Positions 1-64,000 of a stretch of DNA of 64,000 nt are shown piece after piece. The stretch covers positions 1-64,000 of the forward strand of contig CALXVY010000003.1 of NCBI GenBank assembly GCA_944392255.1. The letters run 5' to 3'. How positions within the stretch are numbered: position 1 is the first letter of the stretch; the number at the start of each line of letters is the position of its first letter. A program made the translations under genes and the position numbers. The stretch comes from an uncultured Alphaproteobacteria bacterium (GTDB lineage: Bacteria; Pseudomonadota; Alphaproteobacteria; RF32; CAG-239). The notes under the pieces were generated by a model. It ran no database searches, had not been told where the DNA came from, and saw only the letters and a program-made list of their open reading frames with translations.

Positions 1-381
1 AAAATGTATGTTATTCGTCCGCAGTTCTTTATCTCGATGATTACATTGCTTAGAAATGCGGCTTTGAATTCGGTTCAATATCGTAAACAATTGGCGGAAT
101 ATAAGAACCAAAATATAGATATTTCCAATTTTGAAGCTGAAATGAACGATTTTAAGGAGAAATTCGGACGTAATTATCAGTTGGCTAGTGACAAGTTCCG
201 CAAAGCGATTGAAGAGATTGATAAGACTATCGACCATTTGCAAAAGACAAAAGATGCCTTGCTTTCTTCTGAGAATAACTTGCGTTTGGCGAATAACAAA
301 GCTCAAGATTTGACGGTTAAACGTTTAACCCGCAATAACCCGACCATGGCTCAAAAATTCGCCGAATTGGAGCAGAAGTAA
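1..381 (+). CDS. DUF2130 family protein, C-terminal part
   Basis: This is the 3' end of a gene that begins before the window; the frame is open from base 1 and the ATG at base 4 is internal. The 125 visible residues read like the end of DUF2130 proteins: a segment with [17 protein letters not shown], then [25 protein letters not shown] and a closing [16 protein letters not shown]. It is highly charged and probably a long coiled coil. The family is widespread in bacteria, often with an N-terminal coiled coil and a nuclease-like core; its role is unknown. No terminator is obvious after the stop; AT-rich spacer follows. Family match is from memory of the conserved tail. Confidence 0.75.
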
Positions 382-554
382 TATTAATATGATAATACTT
401 CATTATAATAATTAAATTTATTACATTACTTTTGTTAAGAAAATTAAAAACAGCTTGTGCGTAAGTTTTGCATGTCCTTGAATACTTACTTGTTTTTCAG
501 TATGTTATTTTTGCTTTTATTGGTGAGATTAATTGTTTGATATGGAAAATAGAG

Positions 555-1331
555 ATGTATTTGCAAGATGTATTAAATTATAAAAGTAGTAATTATAGTT
601 ATCAAGCTGCAATTGATGTAAAAAAATTTTTTGAACCTACTATAAGTTATTGGGCAAATGGCTTATTAAATGATTTTTTTCTTGCGGGATCAGCTGCTAA
701 AGGAGTTGCAATAAAAGGAAAATCAGATTTTGATTTTTTTGTTTCCATTCATTACTCTTGTACCAATACTCTTGATGTTTTATATAATAGCTTATTTAAA
801 GAATTGTCTTCTTTAGGAAATAGAAAGGGATTTTCAGTTCGAAAACAAAATGTATCTTTAGGAATAAAGGGATTACGTTATAATAATACTCCTATTGATG
901 TTGATATTGTTCCCGCTAAGCAGCAAACTCTTAATTCCAATTTTCATAGTTTATATAAGTCAAAGCAAAATACATGGACTCAAACAAATGTAAAAGCGCA
1001 TATTGACTATATAAGAAAATCAGGTCGTCAGAATTTTATAAAACTTATTAAAATTTGGAGAGAATGCCATCGTTTAGAAATACCATCGATGAATTTGGAG
1101 TTGTCTGTATTGGAAGCTTTGCATGGTTATCCTCATGATATTTCTTTAGATAGAGGTTTCTTCCGTATAATGTCTTATTATAAGGACTCTTTTGTTTCTG
1201 CTAGAATGATAGATCCATGTAATACAAATAATATAATATCAGACGATATGACATACATAGAAAAAAATCAAGTTAAGCAAATGGCTGAAAATGCATTTTC
1301 TGCATCAGATTGGAGCGATATAATATGGTAG
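555..1331 (+). CDS. Nucleotidyltransferase, CD-NTase/CCA-class I-like fold
   Basis: The protein (258 residues from the ATG at 555) carries a complete nucleotidyltransferase active site: GSAAKG at about residues 45-50, the paired aspartates of SDFDFF at 58 and 60, and a third aspartate in DVDIVPA near 115-117. After it comes a helical region (FIKLIKIWRECH, then LELSVLEAL) resembling the substrate-binding domain of OAS/CCA-adding enzymes. Such enzymes transfer nucleotides to RNA, proteins or, in CBASS defence, make cyclic oligonucleotides. The frame is open upstream to a TTG at 468, but that extension is a hydrophobic stretch with no family resemblance, so I prefer 555. It overlaps the next gene by 7 bases. 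Ile ATA codons are conspicuous compared with neighbours, hinting at acquisition. Substrate is not predictable. Confidence 0.75.
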   Translation: MYLQDVLNYKSSNYSYQAAIDVKKFFEPTISYWANGLLNDFFLAGSAAKGVAIKGKSDFDFFVSIHYSCTNTLDVLYNSLFKELSSLGNRKGFSVRKQNVSLGIKGLRYNNTPIDVDIVPAKQQTLNSNFHSLYKSKQNTWTQTNVKAHIDYIRKSGRQNFIKLIKIWRECHRLEIPSMNLELSVLEALHGYPHDISLDRGFFRIMSYYKDSFVSARMIDPCNTNNIISDDMTYIEKNQVKQMAENAFSASDWSDIIW

Positions 1332-2089
1332 TTAGGCTAACAGAATTATTTGAAAATTTACAATCTCAAATGGTGAATATGATGGAGCAGAAATGTATTC
1401 CTCATGCTCCCACTAAAGGAGATTTAACAGAAGAAGCATGGAGAGTTTTTTTTAAAACATATCTTCCTAAACGTTATTCATGCGATAAAGCTTTTATTAT
1501 TGATCATCTAGGAGTTCTTAGTGATCAAATAGATGTTGTGATTTATGATGAACATTTCTCTCCTTTTATTTTTAATCGAGGTGGAGTAAAGTATATTCCT
1601 GCCGAAAGTGTTTATGCTGTTTTTGAAGTAAAACCATATCTTTCTAAGGAATATTTTGAATATGCTCAACAAAAAGCTTGCTCTGTTCGATGTTTAAAAA
1701 GGACAACTGCTCCTGTTTATTGTAATGGGGAATTAAAACAAGGAAGACAGCCCCCTCATATTATTGCAGGTATTTTAACAACTCATAAGGCATGGGAAAA
1801 TACATTGGTAGAACAAAAATTAGATCCAACTAGTGAAGGATTCTTAGATATTGGATGCTGCGTAAATGGAAAAAGTTGGATTTGGAATGATGGACAATAT
1901 TTATTGTCTCAACATGATAAAAATTCTTTATTAACATTCTTTATGGCTTTGTTAGAGCAATTGCAGCAATTGGGAACAGTTCCGGCTATGGAGATTCGCC
2001 AATATTTTGATGGTTTTAAAGAAGATACAGCGGAACTAGGTAGATCAATCATAGCTCAAACAGATTTTGATGTGTTTGATAGTAATTAA
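1325..2089 (+). CDS. DUF6602 protein, PD-(D/E)XK nuclease-like candidate
   Basis: The protein has 254 residues from the ATG at 1325, which overlaps the TAG of the nucleotidyltransferase gene (ATGGTAG), so translation is probably coupled. It shows the DUF6602 layout: KGDLTEEAWRVFF, then YLPKRY, SDQIDVVIYD and YIPAESVYAVFEVK. The aspartate at residue 70 and the ExK at 101-103 are spaced like a PD-(D/E)XK nuclease core (inference). The C-terminal half is less conserved. No signal peptide or membrane segment. Linked genetically to the upstream nucleotidyltransferase, it could be its effector in a defence cassette; alternatives are a toxin-antitoxin-like pair or RNA repair. A TTG at 1310 would add five residues and is less likely. 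Confidence 0.75.
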   Translation: MVVRLTELFENLQSQMVNMMEQKCIPHAPTKGDLTEEAWRVFFKTYLPKRYSCDKAFIIDHLGVLSDQIDVVIYDEHFSPFIFNRGGVKYIPAESVYAVFEVKPYLSKEYFEYAQQKACSVRCLKRTTAPVYCNGELKQGRQPPHIIAGILTTHKAWENTLVEQKLDPTSEGFLDIGCCVNGKSWIWNDGQYLLSQHDKNSLLTFFMALLEQLQQLGTVPAMEIRQYFDGFKEDTAELGRSIIAQTDFDVFDSN

Positions 2090-2278
2090 AACTATGGTTT
2101 TGTTCTAGATGTTATTATTAATATGAACTAGATATAGCTAAAGTTAACCTCAAGTCATTGATGGCGATAAGTTGAAAAAACAATATCGAGTCTGGAGAGG
2201 GATAATATATATCAGGTGAGATACGAAATTGATTAAAATCCCGTAAGCTATTGAAATACAAAGATTGGTAATAAAAAA

Positions 2279-2328
2279 GTTCGGATGTTGCTCAAAAAAA
2301 GCCTATTTTGACTTTTAAACATCCGAAC
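2279..2328. repeat. 11-bp inverted repeat with 28-nt loop
   Basis: GTTCGGATGTT at 2279-2289 is matched by AACATCCGAAC at 2318-2328. It lies between the DUF6602 stop and tRNA-Gln. The rest of 2090-2278 shows no convincing reading frame or promoter. The hairpin could end the cassette transcript, although it lacks a following T run, or mark a past integration boundary. Confidence 0.55.
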
Positions 2329-2350
2329 CAGTATAAATGCTTGATATATA

Positions 2351-2378
2351 AAGAAAAAACCGTCATTTCTGACGGTTT
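2351..2378 (-). terminator. Rho-independent terminator of tRNA-Gln
   Basis: On the minus strand AAACCGTCA, a GAAA loop and TGACGGTTT form a perfect 9-bp hairpin followed by a T run. It sits eight bases past the CCA end of tRNA-Gln. Confidence 0.85.
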
Positions 2379-2386
2379 GTATTCTG

Positions 2387-2461
2387 TGGCTGGGGTGGCT
2401 GGATTCGAACCAACGAATGACGATACCAAAAACCGTTGCCTTACCACTTGGCGACACCCCA
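2387..2461 (-). tRNA. tRNA-Gln (anticodon UUG)
   Basis: Read on the minus strand the 75 bases fold as a tRNA: acceptor stem TGGGGTG/CACCCCA, D-arm with CCAAGTGG, anticodon stem ACGGT/ATCGT around the loop TTTTGGT (anticodon TTG), T-arm with GGTTCGAATCC, discriminator G and an encoded CCA. A promoter lies just upstream and a terminator just downstream, so it is a single-gene unit. The accessory nucleotidyltransferase/DUF6602 cassette adjoins its 3' end, a common integration position. Confidence 0.95.
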
Positions 2462-2479
2462 ATCTCGATAACGAAGCTA

Positions 2480-2508
2480 TATATATTCTATATTTTTTTA
2501 TTTGGCAA
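2480..2508 (-). promoter_or_regulatory. Sigma-70 promoter of tRNA-Gln
   Basis: Minus-strand TTGCCA (2503-2508) and TATATA (2480-2485) are separated by 17 bases, about 19 bases before the mature tRNA 5' end. Confidence 0.6.
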
Positions 2509-2597
2509 GTATTTTTTTTCTTTTTTTGTTGAACTTTTTTTTAGTCTATTAAATCTATTGATTTATCATATAGTTATTATTTTTATTAATTGAAATT

Positions 2598-3467
2598 TTA
2601 GAGGCTTTTGCGTTCCAAATGCTGATTTTTAGAATCATATATTATTATTTTTAAGTCATTTGTTTGATGGTCGTTACTTACGGTAACAACTGTCGTTTCG
2701 CCAATTTTTTCATAAAAATTTTTACTCAATTCTGCCGCGTCATGTATATGACCATGGAGTGTAAGTAAAGGTTGATATTTTTTTATAAATTCTAAAACTC
2801 CACGGCTCCCAACATGTTTGTATATTACCGTATCATTTTGTTTGATGGCGGTGTAATCACAAACAGTATTATAGGGTGGTGCGTGTGTTATTAAAACCAA
2901 TTTTTTAGGATTAAGTTTGCCATATTTTGCGCTTAACTCCAAATCAATAGCATTGTCCATCATTGTTTCATAAATAGAATAGGGGACTTTATTGTCATCA
3001 CCTTGACTGATGAAACCTTCTATTCTGGTATCTTCTCGAAAAGAAACGTCAGTTTCGGTGTGCAAATCTCTTTTTTCCCAATCTTTCCATTGGAAAGGTG
3101 TGTAGGGAACGTAGGTATAGCCGGCAAAAATATATTCTCCATATTCAAAAGGAATTTCATCAATCAAATGAAAGCCTATTTTTTCTTGATTTTCTTCAAA
3201 AAGGTAGTGGTTGGCTTTATAGTCATCATTTCCCATAATTAAAGCAATTTGAAGTGGATTTTGTTTTTGAATGTTTTGGATTAAGGGAAAAAGCTCTTTT
3301 AAGATAAAATTCCTTTGGCCTACTACACTTCTTCTTTTTTCATCTTTAGGAGTCAAATCTCCGCCCAGAATGACCAAATCAATATTTTCTTGTTTGGCAA
3401 AGTTGAAGAGTTTATTGTATTGAACTATATTGCCGTGTAAGTCTGCTGTAAAAATAAACTTTACCAT
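2598..3467 (-). CDS. Calcineurin-like metallophosphoesterase
   Basis: The 289-residue protein has the ordered metal-binding motifs of the metallophosphoesterase fold: ADLHG with D9 and H11, GGD with D37, MGNDDY with N80, then LITHAPP and LHGHIH toward the C-terminus. These enzymes use two metal ions to cleave phosphomono- or diesters; the substrate cannot be told. No signal peptide, so cytosolic. It is transcribed alone, divergently from the beta-lactamase-fold hydrolase at 3556, with about 90 bases between them that would hold both promoters. Confidence 0.88.
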   Translation of the reverse strand: MVKFIFTADLHGNIVQYNKLFNFAKQENIDLVILGGDLTPKDEKRRSVVGQRNFILKELFPLIQNIQKQNPLQIALIMGNDDYKANHYLFEENQEKIGFHLIDEIPFEYGEYIFAGYTYVPYTPFQWKDWEKRDLHTETDVSFREDTRIEGFISQGDDNKVPYSIYETMMDNAIDLELSAKYGKLNPKKLVLITHAPPYNTVCDYTAIKQNDTVIYKHVGSRGVLEFIKKYQPLLTLHGHIHDAAELSKNFYEKIGETTVVTVSNDHQTNDLKIIIYDSKNQHLERKSL

Positions 3468-3555
3468 TTTTAAGATACCGCATATAAAAGAGATAATAAT
3501 CTAATATAAGACTTGGAAAGATAATGTCAATTTGTTTGGATAAAGGTAAATAAAT

Positions 3556-4320
3556 ATGAAAGTGATTGTTCTTGGTTCAGGTTCGGCTTACGGATGTCCG
3601 ATGATTTTTAATAATTGGCGTAAACTCAAGCCTAATCATCCCAAAAATATTCGTAATCGCGCCTCTGTTTATATGGAGATTGAGGGAAAAAAATTTGTGG
3701 TTGATTGCGGTCCTGAATTTCGTTTGCAAATAAATCAGAATAATATTACCGATTTAGATGCTGTTTTTATCACTCATTCGCATTATGACCACATTGCCAG
3801 CGTACCGGAGCTTTCTCGAGCTTGCTCTGTTTTAGGACATCCGATAGAGGTTTGGTCAAGTATTGAAACGCAATCTGAGCTTAAGCAAGAATATCCGTTT
3901 TTGTTTAACGGAGAAGAGCAAGAAGGTGCTGGTTTGCATTGGAGAGTTTGTCCGAATGTTGGCGAATTTGAAGCTTGCGGTGTGAAGTTTCAAACTTTTC
4001 AAGTGCCGCATCATCGTTGGCGTTGTTCGGCTTTTCGGTATAAAGATTTTGCTTATGTGACCGATTGGGAAGAAATTCCTGAGGAAAGATTGCAAATTCT
4101 TCAAGGTGTGAAGACTTTGCTAATTGAGTGCAACAATGGCCTTTATCCGGAAAAGAACGGTCATAGTGATTTGGAAAATGTGAAAAAAATTGCTGAAATC
4201 ATCAAGCCTGAGCGTGTGATTTTAACACATCTTTCAGCTCGTGTGGATTATGAGGAAACTTTAGCCGCATTGCCCGAAGATTTTGAACTCGCTTATGATG
4301 GTATGAGTTTTAAAGTATAA
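3556..4320 (+). CDS. MBL-fold metal-dependent hydrolase, PhnP-like
   Basis: A 254-residue metallo-beta-lactamase-fold hydrolase. The zinc motif HSHYDH is at residues 74-79, with later histidines in VPHHRWR and ILTHLSARVDYE. The start VIVLGSGSAYGCP and the FVVDCGPEFR strand resemble the PhnP/phosphoribosyl cyclic phosphodiesterase and lipoate-type subgroup commonly found beside tatD in alphaproteobacteria; tatD is not here. The reaction is therefore uncertain: a phosphodiesterase is the likeliest guess. A spacer with AAAGG precedes the start, and a bidirectional terminator follows the stop. Confidence 0.85.
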   Translation: MKVIVLGSGSAYGCPMIFNNWRKLKPNHPKNIRNRASVYMEIEGKKFVVDCGPEFRLQINQNNITDLDAVFITHSHYDHIASVPELSRACSVLGHPIEVWSSIETQSELKQEYPFLFNGEEQEGAGLHWRVCPNVGEFEACGVKFQTFQVPHHRWRCSAFRYKDFAYVTDWEEIPEERLQILQGVKTLLIECNNGLYPEKNGHSDLENVKKIAEIIKPERVILTHLSARVDYEETLAALPEDFELAYDGMSFKV

Positions 4321-4324
4321 AAAT

Positions 4325-4347
4325 AAAGCCCTGAATTTCAGGGCTTT
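4325..4347. terminator. Bidirectional terminator
   Basis: AAAGCCCTGA and TCAGGGCTTT pair around a three-base loop, between the convergent MBL-fold and HAD genes. Confidence 0.85.
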
Positions 4348-4355
4348 GTAATTTA

Positions 4356-5213
4356 TTATTCCGCCAAAAGTTTTTTCTTTTCTTCTTTGGCTTTTAAGAC
4401 ATCCAAATCGCGTTCTTTGGCGAGCTTGTCTAAAATGGTTTTGACAACCTTATCAATTTGTTTCTCTTCACGATAATCGGCCGGCAAAGCAAAATTAACG
4501 CGACCATCACGCAAGAGTTTCAAAGCCGTGGCTTTATTGCTGCCGTTGGGGTTATAAACGGCTATTGCATTACCTTTGCGTTCTTTGGTGAGTTTCATGG
4601 AAGGAATATCGGTGCTTCCATCGCCAAAATATATCATTCTCGTGAACGGAATGCGGCGCTTGTCATCGGGCATAAACTCATTAACGGCACGATCTTCCAA
4701 TTTACCCAAACCTTTATTGATTTTTGATAGATATTGTGTCTTTGTAGAATAGTTGATTACGCGGGCAGGCCAAACCGGTTTACCTTCTTCATTAAAAGCA
4801 AAACTGCAGCCGAAAATGTCCTTAAAATATTTTTTGATTTTGCAACCGTATAAAATTTCTTCATAGCCAGCAGAGATGATATAATGCTCAATATCCAAAT
4901 CAAGCTTTTTGCCATATTCATTAATGCGGTCAAACCAACCTTCCACACCCGGAAAATATTTGATTTTTTTGCCGGCTTCGGCCATGTTTTCACGGGTAAG
5001 TTTGATATTGAGTTCTTCGGCTTTTTTTACAAAGTAGTACATTGAGCCGGTAACTTGATCGGCAAAGTGATCACGTCCCCATTTGTTGGCTTCATACCAG
5101 AAGTCATCCGGTTCCATGCCAAATTCGGGAATCAGGGCATAATTTTGCATATCGGTGGTGCTTAAAGTGCCATCAAAGTCATAAATCAATGCAACTTTTG
5201 TTCTTTTTGCCAT
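4356..5213 (-). CDS. HAD-superfamily hydrolase
   Basis: A 285-residue cytosolic phosphatase-like protein. Motif I is YDFDGTLS with the nucleophile D12 and acid D14; a serine-bearing motif II sits in HYIISAGYEE; the metal motif is YFGDGSTDIPSMK. The cap region contains the stretch around FWYEANKWGRDHF. Known HAD enzymes with this layout are phosphatases for small metabolites; substrate unknown. The C-terminus is lysine/glutamate rich (KEEKKKLLAE). It is monocistronic and divergent from glyQS. Confidence 0.85.
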   Translation of the reverse strand: MAKRTKVALIYDFDGTLSTTDMQNYALIPEFGMEPDDFWYEANKWGRDHFADQVTGSMYYFVKKAEELNIKLTRENMAEAGKKIKYFPGVEGWFDRINEYGKKLDLDIEHYIISAGYEEILYGCKIKKYFKDIFGCSFAFNEEGKPVWPARVINYSTKTQYLSKINKGLGKLEDRAVNEFMPDDKRRIPFTRMIYFGDGSTDIPSMKLTKERKGNAIAVYNPNGSNKATALKLLRDGRVNFALPADYREEKQIDKVVKTILDKLAKERDLDVLKAKEEKKKLLAE

Positions 5214-5309
5214 TTTTTGTAATCTCCTACTTGCTTTTTGCGAATATTCATTATAAAAATAACAAGTTAATTTTTTGATAAAAACTTTTTAATGTAAAGG
5301 ATTAAGAAA

Positions 5310-6674
5310 ATGCCAGCAACAACTATGGACCAGTTGGTCTCTTTGTGCAAACGTCGTGGTTTCATCTTTCAGAATGCCGATATTTATGGCGGTATGCAAG
5401 GTTTGTACGATTATGGTCCGTTAGGCGTTGAGCTCAAAAACAACGTTAAAGCCGCTTGGTGGCGTGCTATGGTTTATGAGCGTGATGATATCGAAGGTTT
5501 GGATGCTGCCATTTTAACCAACCGCAAAGTTTTGCATTATTCCGGTCATGAAGATACTTTCTCTGACCCGATGACAGATTGCCGTAAATGTAAAGGTCGT
5601 TTTCGCGCCGACCATATTAAAGACGGTAAATGCCCGAACTGCGGTTCAACAGATTTAACTGAGCCTCGTCCTTTTAACTTGATGTTTAAAACAACGGTTG
5701 GACCAGTTGAAAATGCTGATAATATTGCTTATTTGCGTCCCGAGACCGCGCAAGCCATCTTCACACAATTTCGTAATGTGGTTGACTCTACTTCTCGCAA
5801 ATTGCCTTTTGGTATTGCCCAAATCGGTAAATCTTTCCGTAATGAAATTACCCCGAGAAACTTTATTTTCCGCGTGCGTGAATTTGAACAAGCTGAGCTT
5901 GAATATTTTGTAATGCCGGGTGAAGATGAAAAATGGCATGAAATGTGGAAAGAAGCTCGCATTCAATGGTGGGAAGAGCAAGGTTTGCCGCGTGAACACA
6001 TGAACATCTATACCACACCGAAAGATGATTTGGCTCACTATGCTAAAGCTTGCTATGATATTGAATATCAGTTCCCGCATGGTATGGAAGAACTTGAAGG
6101 TATTGCTAACCGTACCGACTATGACTTGGGTAACCATACCAAAGGTCAAGATGAATTGAACTTGACGGCTCATTGCCACAAAAACTCTGATTCAACCCAA
6201 AAACTTTGCATTTTGGATGACAACAACAAACCGGTTGTTCCATTCGTGATTGAGCCTTCTATGGGTGTTGATCGTGCGGTTTTGGCTTTGTTGACCGAAG
6301 CTTACACCGAAGAAGATTTGGGCAACGGCAACAGCCGTATTGTTTTGAAACTCAAAAAACACCTCGCTCCGATTAAAGTTGCGGTTATTCCGTTGAAGAA
6401 AAACAATGAGCAAATTATGGCCAAATGCCACGAGATTAAAAAGAATTTGCTTAAACTCGGTATCGGTCGTGTAGCTTTGGAAAATACCGGTAATATCGGT
6501 AAGGCTTATCGTCGTCATGATGAAGTTGGTACGCCGCTCTGCATTACGGTTGACTTTGAAACCATCGAACAACAACCCGAATCGGTTACCATTCGTGACA
6601 GAGATACCATGGAACAACATCGCGTAAATATTGCTGATTTACCGGCTTATCTCCGCGAATATTTCAATAACTAA
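5310..6674 (+). CDS. glyQS: Glycyl-tRNA synthetase, single-chain type
   Basis: A 454-residue class II synthetase that charges tRNA-Gly with glycine in the cytosol. It starts [20 protein letters not shown], typical of the single-chain (alpha-2) GlyRS of Gram-positives, archaea and eukaryotes. Class II motif 2 is in [17 protein letters not shown] and motif 3 in [14 protein letters not shown]; the C-terminal anticodon-binding domain begins around [10 protein letters not shown]. Four cysteines at 91, 94, 108 and 111 form a zinc site. Most alphaproteobacteria instead use the two-subunit GlyQ/GlyS enzyme, so this copy may have been acquired by transfer. Codon use blends with neighbouring core genes. 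A terminator follows. Confidence 0.97.
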
Positions 6675-6690
6675 GTTTATTTAGAAAAAG

Positions 6691-6722
6691 TCCCTTGCTC
6701 TTCTCGGGTGAGGGATTTTTTT
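6691..6722 (+). terminator. Terminator of glyQS
   Basis: TCCCTTGCTC pairs (with wobbles) with GGGTGAGGGA around TTCTC, followed by a T run. It reaches to within 17 bases of the uvrC start. Confidence 0.8.
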
Positions 6723-6738
6723 GATTCTGAGGCAGCCC

Positions 6739-8646
6739 ATGGGAAATATTCAACAAGGTTTGGAAAACTTAAAGCGACACATTAAAATTGCGCCCGAAGC
6801 CCCCGGTGTGTACCGTATGCTCGGCGAAAATGATGAAGTGCTTTATGTGGGCAAAGCCAAAAATATCAAAAAAAGAATCGTAGCTTATTCTCATTTTGAC
6901 AAACTCCCCATTCGTTTGCAGCGTATGGTTTCGCAAATCAAACGGATGGAATTTATCATCGTGGAAAATGAGGCTAAAGCCTTGCTCATGGAAAATGAGC
7001 TGATTAAAGAGCTGGAGCCGAAATATAACATCTTGCTCAAAGATGACAAAACTTTTCCGCACCTTGTGATTGATGTTACCTCAAAATTTCCGAGCTTGCG
7101 CAAATATCGCGGAAAACGTCAGGATAAAAACAAATATTTTGGTCCTTTTGCCAGTGTGACCGCCGTTAACAGTGTGTTGGACATTGTGCAAAAAGCCTTC
7201 CTTTTGCGCTCTTGTCGTGACGGAGTGTTTAATAATCGGCAACGTCCTTGTTTGATGTATCAAATCAAGCGTTGTTCTGCACCTTGTGTGGGGCGAATTT
7301 CAGAAGAAGATTATAAACAACTGGTGCAAGAAGCCATAGATTTTTTGGAAGGCAAAAATACCAAACTGCAAGAAGAACTCTCTGCCCAAATGAATGAGGC
7401 GAGTGAGCGTTTGGACTATGAAACCGCGCTGGTGTTGCGCGACCGTATTAAAGCTCTGGCTTCGGTTCAACGCGGCAACAATGTGGAATATGCCGATATT
7501 AAATCCGTGGATATGATTGCTCTCGTACGTAAAAATAATCTTGTCTGTATTCAGGTCTTTTTTATCCGTTCGGGTCAGAACTGCGGTAATGCGCCATATT
7601 TTCCCAAGCAGATTGAAGATGCCGATGATAATGAAATTTTAGAAGCTTTTTTGAGTAGTTTCTATTCTTCTCATATTCCGCCGAAAGAGATTGTCCTCTC
7701 GCAAGAAATTGAGAATAAAGAGTTTTTGGAAGAGGCGCTTGCAACCCGAATCAATACCTATCAAAAAGGCAATAAAGCGCATATCATCAATATGGTCAAA
7801 GCTAATGCCGAAGCTTCTATTGACCGCAAAATTGCCGAGCAAGCCTCGGTTAAAAGCAATTTGGAAGAAATGGTCAAATGGTTTGATTTACCACGCATTC
7901 CGCAGCGCATTGAAATTTATGATAACTCGCACAACCAAGGATCCTTTGCCATTGGTGCCATGGTTGTTGCCACGCCCGATGGTTTTGATAAAAAGTCTTA
8001 TCGCCAATTTAATATAAAAGAAAGTGACTTCAAACATCGCCAAGAGGAAAACGATTTTAAGCGTCATCTAGAGGCGTCTTCCGGTGTTGGAAATCAATCA
8101 AGTCAATTTGCAAATTCTTCTCAAAAAATCATCAACCAAGATGACTTTTTGATGATGAAAGAGGTGCTCCTTCGTCGTTTTGCGCGGATGACACCGGAAA
8201 ATAAACCCGATGTCATTCTGCTTGATGGTGGTCTCGGGCAACTTCATGCCGTGCATGAAGCGCTCAAAGATTTTGACCTTTCAGGAATCGCCATTATTGC
8301 CATTTCCAAAGGTCCAGACCGAAATGCCGGTAAAGAATTTTATCATCAGCTTGGCAAAGAAAGTTTCTCGCTGCCGTTCCAATCTCCGATAGCTTTTTAT
8401 CTGCAAAATCTGCGTGATGAGGCACACCGTTTTGCTATCGGAACACATCGCGCTCGTCGTGCAAAATCAATATCCAAATCTAAACTTGATGAAATTGAAG
8501 GAATCGGTGCTCGTCGTAAGCGCGATTTACTCAATTATTTCGGTTCGGTGGAAGAAATTTCACAATCTAGTATCAAAGATTTGCAAAAAGTTGCCGGTAT
8601 CAGTAAAAAAACAGCGGAAAAAATTTATAACTACTTCCATTTTTGA
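6739..8646 (+). CDS. uvrC: Excinuclease ABC subunit C
   Basis: UvrC makes both incisions around bulky DNA lesions after UvrA/UvrB recognition. The 635-residue protein has the N-terminal GIY-YIG nuclease (GVYRML then VLYVGKAKNI), cysteines near RSCRDGVF, a UVR motif (LDYETALVLRDRIKAL) that contacts UvrB, the RNase H-like second nuclease (IEIYDNSHNQG) and a C-terminal helix-hairpin-helix pair (IEGIGARRKRDLL, VAGISKKTAEKI). I chose the ATG at 6739 because GAGG stands seven bases before it; a TTG at 6721 lies in the glyQS terminator. uvrA and uvrB are elsewhere in the window. uvrC-pgsA adjacency is usual in alphaproteobacteria. Confidence 0.97.
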   Translation: MGNIQQGLENLKRHIKIAPEAPGVYRMLGENDEVLYVGKAKNIKKRIVAYSHFDKLPIRLQRMVSQIKRMEFIIVENEAKALLMENELIKELEPKYNILLKDDKTFPHLVIDVTSKFPSLRKYRGKRQDKNKYFGPFASVTAVNSVLDIVQKAFLLRSCRDGVFNNRQRPCLMYQIKRCSAPCVGRISEEDYKQLVQEAIDFLEGKNTKLQEELSAQMNEASERLDYETALVLRDRIKALASVQRGNNVEYADIKSVDMIALVRKNNLVCIQVFFIRSGQNCGNAPYFPKQIEDADDNEILEAFLSSFYSSHIPPKEIVLSQEIENKEFLEEALATRINTYQKGNKAHIINMVKANAEASIDRKIAEQASVKSNLEEMVKWFDLPRIPQRIEIYDNSHNQGSFAIGAMVVATPDGFDKKSYRQFNIKESDFKHRQEENDFKRHLEASSGVGNQSSQFANSSQKIINQDDFLMMKEVLLRRFARMTPENKPDVILLDGGLGQLHAVHEALKDFDLSGIAIIAISKGPDRNAGKEFYHQLGKESFSLPFQSPIAFYLQNLRDEAHRFAIGTHRARRAKSISKSKLDEIEGIGARRKRDLLNYFGSVEEISQSSIKDLQKVAGISKKTAEKIYNYFHF

Positions 8647-8701
8647 ATAGAATATTTTACTATCAGTAAAAAATTAAATTCATCTTTTAGGGGAACATAA
8701 C

Positions 8702-9421
8702 GTGTATAACTTACCTAATCTCTTAACAATTTCCAGAATAATCGTCATTCCGGTTATCTTTCTGGCTATTTACATTCATACAGCTTGGTGGTCATTGTTG
8801 ACAGCGGTTTTGTTTATTGTTGCTGCTGTTACCGACTATTTGGATGGTTATTTGGCTCGTTCTCGTAACGAGACATCCGCTTTTGGTCGCTTGCTTGACC
8901 CCATTGCCGATAAACTTTTGGTCGTTTCTGCGCTACTCATAATTGTTGCCAATCATTTGGTTGATGAGATAAGCTATATTCCGGTTTGTATTATCATGTG
9001 CCGAGAGATTTTGGTTTCTGGTTTGCGCGAGTTTTTAGCTGAAGTTAAAGTCGGAATGCCGGTAACTCGCTTGGCAAAATGGAAAACTGCCGTACAAATG
9101 ACAGCCCTTTCTATGATTTTAGTGAGTGCCGTTTCTTCGGCTTATCCTGAAAATATGTTTGTTTCAGTTGTTGGTGTTGTTGGCGAAATTTTGCTTTGGA
9201 TTGCCGGTGCTTTGACTTTTATGACCGGATATGATTATTTTCAACGCGGCTTGGATTATGTTAGAAATTTAGAAGCTCAAAAGAAATCTGCTCCTGTTCA
9301 AGCTCCTAAAGCAGCTGTGGCTGAAGACAACAAAAAAGCTCCTAAATCTAAGAAATCAGCTACAAAAAAGAAAAATACGCGCAAAACAGTTCGTGCGAAA
9401 AAGGCGGCAAAAGCCGAATAA
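8702..9421 (+). CDS. pgsA: CDP-diacylglycerol-glycerol-3-phosphate phosphatidyltransferase
   Basis: PgsA makes phosphatidylglycerol phosphate, the committed step to phosphatidylglycerol and cardiolipin, in the inner membrane. The CDP-alcohol phosphotransferase signature is complete: D48-G49, A52-R53, G62, D66 and D70. Several hydrophobic helices surround it. The GTG start at 8702 is supported by AGGGGA eight bases upstream. The last 35 residues are an added lysine/alanine-rich tail (KKSATKKKNTRKTV), which is longer than in common PgsA proteins and may bind acidic lipid or nucleic acid (inference). Follows uvrC by 55 bases and precedes the response regulator by 10. Confidence 0.95.
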   Translation: MYNLPNLLTISRIIVIPVIFLAIYIHTAWWSLLTAVLFIVAAVTDYLDGYLARSRNETSAFGRLLDPIADKLLVVSALLIIVANHLVDEISYIPVCIIMCREILVSGLREFLAEVKVGMPVTRLAKWKTAVQMTALSMILVSAVSSAYPENMFVSVVGVVGEILLWIAGALTFMTGYDYFQRGLDYVRNLEAQKKSAPVQAPKAAVAEDNKKAPKSKKSATKKKNTRKTVRAKKAAKAE

Positions 9422-9431
9422 GGCCTTTTGA

Positions 9432-10121
9432 ATGGAAAATATAAAAGCTCATATTTTGGTGGTGGATGATGACACCAGATTGCGTTCTCTCTTACAACGT
9501 TTCTTAAGAGAGAACGGCTTTTATGTTTCTGTGGCAAAAAATGCTTCTTGTGCGCGTCAGCAATTACAAAATTATCAATTTGATTTGTTAATTGTCGATA
9601 TCATGATGCCGGAAGAAACAGGCTTGCAGTTTTTGCATAAATTGCGTGAAGAAAGCAATGTGCCGGTTATTTTGTTAACAGCTATGGGTGAGACGGAGGA
9701 TAGAATCCTTGGATTAGAAACCGGTGCTGATGATTATTTGCCTAAACCTTTTGAACCTAAAGAACTGGTTTTAAGGATTAAAAATATTTTACGTCGCACC
9801 CCGACACCTAAAGAAAATGAAAATCAAATCTTGAATTTAGGGTTATGTTGTTATGATTTGATGAAAAAAGAATTGCTTTCAAAAAATGGACAACTTATTC
9901 ATATTACGCCTGTGGAGCAGTCTTTGTTGAATATTTTAGGACAAAAGTCCGGACAAGTATTTTCTCGTGAAAAATTGGCAGAGATGCTTGGCGCCGGACA
10001 AAATCCACGTTCCATTGATGTACAAATTACTCGTCTGCGCAAAAAAATTGAAAAAGATTCTAAAAATCCACGCTGTTTGCAAACTGTGCGTGGTAAAGGA
10101 TATATGTTGTTGCCGTCTTAG
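9432..10121 (+). CDS. OmpR-family response regulator
   Basis: A 229-residue two-component regulator: receiver domain with acidic pair in ILVVDDDTRLR, phospho-acceptor D56 (LIVDIMMPEE), conserved T in VILLTAMG and K in YLPKPFEPKEL; then an OmpR-type winged helix (GQVFSREKLAE, SIDVQITRLRKKIE, TVRGKGYML). It should bind DNA when phosphorylated by the histidine kinase encoded 45 bases downstream. Ten bases separate it from pgsA, so it may be read through from uvrC-pgsA. Its targets are not visible. An OmpR, PetR or ChvI-like function cannot be distinguished. Confidence 0.93.
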   Translation: MENIKAHILVVDDDTRLRSLLQRFLRENGFYVSVAKNASCARQQLQNYQFDLLIVDIMMPEETGLQFLHKLREESNVPVILLTAMGETEDRILGLETGADDYLPKPFEPKELVLRIKNILRRTPTPKENENQILNLGLCCYDLMKKELLSKNGQLIHITPVEQSLLNILGQKSGQVFSREKLAEMLGAGQNPRSIDVQITRLRKKIEKDSKNPRCLQTVRGKGYMLLPS

Positions 10122-10166
10122 TCGGCATGGATAATTGCATTTTTTATAACTAAATAGGAGAAGAAT

Positions 10167-11525
10167 ATGCGCATAAAGTTTCCTGAAAAAGTGGATAATG
10201 TGTTAAGATATTTGAAGCTTAAATTTATGCCTAAAACATTGTTTTTTAGAACAATGTTGTTGATTTTTATTCCGCTGATTGTGGTGCAGGTTGTTTCAAT
10301 TATTGCTTTTTTTGACGGAAGCTGGGGGCGTGTTGGAAAACGTTTGTCTACAAACTTAACTTCCGATATGGCCTTCGTGATGGAATTAACTGAAAAAACA
10401 CCAAATAAACTTAAAGATATTCAGGCTTTGGCTAAAAAGAATTTTGATTTTGAATATAATTATTATAACAATAAGCAAAAGCATAATGTTATGAATAAGG
10501 CTAGCCGCAATAATCGTTTAATTACCGGTTTCTTGGAAGATTCTCTTCGTCATGAATTTCCTGATGCCATTACTTCAATCTATATGGGTAAGGGGGAAAA
10601 AGACCTTATGGTATTGATTGACAGACCTAATGGTTTGTATCAGTTCCAAACTTCTTCTAAAAATATTTTTAGTAGTTCTATTTTTGGATTTGTTTTATGG
10701 ATGATTGGAACATCGGCTCTCCTTTTCTTGGTTGCTGTTTTGTTTTTACGTATTCAGGTTCGTTCCATTGCCGAATTGGCTCAAGTTGCCGAAGATTTTG
10801 GTAAAGGTATTGATAATAAAGATTTCAAACCTTATGGTTCTTCCGAAGTTAGAAAAGCCGCTATTGCCTTTATTAAAATGAAAGAACGTATTAATCGTCA
10901 GATTAGTGAACGTACGCAGATGTTGGCCGGCGTTTCTCATGATTTGAGAACTCCGCTTACTCGTATGAAATTGCAAAGTTCTATGATGGCAGATGGGCAA
11001 GATAAAAAGGATTTTCTTTCTGATATTGATGAGATGGAGAAAATGCTTGATGGTTATTTGGCTTTTGTGAGCGGAGAAGGTTCTGAAAAAGCGACTTTTG
11101 TTGATATGAATGAAATGATTTTGAGTATTATTAATAAATTCCGTAATACTCAGGCCATGATACGTTATTCTACCAATGATCAAGTGAGCGCCATTCAGGG
11201 GCGTGAACAAGCTTTGAAAAGAGCTTTAACCAATATTATTTCTAATGCTTTCCGTTATGGTAAGACTATTGCGGTTAAATTGGAAAGTAATAATAATAAG
11301 TTGGAAGTTACAATTGATGATGATGGTCCGGGTATTCCTGTTGATAAACGAGAAGATGTTTTCAAGGCATTTTATCGTTTGGAAGAATCTCGCAATAAGG
11401 AAACAGGAGGCGTTGGACTTGGACTTTCTATTGCTAAAGATGTGATTACTTCTCATGGTGGTCGAATTGAACTCTTAGATAGTCCGTTGGGTGGATTAAG
11501 AGTTCTGGTTTCTATTCCCTTATAG
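10167..11525 (+). CDS. EnvZ-type sensor histidine kinase
   Basis: A 452-residue inner-membrane kinase. A first membrane segment around residues 25-45, a periplasmic sensor region of about 125 residues, a second segment near 172-195 (FVLWMIGTSALLFLVAVLFL), a HAMP linker, the dimerisation helix with phospho-H258 (AGVSHDLRTPLTRMK) and a HATPase domain with N (NIISNAFRYG), DDGPGIP and GGVGLGLSIAKD. The HDLRTPLTR form of the H box is that of EnvZ-like kinases. The upstream SD is AGGAGAAG. Partner of the response regulator immediately before it. The stimulus is unknown. Confidence 0.93.
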   Translation: MRIKFPEKVDNVLRYLKLKFMPKTLFFRTMLLIFIPLIVVQVVSIIAFFDGSWGRVGKRLSTNLTSDMAFVMELTEKTPNKLKDIQALAKKNFDFEYNYYNNKQKHNVMNKASRNNRLITGFLEDSLRHEFPDAITSIYMGKGEKDLMVLIDRPNGLYQFQTSSKNIFSSSIFGFVLWMIGTSALLFLVAVLFLRIQVRSIAELAQVAEDFGKGIDNKDFKPYGSSEVRKAAIAFIKMKERINRQISERTQMLAGVSHDLRTPLTRMKLQSSMMADGQDKKDFLSDIDEMEKMLDGYLAFVSGEGSEKATFVDMNEMILSIINKFRNTQAMIRYSTNDQVSAIQGREQALKRALTNIISNAFRYGKTIAVKLESNNNKLEVTIDDDGPGIPVDKREDVFKAFYRLEESRNKETGGVGLGLSIAKDVITSHGGRIELLDSPLGGLRVLVSIPL

Positions 11526-11623
11526 GACACCTTTACGAAAGTTTCTGGGATTTTATTTATCTTAAAATTTCAGAATCAGATAAATTAATCTGAATTTTGT
11601 TTAGGTGGCTGTGTTTCTCAAAC

Positions 11624-11660
11624 AAAGCGGTTTTAAGAAGATTTCTTAAAGCCGCTTTTT
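11624..11660 (+). terminator. Terminator after the two-component operon
   Basis: AAAGCGG plus TTTTAAGAA pairs with TTCTTAAA plus GCCGCTTT, followed by a T run. It lies about 100 bases after the kinase stop. Confidence 0.8.
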
Positions 11661-11726
11661 GTTAAAATGATTTTAAGAATCTTTTTTTATTATACAATAA
11701 ATATGTTAAAAATGAGAGGCAAAGCG

Positions 11727-13787
11727 ATGGATAATATACAAAATTCGGCTCCAAATAATACTTCTACTGAAGAATTTGAATATATTGAACTAGAAGAAGG
11801 GCAGGAATTGCCCGAGGGTTATGAATATGAGTATATCGAGGTTCCTGCTGATGATGTTTCGGAAATGGATGTTGTCAATCGTTCTCATGTGCTTGAACCA
11901 GAAGATGAAGATATGGCATCTGTTTCAGATATAGAAGCTGCTTTGCGTTCTTCTCAAGAGGAGGAAGTTAAAAAAGAAGTTCCTTTTCCATCCTTTTTAT
12001 TAGAGAATAATGATGACAATCAAAATTCTTTTTCCGCTTCGCAAAATGAAGATTTTGAGGATAAATCGTCATTAACAGATGTTTCTGAATTTGTGCCTCA
12101 GGAAGAAACTTCTCCTTCTAACATGAATAATGATTATTCAGATATAAATTTTTTGAATAATCCCGAAAATGTTGAAAATTGGCAAGAAGATACGCGTGCT
12201 ACACATGATTTATCTGAAGTTATGGTCGATACCAGAGATGTGCATTTTCAAGAAAATAATATTTCAAGTATGGATGTAAATGATTATATTGAACCAGAAG
12301 CTCATTATTCTATTAAGGAAGTATCCGTAACGGAATTGCCTTCCGAACCACAAAAAGCGGAAGCAAATGTTTCGGTTGAAGATTTAGCTGAACAAATGCC
12401 TCAATCTGAAATTGATAGTTCTTTTTCATCGTTGGATTTGGGTGAAAATGAAGTTTCTTTAGATGAATTGTTGCAAGCAGATAATGATGCACCTATGGCT
12501 GTTGCGCAAGCTGAAGAAGATATTTTAATTGATAATTCAGTTAGTGATGAACATAATGAAATTTATGACGATGATAGCAATATCATTGATGTTCCCGTAG
12601 AAGAAGATGTAACACCTATAGAGGAAATACCTGAGCAAAATACTGTTGAAATAGAAAATTCTTCTGTAGAACAATCATTTTCTCCATCAGAAACAGTAGA
12701 TACTTGGCAAAATGATGTTGAAAATCATCCGGTTAATGTTTGGGAAGAAGTGGCTCCCGACGTGTCGCCAGAACATATGGAAACTGCAGATTTTGTGTCA
12801 GAAAGTGAGCCTGAAAACAATGAAAATGATGAAAAGCAAGAAACATCTTTATCAATTGGTGAAAATATAGAAACAGTTAATCCTGCTCTTACAAATTTTG
12901 AGGTTATGGAATATTCTGCAGATGAATTGTCGCAAGCAGAGTTATCTTCTCGGTTGGTATCTAAGCAGCATGGTTTGCAATCATTCAATGCTAATGAAAA
13001 TGTTTTTGATATTTTGTTAAGTGATGTTGATTTTGCTAAAAATGAATTGGCGGATTGGAATCTGATTTTATTTAATCAGAGTATTGTTCCTCTCAATAAA
13101 CAAGTCGCAGAATTGAAAAAGCCTAACTTCAGAGGAATTAACCGATATATAAGCATTGTCCAAGAAGGCAATCAAAAGATAGATCTTTTTAATGAAGAAA
13201 ACTTGAAGATTATTAATGCTAGTCATGCTTGTGTTGCTGTGGATGGACATTTTATTTGCGGTGATTTTGAAAATAATTCAGGTGCTGTCGTTAATGATTT
13301 TATTACGCTTCATTTGCAAGAATACGCCGGAAAAAAATTAGCTTTTGAAAATGGGACTTCAGGAATTTTAACAGGTCCTAAGGGGTGTGTCTTATTTTTC
13401 TTTGGCGTTAAAAATTTATGGGTGCCCAGTTCTGATACGGCTAAAATTGATGAACAAAAATTACAAAATAAAATAGCAAAATGGTATAGCGGTCATTTAA
13501 GTGATAAGTATTTTGAATTTTCAGCTCAATCTGACAATGCTGAATTTATCGGAAATGACGAAATGAATGCAATCCACGTCAATGTCGGGGAAAGTACTTT
13601 TGGGTGGAATGTAATTTTTGATAATGGCGAGATGATGAGCTTGCAAGATGTAAAAGAATATCAAATGCGTTTTGGACAGTTGCCTTCTGCTCGCGGCAAA
13701 ATAGTGTTTGGTGAAAAAAGTTTGCAATTTGAAAATGTGGAGAGAATTGTTATTTATAAATCTGCACAGTATTGCTTTTATGAATAA
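11727..13787 (+). CDS. Acidic protein of unknown function
   Basis: I do not recognise this 686-residue protein. The first half (about residues 1-420) is strongly acidic, rich in E, D, S, N and probably disordered; near the start is a near-duplicated motif, EYIELEEGQELPEG followed by YEYEYIEVP. The last 260 residues look globular, with repeated strand-like stretches (HACVAVDGHFICGDF, GCVLFFFGVKNLWVP, ESTFGWNVIFDNGEMM). There is no signal peptide or membrane helix. I chose the ATG at 11727 because GAGAGG stands seven bases before it; an upstream in-frame ATG at 11667 lies right behind the terminator. Flanked by terminators on both sides, it is a single-gene unit. Confidence 0.8.
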   Translation: MDNIQNSAPNNTSTEEFEYIELEEGQELPEGYEYEYIEVPADDVSEMDVVNRSHVLEPEDEDMASVSDIEAALRSSQEEEVKKEVPFPSFLLENNDDNQNSFSASQNEDFEDKSSLTDVSEFVPQEETSPSNMNNDYSDINFLNNPENVENWQEDTRATHDLSEVMVDTRDVHFQENNISSMDVNDYIEPEAHYSIKEVSVTELPSEPQKAEANVSVEDLAEQMPQSEIDSSFSSLDLGENEVSLDELLQADNDAPMAVAQAEEDILIDNSVSDEHNEIYDDDSNIIDVPVEEDVTPIEEIPEQNTVEIENSSVEQSFSPSETVDTWQNDVENHPVNVWEEVAPDVSPEHMETADFVSESEPENNENDEKQETSLSIGENIETVNPALTNFEVMEYSADELSQAELSSRLVSKQHGLQSFNANENVFDILLSDVDFAKNELADWNLILFNQSIVPLNKQVAELKKPNFRGINRYISIVQEGNQKIDLFNEENLKIINASHACVAVDGHFICGDFENNSGAVVNDFITLHLQEYAGKKLAFENGTSGILTGPKGCVLFFFGVKNLWVPSSDTAKIDEQKLQNKIAKWYSGHLSDKYFEFSAQSDNAEFIGNDEMNAIHVNVGESTFGWNVIFDNGEMMSLQDVKEYQMRFGQLPSARGKIVFGEKSLQFENVERIVIYKSAQYCFYE

Positions 13788-13790
13788 GCA

Positions 13791-13824
13791 AAAAAAAGAA
13801 GGATAGAATATCCTTCTTTTTTTT
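13791..13824. terminator. Bidirectional terminator
   Basis: AAGAAGGATA and TATCCTTCTT around GAA, flanked by A and T runs, between convergent genes. Confidence 0.85.
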
Positions 13825-13825
13825 G

Positions 13826-14704
13826 TTAGTTTTTCGCCGGAAGCGGGAAGACTTTAACCGTTTCGTTTTCAGCACCTTGAGCCGTGTCAGCTTGGACATT
13901 CATTGTCATACCTTGCATCGTTTCAGATGAAGATGTTTGGACTGATGAGTCTTTGGATTTTTTCTGTGGCTTAGGAGCTTTAAGGCTCGGATCCAAAGGA
14001 TAGGCGTTCTTTGGTAAGCGCAAGAGCATATATCCGGTTCCTCCGCCGTATGCCGGACCGGAAAGTCCCAAAGAATAATATCCACCGATGAAACCATAGT
14101 CCAAATCTATATAATCAATGACGAAGATTGTTTTTATATTGGTTGTTCCGACTGTGGTCATTTTACAATTATATCCGGGGTCTTCCAGCAAAATGTGGTT
14201 AACATTGCGGACATATAAGATAGATTGTGCCGGTGTACAGTCCGGAGTTTGTCCATTGAATGTGACGTTATAATTGAGAATCAATTTTAAGGTATTGCTA
14301 CCTTTATTGATGATAACATCGGTGATTTTTACGGAATCAATGTACATATAGGCCGGGGTTATACCAACTTTAATAGGCAAGGTGATATAGTTTTCTAAGC
14401 AAGTTCGAGAAGATGGATTAGCCTGACAAACAAGCATTTTTTTATGATTATTGTTTTCAAACAGATGGAGCAAGCTATTATATATGTATTGGTTAGACAT
14501 AGATAATTTTGCCGGAGCGCATTGTTTACTGCGGCAAACAACAATTGACCCTACCTCTCTTAGGGGGGTATTTTCCACATTTTCAGAGTGCATGAATGTG
14601 GCGGATGGAATATTGTTAAAATTAGAATAACTCCATTTGCAGCCACATAAGGAGAGCATTGCAATGGTTAAAGAAAAACCGGTTTTTATATATTTATTGA
14701 ACAC
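13826..14704 (-). CDS. Lipoprotein of unknown function
   Basis: The 292-residue protein begins with a lipoprotein signal ending LCGC (lipidated C22), so it should be anchored in a membrane facing the periplasm. The middle contains several cysteines that could form disulfides (PDCTPAQ, GYNCKMTT) and glycine/tyrosine-rich strands (GFIGGYYSLGLSGPAYGGG). The C-terminus is low complexity (SSVQTSSSETMQG). I know no family for it. It is monocistronic, convergent with the acidic protein gene and divergent from the thermonuclease-like gene across about 165 AT-rich bases. Confidence 0.78.
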   Translation of the reverse strand: MFNKYIKTGFSLTIAMLSLCGCKWSYSNFNNIPSATFMHSENVENTPLREVGSIVVCRSKQCAPAKLSMSNQYIYNSLLHLFENNNHKKMLVCQANPSSRTCLENYITLPIKVGITPAYMYIDSVKITDVIINKGSNTLKLILNYNVTFNGQTPDCTPAQSILYVRNVNHILLEDPGYNCKMTTVGTTNIKTIFVIDYIDLDYGFIGGYYSLGLSGPAYGGGTGYMLLRLPKNAYPLDPSLKAPKPQKKSKDSSVQTSSSETMQGMTMNVQADTAQGAENETVKVFPLPAKN

Positions 14705-14868
14705 GAATCTATACTTTCAAAATTAAAAAACGTTTTTAATGTAAGAATATTAGAGCCAAAGAATGTAAACGACAAAGGATTTTTTTATTTATTAAACAGT
14801 TTTTTAGAAAATAAAAAGTTGATAATTTTTTTTGCTGAATTATGCTGTTTATAAATTGAGGTACTTAT

Positions 14869-15339
14869 ATGTATATAGAAAAGAAAAGTTGCTTATTTTA
14901 TTTTTTTTGTGCTTGTGTTGTTACTTGTTCGGCGCAAGCTCATGTTCAAGTTGTTGATGGGGATAGTTTGTTTCTTGGAAATAAAGAAGTCAGATTATCA
15001 GGAATCGATGCGCCCGAATATAAACAAACTTGTTTTGATGCCAAGCAAAAGGTTTATGATTGCGGCAAAAAAGCGACTCAGGCATTGAAAAAATTGGTGC
15101 ATGATGATATAAAATGTACAGAAGTTACTAAAGATAAATATAAGCGCTATGTCTCAGTTTGTTATAGTCACGGTATAAATATTAATAAAAAAATGGTTGA
15201 AGATGGTTGGGCCGTGGCTTATAAACGTTATACAAATGAATATAATCAGGCTGAATACCTTGCTAAAAAAGAGAAAAAAGGCATTTGGCAAGGGCGTTTT
15301 ATGAAGCCCGAACTTTATAGAATTTTGAATGAAAAATAA
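14869..15339 (+). CDS. Exported thermonuclease-family (SNase-like) protein
   Basis: A 156-residue protein with an N-terminal signal peptide (FYFFCACVVTCSAQA) followed by a staphylococcal-nuclease fold: HVQVVDGDSLFL, EVRLSGIDAPE with the catalytic-type arginine and calcium-site aspartates, then KYKRYVSVCY and WAVAYKRYTNEY. Family members cut DNA or RNA with calcium; whether this one is active is unproven. Two extra cysteines (TCFDAKQKVYDCG) may form a disulfide in the periplasm. It ends about 50 bases before the promoter of rplU. Confidence 0.9.
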   Translation: MYIEKKSCLFYFFCACVVTCSAQAHVQVVDGDSLFLGNKEVRLSGIDAPEYKQTCFDAKQKVYDCGKKATQALKKLVHDDIKCTEVTKDKYKRYVSVCYSHGININKKMVEDGWAVAYKRYTNEYNQAEYLAKKEKKGIWQGRFMKPELYRILNEK

Positions 15340-15389
15340 GAAAAAATGCTTTTTCTTGATGTTTTATTAATTTTTATAGAGATTCTTAC

Positions 15390-15417
15390 TTGACACAGCG
15401 AAAAACTTATGTATATT
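15390..15417 (+). promoter_or_regulatory. Promoter of rplU operon
   Basis: TTGACA (15390-15395) and TATATT (15412-15417) are 16 bases apart and about 48 bases before the rplU start. Confidence 0.75.
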
Positions 15418-15464
15418 GCAAAGCAACGTTTTATGTTTAAAATTGTAAAATTAGGTGAATAAAA

Positions 15465-15767
15465 ATGTACGCAGTAATTAGAACAGGCGGAAAACAATAT
15501 AAAGTAGCATCTGGTGATGTTATTAAAATTGAAAAAATCGCCGGTAATGAAGGTAGCGAAGTTGTATTTAATGAAGTTTTGGCTTGCGGTGAAACTATTG
15601 GTACTCCGCTCGTTGCAGGTGCTTCTGTCAAAGCTACCGTTTTAAAACAAGCTAAAGACGCAAAAGTTATTGTTTTCAAAAAGAAAAGAAGACAAAACTA
15701 TCGTCGTAAAAATGGCCACAGACAACAAATTACATTGGTTAAAATTACCGATGTTTGTGGTAAATAA
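15465..15767 (+). CDS. rplU: 50S ribosomal protein L21
   Basis: A 100-residue L21, a 23S rRNA-binding protein of the large subunit. It begins [18 protein letters not shown], the standard L21 opening, and has the basic [16 protein letters not shown] segment before the C-terminal TLVKIT. It heads the rplU-rpmA-obgE operon behind a near-consensus promoter. Confidence 0.98.
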
Positions 15768-15788
15768 GATATAAGGGAGTATTGAGTT

Positions 15789-17173
<1,385 letters not shown>

Positions 17174-17197
17174 TGGTGCAAAAGAAGGAGTAGAGAT

Positions 17198-17578
17198 TTG
17201 ATTAAAAAAACAAAAAAACAAACCTCCGAGCAAGATGCTGCAGAAATTTTGAAAATTGTGGTCGATACCTTAGATGAAGGTAAGGCTGAAAATATGGTTG
17301 TTATTGATTTGCAAGGAAAATCTTCTATTGCTAATCAGATGGTGATTGCCAGTGGTACATCACAACGACATGTTGCTTCTTTGGCAGAAAAAGTACAAGA
17401 AAAGCTTAAAGCAGCCGGATATCTTTCTATGGCAGAAGGTGAAGAAAAAGCTGATTGGGTCTTGATTGATGCTTTTGATGTGATTGTGCATATTTTTAAG
17501 CCGGAAGTTCGCGAGTTCTATAATCTGGAAAAAATGTGGGCTTCTATTGGAACTTTGAAAAAAGTCGGTGGAGAATAA
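17198..17578 (+). CDS. rsfS: Ribosomal silencing factor RsfS
   Basis: A 126-residue RsfS (Iojap/YbeB family), which binds L14 and blocks subunit joining during starvation. Typical stretches are MVIASGTSQRHVASLAEKV, ADWVLIDAFDVIVHIF and VREFYNLEKMW. It starts with TTG at 17198: AAGGAG lies seven bases upstream and no ATG suits. It follows obgE by 24 bases; the proA/nadD genes that often intervene are absent. Confidence 0.95.
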   Translation: MIKKTKKQTSEQDAAEILKIVVDTLDEGKAENMVVIDLQGKSSIANQMVIASGTSQRHVASLAEKVQEKLKAAGYLSMAEGEEKADWVLIDAFDVIVHIFKPEVREFYNLEKMWASIGTLKKVGGE

Positions 17579-17581
17579 ATT

Positions 17582-17616
17582 AAAAAAGCTGAGTGTTTGA
17601 ACTCAGCTTTTTTTTT
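17582..17616. terminator. Bidirectional terminator
   Basis: AAAAAGCTGAGT and ACTCAGCTTTTT pair around GTTTGA, between the convergent rsfS and the gene at 17615. Confidence 0.85.
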
Positions 17617-18079
17617 AATTTATTAAAGCGCAAAATATAATCAGAAGAATAAAAATCAGAAGAATGATTATTCTGATTTTTATATTTTCAATAAGATTGC
17701 GGTACTTTTGTTCCGGAGAACTAAAATTAAAACTTTTTTCTACCCCAAAAAGGTTCTTATCCAAAAATAAAATTTGATTGTGATATTTCCAGATTAAAAT
17801 CCAGCCTAATCTTTCAACATAATACATATAGCCTGAGCTTAGTTTGAAATCGCAACTCGGTCTGTGTAAACTGTATGGAACACCCCAAAAAAAGTTGTTT
17901 GATTTAATTTCATCACCCAAAACACAGGATATAGCCTCTGCTGCTTGTTTTTCATCTGAAATATTTTCAGACAAAGTGACCAGTTCCAAAGGGGAAGATA
18001 TAACTTCCTTATTTGACATCAATAATGCTTTTTGTTCTTGATGCCAAGAAGATAAAATATCAAAAATTTCTTTTTTCAT
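17615..18079 (-). CDS. Tail-anchored protein of unknown function
   Basis: I do not recognise this 154-residue protein. About 130 residues are soluble (with LGWILIWKYHNQILFLDKN), and the last twenty form a single hydrophobic helix (RIIILLIFILLIIFCALIN), so the N-terminal part would face the cytosol. It is inserted, on the opposite strand, between rsfS and rlmH, which are usually neighbours. Confidence 0.7.
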   Translation of the reverse strand: MKKEIFDILSSWHQEQKALLMSNKEVISSPLELVTLSENISDEKQAAEAISCVLGDEIKSNNFFWGVPYSLHRPSCDFKLSSGYMYYVERLGWILIWKYHNQILFLDKNLFGVEKSFNFSSPEQKYRNLIENIKIRIIILLIFILLIIFCALIN

Positions 18080-18164
18080 AATATTTAATTTAATAATTTT
18101 TATAATTGTATAAACGTAGATTTTAGATTATGTTTTTAAGAAAAAATGTCAAGAGAGGAATTCT

Positions 18165-18605
18165 ATGAAAGTTACAATTTTAGCCATAGGAAAGTGTAAA
18201 AAAAATTCACCTGAAGCAATGATTATTGCCGAATATGTTAAACGCTCTTCATGGAATGTGATTATTAAAGAAAAAGATAATTCTGAGCAAATGGATGAAG
18301 CTAAATTTTTGCAAGAAAATATACCTCATGGTGCCAAGGTTATTGTTTTGGATGAACGTGGTGAAAATATGAAAAGTATTGATTTGGCGGCAAAAATTGA
18401 AAATTGGCAAATTAATGGCGTTTCTGAAATTTGTTTTTTAATCGGAGGGGCAGACGGGCATTTACAATCTACACGAGATAAAGCAGATTTATTACTTTCT
18501 TTTGGTAAATTGACTTTGCCGCATATGCTCATGAGAGCAGTTTTAACTGAACAGATTTATCGTATTCAGACAATTATTAATCATCATCCTTATCATCGTG
18601 AATAA
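18165..18605 (+). CDS. rlmH: 23S rRNA pseudouridine-1915 methyltransferase RlmH
   Basis: A 146-residue SPOUT methyltransferase that modifies helix 69 of 23S rRNA using SAM. The knot signatures are present: ICFLIGGADGHLQ, SFGKLTLPHMLMRAVLTEQ and the C-terminal NHHPYHRE. The ribosome site GAGAGGAA precedes the ATG. It is separated from rsfS by the inverted gene at 17615, so it must have its own promoter. Confidence 0.95.
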   Translation: MKVTILAIGKCKKNSPEAMIIAEYVKRSSWNVIIKEKDNSEQMDEAKFLQENIPHGAKVIVLDERGENMKSIDLAAKIENWQINGVSEICFLIGGADGHLQSTRDKADLLLSFGKLTLPHMLMRAVLTEQIYRIQTIINHHPYHRE

Positions 18606-18823
18606 TTCGACTCGGAACAATGCTTCAAAAAAAAGACATAAAATGTCAAATTCGGGGTTTTGAACTGTTTTTCTTATATTAGATATAAATAATTTTGCAT
18701 TTTTTTGTATAAAAATTGCGAATATTTTTTTTTGTTGTTGAAAAATTAACTTTTATTGCTTAAGTTATGTTCTGTATTAATTGTTTAACAATTAAATATT
18801 AAACCCATATGGAGATTAATAAT

Positions 18824-19291
18824 ATGAAAAAACTGTTTAGTTTATTCTTTGCAATTGTTGCATTATCTGGTTGTTCTTCTTTAGGCTTTGATGGTGGTTT
18901 GTTTGGTGGCGCTGAATGCGACACTAAAGAAGCTCGCGATTTCATGGCTAATGCTGAAGACAGAGTTTTCTTTGCTTTCGATAGTTCTGCTATTTCCAGC
19001 GAAGCTGCTGAAGTTTTGGATGGTCAAGCAAAATGGTTGAAAGATCACAAAAAAGTTAATGTTATCGTTCAAGGTTACTGCGATGACAGAGGTACTCGCG
19101 AATACAACTTGGCTTTGGGTGAACGCCGCGCCAACGCTGTTAAACAATACCTCATTTCTCAAGGCGTAGCTGCTGACAGAATTTCTACAATTTCTTATGG
19201 TAAAGAAAGACCGGCTGTTTTGGGTAACAACGAAGCTGCTTGGGCTCAAAACCGTCGTGCTGTAACTGTAGTTAAAGCTACTTCTAAATAA
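18824..19291 (+). CDS. pal: Peptidoglycan-associated lipoprotein Pal
   Basis: A 155-residue Pal, the outer-membrane lipoprotein of the Tol-Pal system that ties the envelope to peptidoglycan during constriction. Lipobox LSGC with C17; OmpA-like domain from VFFAFDSSAISSEA, with the peptidoglycan-contact region NLALGERRANAVKQYL. I chose the ATG at 18824: GGAG lies about nine bases before it; the ATG at 18809 is part of that ribosome site. tolB, tolA, tolR and tolQ, which often precede pal, are not in the 200 AT-rich bases upstream. Confidence 0.95.
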   Translation: MKKLFSLFFAIVALSGCSSLGFDGGLFGGAECDTKEARDFMANAEDRVFFAFDSSAISSEAAEVLDGQAKWLKDHKKVNVIVQGYCDDRGTREYNLALGERRANAVKQYLISQGVAADRISTISYGKERPAVLGNNEAAWAQNRRAVTVVKATSK

Positions 19292-19310
19292 TTTACAGTA
19301 ACAAGAAATT

Positions 19311-19348
19311 AAAAAAAACGTATCCTTATTTGGGATACGTTTTTTTTA
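19311..19348 (+). terminator. Terminator of pal
   Basis: AAAACGTATCC and GGATACGTTTT with a T run, 25 bases after the pal stop. Confidence 0.85.
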
Positions 19349-19416
19349 TTGCTTGAGATTATATTTTTTTTGTTTTAACCTGTGACTAATGGTATTTTTA
19401 GTTATTTGAGGTCATT

Positions 19417-20271
19417 ATGAAATTTAGTAAATTAATCATTTTATCATTTTCTGCTTATTTACTTTCTACTACCGCTCAGGCTCAGCAATTTGGAGCATTG
19501 GAAGCAGAAGTGGAAGCTTTGAGAGAAGATGTTTTAGCTTTGCAACGTCAAGCTTATCGTGCGCAAAATGATGATGGTTTTTCTCCGGTTTCCGGTTCGG
19601 ATATGGCTGTCCGTGTTGGTGAAATGGATGAAAATATGCGTGAAATTAACGGACGTTTAGATGAAATTGAGTATAAACTCAAAGCTTTAGATGAGCGAAT
19701 TAATATGATTAATCGCGATATTGATGTAAGAATTTCAATGATTGAAGGTAAACCAATTAAATCTAGTGGAGCCGGAATTCAAACTCCAAAAGAAAAATTT
19801 GCTCCGAAAGTGGCTGAAAATGCACCAAAATCTTTACTCGGTGCAGAAATTGATAAAGGTGCGGATTTACCTTCTATGCCGACAAAAACGGCTGAGCAAA
19901 TCTATAAAGAAGGCTTAGAATATTTAAAGGTTAAAAATTATGATAAAGCAGAGGCTTCTTTTGATTCCGTATTGCGTCGTTTCCCTCAAGACAAATTGGC
20001 CGGAAATGCTCAGTTTTGGCTCGGTGAAGTTTATTATTCTCAAGGACAGTTTAAAGAAGCTGCCGTGGCTTTTGGTAAGGTTTATAAAAATTATAAAGAT
20101 GGACCTAAAGGTGCAGATGCTTTATTGAAACTTGGTATGAGTATGAGTGAACTTAAGAATAAAGATGCAGCATGCGAAGCTTTTAAAAATATGAATTCTG
20201 AATTTCCAAAAGCTGAAGATAGGGTTAAAAACAAGGCCGCTGAAGAAGCCAAAAAACTCGGTTGTAAGTAG
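19417..20271 (+). CDS. cpoB: Cell division coordinator CpoB/YbgF
   Basis: A 284-residue periplasmic protein: signal peptide ending TTAQA, an N-terminal coiled coil (about residues 24-115, trimer-forming in the family), a proline/lysine linker and three TPR-like repeats (AEQIYKEGLEYLK, GNAQFWLGEVYYSQG, ADALLKLGMSMSELK). It links the Tol system to peptidoglycan synthesis. The pal-cpoB-tilS-ftsH order matches many alphaproteobacteria. Confidence 0.93.
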   Translation: MKFSKLIILSFSAYLLSTTAQAQQFGALEAEVEALREDVLALQRQAYRAQNDDGFSPVSGSDMAVRVGEMDENMREINGRLDEIEYKLKALDERINMINRDIDVRISMIEGKPIKSSGAGIQTPKEKFAPKVAENAPKSLLGAEIDKGADLPSMPTKTAEQIYKEGLEYLKVKNYDKAEASFDSVLRRFPQDKLAGNAQFWLGEVYYSQGQFKEAAVAFGKVYKNYKDGPKGADALLKLGMSMSELKNKDAACEAFKNMNSEFPKAEDRVKNKAAEEAKKLGCK

Positions 20272-20296
20272 CCTTTATTTATAAAGAAGTTTCTCA

Positions 20297-21379
20297 TTGA
20301 TTAAAGAATTTTTAGAAAAATATGGCTTATCTGAAGTTAAAGAGTTTGCCGTTGCCGTCTCCGGCGGGGCAGACTCTTTGGCTTTGGTATTGATGATGCA
20401 AGAAGAACTTGCGCCAATGGGTAAAAAAATCATAGCTCTTACCGTAGACCATAAATTGCGTGGAGAATCTACCGAAGAAGCTCTTTATGTCGGTCGAATT
20501 ATGAAAGCTTATCAGATTGAGCACCATATTTTGACCTGGAATGGCGAAAAGCCTAAAAATGGTGTGGAAGAAGCTGCCCGTGATGCGCGTTATAATTTGC
20601 TTGCCGATTGGTGCCAAGAGCATAATATTAAAATTGTTGCGATTGCACATCAGGCTTTAGACCAAGCTGAAACGTTTTTTATGCGTTTGCAAAGAGGAAG
20701 CGGGTTAGACGGTTTGTGCGGTATGCGTGCCGTAACACAACGCGGCGGCTTGACTCTTATTCGACCTCTTTTATCCATTTTGCCCGAAGATTTGAAAAAA
20801 TATCTTTATAATCGGCAAATTGAATGGGTGGAAGATCCCTCTAATCAATGTGATGATTTTTTGCGTGTTCGTGTACGTAAGTTTATGCCGCAAATTGAAG
20901 ATAATTTAGGAATTACCCCCCAACGCTTGGTTGAAACCATGAATGTGTTGCAGTCTACTTTGGATTATGTGCAACATCGGGTTAATCAATATATAAAAAA
21001 TCATGTTCGTTTTTGGGATGGAGCAGGGGTTTCTTTTTCTGAAAAAAACTTAGGCAAGTTGCATGAAGAACTTTTATTTCGCGTATTGGGAGCTTTGCTC
21101 TATCAACAAGGAAAAGCTAAATATAAGCCTGAGGCGTCTGAGTTGCACCGACTGATGATGCGCTTGCAAGAAGATGATTTTGTTTCTTGCACTTTGGGTG
21201 GATGTGAAATCATCAAAAAGTATGGGCAGATTTGGATTGTTCCTGAGCTCAAGATTAAAAATAAACCTTCTAAAAAAGATTGGGAAGATTTTTGTAATTT
21301 GCATCCAAAATATAAGAAACTGAAGATACCTTACAAATTGCGATTGTCTTTGCTGAAATTAGTCCCTATATATAAATAA
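20297..21379 (+). CDS. tilS: tRNA(Ile)-lysidine synthetase
   Basis: TilS converts C34 of the CAU-anticodon tRNA-Ile to lysidine so that it reads AUA; it is essential. The 360-residue protein has the ATP-pyrophosphatase P loop SGGADS (residues 22-27), LTVDHKLRGES, HQALDQAETFFMRLQRGSG and WVEDPSNQCDDFLRVRVR. The C-terminal tRNA-binding domain is short. The start is TTG at 20297, with AAGAAG eight bases upstream; no ATG precedes the P loop at a sensible distance. Confidence 0.95.
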   Translation: MIKEFLEKYGLSEVKEFAVAVSGGADSLALVLMMQEELAPMGKKIIALTVDHKLRGESTEEALYVGRIMKAYQIEHHILTWNGEKPKNGVEEAARDARYNLLADWCQEHNIKIVAIAHQALDQAETFFMRLQRGSGLDGLCGMRAVTQRGGLTLIRPLLSILPEDLKKYLYNRQIEWVEDPSNQCDDFLRVRVRKFMPQIEDNLGITPQRLVETMNVLQSTLDYVQHRVNQYIKNHVRFWDGAGVSFSEKNLGKLHEELLFRVLGALLYQQGKAKYKPEASELHRLMMRLQEDDFVSCTLGGCEIIKKYGQIWIVPELKIKNKPSKKDWEDFCNLHPKYKKLKIPYKLRLSLLKLVPIYK

Positions 21380-21405
21380 GTTGTGTTAAAAAATAAGGAA
21401 AAAAG

Positions 21406-23271
21406 ATGAAAACAGGAAAAAGTATAATCATCTGGTTTGTGGCTTTTATCGCTTTGTCCACCGTTTTGAATATGTTTAACGGCGGAGCTAAAAGAGCCGG
21501 ATATCAGACAGTGGCCTTTTCTGATTTTATGAATGAGGTAGATGCCAAACGCATGGCCGAGGTTAAAATTGCCGGCCCCGATGTGACTGGTACGACAATT
21601 GATGGGCAGAAGTTGATGACTTATGCTCCTTATGATCCAACTATGGTGGAAACTATCCGCAATAGTGGTGCCAAGGTTACTGCTGCTCCTCAAGATAATT
21701 CTTCCGATACATTTTGGGGCGTTTTTGTTTCTTGGTTTCCGATGATTTTGCTTGTGGGCGTATGGATTTATTTTATGCGCCAAGCAAATTCTGGTAACAA
21801 CAAAGCTTTGAGCTTTGGAAAATCACGCGCTCGATTGATTGAAAATAACAAAAAGGTAACTTTTGATGATGTTGCCGGTTGTGATGAATCTAAACAAGAA
21901 TTGGAAGAAGTGGTTGAATTTTTGAAAGAACCGGAAAAATTCCAACGTTTGGGCGGCAAAATTCCTAAGGGTGTTTTGCTCGTAGGCCCTCCGGGAACAG
22001 GTAAAACATTGCTTGCTAAAGCTGTTGCCGGTGAGGCAAATGTGCCGTTCTTTTCTATCTCCGGTTCAGACTTTGTGGAAATGTTTGTCGGTGTGGGTGC
22101 TTCTCGTGTGCGTGATATGTTTGCACAAGCTAAGAAAAACGCACCTTGCTTATTGTTTATTGATGAAATTGATGCCGTGGGTCGTCACCGTGGTGCCGGT
22201 TTGGGCGGTGGAAACGATGAACGTGAGCAAACCTTAAACCAACTTTTGGTCGAGATGGATGGGTTTGATGAGAACGAGAATGTGATCTTGATTGCAGCTA
22301 CTAACCGTCCAGATGTTTTGGATCCGGCTTTGCTGCGTCCGGGACGTTTTGACAGACAAGTGACGGTATCAAATCCTGATGTGCGTGGTCGTGAGGCTAT
22401 TTTGAAAGTTCACGTTCGTAAAGTGCCGCTCGCCAAAGATGTCAATTTAACTGTGGTTGCGCGTGGAACTCCTGGGTTCTCCGGTGCTGAGCTTGCTAAC
22501 CTTGTGAATGAAGCGGCGTTGATTGCGGCGCGTAAAAACAAACGCAAAGTCACTTCAGCTGATTTTGATGAAGCCAAAGATAAAGTTTTGATGGGTAATG
22601 AGCGCAAATCTGTGGCCATGGATGAGAAAGAAAAGCGCAATACTGCTTATCATGAAGCCGGACACGCCATTTGCACGCTTCATGTTCCCGAATCTGACCC
22701 TATTCACAAAGCAACGATTATTCCGAGAGGACGTGCTTTGGGTATGGTGCAACAATTGCCGGAAAAAGATCAATATTCTTATTCTCGAGCTAAAATGCAC
22801 TCAACCCTTACAATTATGATGGGGGGACGTGTGGCAGAAGAGCTGAAATTTGGTTATGATGCCGTAACATCCGGTGCATCTTCGGATATTTCCGCCGCTA
22901 CTAACTTGGCTCGCTCAATGGTGATGGAATGGGGGATGAGTGATAAGCTCGGACCAATACGTTATTCGGAAAACTCCAATGAAGTCTTTTTAGGTAAGTC
23001 GGTTACTCAAAACCAAAATATGAGTGAAGAAACCTCAGCTTTGGTCGATGAAGAAATTAAAGCCTTTGTCAACCAAGGTTATGAAAATGCCAAAAAGATT
23101 TTGACCGAACATCGAGAAGATTGGGAAAAATTGGCTGAGGCTTTGATGGAATATGAAACCTTGACCGGTGAAGAAATCAACGATTTATTGGCCGGAAAGC
23201 CGATTGATAAGTCTAAAGATGAACCGGTGCCGGAAGAAAAACGCACACATTCTTCTATTCCGGAGGTATAG
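21406..23271 (+). CDS. ftsH: ATP-dependent zinc metalloprotease FtsH
   Basis: A 621-residue inner-membrane AAA+ protease that degrades misfolded membrane proteins and regulators. Two membrane segments (residues 5-25 and about 105-125) flank a periplasmic loop; Walker A GPPGTGKT near 194-201, Walker [33 protein letters not shown] and the zinc motif HEAGH at 416-420. The C-terminal tail is acidic. It follows tilS by 26 bases and ends the cpoB operon at a strong terminator. Confidence 0.98.
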
Positions 23272-23272
23272 C

Positions 23273-23303
23273 AAAAAAAGAGGCTTTTAAGCCTCTTTTT
23301 TTT
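23273..23303 (+). terminator. Terminator of ftsH
   Basis: AAAAGAGGCTT and AAGCCTCTTTT around two Ts, one base past the stop, followed by T run. Confidence 0.88.
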
Positions 23304-23622
23304 AAGCTGATGCGAGGTTGAGCGCAAAAGTTAGATTGCTGCTTTGACAGGGTGAGGATGAAAGCTGCGATGCTGTCAATGTGCAAAACGGTGCTTTCAA
23401 AATAAAAGAGAGAGGTAAATCTTTGTTCTTTTTTTGTGCTTGTTTGAAGGTGAAAATGTGGTGTTATGAAAATGTTAAATAAGTTTTTTGTTCTATTATT
23501 CTGTCAGACAGTTTTTCATATTTCTTTCTTTTTTAGAGGAAAATGATTAATTCAGATTAATGGAACTTTTTGTTTTATGAGAGGGACAATAGTCTGGTTG
23601 CTTCCTTTAAAAAATTAGAATT

Positions 23623-23748
23623 ATGGAATTTTTACAAAATTTCTTTTTACCGTTAGGAGCTTATTGTTCCGCGGTAATAATTTTTATTATTGCAGCTCTT
23701 TTAGCCACAGTTATTGTGGCTATAATTAGCAGTCTATTTGATCGTTAA
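23623..23748 (+). CDS. Small single-pass membrane protein, 41 residues
   Basis: An open frame from ATG 23623 to TAA 23748 encodes 41 residues: a short head (MEFLQNFFLPLGAYCS), one very hydrophobic helix (VIIFIIAALLATVIVAII) and the end SSLFDR. A hairpin terminator follows eight bases after the stop, as expected for a real gene. The ribosome site is weak, which lowers confidence. No family recognised; small membrane peptides of this form act as regulators of membrane complexes or as type I toxins. The remainder of 23304-23622 has no other frame that I believe. Confidence 0.5.
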   Translation: MEFLQNFFLPLGAYCSAVIIFIIAALLATVIVAIISSLFDR

Positions 23749-23755
23749 AAAATAG

Positions 23756-23808
23756 CACCATATCTTGATTTGTTCCGTTTTCGGTTCTGTCAGATATGGT
23801 GTTTTTTT
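23756..23808 (+). terminator. Long-loop terminator after the small ORF
   Basis: CACCATATCT (23756-23765) pairs with AGATATGGTG (23792-23801), followed by seven Ts; the 26-base loop contains an inner CCG/CGG stem. Confidence 0.75.
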
Positions 23809-23853
23809 ATGTATAATAATCTGATATTTTCAATATTCTCTTAGACATAATTA

Positions 23854-23881
23854 TTGACAAATATGTCAATTTTGCTAAAAT
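23854..23881 (+). promoter_or_regulatory. Promoter with palindrome over the -35 box
   Basis: TTGACA (23854-23859), 16-base spacer, TAAAAT (23876-23881). The -35 box lies in a perfect palindrome, ATTGACA-AATA-TGTCAAT (23853-23870), a likely operator. It drives the two genes from 23909. Confidence 0.7.
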
Positions 23882-23908
23882 CTTTTTGGCATAACAATGG
23901 AGGAAAAT

Positions 23909-24112
23909 ATGGAAAATAATAATCAAAAACCTCAACAAAATGATGATATGGTCGTTTTAGAACCAATTAAGTCATTGGAAAATGATGAGTTTAAACACAA
24001 GCTTTTGCTCTATACTATGCAGAATAATCCTGAATTTTTTACCGAGGCAGCAGAATTAAATGCTTTGAATGTTGAAACGCAACATGATTTAATTAGCGAA
24101 ATTGTATATTAA
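23909..24112 (+). CDS. Small acidic protein of unknown function
   Basis: A 67-residue polar protein with an asparagine/glutamine-rich start (MENNNQKPQQNDDMVV) and a helical remainder (FKHKLLLYTMQNNPEFF). I chose ATG 23909 because GGAGGA lies five bases upstream; the ATG at 23897 overlaps that site. It is nine bases ahead of the next gene and shares its promoter, which carries a palindromic operator candidate. No family recognised. Confidence 0.65.
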   Translation: MENNNQKPQQNDDMVVLEPIKSLENDEFKHKLLLYTMQNNPEFFTEAAELNALNVETQHDLISEIVY

Positions 24113-24121
24113 GAACAAATT

Positions 24122-25210
24122 ATGACGCTTGATTCTTTGTGTCGTGAGGCAGCTTTACAGGAAAATACATTACAGGCGTATAATTATTTGCATGTTATGT
24201 GCTTTTTTACAGATAAAGATTATGCTTATATTCAAGCTACTGAAGGTGAAAATGCATCTACTCAGTTGTATACTTATATTGAAGATCGTTTGAAAAATGT
24301 TGATGATTTGAAAAATACTCTGGGTTTGATTAATATTGTTAATCAAGCTTATTTGTATACTGCGTCTGAAATGCCTGATTTTAATACTTATAAAGCCAAT
24401 CAGATTTTGGAAAAAATGAATGCGTACGAGAGTACTTTTTCAGATGAACAAAAAGCTCAATCTGCATATATAGTCTCTAAAATGTTTCGCAAATTGGAAG
24501 AAAATAAAAATGTTTTTAAAGATACCAGAGCTGTTGGGCAGGAGTATGAATGTTTGCGAAAAGTGTTGGCAAATAGTAATGATTATAAGCTTTTATCTTA
24601 TTGTCAGAGCCGTATTGGAGATTCTGCTGATAAAGAGGTAGTGCGCGCTTATAAAAAAGCTTTGCAAAGCAATAAAGATAAGCAATCTTTGTTTAATATA
24701 AATATGGCTTTGGCACATATTTATGAAAAGCAATCTCAACAGATTGGTTTTGCAACAGCTCATAGTTCTAAACATTTGTCAGCTGAAAAAGCTATGCGCT
24801 ATTTGACTAATGCTTATCGCTATTCCGATAAAAAAGCTCGTATGCAAATTTTGAAAAAAATGGCGGGTATTCATCTTAATATTGGTAATTTTGAAGAATG
24901 GAAGAATTTGAAAACGGTAATTGCGTTGAAGTATTTGAAAGGTGAAGAACGTTGTTGGGCTTTGAATGCTATTGGAGATAAGCTTTCTGACGGAAAGTTT
25001 TATCAAATGGCCATTGATGAATGTGATAAAGCTAAAATGCCGGTACGTGCTAAATTGGATATTAAAGAAATTACATTTGAAAAAATGTTAAAATTGGCTA
25101 CAAATGCTCAAGAAAAAAGCGTTTATGCATCATCTTTGCAAAATGTTAAATCTCAAAAGCAGCAAATATTTATGTCTTTGCTTAATGGTAAGAAAAAGAC
25201 TATTATTTGA
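24122..25210 (+). CDS. Helical-repeat protein of unknown function
   Basis: A 362-residue protein almost wholly helical by composition, with TPR-like spacing in several places (SLFNINMALAHIYEKQSQQ, AEKAMRYLTNAYRYSDKKARM, RCWALNAIGDKLSDGKF). No signal peptide or membrane segment, so cytosolic. Its partner is the small acidic protein nine bases upstream. It may be a protein-protein scaffold; the function cannot be named. A terminator follows. Confidence 0.75.
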   Translation: MTLDSLCREAALQENTLQAYNYLHVMCFFTDKDYAYIQATEGENASTQLYTYIEDRLKNVDDLKNTLGLINIVNQAYLYTASEMPDFNTYKANQILEKMNAYESTFSDEQKAQSAYIVSKMFRKLEENKNVFKDTRAVGQEYECLRKVLANSNDYKLLSYCQSRIGDSADKEVVRAYKKALQSNKDKQSLFNINMALAHIYEKQSQQIGFATAHSSKHLSAEKAMRYLTNAYRYSDKKARMQILKKMAGIHLNIGNFEEWKNLKTVIALKYLKGEERCWALNAIGDKLSDGKFYQMAIDECDKAKMPVRAKLDIKEITFEKMLKLATNAQEKSVYASSLQNVKSQKQQIFMSLLNGKKKTII

Positions 25211-25236
25211 GCAGACTTTTGCATATAACCATAATC

Positions 25237-25263
25237 AAAGCCTCTATTTAGAGGCTTTTTTTG
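25237..25263 (+). terminator. Terminator
   Basis: AAAGCCTC and GAGGCTTT around TATTTA with a T run, ending the 23909-25210 unit. Confidence 0.87.
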
Positions 25264-25362
25264 TCTCAAAAAAAGAAAATAGACAAAACGTGATGTTTGT
25301 GATATATTAAGAAATATCTGATTTAATTAAAAATATAGAAAATAAGAATCGTGAGAAAGAAA

Positions 25363-28300
25363 ATGGCTGAATGGGAAGAAAAATTAGAAAGTTTGCAGCA
25401 TCAAGTCGAAGATGAAAATATTAATGAATACGCGTTTGCTCATATATATGATTCTTTAAGAGATATTATTCAAGAACATCCTGATTCTGCACCTGAAGTA
25501 TTTGCTATTTTTCGTAAAGCAGTTCAACATGAAAACAATGATTATGATTCATTACAACAAGCATATGCTGTTTTAATCGAGGTGTTAAAAGAATATCCTA
25601 ATATGGCATCTGATGTTTTTAAAACTTTTCACCAAGGATTGCTAAATAAAAATAATGCCTATTTTGGATCTCGATATTACTATATTTTATCCTCAATGAT
25701 AAATACACAGCCTAAATGGGCACCAGAAGTTTTTGCCATTTTTAAAGAGGGATTATCTCATCGAAAAAACGATTTAGCTGCGGCGTATTCTATGTTATTC
25801 AATGTTATGGAACAACATCCCAATTTAGCGTCTGAAACTTTTGATGTCTTACATTATACTTTACAAAATCCACAAAATACAGGAAATTCTTTGCAGTATA
25901 TCTATAATATGTTAGGGTATGAGAGTGTAATATCTCGTCCAGATTTAGTTCAAAAAGTTTCAAATTTTTTGATGCAAGTATTGCAAAATGAAAAAAATGA
26001 TGCGAAATCTTTGTTATTTGCAAATAATTCTCTACTGAGATTTAGTAAAAGGCATCAGAATCTATTGCCACATTTTTTTGATGCTATAAAAATGGGTGTG
26101 CAACATAAAAATAATGACTATGATTCACTGGAACAAGGATATTCTCTTTTAGTTGAGATTGTTAAAGCACAACCTAATTTAGCTCCAGAGGTTTTTAAAA
26201 CTTTTAAAATTGTGGTGCAAAATGAACAGAATCATGGGTTTTCTTTAGAAAAAGCATATTCAAGCTTAAGAGATATTATCAGTGAGCAACCAGATTTAGG
26301 TCCAGAAGTTTTTGAAACTTTTAAAATCACCTTACAAAATGAAAATAATAAAAGTTATGTATTGGAATATGCATATTCAACATTAGAGCATATTATTAAA
26401 GAGCAACCAAATTTAGCTCCAGAGGTTTTAGAAACTTTTAAAATTGGGGTGCAACATGAACAGAATCTTGGGTCTTCTTTAGAAAAAGCATATTCAAGCT
26501 TAAGAGATATTATCCAAGAGCATCCAAATTTATCCTCAGAGGTTTGGGAAACATTTAAAATTGCTCTTCAAAATCAAAATAATAAAAGAGATACATTGAA
26601 ATATGCATATTCAATGTTAGACTATATTATTAAAGAGCAATCAGATTTGCCATCTGAAGTTTTGGAAACATTTAAAATTGCTCTTCAAAATGAAAATAAT
26701 TATGACGATACATTAAGCAATGCATATTCAATGTTAGATAATATTGTTAAAAAACAACCTGATTTTGCACATCCTGTTTTTGAAATTTTGGAACAATCTT
26801 TGCAAAATGAGAGCAATACTTCAGATTCACTGAAATGTGCTTGTTCTACTTTGGGTGATATTGCGCAACTACAGCCAGATATAGCTCCGAAGGTTATGAA
26901 AATAGTATCCCAGAAGAAATTTAGTGATGTTATTGATAGCCCGAAACTTGTTTTGGAAGTTTATTCTAAGTGTATGAAAAGACATAAACCGGAAGATTTT
27001 GCAAAAGATGTAGAGCAAACTGTGCAAAATATGCAGATGTTACAAGCTGGTTATAAAATGCGCTTTTCAACTTCAGAAGAAATAGATTATGCTTGTGAAA
27101 ATTATTCTTTGGAAAAAATAGAGCAAATGAATTTTTCCGCACAACAAAGATGTATGAATGTAATGATGGGGCAGTTAGGTAAAGAACAACAACTGCTAGT
27201 TAATGATGTTAATCAATATCGTAAAGATGCTAATAATACAACATATCAGGCTAATAGAGATTGGCTTGTTCCGTCCAGTTTTAATGCCGCAGAAATTTTC
27301 GGTTGTTATTTTCCGGCTTATATTAAGCAAACAGAAAAGTATTTATCTGTACATGATGCAGTTTATTGGTTACCTAAGGATTTAGCGGAAAACAAGAGAG
27401 AAAGTTTTTGTTCTTTTGTTCAAAGAAATTTGATTTACGATGACACTCATGGACAAAGAAAAGTTCGTCCTTTGGCAGAAATGGAGATTATTTCCAAAAA
27501 CTGGAAGTATTTGAAGCCTGAAGATGAAAAATTGAAATATAAAGATATATTGGCGATGTGTCAGAGCCGTAAATATATTGAACAAGAATGTGATAAATTT
27601 GCAGTAGAAGCGGCTAAATGGGGTATAAGTGAAAGTGAATATAAAAATTGGGAAGGTGTTTATCAAGCCGGATTAAGTGTACCAGAGCCGTTTGACAGCT
27701 CTAAAGAATTCAAGTTTGGAAAATATACCGGAAAGTTTTTGTCCCGAGAAGATGTAAGAACAGGATTTTTTGGGGGATATACAGATTGTTGCCAACATTT
27801 TAACGGAGTTGGTAGTAGTTGTGCAATTTCTACCGTCAAAGATCCATATTCACAATTGTTTGTGATAGAAAATGATCAAGGCAGAATTATTGCAGGTAGT
27901 TGGGTTTGGGAAAATACCGAAGGAAAGTATCGCGATGTATGCTTTGATAATATTGAGGCAATAGGTGAATATGCTTACAATCCGTTGGTTAATAAAATTT
28001 ATGATATGGCGGGAAGGTATTTAACCGAAGAGGCAAACTGCCACAAAGTTACAATAGGATTAGGTTATCAAGATGCTGATGTTTCTAAGTATAAAGAGAC
28101 AGAGGCTATTTTGTTGCCAACACAATATAATGACAAATATAGTGATGCGAAAAAAACACAAGTTTTATTAACACAAAATCCAAAAGCGAAACCTCTGGAT
28201 AAAGCGCAAGAAAGTACCAGATTTATTCGTGATGTATGTTTCTTGGATGTTGATGAAATGGATAAAGTTTCGGAACAATGTTTTCCGGAAGGAGACGACA

Positions 28301-28707
28301 GATTGCAAGCTCCGGAAAAAATGTCGGGGTTGGTTTTGGTGGATGCTGACAAAGGTGTTGTTGGGTATTGTTTATATGATAAAAAAGAAAAGTCTATTTA
28401 TGATATGGCGGTATTACCTGAATATCGTACCGATAAAAATGCATCATCTAAAAAGTTGTTTGGGGAATTGATACGTCGTGTTCGTGATATGGGAGGAGAA
28501 TGGAGTGCTGAACTTCGAGATAAAACTACGTATCGTTATTTAGAAGTTATGGCTCAAAGAGGCTTGGTTACATTTGAAAACCGTGGTATTGATCATGAAA
28601 TGAGTGACGGCAGTAAGGTTTATTCTGTAACATTTAATATTCCAACAAAAGAGAAAAAAGACAGAGTAGTAACTATTCCTCAAAAATCTGCAGAATACGG
28701 AGATTAA
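25363..28707 (+). CDS. 39-residue-repeat protein with C-terminal GNAT-like domain
   Basis: A 1114-residue cytosolic protein in three parts. Residues about 40-520 are some thirteen helical repeats of 39 residues with the pattern PxLxPEVxETFK, LQNENN, LxxAYSxLxxI, resembling HEAT/TPR-like solenoids. Residues about 540-950 include GKYTGKF and a cysteine-bearing block, GGYTDCCQHFNGVGSSC, then IIAGSWVWEN and VCFDNIEAIG, which reads like an acetyltransferase-type sheet (inference). Residues about 953-1090 look like a GNAT N-acetyltransferase: GLVLVDADKGVVGYCLYD, IYDMAVLPEYR, SKKLFGELIRRVRDMGG. I chose ATG 25363 over the GTG at 25351. Substrates unknown; the repeats suggest a docking surface. Transcribed alone. 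Confidence 0.75.
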   Translation: MAEWEEKLESLQHQVEDENINEYAFAHIYDSLRDIIQEHPDSAPEVFAIFRKAVQHENNDYDSLQQAYAVLIEVLKEYPNMASDVFKTFHQGLLNKNNAYFGSRYYYILSSMINTQPKWAPEVFAIFKEGLSHRKNDLAAAYSMLFNVMEQHPNLASETFDVLHYTLQNPQNTGNSLQYIYNMLGYESVISRPDLVQKVSNFLMQVLQNEKNDAKSLLFANNSLLRFSKRHQNLLPHFFDAIKMGVQHKNNDYDSLEQGYSLLVEIVKAQPNLAPEVFKTFKIVVQNEQNHGFSLEKAYSSLRDIISEQPDLGPEVFETFKITLQNENNKSYVLEYAYSTLEHIIKEQPNLAPEVLETFKIGVQHEQNLGSSLEKAYSSLRDIIQEHPNLSSEVWETFKIALQNQNNKRDTLKYAYSMLDYIIKEQSDLPSEVLETFKIALQNENNYDDTLSNAYSMLDNIVKKQPDFAHPVFEILEQSLQNESNTSDSLKCACSTLGDIAQLQPDIAPKVMKIVSQKKFSDVIDSPKLVLEVYSKCMKRHKPEDFAKDVEQTVQNMQMLQAGYKMRFSTSEEIDYACENYSLEKIEQMNFSAQQRCMNVMMGQLGKEQQLLVNDVNQYRKDANNTTYQANRDWLVPSSFNAAEIFGCYFPAYIKQTEKYLSVHDAVYWLPKDLAENKRESFCSFVQRNLIYDDTHGQRKVRPLAEMEIISKNWKYLKPEDEKLKYKDILAMCQSRKYIEQECDKFAVEAAKWGISESEYKNWEGVYQAGLSVPEPFDSSKEFKFGKYTGKFLSREDVRTGFFGGYTDCCQHFNGVGSSCAISTVKDPYSQLFVIENDQGRIIAGSWVWENTEGKYRDVCFDNIEAIGEYAYNPLVNKIYDMAGRYLTEEANCHKVTIGLGYQDADVSKYKETEAILLPTQYNDKYSDAKKTQVLLTQNPKAKPLDKAQESTRFIRDVCFLDVDEMDKVSEQCFPEGDDRLQAPEKMSGLVLVDADKGVVGYCLYDKKEKSIYDMAVLPEYRTDKNASSKKLFGELIRRVRDMGGEWSAELRDKTTYRYLEVMAQRGLVTFENRGIDHEMSDGSKVYSVTFNIPTKEKKDRVVTIPQKSAEYGD

Positions 28708-28756
28708 AAAAATATATTCTTTATTCCAAAACAAATTATCTTCTTGGCTTGCCTAT

Positions 28757-29188
28757 ATGCATAAAAAAGTGATTGTGCCGATGAGCCGGAGTTATAAAAA
28801 TCCGGCTTATCTGGCGCGGTCTAATGCCATTGGTCTGGGTTTGGCTTTTGCGCCGTTTCCGGGACAGGTACCGGTGGTGCTCGCACTATGGGTGTTGTTG
28901 CGGCGCACGAAATATCGTTTCAGCCTCGCCATATCAGTAGCTTGGACGTTTATTTCCAACGTGTTTACCAATTTGCCGCTTTTTTATCTTTACTACATGA
29001 CCGGAGCTTATCTCAGTCAAGATGAAACAGCTTTTTCTTATACCGAGCTTAAAGAGCTGTTTGCAACCGGCATTTTTCAGGCTGCCGGACAAATCGGTCT
29101 GAACATTCTTTGCGGTAGCTTGCTCTATATGCTGATTTTTGGAGCACTCGGGTATTATCTTGGTATTCGTAAGCAGGTGAAAAACTAA
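28757..29188 (+). CDS. DUF2062 membrane protein
   Basis: A 143-residue integral membrane protein of the DUF2062 family: SNAIGLGLAFAPFPGQVP is the family's signature loop, followed by hydrophobic helices (VVLALWVLL, VFTNLPLFYLYYM, LLYMLIFGALGYYLG). Function unknown; in other bacteria fused to or beside glycosyltransferases. Its stop overlaps the stop of the CNNM gene on the other strand by 4 bases. Confidence 0.88.
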   Translation: MHKKVIVPMSRSYKNPAYLARSNAIGLGLAFAPFPGQVPVVLALWVLLRRTKYRFSLAISVAWTFISNVFTNLPLFYLYYMTGAYLSQDETAFSYTELKELFATGIFQAAGQIGLNILCGSLLYMLIFGALGYYLGIRKQVKN

Positions 29189-30501
29189 GCTTCAATTTTT
29201 TGCAAAATAGCTTGCTCAATTTTATGTCCGTTAGTTTTGACCAGCTTGATGCGTATGTTTTGATAATTGAGCTTGATATTTTTTTTCTCCAGCGGAATTT
29301 CATCCATCAAAGAAAAGATAAAGCCGGCAAAAGTTTCACAATCAATTTCCGATAAATCAAGTTCAAAAGTCTTCTCAACTTCTTCAATAGGTGTGTATCC
29401 TTGAATTAGCCAAGAATTTTTATTGATTTGCTTGATGTTGGGAATAGATGGCGGCGCTGTAATATCATCTTCTAGTTCGCCGACAATTTCTTCCAATAAA
29501 TCGTTCATAGTTACAATGCCGGAGATGCCGCCATACTCGTCAACTACCATTGCAAAGTGAATGCGACTTTTTTGCATATTGTGAAATAGGTCATCTATAT
29601 GTTGGGTCTCTGGCACAAATAAGGTCGGCTTGATGGCTTTGTTGATGAGGGCGGATTTACCTTGCGGTTTGTATTTGAAATAGTCCTTAATGTTCAAAAT
29701 ACCTAAAATATTGTCGGTATTATCTTTGTAAACCGGATAGACAGAATAACGCGTTTCAATCATGATTTTTTCCCAATTTCCGGTGTCATCTTCCACATCT
29801 AAAAACTGCACGTCGGTGCGGTGTTTCATGACCTCATAAACCAATTTGTCATCAAACTCAAAAACATTATGGATAAGCTCTTTTTCCTTATCATCAATCG
29901 TGCCATTTTCGGTGCCGACATCAATCATAATACGGATTTCTTCTTCGGTTACGTTTTCATTCTTTTCTTCGGGATTGATGCCAAGTAAGCGTAATGAAAT
30001 GTTGGTGGAAACAGTTAAAAACCATACAATCGGCGAGAAAATTTTAGCAATGATATATATGGACGAAGACATAAATAAGCCGATTTTTTCGGCATGTTGC
30101 ATGGCAATGCGTTTGGGTACGAGCTCGCCCCAAATTAGTGTGATATAAGATAAAATCAATGTAATACCGATAACGGCTAAAATATCTAATGTGATGGGTG
30201 AAAGTGTAACCCCCTTTGCTATCAGCCAATCAACAATGCGGTCAGAAAAGTTATCGGCGGCAAAAGCACTACCTAAAAAACCGGCAAGAGTGATGCCTAC
30301 TTGAATGGTGGCTAAAAATTTGGCTGGTTGTGCGGTGAGAGATGCTAAGCGAACGGCTCGTTTATCGCCATTTTCAGCCATGCGTTTGAGTTTGTTATCA
30401 TTGATGGAGATGACCGCAATTTCAGCGCAAGCAAAAACGGCATTCAAGAAAATTAAAAAAGCTTGGAACAATAATAATTCGAGAACAGTATAGTCAGTCA
30501 T
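29185..30501 (-). CDS. CNNM/CorC-type hemolysin family membrane protein
   Basis: A 438-residue protein in family order: N-terminal DUF21 membrane domain (about residues 5-195, beginning [21 protein letters not shown]), two CBS modules (about 205-335, with [23 protein letters not shown]) and a C-terminal CorC/HlyC domain. Members move or regulate magnesium or cobalt; the old haemolysin label is misleading. Promoter sits just upstream; gene is tail-to-tail with the DUF2062 gene. Confidence 0.92.
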
Positions 30502-30533
30502 AAACAGTTTCCAATTGTTGTTTGTATATTTAA

Positions 30534-30562
30534 AGTGTAGCGGTAGAAATTTCCTTTGACAA
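30534..30562 (-). promoter_or_regulatory. Promoter of the CNNM gene, with inverted repeat
   Basis: Minus-strand TTGTCA (30557-30562) and TACACT (30534-30539) with 17 bases between. A palindrome, TTTCCTT-TGAC-AAGGAAA (30550-30567), covers the -35 box and may be an operator. It also lies just past the end of the ArsR-type gene. Confidence 0.55.
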
Positions 30563-30570
30563 GGAAAAAT

Positions 30571-31209
30571 TTAAAATTCAGCCTTATTTTTTAGATTGTC
30601 ATAGCGTTTATGAATGCACTGAATGGCGGTTTTGTGCACACCTTGGGTGATGTCATAGTAAATGAAACGTCCATCACGGCGGGCTGTAACAAAGCCATCG
30701 TCTTTCAGGCGCTTTAGGTATTGCGAAACTTTCATTTGCTCGCTTTCTATACCTTTGATTATGTCCGTGACATTGCTTTCGCCATATAAAGTAAGGTATT
30801 CTAAAATGCGCATTTTGTCATAGTTGGCAAAGAGTTTGATGCGGTTGGCAACCATTGTGGTATAATCTTTGGGTAGAAGTGCTTTTTCTTCCAGATAAAA
30901 AAAACTATCAGTCATATAGGCAAAAAGTTTGCGAATGCACTCAAAAATGCTCGCCGGATATTCTTCATAGATATTGTAATAAATAAAAATGCCTTTGCGT
31001 TCGGTTTTAACCAAATTAGCATCGCGGAGCTTTTTTAAGCTTTGGGAGACAATCATTTGTTCTTCATCCACCGCTTTGGTTAAGGTGGATACTGATGAAG
31101 CGCCGTTGACATCCATATATTCCAATAGACGCAAGCGTAAAGGGTGGGCAATATAACTGATGCCTTTGACGGCTTTTTTCATAATTTCCGGCGGCAGTTG
31201 CTGCTCCAT
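30571..31209 (-). CDS. Tandem-domain ArsR-type winged-helix regulator
   Basis: A 212-residue protein made of two successive ArsR-like winged helices. The first (about residues 12-80) has ISYIAHPLRLRLLEYM, VSQSLKKLRDANLV and KGIFIYYNIYEE; the second (about 118-190) has LFANYDKMRILEYL, MKVSQYLKRLKDDGFV and DGRFIYYDIT. ArsR proteins normally carry one and dimerise; here both are in one chain, a fused pair. No metal-binding cysteine cluster is seen. It probably binds DNA and responds to an unknown signal. Tail region carries the regulated-looking palindrome of the next gene on the strand. Confidence 0.85.
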   Translation of the reverse strand: MEQQLPPEIMKKAVKGISYIAHPLRLRLLEYMDVNGASSVSTLTKAVDEEQMIVSQSLKKLRDANLVKTERKGIFIYYNIYEEYPASIFECIRKLFAYMTDSFFYLEEKALLPKDYTTMVANRIKLFANYDKMRILEYLTLYGESNVTDIIKGIESEQMKVSQYLKRLKDDGFVTARRDGRFIYYDITQGVHKTAIQCIHKRYDNLKNKAEF

Positions 31210-31270
31210 TAGCTTATCTCCAATCTTTTTTCCTTTCAGCCTATATCAAACTGCGATAATTTGCAATTAT

Positions 31271-31302
31271 AAAAAAATTCCCCGACTTAAAACATCGGGG
31301 AA
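31271..31302 (-). terminator. Terminator of the 32283-31307 operon
   Basis: Minus-strand TTCCCCGA and TCGGGGAA around a loop, followed by a T run, five bases past the thioredoxin-like gene. Confidence 0.85.
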
Positions 31303-31306
31303 AATG

Positions 31307-31696
31307 TTATTTTATAAAAGATTGAGCATAATTTTCAAATTGGTTTTCATATTCCGGAGCCCAGCCCATCAGATAATTTTTGCCTATGAGCAGAAGAGGG
31401 GTGCCAATTTGATTACCTTGAATTTTATATTCATTTACGGCTTGTAAAAGCAGTTTATATCCCCCAGGATTGCCGACATTGACCATTGTTAGTTCTAAAT
31501 TTGGATGTTTGCCATGAATATATTTCAAGGCTTCATGGCAGTGCGGACAATAGTTGGAATAAAAAAAATATATTTTGTTTTCAGAAAAAGCCGATTGTTC
31601 ACCAGTAGTTTGAGCAACGTTTTCTTTATTGGTCTGATTATCACAACCGGTGAGGATAAAAAGACCTAATACAAAAGCAAAAATGATTTTGTTCAT
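31307..31696 (-). CDS. Thioredoxin-like lipoprotein
   Basis: A 129-residue protein with a lipoprotein signal (ILTGC, lipidated C18) and a thioredoxin/glutaredoxin-like fold: FFYSNYCPHCHEALKY with the redox pair C50 and C53, and the cis-proline region QIGTPLLLIGK. It should face the periplasm from a membrane and act as a disulfide reductase or carrier. A 31708-32283 partner lies 11 bases upstream in the same operon. Confidence 0.87.
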   Translation of the reverse strand: MNKIIFAFVLGLFILTGCDNQTNKENVAQTTGEQSAFSENKIYFFYSNYCPHCHEALKYIHGKHPNLELTMVNVGNPGGYKLLLQAVNEYKIQGNQIGTPLLLIGKNYLMGWAPEYENQFENYAQSFIK

Positions 31697-31707
31697 CTGT
31701 TTTCTCC

Positions 31708-32283
31708 TTATTCTATGCAGCAGTCAACTGCTTTTCTGACAAAAGCTTTCATCTTGGATAAAGTGCCGGTTTTTTCTTCTTGAACTTCCGGTATCGTAGA
31801 GATGTTGGTATCAATTTTTTCTGAAAGTTTTTTCATGGCTTCGGTTTTATCTTCAATCCATTTGATATCGGCAACGTTTAACATATTCATATTTAAGCCC
31901 CAGAACAGGCAATAAAGCTCATATGCTTGGTTGAAGAGTTTGTAGGCTTCTTCTTTATGTCCTAATGACTGTTGCTTGGTGCCGACTTCCATTAAACGCA
32001 TGGAAGATGCTAATAAATGTTTGGATATGCACCAAACTTCTCCTTCATAAGCCGGAATAACTTTTTGCATCAAAGTTTTGCGCATTTCACGAATGTTTTG
32101 AACTAAATCGTAAAAAGAATTTTTGCCGGTTTTAGCGCCTGAAAAAACGAGGTGTTCTTCAATGCTGATAAGGTTCATGATAGCGATGGTTAAATCTTGG
32201 TCAGAAGATAGGTCTTTGGGATTGACCTTTTTGGCGCTGTCTATTGTTTCAACAAACTCTTTGACATTTTCAATCTTTTTCAT
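31708..32283 (-). CDS. Helical protein of unknown function
   Basis: A 191-residue cytosolic protein, mostly amphipathic helices; one stretch, HKEEAYKLFNQAYELYCLFWGL, could be a TPR-like pair. A cluster of cysteines closes the chain (VDCCIE). Not recognised. First gene of a two-gene operon with the thioredoxin-like lipoprotein and read from a strong promoter. Confidence 0.75.
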   Translation of the reverse strand: MKKIENVKEFVETIDSAKKVNPKDLSSDQDLTIAIMNLISIEEHLVFSGAKTGKNSFYDLVQNIREMRKTLMQKVIPAYEGEVWCISKHLLASSMRLMEVGTKQQSLGHKEEAYKLFNQAYELYCLFWGLNMNMLNVADIKWIEDKTEAMKKLSEKIDTNISTIPEVQEEKTGTLSKMKAFVRKAVDCCIE

Positions 32284-32314
32284 GGTAGTTCTCCATATAT
32301 TTATTTATATATGT

Positions 32315-32344
32315 ATTATATATGTAATATATTGAAATTGTCAA
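32315..32344 (-). promoter_or_regulatory. Strong promoter for the 32283-31307 operon
   Basis: Minus-strand TTGACA (32339-32344) and TATAAT (32315-32320), both perfect, 18 bases apart; the start codon is about 32 bases further on. Confidence 0.75.
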
Positions 32345-32391
32345 GTGTTTTTGTATAAGATTATATTTCAAAATTTTTTTGAAATATAATC

Positions 32392-33879
32392 TTATGCTCT
32401 TAATTTTTCTTGTTTGATATAAGGCATTAAATCTACGTTTGATTTCTTATTTTTTTGTGAGTGCAACGGATTTAATTTTACATTATTTTTTTGAAATTTT
32501 GCTTTTTTTAGGCGAATACTTGTTTCTTTATCTATTTGTGCCATGTCTAATTTGGGTACTTGAGTTATGGCAACATCATTTTCCATACAAGCTAAAAGTA
32601 AACGCGCCTTAAATTCTTCTGATTTGATATTTCCAAATGATATGGTTTGTCCTTGTTCTTTAGCATACTGAACAAGTTTGTTGAAATCATGATAGTCAGG
32701 GATTTGGGGTTTTCCTTGTTTATTTTGTGCAGATATTCCAACATTATCGGCATCAGTTGCTTGAATGTGCAGTTTTTCACCATTTTGGCGTTGGATTGTG
32801 GCATTATAGTAAGAAGAAGTTTCATTTTCGATATATTGAGCATTTTCTTCTTGAGCAACTCTTTTATAATAGTTACGTATGGGTTGGATAGATTCCTTAT
32901 CTTGAACGGTTTGAACAGATGGTTTATCTGTGTTATCTTTAATGTTTAAGGCTTCTTTTTTATAGCGAAGTTCTATTTCCTTGGCCGCACCATCTTTTAA
33001 TCCACCTAATGTTGTACTGATGTCGGTGTTTAAAGATAAGCCAAAGTCTGGGTGTTTTTGTAAAGTATCAAAAATATGATGTAATATGTTGATATGACCA
33101 ATAAAACCATCTTTTGTTTCTTCTTTTAAGAAATATGATTTTAGAAAATCAGAATCATAATTTGTTTGATTTAAAATATGTTCACAGCTTTGTTGAAAGT
33201 TGTCTAAACTTATTGTCTTTTGTAATTTGGCAATTTGATCCGGTCGATATGATGTCATAGCCAGATGTTGAGCCATTAGTTTAGAAGCGCCAACAGCATT
33301 GATGACAATTTGTGCGGATGAATCTATTTTTATGCCTTTGCGCTGTAAAGCCGAGCAAAAATCTTGGATATTTTGTTCTTGGTGTAATTCTTCTTTGCCA
33401 TTACGACTACCGATTGGCAGAGATTTCGTGGCAATAATGGCAAAAGGACGCTTGCTCATATCCAGAAAAGAAATTTCAGTACTTCCACCGCCGCTTTCTA
33501 TAAACAATATTTGTTTTGGATTATTTTTTAGCCTAATGGAACTTAGTCCTCCTAAAATAGCTAAACGTGCTTCTCTTTGAGGGGCTAAAATATGAACTTT
33601 TCTGTGCGTTTTTTGCTCTAATTCTTTTTGTATTTCTTTTCCATTGGGAGCACTGCGAATTCCTTCCGTTGCATAGATATAGGTATGTTCCGGCATAACG
33701 TCATATTCTTCTTTTGCCGTGCGCATAAAGTCTTCAACATGTTTGATAATGTCTTCTTTGGAGACATTATTATCAATTTGAGAAATGTGTTTATTGCGGA
33801 GAATATGATATTCTCCGTTTGAAAAAATTTTAATCTTTACGGCATTGGTTCCAATATCTATAACACAAAAGTTTTTCAT
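32392..33879 (-). CDS. Ppx/GppA family phosphatase
   Basis: A 495-residue protein of the ASKHA-fold exopolyphosphatase/guanosine pentaphosphatase family. N-terminal phosphate loop FCVIDIGTNAVKIKIF, then IYATEGIRSAPNG, LAPQREARLAILGGL and the second loop LFIESGGGSTEISF. It would hydrolyse polyphosphate or pppGpp. From about residue 320 it departs from the family: a long polar, K/Q/N-rich region (KEALNIKDNTDKPSVQ) instead of the usual C-terminal HD domain, so activity is uncertain. Monocistronic. Confidence 0.85.
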   Translation of the reverse strand: MKNFCVIDIGTNAVKIKIFSNGEYHILRNKHISQIDNNVSKEDIIKHVEDFMRTAKEEYDVMPEHTYIYATEGIRSAPNGKEIQKELEQKTHRKVHILAPQREARLAILGGLSSIRLKNNPKQILFIESGGGSTEISFLDMSKRPFAIIATKSLPIGSRNGKEELHQEQNIQDFCSALQRKGIKIDSSAQIVINAVGASKLMAQHLAMTSYRPDQIAKLQKTISLDNFQQSCEHILNQTNYDSDFLKSYFLKEETKDGFIGHINILHHIFDTLQKHPDFGLSLNTDISTTLGGLKDGAAKEIELRYKKEALNIKDNTDKPSVQTVQDKESIQPIRNYYKRVAQEENAQYIENETSSYYNATIQRQNGEKLHIQATDADNVGISAQNKQGKPQIPDYHDFNKLVQYAKEQGQTISFGNIKSEEFKARLLLACMENDVAITQVPKLDMAQIDKETSIRLKKAKFQKNNVKLNPLHSQKNKKSNVDLMPYIKQEKLRA

Positions 33880-34000
33880 TTAATTTCCTTACTATCTGAG
33901 ATAGAGTAGCATATTTTATGGGAACAAACAAGAAAATTGTTCAAGGTTTTGATTGTGGTTGTAGAGGCATTATATGTCGGAAGGAATGGATTTCAGAGGT

Positions 34001-34285
34001 CGCTGGTTCGCGTCAATGCCTTCGGCATCTTTAAAAAAGAAAAAAGACTACGCAAGGTAGCCTCTTTTCTTTTTTATGGTCGGAATGACTGGACTGACGT
34101 CGCTTATGCTCCGCCGCTTCGTTCGTCGTTCGGCTGAAAGCCTCACCGGCATACTTCCGTCTGCCTCTCCTCCTAGTCAAACAGCTTTTTCGCTGGTTCG
34201 CGTCAATGCCTTCGGCATCTTTAAAAAAGAAAAAAGACTACGCGAGGTAGCCTTTTTTCTTTTTTATGGTCGGAATGACTGGACT
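34001..34285. repeat. 95-bp direct repeat containing the 3' end of tRNA-Pro
   Basis: The 95 bases 34001-34095 recur, with two mismatches, at 34191-34285, 190 bases away. Each copy opens with CGCTGGTTCG, contains the terminator hairpin and ends in the first bases of the tRNA-Pro T arm; copy one therefore holds only the last 19 bases of a tRNA. The opening of each copy is an inverted match to the tRNA T arm. The rest of 33880-34000 holds nothing recognisable. Confidence 0.85.
34223..34265 (-). terminator. Terminator of tRNA-Pro
   Basis: Minus-strand A/G-rich AAAAAAGAAAAAAGGCTACC pairs with GTAGTCTTTTTTCTTTTTT (one mismatch), immediately after the tRNA CCA. A second copy of it is at about 34033-34075. 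Confidence 0.75.
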
Positions 34286-34343
34286 CGAACCAGCGACCTC
34301 TTCGTCCCGAACGAAGCGTTCTACCAGGCTGAACTACATTCCG
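34267..34343 (-). tRNA. tRNA-Pro (anticodon CGG)
   Basis: Minus-strand 77 bases: acceptor CGGAATG/CATTCCG, D arm with TTCAGCCTGGTAGAA, anticodon stem CTTCG/CGAAG around TTCGGGA (anticodon CGG), T arm with GGTTCGAGTCC, discriminator A and encoded CCA. Confidence 0.95.
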
Positions 34344-34412
34344 TTTATCTTAACTCGTATGTACATATCACAAAAAAAAAATTAAACAAGTCTTTTTTTT
34401 ATTTTTTTTGCA

Positions 34413-35933
34413 TTAAACTTCATAAATTTTATTAATTCCACTTATATTGAAATATCTTGGTTCGTTTCTTTGTGCGCAAATGGCTAAAAGTTTTTCTTGT
34501 TCTATTCTTTTGGGAAAAATTAACCTGAGACTTATTTCTCCATTACTTTTTTTGTATTCTATTTTGAGTTTTTTTTGTTTTTTTATGGCTTGTTCTAATT
34601 TTTTCTTTTTTTGCGCATTATTTAATTCTTGAGGTAAATACTGTTCTAAAAATTCGCAAATTCTTTCATCGGTCATGACATGGCGCTTTTGTATGGGTTT
34701 GGTTAAACTCAATCCTTCAAATGAGGTACAACGGCTTAAAGCAACGTATAATTGTCCGGTGGCAAAAGTTCCTCGTCCAATATCTAAGGTCACATGGTCA
34801 AAGGTTTTACCTTGACTCTTGTGAATGGTGACTGCCCATGCCAGACGAAACGGAAATTGTGTAAAAGAGCCAATTACTTCAGAAATAATTTCTTTACCTT
34901 CCATGGTATATTTAAAAATTTCCCAAGAGTAGGGGAAAACCTCAACCAGTTTTTGATTGTTCATCAATCTTACCGAAACATGCTTTATCCTTCCGTTTTC
35001 AAGAAAAATTTTTTCGATATATCCTAAACTTCCGTTTACCCAACGGTTTTTGGCATCATTGTTCAAAAACATAATTTGAGCACCGGTACGAAAATAAAGT
35101 TCTTCACTGTTGGGATATGATTCTTGATTGAAACTACCATCAATGACAGCATTGGCACAATAGGTAATGCCTTCCAGTTTATTTAAATGTTCTTGATTGA
35201 TTTCTTCAGCTAACGCATTGGTGGAGGTCAAAAAAATCTGAAATTCGGTTAAATTATAAAATTTTTGTTCCGTATTTAATCGGCTGTTTAATTTGCAAAT
35301 ATCGTCATCGCTGACGGTATTATTACGAAAGCGGCTGAGCATTTCTATAAATTCGGTATCTTTTTGACGATAGATTTTTTGTAGTTCAACAACTTCTAAT
35401 GATATTTTTTTGAAAACTTCGGCACTGAAAAAATAAGGCGAATCGTATTTTTGAAAAAAATAACTCTGTTCAACATTGGAAATGACTGGTGGAAGTTGGT
35501 ATAAATCGCCAACAAAAATCATTTGAACTCCGCCAAAAGGTGCCTCTTTTTCCGGACCATAGAGTTCCAAAAATGTATTAATGCAGTCTAGTAAATCTGC
35601 TCTCAGCATAGAAACTTCATCAATCACTAAGGTTTCCAGATTTTTGAAAATGCGTTTGCTTCTTGGCGTGAAGTCTCCAGATTTAATTTTTTCTGGGGTT
35701 ATATTAATCGGAAAGCCAAAAAAACGATGTATGGTTTGTCCTTTGACATTGAGGGCTGCTACACCGGTGGGCGCCAGAATGACCATGTTTTTATTGATAT
35801 GGTCGCGGCAATAGTTTAAAAAAGTGGATTTTCCGGTACCGGCTTTTCCGGTGACAAACAAATGCTTGGCGCTGTTGTTAATGATATTCAGCGCTTTCGA
35901 AAATTCTGATGTTATTTCAATTTGTTGGGGCAT
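34413..35933 (-). CDS. Pif1-like DNA helicase (SF1B)
   Basis: A 506-residue ATP-dependent helicase of the Pif1/RecD-like group: Walker A FVTGKAGTGKSTFLN, APTGVAALNVKGQTIHRFF, Walker B ETLVIDEVSMLRADLLD, FVGDLYQLPPV, and the late motifs TIHKSQGKTFDHV and QLYVALSRCTSFEGL. These enzymes unwind forks and G-quadruplexes moving 5' to 3'. The C-terminal 70 residues are basic. Not part of an operon; divergent from the flavin-reductase gene. Confidence 0.9.
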   Translation of the reverse strand: MPQQIEITSEFSKALNIINNSAKHLFVTGKAGTGKSTFLNYCRDHINKNMVILAPTGVAALNVKGQTIHRFFGFPINITPEKIKSGDFTPRSKRIFKNLETLVIDEVSMLRADLLDCINTFLELYGPEKEAPFGGVQMIFVGDLYQLPPVISNVEQSYFFQKYDSPYFFSAEVFKKISLEVVELQKIYRQKDTEFIEMLSRFRNNTVSDDDICKLNSRLNTEQKFYNLTEFQIFLTSTNALAEEINQEHLNKLEGITYCANAVIDGSFNQESYPNSEELYFRTGAQIMFLNNDAKNRWVNGSLGYIEKIFLENGRIKHVSVRLMNNQKLVEVFPYSWEIFKYTMEGKEIISEVIGSFTQFPFRLAWAVTIHKSQGKTFDHVTLDIGRGTFATGQLYVALSRCTSFEGLSLTKPIQKRHVMTDERICEFLEQYLPQELNNAQKKKKLEQAIKKQKKLKIEYKKSNGEISLRLIFPKRIEQEKLLAICAQRNEPRYFNISGINKIYEV

Positions 35934-36047
35934 TTGTTATCCTTTATTTTTTTTATTCTTATCCATACTATACAAAATTTTTCCAATAACAATTTGAAAA
36001 ATAAATTTTATTCACTATATAATATAAAAAAATTAAGGATGACTAAA

Positions 36048-36563
36048 ATGGATGCCAATGCACTTTTTAAATTGACCAATGGGTTGTATGTTTTGGGCGC
36101 TGATGATAACGGTTCTCCGGTCGGAAGCTTGATTGATGCTGTTTCTCAGGTGGCTCATTCTCCGGATATTATCATTGTTTCTTGCGGAAACAATAGTTAT
36201 ACCAAAGAAGTGGTTGACAAAAATGGTATGTTGTCTTTGAGTGTGCTTGGTAAAAGTGTTAATCCTTTTGTTATTGCCAATTTTGGTTTTCAATCTTCTC
36301 GTAATGTGAAGAAGTGGAATAATGTGGAGTATGAAATTAAAGATGGTTTACCTTATTTAAAAGATTGTATTGCCACATTAAAGGCCAAAGTTATCAGTAA
36401 ACAAGTTTTTTCCAGCAATACCATGTTCGCCGCCGAAGTAGTTGATGGTGAATGTCACAATGAAGAAGAAGCTTTGACTTATGCCGATTATCGAAACGGA
36501 TTTAAAGATAAGGTCATGCAAAGCTTTCAAGAATATAAATCTAAACTTAACTCTCAAAAATAA
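36048..36563 (+). CDS. Flavin reductase-like FMN-binding protein
   Basis: A 171-residue protein of the flavin-reductase split-barrel type: [36 protein letters not shown] and [16 protein letters not shown] recall FMN-binding flavoredoxin-like proteins. Start: AAGGA stands eight bases before ATG 36048; ATG 36039 overlaps it and an upstream frame to 35922 is AT-rich noise. It is followed after 10 bases by rubredoxin, with which it probably exchanges electrons, perhaps for oxygen or peroxide defence. Confidence 0.8.
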
Positions 36564-36573
36564 GGAGATAATT

Positions 36574-36723
36574 ATGACTGACGAAAAGAAAAATTTGAAA
36601 TGGGTTTGCACCGTATGCGGTTATGTTTATGATGAAGAAACCCCGTTTGAAGAATTGCCGGAAGATTGGGTTTGCCCTTTGTGTGGTGTTGATAAATCTT
36701 TCTTTGAACAAAAAGAAATGTAA
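36574..36723 (+). CDS. Rubredoxin
   Basis: A 49-residue rubredoxin with one iron in four cysteines: [10 protein letters not shown] and [10 protein letters not shown]. An AGGAGA ribosome site overlaps the previous stop. Rubredoxins are electron carriers, common in organisms tolerant of low oxygen. Operon with the flavin reductase-like gene; a terminator follows. Confidence 0.95.
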
Positions 36724-36742
36724 TCTTTCTCATCTCTATTAT

Positions 36743-36774
36743 AAATACCCTCAAAATTTGAGGGTATTTTTTTT
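36743..36774 (+). terminator. Terminator of rubredoxin operon
   Basis: AAATACCCTCA and TGAGGGTATTT pair, followed by a T run; it isolates the flagellar operon behind it. Confidence 0.87.
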
Positions 36775-36788
36775 GCTTTTATTTTTTT

Positions 36789-36804
36789 TGGCACGGCATT
36801 TGCA
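36789..36804 (+). promoter_or_regulatory. Sigma-54 promoter of the flgF operon
   Basis: TGGCACGGCATTTGCA matches the -24/-12 element TGGCAC-N5-TTGCA exactly; about 50 bases before the flgF start. Sigma-54 control of rod and basal-body genes is established in Caulobacter-like flagellar hierarchies. Confidence 0.8.
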
Positions 36805-36853
36805 TAATAAAAAACAAATGATTAAATTATCCAAAACTATTGGGGAGAATATA

Positions 36854-37606
36854 ATGGATAATACAAAATATGTGGCTTTGTCTCGTCAGATGGCCTTGTG
36901 GAAGCAAATGGATGTTGTGTCTAATAATATGGCAAACATGAATACTTCCGGCTATAAACAAGACGAAGCAGTGTTTGCTTCTTATTTGCATAAAGCTGAT
37001 GAAAATATAAAAGTGAAGGGTTTGGCAGCAAAACCTTTGTATTTTACGCAAGATTACGGAACTTATAAAAATTTTAATGAAGGTATGTTGGCTGAAACTG
37101 GAAATACCCTTGATGTAGCTATTAAAGGTGATGCTTTCTTTGCTATTCAAACCGCAGGCGGCGAAAAATATACCCGTAAAGGTAATTTTGCTCTTGATGC
37201 GGACGGAATGTTGGTTACCTCAGAAGGTGATCCTGTTCTTTCCGAAGCAAATGAGCCGTTTTTTATTGCTCCCGGCGAAAGAGAAATTTCCATTATGGAA
37301 AATGGTGAGGTTTATACCGAAAATGGTTTAATCGGCAAGATGAAAATTGTTAGCTTTGCTGATAATCAAAAATTGCTCAAAGTGGCAAACACCATGTTTG
37401 AAAACGTTGATGGCAATAATATGGTTATCGGTGAGGATAATATTAAAGTTTTACAGGGAAAATTGGAAAAATCTAATGTTAATTCCATTGAAGAAATGAC
37501 CAAACTTGTTAGTTTGCAACGTTCTTATGAATATGTACAGCAGATGATTGATGAAGAGCATGATCGTCTGTCCAATACAATTAGTGCTTTTACTCAAATG
37601 ATTTAA
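36854..37606 (+). CDS. flgF: Flagellar basal-body rod protein FlgF
   Basis: A 250-residue proximal-rod protein. The family N-terminal helix has MDVVSNNMANMNTSGYKQDE, and the C-terminal helix EEMTKLVSLQRSYEYVQQ; between them is the D1 domain (GDAFFAIQTAGGEKYTRKGNF). The ATG at 36854 is used because GGGGAG precedes it; the frame runs 77 codons upstream through the terminator and sigma-54 site, which rules the longer form out. First gene of flgFGAH. Confidence 0.95.
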   Translation: MDNTKYVALSRQMALWKQMDVVSNNMANMNTSGYKQDEAVFASYLHKADENIKVKGLAAKPLYFTQDYGTYKNFNEGMLAETGNTLDVAIKGDAFFAIQTAGGEKYTRKGNFALDADGMLVTSEGDPVLSEANEPFFIAPGEREISIMENGEVYTENGLIGKMKIVSFADNQKLLKVANTMFENVDGNNMVIGEDNIKVLQGKLEKSNVNSIEEMTKLVSLQRSYEYVQQMIDEEHDRLSNTISAFTQMI

Positions 37607-37625
37607 TTAAATAGGGAATAAAAAT

Positions 37626-38414
37626 ATGAGATCTTTAAATATAGGTGCAACCGGAATGCTCGCTCAACAAACTAATGTTGACGTTATTTCCAACAATATT
37701 GCCAATATGAACACAACGGCCTATGCAAAACGTCGTGCAGAGTTTAATGATTTGATTTATCAGAATTATATTCGCCCAGGTGCTCAATCATCTGCAGGTC
37801 AGACCATTGTTCCTGCCGGTGTACAATTGGGAACAGGTGTAAGAACTGCCGCCATTTATCGTATTACCGATGGTTATGGTGTTACAAAAACCGACGCTCC
37901 GCTTGATTTGGCTATTCAAGGACGTGGCTATTTTCAAATTGAATTGCCGGAAGGTAAAGGTACGGCTTATACCAGAGATGGCGCATTTCAACAAAATGGT
38001 GACGGTGTGATTGTGACACATGACGGATATGTTGTTCAACCTGAAATTACCATTCCTGATGACGCTGTGGAAGTTTATGTTAATACTTCAGGTGAGGTTT
38101 GGGTAAAACAAGATGGTGAAACCGATGAAGTGAATGTCGGACAACTTGAATTGGCTACTTTTGTCAATGAAGCCGGTTTGGAAGCCATTGGTAATAATTT
38201 GTTTACTGAGACTGAAGCTTCCGGTGCGCCGGTGTTAGATAATCCGGATGCAGAAGGTTTTGGTTCTATTTTGCAAGGATATTTGCAAACCTCTAATGTT
38301 AATGCCGTTTCTGAAATTACCGAACTTGTTTCCGCTCAACGTGCTTATGAGATGAACTCTAAAATTATTCAAACTTCAGATGAAATGTTGAGTACCATTA
38401 ATCAAATGAAGTAA
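37626..38414 (+). CDS. flgG: Flagellar distal-rod protein FlgG
   Basis: A 262-residue distal-rod protein with the conserved LNIGATGMLAQQTNVDVISN start and VSEITELVSAQRAYEMNSKI end, and the FlgG-type stretch DGYGVTKTDAPLDLAIQGRG. Follows flgF by 19 bases. It makes the driveshaft between rod and hook. Confidence 0.97.
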   Translation: MRSLNIGATGMLAQQTNVDVISNNIANMNTTAYAKRRAEFNDLIYQNYIRPGAQSSAGQTIVPAGVQLGTGVRTAAIYRITDGYGVTKTDAPLDLAIQGRGYFQIELPEGKGTAYTRDGAFQQNGDGVIVTHDGYVVQPEITIPDDAVEVYVNTSGEVWVKQDGETDEVNVGQLELATFVNEAGLEAIGNNLFTETEASGAPVLDNPDAEGFGSILQGYLQTSNVNAVSEITELVSAQRAYEMNSKIIQTSDEMLSTINQMK

Positions 38415-38429
38415 GTGAGGATTGATTTG

Positions 38430-39137
38430 ATGTTCAAAATTTTGCTTTTCATCCTTTTAGGTGTTTTTTCATTAGGAATTGATAGGGCGCTGGCCGAGGT
38501 GCAAATTTCATCGGCTGATTTGGGTGACGCTATTGTGAAAGAATTTGCCGAGCAAGGTTTTGATGAAAATTTGGAGCTGGATATTTTTGGCGGACAAAGT
38601 AGCTTTTTTATTCCCGAAGCTAAGCAAGCTAAGATTATGCTCAGCAACTTAAAAATTGATGAAATGCAAAATAAGTTTTCGGTTAATGTGGAAATTTTTG
38701 CCGATGGTAAGGCGGCAGCTCAAACTTCTCTTATCGGAAAATATTATGTTATGGAAGAAGTTTTTGTTCCGCAACGCAATTTGGATAAAGGAGAAATTAT
38801 TCAAGCTGCCGATTTGAAAAAAATAAGGGTTCGTACTACGCGTATAAAACCTATGTATGTTACGGAATTGGCAAAATTGGAAGGTATGGAAGTTAAGCGA
38901 GCTCTTAAAGCCGGAAAATTAATTAGTGGTAAAGAAGTTGGGGCGCCGTTACTTGTTCATAAAAATGATAAGGTGGATTTGCTCTATAAAACAAAACAGA
39001 TGCAGATTATTGCAAAAGGAATTGTGCAAGAGGACGGTGCGCAAGGACAAAAAATAGAAGTTGAAAATACGCAGAGCCATAAAAAAGTATTTGGTACGGT
39101 TATTTCTGCAGATACCATTGCGGTAGAAAATCAATAG
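38430..39137 (+). CDS. flgA: Flagellar P-ring chaperone FlgA
   Basis: A 235-residue periplasmic chaperone needed for P-ring (FlgI) assembly. Signal peptide ILLFILLGVFSLGIDRALA, then N-terminal region and C-terminal SAF/beta-clip domain (VPQRNLDKGEIIQAADLKK, VKRALKAGKLI, VDLLYKTKQMQI). ATG at 38430 is preferred (GAGG eight bases upstream); the GTG at 38415 is next to the flgG stop. flgI itself is not in the window. Confidence 0.93.
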   Translation: MFKILLFILLGVFSLGIDRALAEVQISSADLGDAIVKEFAEQGFDENLELDIFGGQSSFFIPEAKQAKIMLSNLKIDEMQNKFSVNVEIFADGKAAAQTSLIGKYYVMEEVFVPQRNLDKGEIIQAADLKKIRVRTTRIKPMYVTELAKLEGMEVKRALKAGKLISGKEVGAPLLVHKNDKVDLLYKTKQMQIIAKGIVQEDGAQGQKIEVENTQSHKKVFGTVISADTIAVENQ

Positions 39138-39149
39138 GGGAGAGATAAG

Positions 39150-39908
39150 ATGAATAAAAAAATAATGATTAAAAGCACCATGGTTTTATTGATGGCAACT
39201 TCTCTTTCCGGATGTGCCGGTATGTGGGATAGATTAACTTCTGTCGGTGCTGAACCTAAGATGACTAATATTGAAAATCCGGTTGAAGCAGAAGGATATC
39301 AGCCGGTATCTATGCCCATGCCGGAACAAAAAGAACAAAAACAATATGCAAATTCTTTGTGGAGACAAGGCTCAACAGGATTTTTTAAAGATCAACGAGC
39401 TTCTAAAGTCGGAGATATTATTACCGTAAACATCGTTGCTAAAGATACGGCTTTGATGGAAAATGAAATGGAACAAAACCGAGATGACAACTCAGATACT
39501 TTAGGTATTGGCGCGTTGGCCGGTTTTGAAAGAAATGTCAGTACGGCTTTGCCAGGTGGTAATGATATGGACGCTTTGATTGATGTGTCTTCAAATAGAG
39601 AAATTTCGGCAGATGGTAAAGTTGATCGTCAAGAAAAAATAGATGTAACTATGGCTGCCGTGGTTACACAAGTTTTGCCAAATGGAAACTTGGTGATTGA
39701 AGGTACACAAGAAATTCGTGTGAGTTATGAATTGCGTCGTTTGACGGTAAAAGGAATTATCCGTCGCGCTGATATTAGTTCAAATAATACCATTCAATCG
39801 GACAAAATTGCCGAGTTGAGAGTTTCTTATGGCGGCAAAGGTGTGGTTTCCGATGTTCAACAACCTCGTTATGGTCGTCAATTCTTAGATATTATTGCTC
39901 CCTTCTAA
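39150..39908 (+). CDS. flgH: Flagellar L-ring protein FlgH
   Basis: A 252-residue outer-membrane L-ring lipoprotein: lipobox LSGC at about residue 22, SLWRQGSTGFFKDQRASKVGDIITV, and the C-terminal VSYELRRLTVKGIIRRADISSNNTI, which is the usual FlgH signature. Last gene of the flgFGAH operon. Confidence 0.95.
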   Translation: MNKKIMIKSTMVLLMATSLSGCAGMWDRLTSVGAEPKMTNIENPVEAEGYQPVSMPMPEQKEQKQYANSLWRQGSTGFFKDQRASKVGDIITVNIVAKDTALMENEMEQNRDDNSDTLGIGALAGFERNVSTALPGGNDMDALIDVSSNREISADGKVDRQEKIDVTMAAVVTQVLPNGNLVIEGTQEIRVSYELRRLTVKGIIRRADISSNNTIQSDKIAELRVSYGGKGVVSDVQQPRYGRQFLDIIAPF

Positions 39909-39934
39909 TCAGTTTTGCTCAAGCGCTGTTATTA

Positions 39935-40109
39935 TTCCCTAGGCAGTGTTTGAGGCAAAAAAATTATTATGTTCCCAAAAGCGAGAAAAAATCTCCCCAT
40001 TTTTTCTCAAATGTTTAGAACATTTTAATTTTATTGTGTTATTCCCTAGCAATGAATGAGAAATGTTCTGATTCTTCCCTAGGTCTGTCAGCGTTTTGTC
40101 TGACAGACC
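39935..40109 (+). promoter_or_regulatory. Structured leader: three TTCCCTAG repeats and two hairpins
   Basis: The octamer TTCCCTAG occurs at 39935-39942, 40042-40049 and 40075-40082. Between and after are two perfect 10-bp stems: GAGAAAAAAT/ATTTTTTCTC (39983-40008) and GGTCTGTCAG/CTGACAGACC (40082-40109), the second flush with the third octamer. It ends 42 bases before the FlaF-like gene. The first hairpin may end flgH; the second looks like a leader element or operator. Confidence 0.55.
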
Positions 40110-40150
40110 GCAGCGGAAAATTTATAATAAATGAGAAGAAGGAAGTAAAC

Positions 40151-40828
40151 ATGAGTACAATCACCAATCAAATTGATGCCGCGGAAAAAGAAGCCGTGAT
40201 GTTGAATAGCTTTGCTAATGCTTTGTTGAAGGCAGCAGAAAGTAATAATCAGCAAGAAAGACTTTTGGCAATAGATCACAATTTGAAGCTTTGGGTTGAG
40301 ATAGAAACATCGCTTAAAAGCGCAAAGAACTTGCTTCCCGATGATGTTAAAAAGAATTTGTTTAAATTAGCTGATTTTGTAAAATATATGACCATGAGCA
40401 AGGGAATTAATATGACTAAAGAAGATTTTAAAAGCTTAGCCAATATTAATAACCAAATTTCTTTGGGTATTCAAGAATCGGTTAAAAATAGTTTAGCTGC
40501 AGAAGAAGCCTTTTCTTTGTTGAAATGTGCGATGGATTTATCTAAGGCAAAAGAAAAATCTAATGCCGGTGAGTTGGCTCGCGCTTTGGATAATAATATG
40601 CAATTGTGGGTATATATTAAAACTTTGGCTCGTTCAAAAAAGAATAAAATGCCCGAAGAAATTAAAGGAAATTTGATTAAACTTGCTGATTATGTTTCTA
40701 AAAAAACAATTGAAGTAGGTAAAAATATTAATAATGTGAATGTCAAAGCTTTGGATAGTATGATTGATACAAATTTGCAAATCAGCGAAGGTTTGATGAA
40801 TAAACAAATGCAAGGCTTGAAAAAATAA
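40151..40828 (+). CDS. Duplicated FlaF-like flagellar regulator
   Basis: A 225-residue protein with the FlaF pattern twice. First copy (about residues 20-88): LAIDHNLKLWVEIETSL, LPDDVKKNLFKLADFV. Second copy (about 125-205): ARALDNNMQLWVYIKTLARS, MPEEIKGNLIKLADYVSKKT. FlaF proteins in alphaproteobacteria are single-domain (about 110-150 residues) and help flagellin secretion and translation with FlbT; the fused double form is odd. Flagellin and flbT are not in the window. A GAAGGAAG site precedes the ATG; a terminator follows. Confidence 0.65.
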   Translation: MSTITNQIDAAEKEAVMLNSFANALLKAAESNNQQERLLAIDHNLKLWVEIETSLKSAKNLLPDDVKKNLFKLADFVKYMTMSKGINMTKEDFKSLANINNQISLGIQESVKNSLAAEEAFSLLKCAMDLSKAKEKSNAGELARALDNNMQLWVYIKTLARSKKNKMPEEIKGNLIKLADYVSKKTIEVGKNINNVNVKALDSMIDTNLQISEGLMNKQMQGLKK

Positions 40829-40845
40829 TTTTGTTTGCTTGTAAT

Positions 40846-40886
40846 AAAAAAAACTTCCGAGAAAAATTTTTCGGAAGTTTTTTTTA
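40846..40886. terminator. Bidirectional terminator
   Basis: AAAACTTCCGA and TCGGAAGTTTT around a loop, with A and T runs, between the FlaF-like gene and uvrB. Confidence 0.87.
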
Positions 40887-40914
40887 TTAGTCTTGTTAAA
40901 ACAAAAGGGCATAA

Positions 40915-42897
40915 TTATGAGTTTTTTAGATACATTTCTTCAAGTTTTTTGATTTCATCGCGGTAAACCATGGCTTGTTCAAATTCCAAATTGGCGGCAG
41001 CTTCTCTCATGGCTTTATTTAAATCTTTCAATTTTTTATCAATATTTTGAATGTCTTTAACATTAGGCGTGTCCTTTGCCACTTCAACATAATCACCTTT
41101 GGTCATCTCATCTAGGGCATTGGATATCTTTTTCTTGATGGTTTGCGGGGTGATGCCGTGTTCAATGTTATATTTAATTTGCTTATCTCGGCGGCGGTTG
41201 GTCTCATCTAAAGCGGCTTTTAGAGAATCGGTGATTTTGTCGGCATATAAAATGACACGTCCTTCAGCATTGCGGGCTGCTCGTCCGATGGTTTGAATGA
41301 GCGAGCGAGTGGAGCGCAAAAATCCTTCTTTATCCGCATCTAATATGGCAACTAAGGAACATTCCGGAATATCTAGACCTTCTCTTAATAAGTTGATGCC
41401 AACCAAAACATCAAATACGCCTAATCTTAAATCGCGGATGATTTCTATTCTTTCCAATGTATCAATATCGGAATGTAAATAACGAACTTTAATTCCATTT
41501 TCATTTAAATATTCGGTTAAATCTTCCGCCATTTTTTTGGTTAAGGTGGTGACTAAAACACGTTCGCCTTTCTCCGCAGTTTTACGGCATTCATGCATTA
41601 AATCGTCAATTTGGTTATCTACCGGACGAATGATGCATAAAGGATCTGATAAGCCGGTCGGACGAATCACTTGCTCAACAAATACGCCTTTGCTTTGCTC
41701 TAATTCCCAATCTCCGGGAGTGGCGGAAACAAATATAGTTTGTCCGCGCATCTTATCCCATTCGCCAAATTTTAAGGGGCGGTTGTCAACACATGATGGT
41801 AAACGAAAACCAAATTCGGCTAAGGTATGTTTGCGGTTAGAATCGCCTTTATACATGGCTCCGATTTGCGGTACGGAAATATGACTCTCATCTATGAAAA
41901 CCAAAGCATCCGGCGGTAAATATTCAAATAGAGTAGGAGGCGGATCTCCGGCTTTGCGTCCGGTTAAATGTCTGGAATAATTTTCTATACCTTTGCAATG
42001 TCCCGTCGTTTCTAACATTTCCAAATCAAAGCGGGTTCTTTGTTCTATTCTTTGTGCCTCTAATAATTTGTTTTCTTGTTTGAATTCCTCTATGGTATCT
42101 TTGAGTTCTTCTTTAATGCCTATAATAGCCTGTGATATGGCCGGCCTTGGTGTAACATAATGATTGGCCGGATAAATGGTTATGCTGTTTAAGCCGGCGG
42201 TCTTTTTGCCGGTTAATGAGTCAAATTCATGAATGCTCTCTATCTCGTCTCCAAAAAAAGAAATTCTCCAAGCTCTATCCTCATAGTGGGCCGGAAAAAT
42301 ATCTAAAATGTCTCCATTTACACGGAAAGAACTACGGATGAAATTTTGCTGATTGCGCTCATATTGCAATTCGGCTAAATGTCGGCAAACATCTTTGATA
42401 TCTACATTATCACCAACGGTTAGCGGAAAGGTCATGGCTGAATATGATTCAACATCGCCCAAACCATATATACATGAAACAGAGGCGACAATTATAACAT
42501 CGCGGCTTTCCAAAATGCTGCGAGTGGCCGCATTGCGCATGCGGTCTATTTGTTCATTTAATGCCGAATCTTTTTCAATATATGTATCGGTTTTCGGAAT
42601 GTAGGCTTCCGGCTGGTAATAATCATAGTAAGAAACAAAATATTCAACATGATTTTCGGGAAAAAACTCTTTCATTTCCGAATATAGTTGAGCGGCTAAA
42701 ATTTTGTTTGGCGCCATTATCAATGCCGGACGTTGTTCTTGCTCAATAATCTTAGCCATGGTGAATGTTTTTCCGGAACCGGTTACTCCAAGCAAAACTT
42801 GAGATTTTTCTCCGCGTTCTATTCCGGCACATAGTTCTTTTATGGCTTGAGGTTGGTCGCCAGCCGGAGCAAAAGGAGAATGAAGCTTAAATTGCAT
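40915..42897 (-). CDS. uvrB: Excinuclease ABC subunit B
   Basis: UvrB verifies DNA damage and passes the site to UvrC. The 660-residue helicase-like protein has Walker [17 protein letters not shown], the beta-hairpin region [12 protein letters not shown], helicase motifs ([47 protein letters not shown]) and the C-terminal UVR motif [16 protein letters not shown]. Its start is 15 bases after the stop of the TPR protein, so it lies at the end of the fliL operon. Confidence 0.98.
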
Positions 42898-42912
42898 CTC
42901 AATCTCCTTGTT

Positions 42913-45900
42913 TTAATTTTGGGGTTGTTGCGGTAAAGTTTGCCGTAAAGAATCATCATAGAGTTTTGAAAAATTGCTGTAAGCGGCAATATCATTAACG
43001 GCTTTATCAATAGAGTTCATATCAACTCGATTGGTTTCTAAATTTGTGGTCAAAACATCAAATGCGCTTTTGTATGATGTTTTTTCAAAATACGGCAAAA
43101 ATGTGTTGCGAATCCTATAAATAACAGTATTGCGGTTGGCTTTTTTCAGTGCCGTAATCCAATCTAAGATATATGAAATTTGCTCTGAGGAAAGCGCTTT
43201 ATTGGGTTGCGGCTTTTCTATTAAATATTTTATGGTATCGGCCGCTTTATCCCATTGTCCGGATTTCCAATAAATGTCAGACTTTAGCAGAAGGGCGTTC
43301 TTGCTATAATCATTTTCCAGCAGATTTAATGTTTCTTCGCTTTTATTGATGTGATTGAGCGCTTTAGCTTTGATTATTTTTCGATATTGTTTTTGATTGT
43401 TGGATAAATTGTCTGTTTCTGTTTTTTCTAAAATATCAAGTGCAGCAATGCCGTCTTCTTCAAACAAATAAATTAAGGCTAAACGAACACCAATTTGTGC
43501 TTTTTGCTCAGGTGATAAATCAACTAAACGCAATTGTGATTTTAATAAATCTGAAGCGCTGGTCAATAAATCTACGGCAACCATTCTGTCAGCTAATTTT
43601 TGTGATATTTGAGTGTGATAACGACTCTTTGGTGAAAGCCATGCATAGTCTTTATATAATGCAATTGCTTTAACGGCTGGAAGCTCATCTACTCGTCCGT
43701 TCATATATAAATCTTCAAACAGTTTTACCATTTTGCTTAGGACTTCTTCTTTTTCAGAAGGAGTTTGTGCATAGTTCATACTTTGCTGATAAGTTTGTAG
43801 AGATTTTTGATAGTTTTTATTCATTTCATAAACTTCAGCTAAGCGTTGTAATAATTTATATTTGAAGCCTTCTTCACTCCACGCAAAACGTAAACGTTCT
43901 AACTCTTCAATTGCTTTTTGCGGGCTAATTAAATTTAATTTTATCTCTAAATTTATTTTGGCATAACGAGCCCATGAGGCATATTTTTGTGAGTTGTGTA
44001 ATGCTGCAAAACCATATTCTTTGAGTGCATTGTTTGGATATCCCTGAGATTCAAATTTCTGGGCATTAAGATAGAGTATTTGCGATTTTCTGGCATCATT
44101 ATCTTTAGAATTTTTTAAGATATCTAAAAAGTTTTGAGTTGAGATGTCATTATAGGCTTTAATTGTTGTATCGGCCGCTATTAAAGCTATGCGTTCTTTT
44201 AGTTCTTGCGGATAATCTTGTATTATAGATACAAATGTTAATAAAACAATATCATTTTCTTTCTTAAATTCTATAGCCGAATCTGTCAGTGCGCGCCAAA
44301 ATATAGCTTCATTATTATCTTGCAATTCTTGATATGAAAAATTATCTAAGGCTTCGTCGTAACGTCTCATTAAAAAGTTGGCAACGCCGGTTAATGCGGC
44401 AATAGTTTCCGGCTTTAATTGTTGTTTCTCTTCCGGAGACAGTTGTTTGAGCATTTGCATGGCTTCTGTTCCCAAGCCCATGCCGAGATAATATCTTATC
44501 AACAGAAGTTTGGCTTTAATTTTTTGTTCCGGAGCTGCTTTTTCTATATCTTCTTTGAGTTGCTTTTCTGCACTGTTATAATCTAATCTTAAAAGTTGTG
44601 CTGGAATGTTTAGACCAAAAGTATTGGCACTTTTTTGGAAAAATTGTTGCTGTCTTTTTAGGTTTTCTAAGTTGTCGGAGATATTTAGTCCTCGATTATC
44701 TGCTTTGATACTAAAACCAGTATTGCTTTTGAGCAATATGATATCTGATGTATTGGGTGCTATTGCAAAACCTTGCTTTGCCGGCAAAATTTCTAAGTCT
44801 TGGTAATGATATGCTTCATTTATGGCTAAACCTAATTCTGTTTCTGTACCAATCAAAATGACATCACCCACCTCAGGATCTATGATGGATAATGAATTTC
44901 CGCTGTTACTGCTTGGAATGTAGAGGTATGATTGTCTCATACTGTTATATTGTACAAAAATAGGAAGTTCTTTAACTTTATAGTCGATATTGTGGGTGTA
45001 TAAATCTATAATCCACAGTAAACCTTCTTGACGTAAGCCTACGCGTACATTTTTTTTAGGGGTTATTCGAAGTATGGTGGCCTTGGAATGGGGTACTTGA
45101 ATAATTTGTTCTGCAACCTTGCGACTTTGGTTGCGTAAGTCATCTATATCTATACTTCTTTGATGGTCAAATGCAATCCAGATATATTTTCCGCGCTGGA
45201 ATACGCTGACACCAACTTCCATGTTCCATGGAAATGCCAAGCTTGCAACTTCATTTTTAGAGGTGATTGGCTTAGACAATGCTTGTGTATCTGATGCATT
45301 AATTTTAATCGGTGCATTAGTGGCGTGTTCATTTTTCTGGCCTTGATTGATGTTAAGCGGTTGTAAGTCAAGGACAATTTTGTTGTTGTATTCAAATGAT
45401 TTAATAAATTTTTGTGGAAATTTTAAATCTGTTCCACCAAGGGGATTGGCGTATTGTTCTATATAAGGAAACATTTCTGTATTTCTAATTTTTTCCCACT
45501 GAAATTCTATCGGAGATAAGAAGGAAATAATGGTAGAAGCTTTATTCGTTTTTATAGAATAATGTGGTTTGTTGTGATAGGCAAAAGAATAACGCACAAA
45601 GTCAGGATGTTCTCCGTAATCTATAAAAATTTTATTACTGTTGTTTTTTGAAACCTCATTCTTCTCATCTTGAGCAAGGATTTGTATGTGTAATATATTA
45701 TTTTCTTTTATAGAACGAATTGTATGTGGTTGTTTTATTTTTAACTCAATTGTTTTTTTATCTTTAGAGATTTTTTGTTCGGATACAAACAAATTTAGTT
45801 TGCTCTGTATTGAAGATAAATCTTCCAACAGGGGCTGACTGAATGTCAGATATAACCAACCATCTTTATTTTCGATTTCATAATCGGTGTTTGATGTTAA

Positions 45901-46047
45901 GGAAATGTATAGGTCAGCCTGATTTTGGTTTTGTTCTGATTTTATATCTGCGGCATAAATATTGTGCGTATAAAAGAACATCAACAAAACCAATGATATG
46001 GTTTGACGTATTTTTGAACAAATATATTTTGCTTTGTTGTTTAGCAT
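42913..46047 (-). CDS. Exported TPR protein of the motility operon
   Basis: A 1044-residue protein with a signal peptide ending in IYAA (cleavage near residue 33), a beta-rich N-terminal half like AMIN domains (residues about 40-125 and 255-360), and a long alpha-helical half of TPR-like repeats (LNAQKFESQGYPNNALKEYGFAAL, RLAEVYEMNKNYQKSLQTYQQSM, KSDIYWKSGQWDKAADTIKYL). Located between motE and uvrB, it probably works with the motor or basal body in the periplasm. Comparable TPR proteins follow motE in some Rhodospirillales. No function demonstrated for this one. Confidence 0.78.
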   Translation of the reverse strand: MLNNKAKYICSKIRQTISLVLLMFFYTHNIYAADIKSEQNQNQADLYISLTSNTDYEIENKDGWLYLTFSQPLLEDLSSIQSKLNLFVSEQKISKDKKTIELKIKQPHTIRSIKENNILHIQILAQDEKNEVSKNNSNKIFIDYGEHPDFVRYSFAYHNKPHYSIKTNKASTIISFLSPIEFQWEKIRNTEMFPYIEQYANPLGGTDLKFPQKFIKSFEYNNKIVLDLQPLNINQGQKNEHATNAPIKINASDTQALSKPITSKNEVASLAFPWNMEVGVSVFQRGKYIWIAFDHQRSIDIDDLRNQSRKVAEQIIQVPHSKATILRITPKKNVRVGLRQEGLLWIIDLYTHNIDYKVKELPIFVQYNSMRQSYLYIPSSNSGNSLSIIDPEVGDVILIGTETELGLAINEAYHYQDLEILPAKQGFAIAPNTSDIILLKSNTGFSIKADNRGLNISDNLENLKRQQQFFQKSANTFGLNIPAQLLRLDYNSAEKQLKEDIEKAAPEQKIKAKLLLIRYYLGMGLGTEAMQMLKQLSPEEKQQLKPETIAALTGVANFLMRRYDEALDNFSYQELQDNNEAIFWRALTDSAIEFKKENDIVLLTFVSIIQDYPQELKERIALIAADTTIKAYNDISTQNFLDILKNSKDNDARKSQILYLNAQKFESQGYPNNALKEYGFAALHNSQKYASWARYAKINLEIKLNLISPQKAIEELERLRFAWSEEGFKYKLLQRLAEVYEMNKNYQKSLQTYQQSMNYAQTPSEKEEVLSKMVKLFEDLYMNGRVDELPAVKAIALYKDYAWLSPKSRYHTQISQKLADRMVAVDLLTSASDLLKSQLRLVDLSPEQKAQIGVRLALIYLFEEDGIAALDILEKTETDNLSNNQKQYRKIIKAKALNHINKSEETLNLLENDYSKNALLLKSDIYWKSGQWDKAADTIKYLIEKPQPNKALSSEQISYILDWITALKKANRNTVIYRIRNTFLPYFEKTSYKSAFDVLTTNLETNRVDMNSIDKAVNDIAAYSNFSKLYDDSLRQTLPQQPQN

Positions 46048-46053
46048 TTTATT

Positions 46054-46701
46054 CTATATATTCCGACTTATCAATGCTGTTGTTACTTCTTTGGCCTTTA
46101 ATGCATCCATTTGTGATAAAATTGCTGAAGAAGATGATGGTTTCATTTCTTTCAAAATGGCGACTAAAATATCCAAATCAAAGGTATTAAAAATGCGTGC
46201 GGCATCTTTGGGTTTCATGGTTGAATACATTTTTACAAGAGCAGATAATTGAGCTTTTTCTTGCTCGTTATATTTGTTTATGAGCTTCTGTAACTTTTCT
46301 TCATAAGTCTTTAATTGTGCTAATTTTTTATCAATTTCTTCTTCAGCGACTTTGAGTTGAATAGCTTTTTTATCTATTTCTTGGGAGCGTATATCCAAAG
46401 CCTCTCTTCTTTCTGCCAATTCTTGCAAAATGGCTATCTCAGATTGAGTAAAAGCACTCGTACCTGTATTGGTTTCCGCCGATGGGGCTCCTGAATTGCT
46501 TTCATTCAAAATTTCATTTAAGCGTACGGTTTCTTTGTTTTCTTGCTCTTCTGCCCAAGCTTTATTTTGAGATATGGTGATTTTGGGAAGTTCTTTATTG
46601 ATAATGATGTCATAAACACTGTTTATCTTTAAAGAGAGCGACAGCACAGCAACAAATATAAAGATAGGTAACAATCTAAAGTGAATTTTGTTTATTTTCA
46701 T
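46054..46701 (-). CDS. motE: MotE-family flagellar motor protein
   Basis: A 215-residue protein with an N-terminal membrane anchor (FRLLPIFIFVAVLSLSLKIN), a coiled coil (EIAILQELAERREALDIR onward) and a C-terminal MgtE-N-like domain (LSALVKMYSTMKPKDAARIF, FDLDILVAILKEMKPSSSS). This is the layout of MotE, which chaperones MotC in rhizobia. Six bases separate it from the TPR gene. Confidence 0.85.
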   Translation of the reverse strand: MKINKIHFRLLPIFIFVAVLSLSLKINSVYDIIINKELPKITISQNKAWAEEQENKETVRLNEILNESNSGAPSAETNTGTSAFTQSEIAILQELAERREALDIRSQEIDKKAIQLKVAEEEIDKKLAQLKTYEEKLQKLINKYNEQEKAQLSALVKMYSTMKPKDAARIFNTFDLDILVAILKEMKPSSSSAILSQMDALKAKEVTTALISRNI

Positions 46702-46711
46702 TGCTTATCCT

Positions 46712-47173
46712 TTATTTTATGGCTCTTAATGCTTTTAACAATTCCATTTCAGCTTCTGAGCGAGAAATGTCATCTGTATTTTCTTTCTCTTGAGGAGCCA
46801 TGATGGGGGTGACTTTTTTTTCAGATATTGGAGAACCTTCTTTCATTTGACGTCCGGTTTTGATGGCATCTTCAAGTCTATCAGCCAAATTATCGGCTCT
46901 TTCATTGATAAACATAAGGTCGTCCTTGAGCTCTTTGGCGTTGTCGACAACTTCTTTTAAATCGTTGCTGGAGCTTTCGGTAACAGATTTTAATTTTGGA
47001 ATGCTGTTTTCGGCTTTATAAGTGGCATCATTTAATGCTTCTATGAGCTTTAATAAAGCTTTTTGGTTTTGGCGCATCAAAGTCAAATTCTTGTCTAATT
47101 TATATACATAAACAATTGCTGGAATGAGCAAAACGATGACTATTAAATTTATGAATAAGTCAATATTATCCAT
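46712..47173 (-). CDS. DUF6468 flagellar protein
   Basis: A 153-residue protein with one N-terminal membrane helix (NLIVIVLLIPAIVYVYKL) and a long coiled-coil body. It sits between fliM and motE, the usual place of the DUF6468 gene in alphaproteobacteria. The ATG at 47173 overlaps the fliM stop by 8 bases (ATGGATAA); the longer frame begins inside fliM. Role: flagellum assembly or positioning, not established. Confidence 0.75.
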   Translation of the reverse strand: MDNIDLFINLIVIVLLIPAIVYVYKLDKNLTLMRQNQKALLKLIEALNDATYKAENSIPKLKSVTESSSNDLKEVVDNAKELKDDLMFINERADNLADRLEDAIKTGRQMKEGSPISEKKVTPIMAPQEKENTDDISRSEAEMELLKALRAIK

Positions 47174-48236
47174 TTTTTTCAGCCTTTCCTTTAATGCGAA
47201 TGACAACTTTGTTGCCTTTTCTTCCCATTGAACCTGTCAGCAGAGGTACATCTCCACACAGGAGTGTAACATTATCATGTGGGGACATGTCTAAAGCTAA
47301 GAAAGAACCTTTTTCCCAATTTGAGATTTCCCCGAATTTGACTTCAACTTCTTTCATGACGGCATCTAATTCAATATCTGTTTCCCAGAGTTGTTCCATA
47401 AGATGGTTTTCCCAAATGACGTCTCGTCCGAAGCGTTCTCCCATAAACATTTGGAGCAGTAATTCTCTTATGGGTTCAAGTGTGGCATAAGGAATCATCA
47501 AATCTATTTTTCCGCCACGATCTTCCATATCTACGCGTAGGCGGGCGACTATAACTGCGTTAGATAAACGGGAAATTGTAGCAAAACGCGGGTTGGTTTC
47601 GGTTCTATCATATACAAAATTAACTGTTGTTATAGGATCAAAAGCTGTTGATAAATCTGTTAAAATAAGTTGAATCATATCTTTTACCAGATTGAGTTCT
47701 ATCGTGGTATAAGGGCGACCTTCAATACGCATTGCGGCCGTTCCTCTGCGACCGCCCAATAAAACATCAACGATGGAATAAACCAGAGCGCTATCTAATG
47801 ATATTAAGCCGTAATTGTCCCATTCTTCAGCTTTAAATACGGTTAACAAGGTAGGAAGAGTTAGGGCGTCTATATATTCACCGAAGCGCATTGATTCTAT
47901 ACTTTCTAAGGATACCTCAACGTTATCTTGGGTGAAATTTCTTAAAGATGTTGCCATTAAGCGGATTAGTCTATCAAAAACAATTTCCAACATAGGCAAA
48001 CGCTCATAAGAAACCATTGAGCCGTTTAATATGGCTCTGACGCCGGTTTTCATGGTGTGATATTCTGAATCTTCTTCATTATGATAACCCAAAAGAGAAT
48101 CTATTTCTTCTTGGTTAAGAATTTTTCCTTCAGAAATTCCATCAGTATTGGACGATTTTTCTTCGGTAATTTCTATTTTATCTGCCCAATTTTTTGTATC
48201 TTTTGAAGCTTGTGATGTTTGTGTTTCTTCAGCCAC
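47166..48236 (-). CDS. fliM: Flagellar motor switch protein FliM
   Basis: A 356-residue switch protein of the C ring. N-terminal CheY-binding motif LNQEEIDSLLGY, followed by the middle domain (TMKTGVRAILNGSMVSYERLP, NFTQDNVEVSLESIESMRFGEY) and the C-terminal SpoA domain (WETDIELDAVMKEVEVKFGE). It follows fliL by 12 bases. Confidence 0.95.
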   Translation of the reverse strand: MAEETQTSQASKDTKNWADKIEITEEKSSNTDGISEGKILNQEEIDSLLGYHNEEDSEYHTMKTGVRAILNGSMVSYERLPMLEIVFDRLIRLMATSLRNFTQDNVEVSLESIESMRFGEYIDALTLPTLLTVFKAEEWDNYGLISLDSALVYSIVDVLLGGRRGTAAMRIEGRPYTTIELNLVKDMIQLILTDLSTAFDPITTVNFVYDRTETNPRFATISRLSNAVIVARLRVDMEDRGGKIDLMIPYATLEPIRELLLQMFMGERFGRDVIWENHLMEQLWETDIELDAVMKEVEVKFGEISNWEKGSFLALDMSPHDNVTLLCGDVPLLTGSMGRKGNKVVIRIKGKAEKNG

Positions 48237-48248
48237 TTTTATATCCTC

Positions 48249-48770
48249 TTATTTTTTTTGAATATCAAAACTCTTAAAGTTTATATTCTCTATTTTAATT
48301 GGAGCTGCCGCCAAATTTATCCGATATAGCAATTCTTGTTTTAACCAATATAAACCTTCAGAACCGCTTATTTCTTCCGCATGAAGATTTTGAGTATGCG
48401 CCAATATGATATCATAGAAACGAGGCAATAAAGTCTCAATCTTTTTTACATCTTCTATATTGGTTAGTTCAATGCTAATTTTAAAATTAGCTATACTGTT
48501 TTCTCCATTTGAAGATTTTACTGTTGCAGAAATTTCCGGAAGATCATAAAAAACGAGGCTTTGTTTCTTTTCTTCGTTATTTTGTTCTAAGACATTATAT
48601 GGTAAGCCTTTTACATCATTAAATGAACTTTCAAAAGTATGATATAGACCGACCGCCAAACCGATTGCTATTAAGGCAGGTAGTATAAAAAGAAGAATCT
48701 TTTTTTTGTTAACTTCCTTTGGATTGTCATCATCTTCTTCTATTTTGTCAAAATCATCTAATTCTGCCAT
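48249..48770 (-). CDS. fliL: Flagellar basal-body associated protein FliL
   Basis: A 173-residue protein with an acidic cytosolic start, one membrane helix (ILLFILPALIAIGLAVGLYH) and a periplasmic domain with YDLPEISATVKSSN and a C-terminal ENINFKSFDI. FliL sits around the stators. It begins the fliL-fliM-DUF6468-motE-TPR-uvrB operon; no sigma-54 site was found upstream, unlike flgF. Confidence 0.88.
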   Translation of the reverse strand: MAELDDFDKIEEDDDNPKEVNKKKILLFILPALIAIGLAVGLYHTFESSFNDVKGLPYNVLEQNNEEKKQSLVFYDLPEISATVKSSNGENSIANFKISIELTNIEDVKKIETLLPRFYDIILAHTQNLHAEEISGSEGLYWLKQELLYRINLAAAPIKIENINFKSFDIQKK

Positions 48771-48877
48771 GAAATACTCCGGATATTCTTATTTGATAGA
48801 TTAATCTTTTTTCATTCTATAATATTTATTTTATAAATAAATCTTAATTTTGCATTTATTAAACGTTTATTAACAGA

Positions 48878-48910
48878 AAAAAGCCCTTTCTTGCAAGAAA
48901 GGGCTTTTTT
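48878..48910 (-). terminator. Terminator of the pilin operon
   Basis: A near-perfect palindrome: AAAAAAGCCCTTTCTTG and CAAGAAAGGGCTTTTTT, just past the giant pilin stop and also next to fliL upstream sequence. Confidence 0.87.
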
Positions 48911-48926
48911 AGAGAAAATATTTATA

Positions 48927-51899
48927 TTACCATACACCCGTGTAGTTTAAATTCGGGTCATTATAATTTGGACCATCTGGTTTTTCTTGATAACGGATGC
49001 TTCCTATACTTTTTGTATGGGGTAGGTATTGATCTACGTATGTACTGCTAAAATTAGCTCGGTTAAAATAACAGTAAATAGTTGCAATTGCTGATAATTC
49101 TTCTTTTCTGACCGGAAATAGATTCCATAGAATGGAGTTATTACTTACGGTTGCGCCGCTTGGAATAGCACCAATCGCTTTGGCATATGCTTCATAAGTC
49201 AATGCTGGATAAATAAAGCCCATAACACTGTGCCAACCTTGGAATTTGTTGTTATGCCAATAAGCTTTTAATGTGGTATTTAGCCATGTGTTAACCTGAA
49301 ATGTATATGGGGTATTCATAATTTCAGCCCAATATGGAGGTTTTGTTTGTGCAACACCTCCAATTGCGTAGTTTGCACCACCATTAGGGTTGGTCGGATC
49401 GTTATCTGAAACAATAACCAATGGTGCAGACATTTTGGTATATTTACTGGGCTGATCTGATGTGAAACCAATGGAGATATCATCGCCTCGAGGGTCAAAA
49501 CGGAAGTTTAAATCTCGGTATTCTGTTCCTTTAGAGCTGTTGGTGACCGGAACACCCGCTTGAGCCATTGCAAAACGAATAGGGGTAATGGTTGCTACTT
49601 GTGAATAGCCCGGAGGACAGTTCGGGGTCGGAATAAAACCTAACCATGGCGACGTGTCGCATTTAGTGCTTGTGCCGCAATCACTTAAACCACTTAATTT
49701 AAATCCGTCCCAACTCAAATTATCTGGCGTCCAGTCTACTTTTCCCGTATAAGTGTTATCCAAAACATATATACCTTTATTAATAAAGTCCGGTAAAATA
49801 TCACTTAAACGAGCACCTCCGCGAGAAGCCAATTTTATATCATTCATCATAGAAGTGTATGCTGGGTTCACTTCAAAAGAATAACCATCTGTTCCACCAT
49901 TAGTGGCATCTGGAGATGTTCCGCTTACATTACTAACCAATCTATCTGCTTTGATATAGCTTATTGGATTGGCTTTATTGTCAGCACTATTGCTGTTGCG
50001 GTCTATCTCAATGACACCTTTACGCATATGAATCGAGCCTTTGCCATTGTCCATGGTTGAGCCTTCTGCATTGTTTTTGCTAATGGTTAAAACGTTTTGT
50101 GTACCATCATAAACCGCTACATCTGCCGTAAATTGGGCTTGCGGAACATTTGCTGAAGTGGCATATAATTTTGCTATCTGTTGGTTGTTGACAGCAAATT
50201 TTGTGTAACCTTGTTGTGATTCAATTTGGTTATAATCATTTACATCTTTTACTAAGAATGAGCTGTTGTTATCCTTAAATCTTACGGTAGCACCGCTTTC
50301 GTCTGCAGCCAAACCAATGCCTCCGCGGGCAGCATTATAACTACCGGCAATAAATTGTTGAGCTACCGTTGTATTGGCCTTGGTGTTGCCAATGTCAAAG
50401 ACTTTTGTTCCTGCTGAATTATTGGCAACAAATTCAGAATTTACAGTTATATTACCACTACCTTCACTGACATTAAAGCCATATTTACCGCTATTGTTGA
50501 TGTTTCCGGCTTTAAAGTTCTTTTCAACATTTAAGTTGTCCATTGTGGCTGTTCCGTAAACACGCAAGTTGGCATTTTTTGTTGCCGTACCAATGTTGAC
50601 ATTGCGCGTGTTAAGAATATTTAATGTTTCATCATAGAAATGAGCTTCATTGGCGTCTGCCGTAAAACCTCCGTTCGCAGCAGATATGTCTCCGGTAATG
50701 TGAGCGTAACCGGCAACATCTGTATTTCCTTCCGGAGATATCATTACATTTTTATTCATAAAAGATATTAATCCTTCATTAGCATTAAATACAGTTTTAC
50801 CATTATTTCCGGTTAAGCTTACATAAGGCGTGCTGCCATTTACATCCACATTAAAATTACCACTTAAGGCTTTGATGCTTCCAACATCTCCGTTTACAAC
50901 AAATTGAGCATCATCTTCTGTATTTCCTGTACCGACGTATAAGGCTTGTTTGTGTTGTGCATAGCCGGCTTCGGCGATAAAGTTTTCTCCAGCAGCTTTT
51001 AAGGTTGAATCAAATAAGCCTTCTCCGTCTACATGCAGAAGGGCATTATCACCTCCGGTCTGAGCTTTAATGTTGATTGTATTGTTATTTGCATTACCGG
51101 CAGCAATTAAGTTGACAATTTGGTTAATATCATTGCCACCCATAGATAAGGTTGTTTCCATAGTATTATATTCTGGACGTCCTGGAACTTCTACACGATG
51201 CAAAACATCTTTACCTCCGCCGGTACCATCAGCAACAGCTTCAATTGACGTAGCTACAATACTTCCATCTTTTACACTGTTGCCATTGGGTAAATCAGCT
51301 TTTTCGATTTCCCAAGCTCCTTGTACACCTGTTGCTTTTTCTCCATCAAAAAATCCACCATTTGTTCCTATCATAGAGGCAATTCTTGAGGATCTGATAC
51401 GAGACATATCAGGATTATTGTCATTGGGTTTAGCAACCATAACGGTTGTGAGCGCTTTTCTTTCTCCAGAAGGGTCTCTTGTTTGTTTTATAACAACTTG
51501 AAAGTCATCAAAAATTTTACCTTGAGCCTTAAATCCTAAGGGAAGATAGTCTCTAAAGTGCTCAATATTAATAGGTGTTGTGGTTTTGGCGCTGGTATCT
51601 GCCGAACTGGCTCCAAAATCAAAATTTCCGTAATTTACAGATTTATCTGAGGTGGCAGAATTTGATGTTACCGTTCCGCCTGAGGTGATGGTAACATAGT
51701 TGTCTCTCAGGTAGTTATCTACGGCATTGACAATAGTTCTAACTTGGCTGGCAGCATTGATATCTTGCATTTCATTTGTTCTTTCTGCCGCTTTTTTATA
51801 GATAACGGGAGTAACCATCGAAATCAGGCCGAGCATAGCAATGGCTTCCACCATCATGCTACCTTTTTCTCCCCTCAGCTCATTGATTTTTCTTAACAT
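48927..51899 (-). CDS. Giant type IV pilin-like protein (adhesin)
   Basis: A 990-residue protein beginning with a class III-type prepilin leader: the site G13/S14 with E at +5 (GSMMVEAIAMLGLISM), then a hydrophobic helix. Residues about 200-680 are beta-rich repeats (VYGTATMDNLNVEKNF, NANLRVYG) like tail-fibre or adhesin stalks. The C-terminal 300 residues contain cysteines (CGTSTKCDTS, PNCPPGYSQ) as in PilV-type pilus-tip adhesins. No recombinase or shufflon sites are seen in the window. Probably an adhesive tip of a type IV pilus; the rest of the pilus machinery is elsewhere. Upstream partner at 51921. Confidence 0.75.
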   Translation of the reverse strand: MLRKINELRGEKGSMMVEAIAMLGLISMVTPVIYKKAAERTNEMQDINAASQVRTIVNAVDNYLRDNYVTITSGGTVTSNSATSDKSVNYGNFDFGASSADTSAKTTTPINIEHFRDYLPLGFKAQGKIFDDFQVVIKQTRDPSGERKALTTVMVAKPNDNNPDMSRIRSSRIASMIGTNGGFFDGEKATGVQGAWEIEKADLPNGNSVKDGSIVATSIEAVADGTGGGKDVLHRVEVPGRPEYNTMETTLSMGGNDINQIVNLIAAGNANNNTINIKAQTGGDNALLHVDGEGLFDSTLKAAGENFIAEAGYAQHKQALYVGTGNTEDDAQFVVNGDVGSIKALSGNFNVDVNGSTPYVSLTGNNGKTVFNANEGLISFMNKNVMISPEGNTDVAGYAHITGDISAANGGFTADANEAHFYDETLNILNTRNVNIGTATKNANLRVYGTATMDNLNVEKNFKAGNINNSGKYGFNVSEGSGNITVNSEFVANNSAGTKVFDIGNTKANTTVAQQFIAGSYNAARGGIGLAADESGATVRFKDNNSSFLVKDVNDYNQIESQQGYTKFAVNNQQIAKLYATSANVPQAQFTADVAVYDGTQNVLTISKNNAEGSTMDNGKGSIHMRKGVIEIDRNSNSADNKANPISYIKADRLVSNVSGTSPDATNGGTDGYSFEVNPAYTSMMNDIKLASRGGARLSDILPDFINKGIYVLDNTYTGKVDWTPDNLSWDGFKLSGLSDCGTSTKCDTSPWLGFIPTPNCPPGYSQVATITPIRFAMAQAGVPVTNSSKGTEYRDLNFRFDPRGDDISIGFTSDQPSKYTKMSAPLVIVSDNDPTNPNGGANYAIGGVAQTKPPYWAEIMNTPYTFQVNTWLNTTLKAYWHNNKFQGWHSVMGFIYPALTYEAYAKAIGAIPSGATVSNNSILWNLFPVRKEELSAIATIYCYFNRANFSSTYVDQYLPHTKSIGSIRYQEKPDGPNYNDPNLNYTGVW

Positions 51900-51920
51900 T
51901 ATATTTCTCCTTTATCTACC

Positions 51921-52691
51921 TTAATTGTAATATTTAGCTTTGTATTCATATATATACATCAAACATAGGTTACTTGTATTATCTTTGTTGCATTTTTCTG
52001 CAAATCCCCCATTTTTTGCAATATAGCGAGGAATTTCATACATAAATTCATTAGTTACTTCACTATTTTCCGCATCATCAAAGCCTGATTGATATATTCC
52101 TTCACGGCTGCGAATAACAAGTTGATCACATTTTTTTTGTCCGGTTGCTGTATCTTCTATATATTTTTTGCAAACCGGATATCCGAAACTTGAATCGTAA
52201 CCAATTAATTCTTTCATTGCCGCATTTAAATCATTGTTGGGTAGACCGGTCTTTACATTTAACCATCTTTGCGGAATGGGCATATAGGCAACAAGAAAAC
52301 GTATAGCATTGTCATCAGAGCAATTTTTTGCACTGCTATAATTGTTTCTATCAAGGCAATAAATTTCAGTTGTAACCGTGCCGTCATCTTTATAGCCGTA
52401 TGGTAAATATGTATTGCCTTCGTTAGGACTGAGTTGGTCTAAAGTTAAAATTCCCGGAGCATAGGTGACAGTGTCGGCGGCAATGGTATTACCTTCAGAA
52501 TCTGTGGTTGTGGCATAAGGTGGTGTATTGCCGCGCATATATCTTCCGGCAGCTTGTTGTTTTATAATGAGTTTGGAAACTAAGGCACGAGCAATTGGTT
52601 CAACTTGTACCGAACGCATATCAGAGCGGTATGTTAAGTTGAATGAGTATAAAGCGACCATAAATGTTGCTAAAATTACCCATATATACAT
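51921..52691 (-). CDS. Membrane-anchored partner of the giant pilin
   Basis: A 256-residue protein: N-terminal membrane helix (MYIWVILATFMVALYSFNL) without a prepilin cleavage site, then a soluble region with cysteines (IYCLDRN, NCSDDNAI, YPVCKKYIED). The stop is 21 bases before the giant pilin start, so they form a two-gene operon. Likely a minor-pilin-like or assembly protein. I chose ATG 52691; GTG 52700 lies inside its ribosome site (AAGGTGGAG). Confidence 0.7.
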   Translation of the reverse strand: MYIWVILATFMVALYSFNLTYRSDMRSVQVEPIARALVSKLIIKQQAAGRYMRGNTPPYATTTDSEGNTIAADTVTYAPGILTLDQLSPNEGNTYLPYGYKDDGTVTTEIYCLDRNNYSSAKNCSDDNAIRFLVAYMPIPQRWLNVKTGLPNNDLNAAMKELIGYDSSFGYPVCKKYIEDTATGQKKCDQLVIRSREGIYQSGFDDAENSEVTNEFMYEIPRYIAKNGGFAEKCNKDNTSNLCLMYIYEYKAKYYN

Positions 52692-52864
52692 ATACTCCAC
52701 CTTTCCTTTCTATATTATCCTACCATAGGTAAACACATTTTCATAGTAAATACATCTTTATTTTGCTAAAAATTCACAATTTTGAAACATTTTTTTAACA
52801 TCATCATAATAATTTTTTATTAAAAATCTTTTACATACTCGTTTTAAAAAAAAATATAATTTTT

Positions 52865-52893
52865 TTGTTGGCTTATAAAATATTCAATAATAT
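52865..52893 (+). promoter_or_regulatory. Candidate promoter of the 52924 gene
   Basis: TTGTTG (52865-52870) and TAATAT (52888-52893) with 17 bases between. Weak -35 box. Confidence 0.4.
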
Positions 52894-52923
52894 TATATTT
52901 TTGTCGTTTGAGGAGTTACGATT

Positions 52924-53703
52924 ATGATTAAAGAGTTATTTTTTGGTGTTGCATTGAGTGTTTTAGCTGTTTCTCATGGCTTTGCCGATGATGATATTTT
53001 TGCAAATGAAGGTGTTACATCTTTTCAACAAGGAAATGATGTTTGGCGCAGACAAACAGAAACAAATAATACTCCATCCAAAACGCAAAAAATTAAACAA
53101 GTGTTACCTGAAATTAAAAAAGCCATAGGGCAGGTAGCATGGGACAATATCGCTAATGCTGAAAAAATTTTTTGTTATGAAGTGGATACCATTCCTGAAG
53201 GTTATACCGGTTATACCTTAGATTCAATGGCTGTTACCGGTTTTTGCGGAGTGATTAAAAGCGAAATCAAGGAACAGGTTTTATCCCAACTCTTTATGAA
53301 TAATAAAAATGTGCTTTTCAATGTGCGTGAAGAATGTGTTATCCATCCGCGAATCGTTTTGCGTTTCGTAAAAGGCATTGATTCAACAGATGTTTTACTG
53401 TCTTCTCCGTGTTATTCTTTTACGGTTTATTATCCCGGTTCTGTGCGGGTGTTTAATGCTAAACCTGCAGCTCAGGTTATTGATGCTTTAATTAATATTT
53501 TTGATAAAAATAATGTCGATTTTGTTTCTCCGGCTTTGCTTAACCAGCTCTTGCCTGTTGGTGTTCCGCAAACTAAGGAACAGCGCGATTTGGTTAGCAA
53601 AAAACCTAAAGCAATTAGAAACTGGGAAACAAACAAAAAGCCAGAACAACCTCAAGAAAAGCCCGAAAGTCAAGGTTGGAATAATTTGGATTTAGGTTTT
53701 TAA
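52924..53703 (+). CDS. Exported protein of unknown function
   Basis: A 259-residue protein with a signal peptide (FFGVALSVLAVSHGFA, cleavage near residue 21) and two cysteine pairs (FCYEVD/GFCGV, EECVIH/SPCYSF) likely to form disulfides. The C-terminus is low complexity and lysine/glutamine rich (NKKPEQPQEKPE). Not recognised. It stands between the pilin operon and the convergent phosphate transporter and has a GAGGAG ribosome site. Confidence 0.75.
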   Translation: MIKELFFGVALSVLAVSHGFADDDIFANEGVTSFQQGNDVWRRQTETNNTPSKTQKIKQVLPEIKKAIGQVAWDNIANAEKIFCYEVDTIPEGYTGYTLDSMAVTGFCGVIKSEIKEQVLSQLFMNNKNVLFNVREECVIHPRIVLRFVKGIDSTDVLLSSPCYSFTVYYPGSVRVFNAKPAAQVIDALINIFDKNNVDFVSPALLNQLLPVGVPQTKEQRDLVSKKPKAIRNWETNKKPEQPQEKPESQGWNNLDLGF

Positions 53704-53710
53704 TTTAATC

Positions 53711-54760
53711 TTAATGATATACAATCAGATTAAATACATTTTCCAAAACAAAAAGAAATATAAAGCAAATTAAGGCAGAAACAATCGGGGTGGTTATCCA
53801 ACCTAAGGAAACTTTGCTTAACAAAGACCATCTGATTCCTCGTCCTCCTTTAGCTATGCCTATTCCAATAACTGCTCCGATAACCGCTTGTGAGCTTGAA
53901 ACGGGAACCAAGGGTAATGAAGGGATGTTATACCCTTCCAAAAAGTTTTTAATGCTTTCTGATGCAAATAAAAATAAGACTAAAGATTGTGCAACGACTA
54001 CTATCCATGCAATAATCGGAGACATGGACATAACATCATTTCCAATAGTTTTTATGATTTTTTGAGAATAGGTGAATACACCGCTGCTGATTGCCAATCC
54101 GCCAATAAAAAATAGGATTTGTGTGCCGCTTAACTTCATATATCCTATTGTTACTTCATGAAATGGAGCGGCATCAACAAACACGCCCATGACATTGGCA
54201 ATATTATTTGCGCCGAGAGCATAGGCACCAAATGCACAAGCTGCAATTAGACCTAATCTGGTGTATAAGTCCTGATGTATTATGTGCATTTGGGAATGTT
54301 TAATATATTGTTTTATTATTAAATAAATGCAAATGGCAATTATGCCCGATAATACAGGACAAATTATCCATGTACTGACGATTTTGGCCAAGATTGTTGT
54401 ATCTGTATGGTGATTGCTATAAAAATTCCACCCGACAATACTTCCAACGATGGCTTGTGTGGTCGACACAGGTGTACCGTTATTTACCATCCAATAAACG
54501 GCCAATGCGGCAGAAAGTGCCACCATAAATGCTCCCGCCAGTTCGTTTACTGAACCTAACTCGACCAAAGTACGGCTGGTGCCTGATCCACCAAATACGG
54601 CTCCGAGAATGATACATATTGAAGCAATGGTGGCTGCGGTTTTAAAACGTAACATTTTTGTACCAACTGCTGTTCCAAAAACATTTGCGGCATCGTTAGC
54701 ACCTAATGACCAGCCTAAAAATAAACCGCTGCTCAAAAAAATAAAATAGCTTAAATCCAT
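53711..54760 (-). CDS. PiT-family inorganic phosphate transporter
   Basis: A 349-residue membrane protein with the two PiT signature repeats: SLGANDAANVFGTAVGTK near the start and YALGANNIANVMGVF in the middle, and the conserved VSTTQAIVGSIVGW and SSQAVIGAVIGIG. It takes up metal-phosphate with protons. Overlaps the DUF47 gene at its start (TAATG). Confidence 0.92.
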   Translation of the reverse strand: MDLSYFIFLSSGLFLGWSLGANDAANVFGTAVGTKMLRFKTAATIASICIILGAVFGGSGTSRTLVELGSVNELAGAFMVALSAALAVYWMVNNGTPVSTTQAIVGSIVGWNFYSNHHTDTTILAKIVSTWIICPVLSGIIAICIYLIIKQYIKHSQMHIIHQDLYTRLGLIAACAFGAYALGANNIANVMGVFVDAAPFHEVTIGYMKLSGTQILFFIGGLAISSGVFTYSQKIIKTIGNDVMSMSPIIAWIVVVAQSLVLFLFASESIKNFLEGYNIPSLPLVPVSSSQAVIGAVIGIGIAKGGRGIRWSLLSKVSLGWITTPIVSALICFIFLFVLENVFNLIVYH

Positions 54761-55419
54761 TAAATATCTCTTTTTACGGTAAATATGAGAAGTTCATCAA
54801 CACAATCTTCTGCAATATCGGCAATATCGGCAACTTCGCTGATGATGCCGCTTAATTGCAGTTTATTGGCTAACGGCATTTCGGAGTCAAATATTGCTTC
54901 TTTCATTTTTCCTGAAGTTAAATCGCTTTCAGACTCTATGAAATATACTTTTTGAGAATAGTCACGTACCGTGCTGAAATCTCTGAAAAAAGCTCTTGAT
55001 GCAATGGCCATATTTTCGGCACAGTCGCTTACTTGTTCGCAAAGTTCTTTCATTCTACTATGATATTCTTCCGGAAATTCGGGACGTTCTATATAAAATT
55101 TGTACGCTACTTCGTCAAAACGATTGATAATGCTATCTAAGTTTTCAACTAACTCAAGAACATCGGCACGCAAATCAGGAATTAAATTTTGGCTATATAA
55201 TTGATTTTCGATATCTCGACGTAAATTATCAGCATCGTGTTCTATGTTTTTGATTTGTTTGCATAATTTTTTGTATTCAAGACTTCTTTGCTCTCTTAAA
55301 AAAACGGCAATGGCTTTTTTGAATGTCATGGCAACATCTATGATTTTGTCATGAAACATGTCGATTTTATTTTCTAAAGCTTTGGTTTGCGCGAACAAAG
55401 ATATTTTTATCTGAAACAT
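54760..55419 (-). CDS. DUF47 (PhoU-like) phosphate-transport partner
   Basis: A 219-residue helical protein of the DUF47/PhoU-like family, which commonly accompanies PiT transporters and regulates them. It contains IKNIEHDADNLRRDIENQL and ENLDSIINRFDEVAYKFY, typical helices with metal-binding acidic residues. It is first in the two-gene operon; the transporter follows without gap. Confidence 0.87.
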   Translation of the reverse strand: MFQIKISLFAQTKALENKIDMFHDKIIDVAMTFKKAIAVFLREQRSLEYKKLCKQIKNIEHDADNLRRDIENQLYSQNLIPDLRADVLELVENLDSIINRFDEVAYKFYIERPEFPEEYHSRMKELCEQVSDCAENMAIASRAFFRDFSTVRDYSQKVYFIESESDLTSGKMKEAIFDSEMPLANKLQLSGIISEVADIADIAEDCVDELLIFTVKRDI

Positions 55420-55517
55420 TTTTTCCTCATTTTGCTTTTAATTTCTCATATCATATAAAAATTTTTTTTATAATTAAAGCAATTTTAAATATTTGTAACA
55501 TATTCTTCTCTTTGAAG

Positions 55518-55539
55518 TGGGAAATTTGTTAATTTCCCA
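55518..55539. promoter_or_regulatory. Inverted repeat upstream of the DsbA-like gene
   Basis: TGGGAAAT-TTGTTA-ATTTCCCA, 8-bp arms, 31 bases before the start codon. No T run, so an operator rather than a terminator is likely. Confidence 0.45.
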
Positions 55540-55569
55540 TAATTGTATTAAACCTTAAGGAATACTATC

Positions 55570-56298
55570 ATGAAAAAATACAGTTCTCTTATTATTTCTG
55601 TTGTAGCCTTGATTGTTGCCGTTATTGCTTTGGTAATGAATTTGACTTGCAACAAAAATAATCAGCCTATCAGTGTGGAAGAAACATTGAATAATAATCC
55701 TGAAATTATTATCAATGCTATGCAAAACTATGAACAAAAAATTCGTGAAGAAGCTTTAGCTAATGCTCAAAAACTCATTGATGAAAATATTGAGGCTTTG
55801 AACAACAATCCTGATTCTCCGACTCTCGGAAATAAAGATGCTAAGGTTACAGTTGTTGAATTTTTTGACTTCTCTTGCCACTATTGCCACGCTTTATATC
55901 CAAATTTGAAAAATATTATGGATAAAAACCCTGATGTGAAATATGTATTCAAAGAAATGGCTTTTGTTGCTCCTGTTTCTACATATGCTGCTAAAGCTGC
56001 TTTGGCTGCCAATATGCAAGGTAAATATGCCGAAGTTTTGAATGCTTTGATGACCAATCAAGGTGCTTTGTCTGAAGCTAAAGTTGATGAATTGGCTGTA
56101 AAAGCTGGTGTCGATTTGGAACAAATGAAAGCTGATATGAATTCTGATAAAGTTGCTCAAATGATGAAAGATAATTCTGATTTGGCAGGCAAAATTCAAG
56201 TTAACGGTGTTCCGGCTTTGGTTATTAACGGTAAATTGGTTCAAACTTTGGACGAAGCCGTTATTCAATCTGAAATTGATGCCGCTAAAGCTAAATAA
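55570..56298 (+). CDS. DsbA-family thiol-disulfide protein
   Basis: A 242-residue protein with an uncleaved N-terminal anchor or signal (SSLIISVVALIVAVIALVM), a helical spacer (residues about 40-80) and a DsbA-like fold with CHYC at 103-106 (FFDFSCHYCHALYPN) and the cis-proline GVPALVING. Similar to the Com1/BdbD type disulfide oxidases of rickettsia-like bacteria. It should form disulfides in exported proteins, of which several cysteine-rich ones are encoded nearby (inference). Confidence 0.9.
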   Translation: MKKYSSLIISVVALIVAVIALVMNLTCNKNNQPISVEETLNNNPEIIINAMQNYEQKIREEALANAQKLIDENIEALNNNPDSPTLGNKDAKVTVVEFFDFSCHYCHALYPNLKNIMDKNPDVKYVFKEMAFVAPVSTYAAKAALAANMQGKYAEVLNALMTNQGALSEAKVDELAVKAGVDLEQMKADMNSDKVAQMMKDNSDLAGKIQVNGVPALVINGKLVQTLDEAVIQSEIDAAKAK

Positions 56299-56317
56299 TA
56301 TTGCTTTTCAGCTTTAT

Positions 56318-56351
56318 AAAAAAAACTCCCGAAGTTTCGGGAGTTTTTTTT
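56318..56351 (+). terminator. Terminator of the DsbA-like gene
   Basis: ACTCCCGAA and TTCGGGAGT around GT with a T run. Confidence 0.87.
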
Positions 56352-56353
56352 GT

Positions 56354-56381
56354 TTGCATTTCATATTTAATTATGTATAAT
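56354..56381 (+). promoter_or_regulatory. Promoter of the 56411 gene
   Basis: TTGCAT (56354-56359) and TATAAT (56376-56381), 16 bases apart, 30 bases before the ATG. Confidence 0.65.
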
Positions 56382-56410
56382 AGAGAAAATTTGACAAAAA
56401 GGTTTTTCCT

Positions 56411-57454
56411 ATGGAAAATATGTACAATTCACCCAAACTTATGCAAGATATTTTTCAAACTATGGATTTTTATGCAAAATATCCAAATATTCGCTTGTTT
56501 ACTGGGAAAAAAGTTTATTCATTGCATGAGAATGTACGAGCTCTTTTGCAACAAAATCATAATAATCCGGATGAACAACAAAAACTTCACGGAAATTTTA
56601 TTTGGAAGCTGAAAAAATATTATAGAACATCTTTTCGAAAAGAGGCTGTGGCTTTAGTTAATTCAAATATTAAAGAACTCAATCTTTCTGATAAAGATAA
56701 AATTAACTATTTGAATTATTTGCTTTCAACTTCTGTTTATCCTTATTTTTATGATTCTGTTTTTGAAAAATTGTCTCAAGTTGCTCTTTTGAATGCGGCT
56801 CAAAAGTTGCAAGCTAAAAATGTCTTTGAAAAGTTGAAAACATTGTTAACCAAAAAACAAAAAAATAAAGTTGAAAATATGCAACTTTTTCATAAATTTG
56901 AGCCTTTTTTACAAAATTTTGCGCAACAATCTCAAGCGGTTTCTTATAAAATGTTAGGGGAGTTTGCCGAAGTTTATTTTAATGCCGGTTTGCAAAGCGA
57001 ATATAGAGAAATTTCTATGCAGCCTTTAGTGATGTTAATGCAAAAAACAGAAGCTCTGCAAGCTCAAAAAACACCGCAATTGTTTGAGAAAGAATTTTCT
57101 AATCAAGCTTTGTCTCCAAAGATTGATAAAAAAGCGGTTACTGTTTTACTCAAAGGCTATTATGATTTTTGGATAAAAAGCGGAAAATCTCTCCATTCAA
57201 ATTCTAATTTTCATCATGCTGTTACATCTATGTTTTGTGATATTGTGCAAAATTTTGATTACACAGCAACTGATGTTAAAAATTTGCGCAAAGTATTAGG
57301 AAATCATCGCTCCTTTGGAGCTCAGCAAGCACGTCTTTATGAAATGGGATTGTTGATTCAACGCGCTTATAACCAATCTCATTCTCGAGGAGTAAGTTCA
57401 AGGAACAAGACTGTTCATCCTATTTTTAAGGATAAGCATACACGCTGGGATTAA
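56411..57454 (+). CDS. Helical protein of unknown function
   Basis: A 347-residue cytosolic protein, helical and lysine/glutamine-rich, with no motif that I recognise (stretches such as [20 protein letters not shown] and [19 protein letters not shown]). It is read from its own promoter and its TAA overlaps the uvrA stop on the other strand by 4 bases. Confidence 0.75.
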
Positions 57455-60273
57455 GCTTTTTTAGCAAGCTTATCGCGCAGATATTTTGCTGTGTAGCTGA
57501 TTTCTGATTTTGCCACTTCTTCCGGTGTGCCTTGGGCAATGATTTGTCCGCCGCCATCACCACCTTCGGGTCCAATATCAACAATATAATCTGCCGTTTT
57601 TATCACATCCAAATTATGCTCAATCACAATAATGGAGTTGCCTTGGTCAACCAAAGTTTGCAAAACTTTTAAGAGCTTATTAATATCTTCAAAATGAAGC
57701 CCCGTTGTTGGCTCGTCTAAAATATAAAGCGTTTTACCTGTGGCTCGTTTGGAGAGCTCTTTAGAGAGCTTGATACGTTGCGCTTCACCTCCGGAGAGGG
57801 TAGTTGCCTGCTGTCCTAAATGAATGTAGCCAAGACCTACTTTACGCAATAAGTCCAGACGATTTTTGATTGACGGGATATTTTCAAAAAAGGCATAAGC
57901 CTCATCTACGGTCATATCTAAGACATCGGCAATTGACTTGCCTTTATATTTTATTTCCAAAGTTTCGCGGTTGAAACGTTTTCCTTTACAAACATCGCAT
58001 TCAACATAAACATCAGGCAAAAAGTGCATTTCAATTTTGGTAACACCGTCGCCTTTGCAAGCCTCGCACCGACCGCCGGCAACGTTGAAAGAGAAGCGTC
58101 CGGCATTGTAACCTCTGGCTTTGGATTCAGGGAGTCCGGCAAACCAGTCGCGAATGTTAGTAAACAAGCCGGTATAAGTTGCCGGATTGGAACGTGGGGT
58201 TCTGCCAATTGGCGATTGGTCAATCTCAATAATTTTATCAATATTTTCCACGCCAATCAGTTTGTCATATTTGCCGGTGGTGTTGCGGGCACCGTTCAGT
58301 TCTTTGTTTATGGCTTGGCACAAGGTTTCCAAAATGAGCGACGATTTACCGCCGCCGGAAACACCGGTTACGCAAGTCAGCGTTCCTAAAGGAATTTTTA
58401 AATCCACATTTTTAAGGTTGTTGGTTCTGGCTCCCTTGACACCGATAAATTTGCCGTTACCTTTGCGACGGGTCGATGGAACTTCAATCTCTTTGACACC
58501 ATTTAAATATTGTGCGGTCAAACTGTTGGGATTTTTCAAAACTTCTTTGACCGTACCTTCGGCAGTGATTTTTCCGCCGAGTTGTCCGGCGCCTGGTCCC
58601 ATATCAATCAGATAATCGGCAGCACGAATGGCATCTTCATCATGCTCAACCACAATAACGGTATTGCCGATATCTCTTAAACGGGTGAGGGTGGCGAGCA
58701 AGCGGTCGTTGTCTCTTTGGTGCAGACCGATGGAAGGTTCATCCAAAACATATAAAACACCGGTTAAGCCAGAGCCGATTTGCGAGGCTAAGCGGATACG
58801 TTGAGCTTCACCACCGGACAAGCTGCCTGATTGACGTGACAAGGTTAAATAATCCAAACCGACATTGTTCAGAAAGGTCAATCTCTCAATGATTTCCTTT
58901 AAAATCTTATGAGCAATTTCTTGTTTTTTCGGGCTTAATGTCGGTTCAATGCCACTAAACCATGTAAGAGCTTTTTGAATGGACATCTCTGATGCATCCA
59001 TAATATCCAAGCCGCCGATTTTAACTGCCAAAGCTTCGGGTTTTAATCTCTTGCCGTGGCAAAACTCACAAGGAGCGGCAGATTGATATTTGGAAAATTC
59101 TTCTCTGACCCAATCCGAATCACTTTCCAAGAAGCGACGTTCCATATTGGGAATAACACCTTCAAAAGGTTTTTCAGAAACAAATCGAGAGTAATACATA
59201 GGAACGCAGACATTACCTGAGCCGTACAAAATCACTTTACGAGCACTTTCCGGCAGCTCTTTCCATGGGGTGTGAACTGAAATGTGCAAAAATTCAGCTA
59301 AAGATTCAACAGTTTGGCGATAGAAGGCCGATTTTCCACTGTCCCATGGGGCGATGGCGCCTTGTGATAAAGATAAATTGGGGTTGGGAACAACCAATTC
59401 AGGGTCCATATATAATTTGGCGCCGATACCATCACAGTGAGGGCAAGCACCTTGCGGATTGTTAAACGAAAACAAGCGCGGCTCAATTTCTTCAATGGTG
59501 AAACCTGAAACCGGACAAGCAAATTTGGAAGAAAAAACGGTGCGGCTTTTATCGCTCATATTTTCGGCATAAACTAAACCATCGCTCAATTTTAAAGCCG
59601 TTTCCAAAGATTGAGCCAAACGCTCGGAGATTTCTTCTTTAATTACCAAGCGGTCAACCACAACTTCAATATCGTGTTTTTGATTTTTGTTTAACTCAGG
59701 TACTTCTTCGATGTCATAAATTTCGCCATCAATTTTTAAGCGTTGGTAGCCTTGCTTTTGCAAGCTTTCTATTTCTTTTTTGAACTCGCCTTTTTTGCCT
59801 CTGGCAATCGGTGCCAAGAGCATCAATTTTGTTCCGAGCGGGAAGGAGATGATTTTATCGACCATTTGTGACACGGTTTGGGATTCAATTGGTAAACCTG
59901 TTGCCGGAGAATAGGGTGTGCCGGCGCGTGCCCATAACAAACGCATGTAGTCATAAATTTCGGTGACGGTACCAACGGTAGAACGCGGATTATGTGAGGT
60001 GGTTTTTTGCTCAATGGAAATGGAGGGCGATAAACCTTCTATCGAATCAACATCGGGTTTTTTCATTAAGTCCAAAAACTGGCGGGCATAGGCAGACAAA
60101 CTTTCAACATAGCGGCGCTGTCCTTCGGCATAAATGGTGTCAAAAGCTAAAGAAGATTTTCCCGAACCGGAAAGACCAGTCACAACAGTTAATTGGTTTT
60201 TAGGAATCTTAACATCAATGTTTTTTAAGTTGTGTTCTCTGCCACCTTTGATTTCGATAAAATCGTTTGCCAT
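57451..60273 (-). CDS. uvrA: Excinuclease ABC subunit A
   Basis: UvrA finds DNA distortions as a dimer and loads UvrB. The 940-residue double ABC ATPase has Walker [20 protein letters not shown] and, in the second half, [13 protein letters not shown]; zinc motifs CPHC (N-terminal insert), CEFC, CEAC and CDVC; signature [17 protein letters not shown] and [15 protein letters not shown] chose the ATG at 60273: GAGGG lies about six bases before it; a frame to 60324 exists upstream. The second P loop reads GVSGGGKSS, a G where S is usual. Confidence 0.97.
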
Positions 60274-60536
60274 ATTGCCCTCAAATTTGTTTTTATTTTG
60301 TTCTTTGGCATAATATAAACACATATTTTTTTTAAGGCAATAAGAATCCGCATATTTTTTTTGCAGATTTTAGACAAAATGATTGACAAGACAGTTTGAA
60401 TATGTTACACATTCGCCACTATGATGAATATTGAGATTTTACATATAGAGTCTATAAGACTTTCTCTCCGACGCTCCTTGGGGGCTGTTATTTTATTTTA
60501 AATTTTTTTTAATCCGTTTTTTATGTTTGTTTTTTG

Positions 60537-60549
60537 CCGCACAGTGCGG
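60537..60549 (+). promoter_or_regulatory. Perfect hairpin ahead of the ATP-grasp gene
   Basis: CCGCAC-A-GTGCGG, 27 bases before the start codon. The region 60274-60575 holds no gene; it has a TTGACA at 60383-60388 without a good -10 box, and a GCTCC/GGGGC stem near 60475-60490 followed by T-rich DNA, perhaps an attenuator. Confidence 0.35.
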
Positions 60550-60575
60550 AGTTTCTAAATTTGTGGAGGGAAAAT

Positions 60576-62267
60576 ATGTTTTCCGATTTGAGTAAAAAAG
60601 TTAAAGTTTTGTTTGATGATACTGTTGCTAATTTAAGTAAAGAAGATGTTTTATTTGTGATGCCGGCTTTTTATCCGCAACGTGGCGGAATTTTGGAAGA
60701 AGTGGTAGCTAAAGGCGGAAAAGCTATTATTGCCGGTGGAGCTCCCAAGCAACAGCTCTTTAAGGGTATTGTTCAATACAGCCCAGGGTTTGATACCACG
60801 GGTATTAGCGAAACTCCTAAAGAAATACATGAAATTGTCAGCGCAATTCCTTCTGAAATTGTTAAAGGTAAAAGGGTGGCTTTGTTTGTAGAAGCTCCGG
60901 TCGGAAAATATTGGTCTGGTAATCTCAAACTTAAAGGTGCTGATATCGTGGCTTCCAATGAACAAAATTTGCGTCTTTTCTTTGAAGAAAAAACAAATTT
61001 GCAGAAAATTTTGTTTGAAGCAGGTTTGCAAGATTGTTTTATTCCTTCCGAAGTGGTTGATGTGAAAGATTTGTCTGAGCAAGATATGGATAAGCTTTAT
61101 GCTAAATATCAAGGACAAAGCGGCAAGGTCGTTATTCAATCTTGCGGTGCCGAAAATTTTGAAAGCGGCGGCGGCAAAGGAACCAGCATTGTTTCTGACT
61201 TTGAGGCTTTCAAGCAAAATCTTGCCCAACAAAAGGGCAGTGTGAAAATTGCCAAATGCATCGAAGGCTTTTGCAGTAATATGTCCATGTTTGTCGGTAA
61301 TTTGGTGGCAGATGAGCAAACAAAAAGTATGAGTAAAGGTGCACTTGGGGCTAAAGATGATGCTTTTAATCCCGATACCATTTATTCTTTGCTTGCTAAA
61401 GGTCAAAAACTTGGCATAAATGATGATAATACGGTTGTTTTGGCTGCTCGTGCTTCTTTAAAAGCCATTGGTGATAAGAATTTAACTCGTAGCCCATCTA
61501 ACGGCGTCGGCAACTCTTTGGGATATGATTTTCCTGAAGAAATTAATGCAAAAGTTGGAGAAATTGCTCAAAAACTCGGTTCTTTGATGGCTAAATGCGG
61601 TAAGATTGGTTTGTGCGGCGCTGATTTGATTATTGATAAAAATAACCATATCTATATTAATGAAGTTAACGATCGTCAGCAAGGTCCAACCGAACAATTG
61701 AGCTTAGATGCCGAACATTCCGGTTTGGTTGGTATTCACAGATTGGCATTCTTGGCTAGTTATGCCGATTGCACCAATCCAGAAGTGATGAATGTATTTA
61801 AAAAAGTAAGAGAGAATTCAGAAGCTTTGTATAAAAAATCTTTGCAAAGCGATGGTACATTCTACATCAAAATGATGGGCAAACAAAAAGGGACGGCAAC
61901 TTCTGTTATTGACATTAATCCCGGAATTTATGCTCTTGATAAACAAGCTGATGGTTCTTGGAAGTGGGATTTTTCCAAAAATTATCAATCTGGAAACAAT
62001 ATTGACTTGTCTCAACCGCGTATTTATGCCGGTTTAGCCGGAATTAGTTTGAAAAAAGGTCAACAAGTGCCCAGTGGTGCGCAAATTTTGCGTATTGTCG
62101 GTAAGGCTAAAAACGGTTCTTCTCCGTTTATGATTTCAGATAATAAAGTGGTATTGAATAAAAAATGGTTGCCAATCGTTAATAGTTTGTATACATCTTT
62201 ATTTGGTAAAGACTACAATAAACAAATTTTGATGACAAACTTTAATGATGGAACAGTACATGATTGA
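60576..62267 (+). CDS. ATP-grasp family ligase
   Basis: A 563-residue protein. The first 140 residues are an N-terminal domain with VLFVMPAFYPQRGGILEE. The ATP-grasp core follows: GKVVIQSCGAENFESGGGKG (nucleotide loop), IAKCIEGFCSNMSMFVGN, and the metal site LCGADLIIDKN with IYINEVNDRQQGPTEQ. The C-terminal 170 residues form a further domain (KKGQQVPSGAQILRIVG). Such enzymes join a carboxylate to an amine through an acyl-phosphate; the substrate is unknown. Start: GGAGGG six bases before ATG 60576. The next gene overlaps its stop. Confidence 0.82.
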   Translation: MFSDLSKKVKVLFDDTVANLSKEDVLFVMPAFYPQRGGILEEVVAKGGKAIIAGGAPKQQLFKGIVQYSPGFDTTGISETPKEIHEIVSAIPSEIVKGKRVALFVEAPVGKYWSGNLKLKGADIVASNEQNLRLFFEEKTNLQKILFEAGLQDCFIPSEVVDVKDLSEQDMDKLYAKYQGQSGKVVIQSCGAENFESGGGKGTSIVSDFEAFKQNLAQQKGSVKIAKCIEGFCSNMSMFVGNLVADEQTKSMSKGALGAKDDAFNPDTIYSLLAKGQKLGINDDNTVVLAARASLKAIGDKNLTRSPSNGVGNSLGYDFPEEINAKVGEIAQKLGSLMAKCGKIGLCGADLIIDKNNHIYINEVNDRQQGPTEQLSLDAEHSGLVGIHRLAFLASYADCTNPEVMNVFKKVRENSEALYKKSLQSDGTFYIKMMGKQKGTATSVIDINPGIYALDKQADGSWKWDFSKNYQSGNNIDLSQPRIYAGLAGISLKKGQQVPSGAQILRIVGKAKNGSSPFMISDNKVVLNKKWLPIVNSLYTSLFGKDYNKQILMTNFNDGTVHD

Positions 62268-63210
62268 TTATTCAATAAAAAAACACAGAATATTAACTGC
62301 CGGCGGTGCAACCGAACTTAGCTTGAATGAGTTTGTTTATAAAGCCCCTGCCGCAGGAAAGGTTTTGTATATTCAATCCGGTTTGCATGGCGGCGAAACC
62401 TCGCAATGGGTTTTGTATCAACTTCATTCTTTTTTAATGAATAATCTTAAATGCGGCGAAGTTCATATTGTTCCTTACGCTAATCCGATGGCGTGGATGC
62501 AACGTGCCTATTTTTCAACTTTTGGAAAATTCAGCTTGCTTGATGGTAAAGATTTTAACCGTTGTTTCCCCGGAAAAAAAGATGGAGATGTTAATGCTCG
62601 CCTTTGTTCGGCTATTTTTGATTTGGCAACCAAAGCCGATTTTGTTTTGGATTTGCACACCTCTAAAAGCTCTAATCCGTTTGCCATTTATACTAAGTTT
62701 GAATATGAACCAATGGTCAAAGCTTGTGGTTTGCCTTATAATCAATATTCCGATGATGCCAGTATTCCCTCATTACATGGAACCTTTAATGCAGCATTGG
62801 ACAGAGCCGGGGTTGCTAATGTTACCATAGAATGTGGCAGTCATAATGAATATGATGAAAGAAAAATTAATGCTGTTTTCAATGGTATATGTTCCATTTT
62901 GGCAGAATTGAATTTGGTGGAAAAATCTCTAACTAACACTTTATCAACATCTATTTATCGTTTTGAAAAAAGAAATAAAATCTTTTCCCCTGTTTGCGGT
63001 TTGTTCAAGCCGGAAAAAGAATTGGGCGGCAAAATTAAGCAAGGAGATGTTCTAGGCCTTATTGCCAATGCTTCAAATTTGGCAGAAATGATTGAGGTTA
63101 AAGCCCCCATAGATGGGCTGTTGCAGGTTTTGACTGCCGGACATATTGTTTGGGAAGGGGATGTTTTGGCCGAGATTGTGCCCGAAGAAGATTTGCATCT
63201 GATTCCTTAG
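62260..63210 (+). CDS. AstE/aspartoacylase-like deacylase
   Basis: A 316-residue zinc peptidase-like protein of the succinylglutamate desuccinylase/aspartoacylase group: zinc motif GLHGGETSQW, LDLHTSKSSNPF, and IECGSHNEYDERK; a C-terminal beta barrel (VKAPIDGLLQVLTAGHIVWEGDV) of the biotinyl/lipoyl-like type seen in the family. It removes an acyl or aminoacyl group from an amino acid. The ATG at 62260 overlaps the ATP-grasp stop (ATGATTGA); an ATG at 62245 is an alternative. Confidence 0.87.
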   Translation: MIDYSIKKHRILTAGGATELSLNEFVYKAPAAGKVLYIQSGLHGGETSQWVLYQLHSFLMNNLKCGEVHIVPYANPMAWMQRAYFSTFGKFSLLDGKDFNRCFPGKKDGDVNARLCSAIFDLATKADFVLDLHTSKSSNPFAIYTKFEYEPMVKACGLPYNQYSDDASIPSLHGTFNAALDRAGVANVTIECGSHNEYDERKINAVFNGICSILAELNLVEKSLTNTLSTSIYRFEKRNKIFSPVCGLFKPEKELGGKIKQGDVLGLIANASNLAEMIEVKAPIDGLLQVLTAGHIVWEGDVLAEIVPEEDLHLIP

Positions 63211-63288
63211 TTAAAATAAAGACTTGCAAAAAGATAAAAAAATTTTATTATAAAAGGCTGTGTTGAAACCAAACAGTCTAAGAATTAA

Positions 63289-64000
63289 ATGTTTAAAATT
63301 TTAACCAAAATATTTCTATGTGGAGCTTGTGTTTTTCCTTGGGCGGCAAATGCTGATGTTAATATTGCCGTCGTTGCTCCTTTGGCAGGTGATTATGAAA
63401 ATCTAGGCAAAGAGCTGGTTAGCGGGGCTCGCATTGCCGTGAATGAAATTAATCATAACGGTGGTTTGAACGGTGAAAAAATCAATCTGGTTGTTGTTGA
63501 TGACCAATGCAATGATACTTTGGCGGTTTCTACCGCGCAAATGATTGCCGTAAATTCTTCTCCCAAAGATAAAATGAATTTGGTTATTGGTCCATATTGT
63601 CAAAATGCTCTTAAAGATGTGGCTGCAATTTATGCAAAAGCCAAAATCTTACAAATTGTTCCGACCTCTGTTAGTGGATATGAATTAGCTAACAAACCCA
63701 AAACAACTATTGCTCTGGTGGGGAATAGTGAACAGCAAAGTTTGGCTTTTTTTACATATTATCTTAAAAATTTTGATTTGCAAAAAATGGCTCTGGTTTA
63801 TAATGGAGCCAATAAAGAAATTGTCGGTGTGGCGGCTGCTTTGCAAGAAGAGTTCTTTAAAGCCGGAAAAATGCTCGATTTTAAAAGCTATAATTTCACT
63901 TCTTATGATGAAGATTATGATCAACTTGCCGAAGATATTTTAGATGATAAGAGCAAAGTCGTTTTGATTTTAGGTAATCGTAACGAAGTGACAAGTTTGG
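63289..64000 (+). CDS. ABC-type amino-acid-like substrate-binding protein, partial
   Basis: The 3' end is cut by the window. 237 residues are visible: signal peptide ending WAANA (cleavage near residue 23), then a periplasmic-binding fold type I as in Leu/Ile/Val receptors: VNIAVVAPLAGDYENLGKEL, GARIAVNEINHNGG, VDDQCNDTLAV and VIGPYCQNALKDVAAIY. The two half-cystine pairs match the family's usual disulfide. It follows the deacylase by about 80 bases and may feed it an acylated amino acid (inference). Ribosome site is weak. Confidence 0.85.
   Translation, partial: MFKILTKIFLCGACVFPWAANADVNIAVVAPLAGDYENLGKELVSGARIAVNEINHNGGLNGEKINLVVVDDQCNDTLAVSTAQMIAVNSSPKDKMNLVIGPYCQNALKDVAAIYAKAKILQIVPTSVSGYELANKPKTTIALVGNSEQQSLAFFTYYLKNFDLQKMALVYNGANKEIVGVAAALQEEFFKAGKMLDFKSYNFTSYDEDYDQLAEDILDDKSKVVLILGNRNEVTSL

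Follow-up and report, generated by a model that had tools for sequence, protein, structure and literature searches.

A probable two-gene CBASS operon with a NucC effector from an uncultured alphaproteobacterium

Two overlapping genes near the beginning of a 64,000-nucleotide stretch of an uncultured alphaproteobacterial genome (the whole stretch analysed, hereafter the window) encode a nucleotidyltransferase and a protein of the family DUF6602, raising the question of whether they form a defence cassette and, if so, of which kind. The original prediction of a possible CBASS-like cyclase-effector pair was borne out by family matches, folds and a patchy distribution, and the locus is very probably a type I CBASS operon of two genes whose effector is NucC. 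The host genome comprises 1.64 Mb in 43 contigs and is 100% complete, and the window begins at the left end of contig C3.

The two genes and their products

The first gene (555 to 1331, plus strand) encodes a short CD-NTase, i.e. a CBASS oligonucleotide cyclase, of 258 aa, and the second (1325 to 2089, plus strand) encodes a NucC endonuclease of 254 aa. Both ORFs are intact and, as first described, overlap, the seven shared bases ATGGTAG (1325 to 1331, plus strand) holding the cyclase stop and the NucC start, through which translation of the two genes may be coupled. The seven-base overlap recurs as ATGGTAA in a genome of another genus in the same family (G008), with equal spacing in the locus L037, and is a four-base ATGA in the rhizobial loci. 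The AT bias noted in the codons was also evident, with a third-position GC of 0.17 in both genes, the lowest ranks among the 48 long ORFs of the window, vs 0.30 +/- 0.06 (mean, sd) for that set. An Rfam scan of the region placed a tRNA alone above the gathering score, and a promoter scan across the region returned fewer sites than expected by chance.

The cyclase was matched end to end by the PADLOC CBASS cyclase profile PDLC00803 (residues 2-258, 2.3e-73) and more weakly by nine further PADLOC cyclase profiles. Pfam gave only weak matches, including SMODS at 0.0017, under the cut-off, and the NCBIfam model CBASS_cyclase_a matched at 5.4e-15, under its strict cut-off, which counts against the CBASS reading. 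An AlphaFold2 model built from an alignment of 19 sequences (pLDDT 91.9) had as its top PDB folds E. coli CdnC and P. aeruginosa CdnD (E 7e-13 to 1e-11), the best being E. coli CdnC 6u7b (E 7e-13), and the proposed structural check thus returned a CD-NTase fold. The GS/DxD/D site that had been read from the sequence was located at G45-S46, D58xD60 and D115xD117, with G45-S46, D58, D60 and D117 invariant over the 19 aligned sequences and D115 varying. Profile, residues and CdnC fold together indicate a CD-NTase cyclase with an intact catalytic site.

The second gene carries the Pfam label DUF6602, as anticipated (PF20247, 6.8e-29), and is NucC rather than an uncharacterised DUF6602 nuclease. 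It was matched by the PADLOC NucC profiles PDLC00745 (3.9e-78) and PDLC01051 (3.6e-52), and a phmmer search of the PDB returned only NucC, as five distinct sequences (3.8e-44 to 2.7e-39), among them 6uxf (3.8e-44) and 6p7o (5.2e-40). Its AlphaFold2 model (pLDDT 80.8) matched 6uxf (E 1.1e-26, TM 0.84), answering the suggested check for a PD-(D/E)XK fold, and a fold search with the model recovered 14 NucC chains (E 1e-26 to 3e-19), beyond which there were only weak restriction-enzyme matches. The D...ExK core claimed for this protein is D70...E101-V-K103, which aligns with the active-site D, E and K of known NucC and is invariant among relatives; in the E. coli and P. aeruginosa sequences crystallised with cA3, the residue opposite D70 is N (QINVV for QIDVV). 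The fold and the D...E-x-K active site of NucC are therefore both present. A C-terminal tail of about 20 residues (residues 234-254, window 2024-2086) has low model confidence and is missing in the aligned relatives. A NucC search of a phage collection gave no match.

R50 and T218 are kept in the window NucC, with R50 nearly invariant among relatives, and F78 sits where relatives usually have Y. By comparison with the E. coli NucC structure, R50 and T218 are putative residues of the cA3 pocket, and position 78 would lie near the ligand pocket. With F78 in place of the usual Y, the cA3 affinity of the window NucC could differ from that of its relatives.

Expected mechanism and its signal

From its family, the NucC encoded here is predicted to be an effector activated by a cyclic nucleotide. 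NucC trimers bind cA3, pair into hexamers and cut double-stranded DNA, upon which the infected cell dies (PMC10419184, PMC11676413), and a CRISPR NucC is likewise activated by cA3 (PMC8682760). In the window system, phage infection would switch on the short CD-NTase, which would then make a cyclic trinucleotide from ATP; the CdnC fold and the NucC partner make cA3 the likeliest product. As established for other NucCs, cA3 would then bind the NucC trimer and cause hexamers to form by pairing, these hexamers would cut double-stranded DNA without sequence specificity, and the infected cell would be expected to die or stop ahead of phage maturation. Against this, no activity, nucleotide product or phage phenotype was found in the literature for this pair or for any member of the short-cyclase subfamily.

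A signal other than 3'3'3'-cA3 (a mixed-base or 2'-5'-linked cyclic trinucleotide) is unlikely, and a NucC CBASS with such a shifted signal would modify the preferred explanation, not contradict it. In favour of a shifted signal, identity between the short cyclase and CdnC is only about 20% along the fold alignment, and the pocket region of NucC is slightly different at F78. Against it, R50 and T218, as putative ligand residues, are kept, and the NucCs assayed in the literature surveyed respond to cA3 (PMC8682760, PMC10419184).

Where the two-gene form occurs

When GTDB genome contigs were scanned with a cyclase alignment, 19 loci in four phyla emerged, comprising Alphaproteobacteria, Betaproteobacteria (Variovorax), Paenibacillus, one myxobacterium and one acidobacterium; one of the 19, L026, appears to be the G008 locus. 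A single-sequence NucC scan of the genome contigs returned no relatives. Profile HMMs for NucC, HORMA, TRIP13 and CdnC were built in this analysis and run on all six frames, and NucC was found directly downstream of the cyclase in 18 of the 19 loci, giving a positive outcome to the proposed survey of whether DUF6602 genes recur beside such nucleotidyltransferases. The exception is an Archangium MAG, in which a SAVED-domain CBASS effector takes the place of NucC; here (L038, 5890-9048) the short-family cyclase, the SAVED-domain effector that follows it and another, different CD-NTase appear to form one operon.

The HORMA and TRIP13 HMMs gave no match in the 19 loci (~6 kb around) or in window positions 1-20000; they were positive in two type III plasmid loci, which are their own source, and remoter HORMA or TRIP13 proteins could escape them. 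A HORMA search of the host genome gave no match, and as its control genomes gave none either, this silence carries no weight. The nearest neighbours of the pair are, by Pfam, a DUF2130 gene and a calcineurin-like phosphoesterase, with neither Cap2 nor Cap3 among the immediate neighbours.

Plasmids carrying the cyclase-NucC pair were found in Rhizobium, Sinorhizobium, Paracoccus, Paenibacillus and Cupriavidus, and a Deinococcus plasmid carries a remoter cyclase without NucC. The rhizobial and Paenibacillus plasmid pairs, consisting of a 'nucleotidyltransferase' and a DUF6602 gene, have the same genes, order and close spacing as the window pair, but are only about 38-46% identical to it and lie on plasmids. 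Abi-family genes lie close to two of the rhizobial plasmid copies.

By definition, a type I CBASS consists of one cyclase and one effector without ancillary genes (PMC10419184, PMC11676413), and the window locus shares this two-gene organisation, differing in having NucC as the effector. The effector gene is adjacent to the cyclase, no HORMA or TRIP13 gene was detected in the operon, and the HORMA and TRIP13-like genes of a type III operon were seen neither at the locus nor in its 19 relatives. The assignment to type I CBASS with NucC follows from the direct downstream position of NucC in nearly all loci, the lack of HORMA or TRIP13 nearby and the lack of a detectable Cas10.

The four-gene CdnC-HORMA-TRIP13-NucC system of E. 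coli MS115-1 (type III CBASS) shares its effector family with the window locus, at about 35% identity between the NucCs, and offers the nearest solved cyclase fold, so the cA3-NucC step is expected to be alike. The window locus differs in having only two genes, without HORMA or TRIP13, and in a cyclase about 60 aa shorter than the MS115-1 CdnC. That the pair is merely what remains of such a type III operon after loss of its regulators is suggested by the closest solved folds, which are CdnC, CdnC:HORMA complexes and the NucC of type III loci, but is very improbable. The cyclase falls in a separate short family, and the two-gene order is common to 18 loci from several phyla, mostly with tight coupling and with catalytic residues intact. 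Further, the NucC tree places two-gene copies on both sides of the midpoint root, interleaved with type III and CRISPR copies. Such a pattern is not expected of a recently wrecked operon, and the degenerate type III reading is largely refuted. The tree points to an exchange of NucC between signal sources, tentatively so because several of its branches are long.

The NucCs associated with CRISPR in Vibrio metoecus and Serratia are homologues of the window NucC, and receive their signal from Cas10, whereas the window NucC would receive it from the neighbouring CD-NTase. That the window NucC instead serves a type III CRISPR system, with an incidental cyclase, is barely credible: its best match in both sequence and fold is the CRISPR-associated V. 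metoecus protein (38% identity, fold alignment), but a search of the genome for Cas10, the mark of a type III CRISPR effector system, returned nothing over the cut-off, and the cyclase is directly coupled to NucC throughout all but one of the relatives. A Cas10 match below the cut-off on contig C4 was rejected, as its sequence reads as that of a GGDEF protein.

Returning to the type I operon, there is about an even chance that the short cyclases are a distinct CD-NTase subfamily specialised for NucC, sensing phage directly without HORMA or TRIP13. If so, they would define a minimal, regulator-free cA3-NucC system spread over several phyla and not yet studied biochemically.

To our knowledge, the NucC loci so far studied, i.e. 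those of type III CBASS, have both HORMA and TRIP13. In a review table, NucC appears only under type III CBASS and type III CRISPR (PMC10952713), and the recurrent two-gene form adds a CBASS home for NucC beside these usually cited ones. The view that the combination was functionally undescribed did not hold, since the DUF6602 protein proves to be NucC, a CBASS effector whose structure and biochemistry have been characterised, and both proteins have profiles in PADLOC. These dedicated profiles indicate that both were catalogued as CBASS parts by 2023, and the window locus is a fresh occurrence of a catalogued system, not a novel kind. In the open literature, no paper found mentioned DUF6602 and no study of a two-gene NucC CBASS was found; Lau 2020, Ye 2020 and Millman 2020 lay outside this search, and no claim of first description is made. 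Through the link to NucC, the DUF6602 genes of such pairs gain a function. What a CD-NTase senses directly, and how a lethal DNase stays silent without HORMA and TRIP13, are questions most simply asked in a two-gene system.

Genomic setting of the pair

Both proteins were searched in 88 genomes spanning the genus, family, order and class, among which full-length matches outside the window's own genome were found only in G008, where they are neighbours, with identities of 60 and 66%. Judged from the sequences, the G008 pair adjoins one large recombinase-like ORF and a fragment of a second. The pair was missing from all five congeners (5/5), and hence does not have the presence in all related genomes that the original prediction had named as evidence against itself. 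The other outcome named there, a structure prediction with neither fold, did not occur either.

Comparison of the window with two of the congeners (G001 and G002) by blastn showed homology ending at 380 and resuming at 2145/2146, with the DUF2130 gene upstream of the pair kept in both. At the same interval, G002 has an acetyltransferase, a NUDIX-like ORF, a peptidase S51 and a lipoprotein-like ORF, and G001 has AAA kinase-like, PIN-like and ASCH genes. Given this break in homology and these other genes, the pair occupies an interval (382 to 2145, no strand) whose gene content differs between species of one genus.

The pair had been said to adjoin the 3' end of a tRNA, taken as an island site. 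The 3' end of tRNA-Gln (2387-2461, minus strand) does face the pair, but 'adjoins' is loose, as it lies 298 bases away behind a conserved spacer (2146-2386). This spacer is conserved in G001 and G002, and the variable segment is not bounded by the tRNA. Of the tRNA-Gln, these two congeners retain just 15-21 bases of the 3' end at this place before unrelated sequence begins (window 2387-2407; L025 4859; L024 5768). The tRNA as a border of the insert was therefore rejected, since the spacer intervenes and the break is on its other side; the tRNA-Gln end is instead a rearrangement breakpoint that faces away from the pair. Beyond this break, G001 has a Fic-domain gene. Across the three species, the variable spot between the DUF2130 gene and the conserved 240-base spacer extends over window 382-2145, L024 3003-5556 and L025 5120-7691. 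The interval in G002 also contains an extra, 82% identical copy of the first ~95 bases of the spacer, as though by addition of cassettes.
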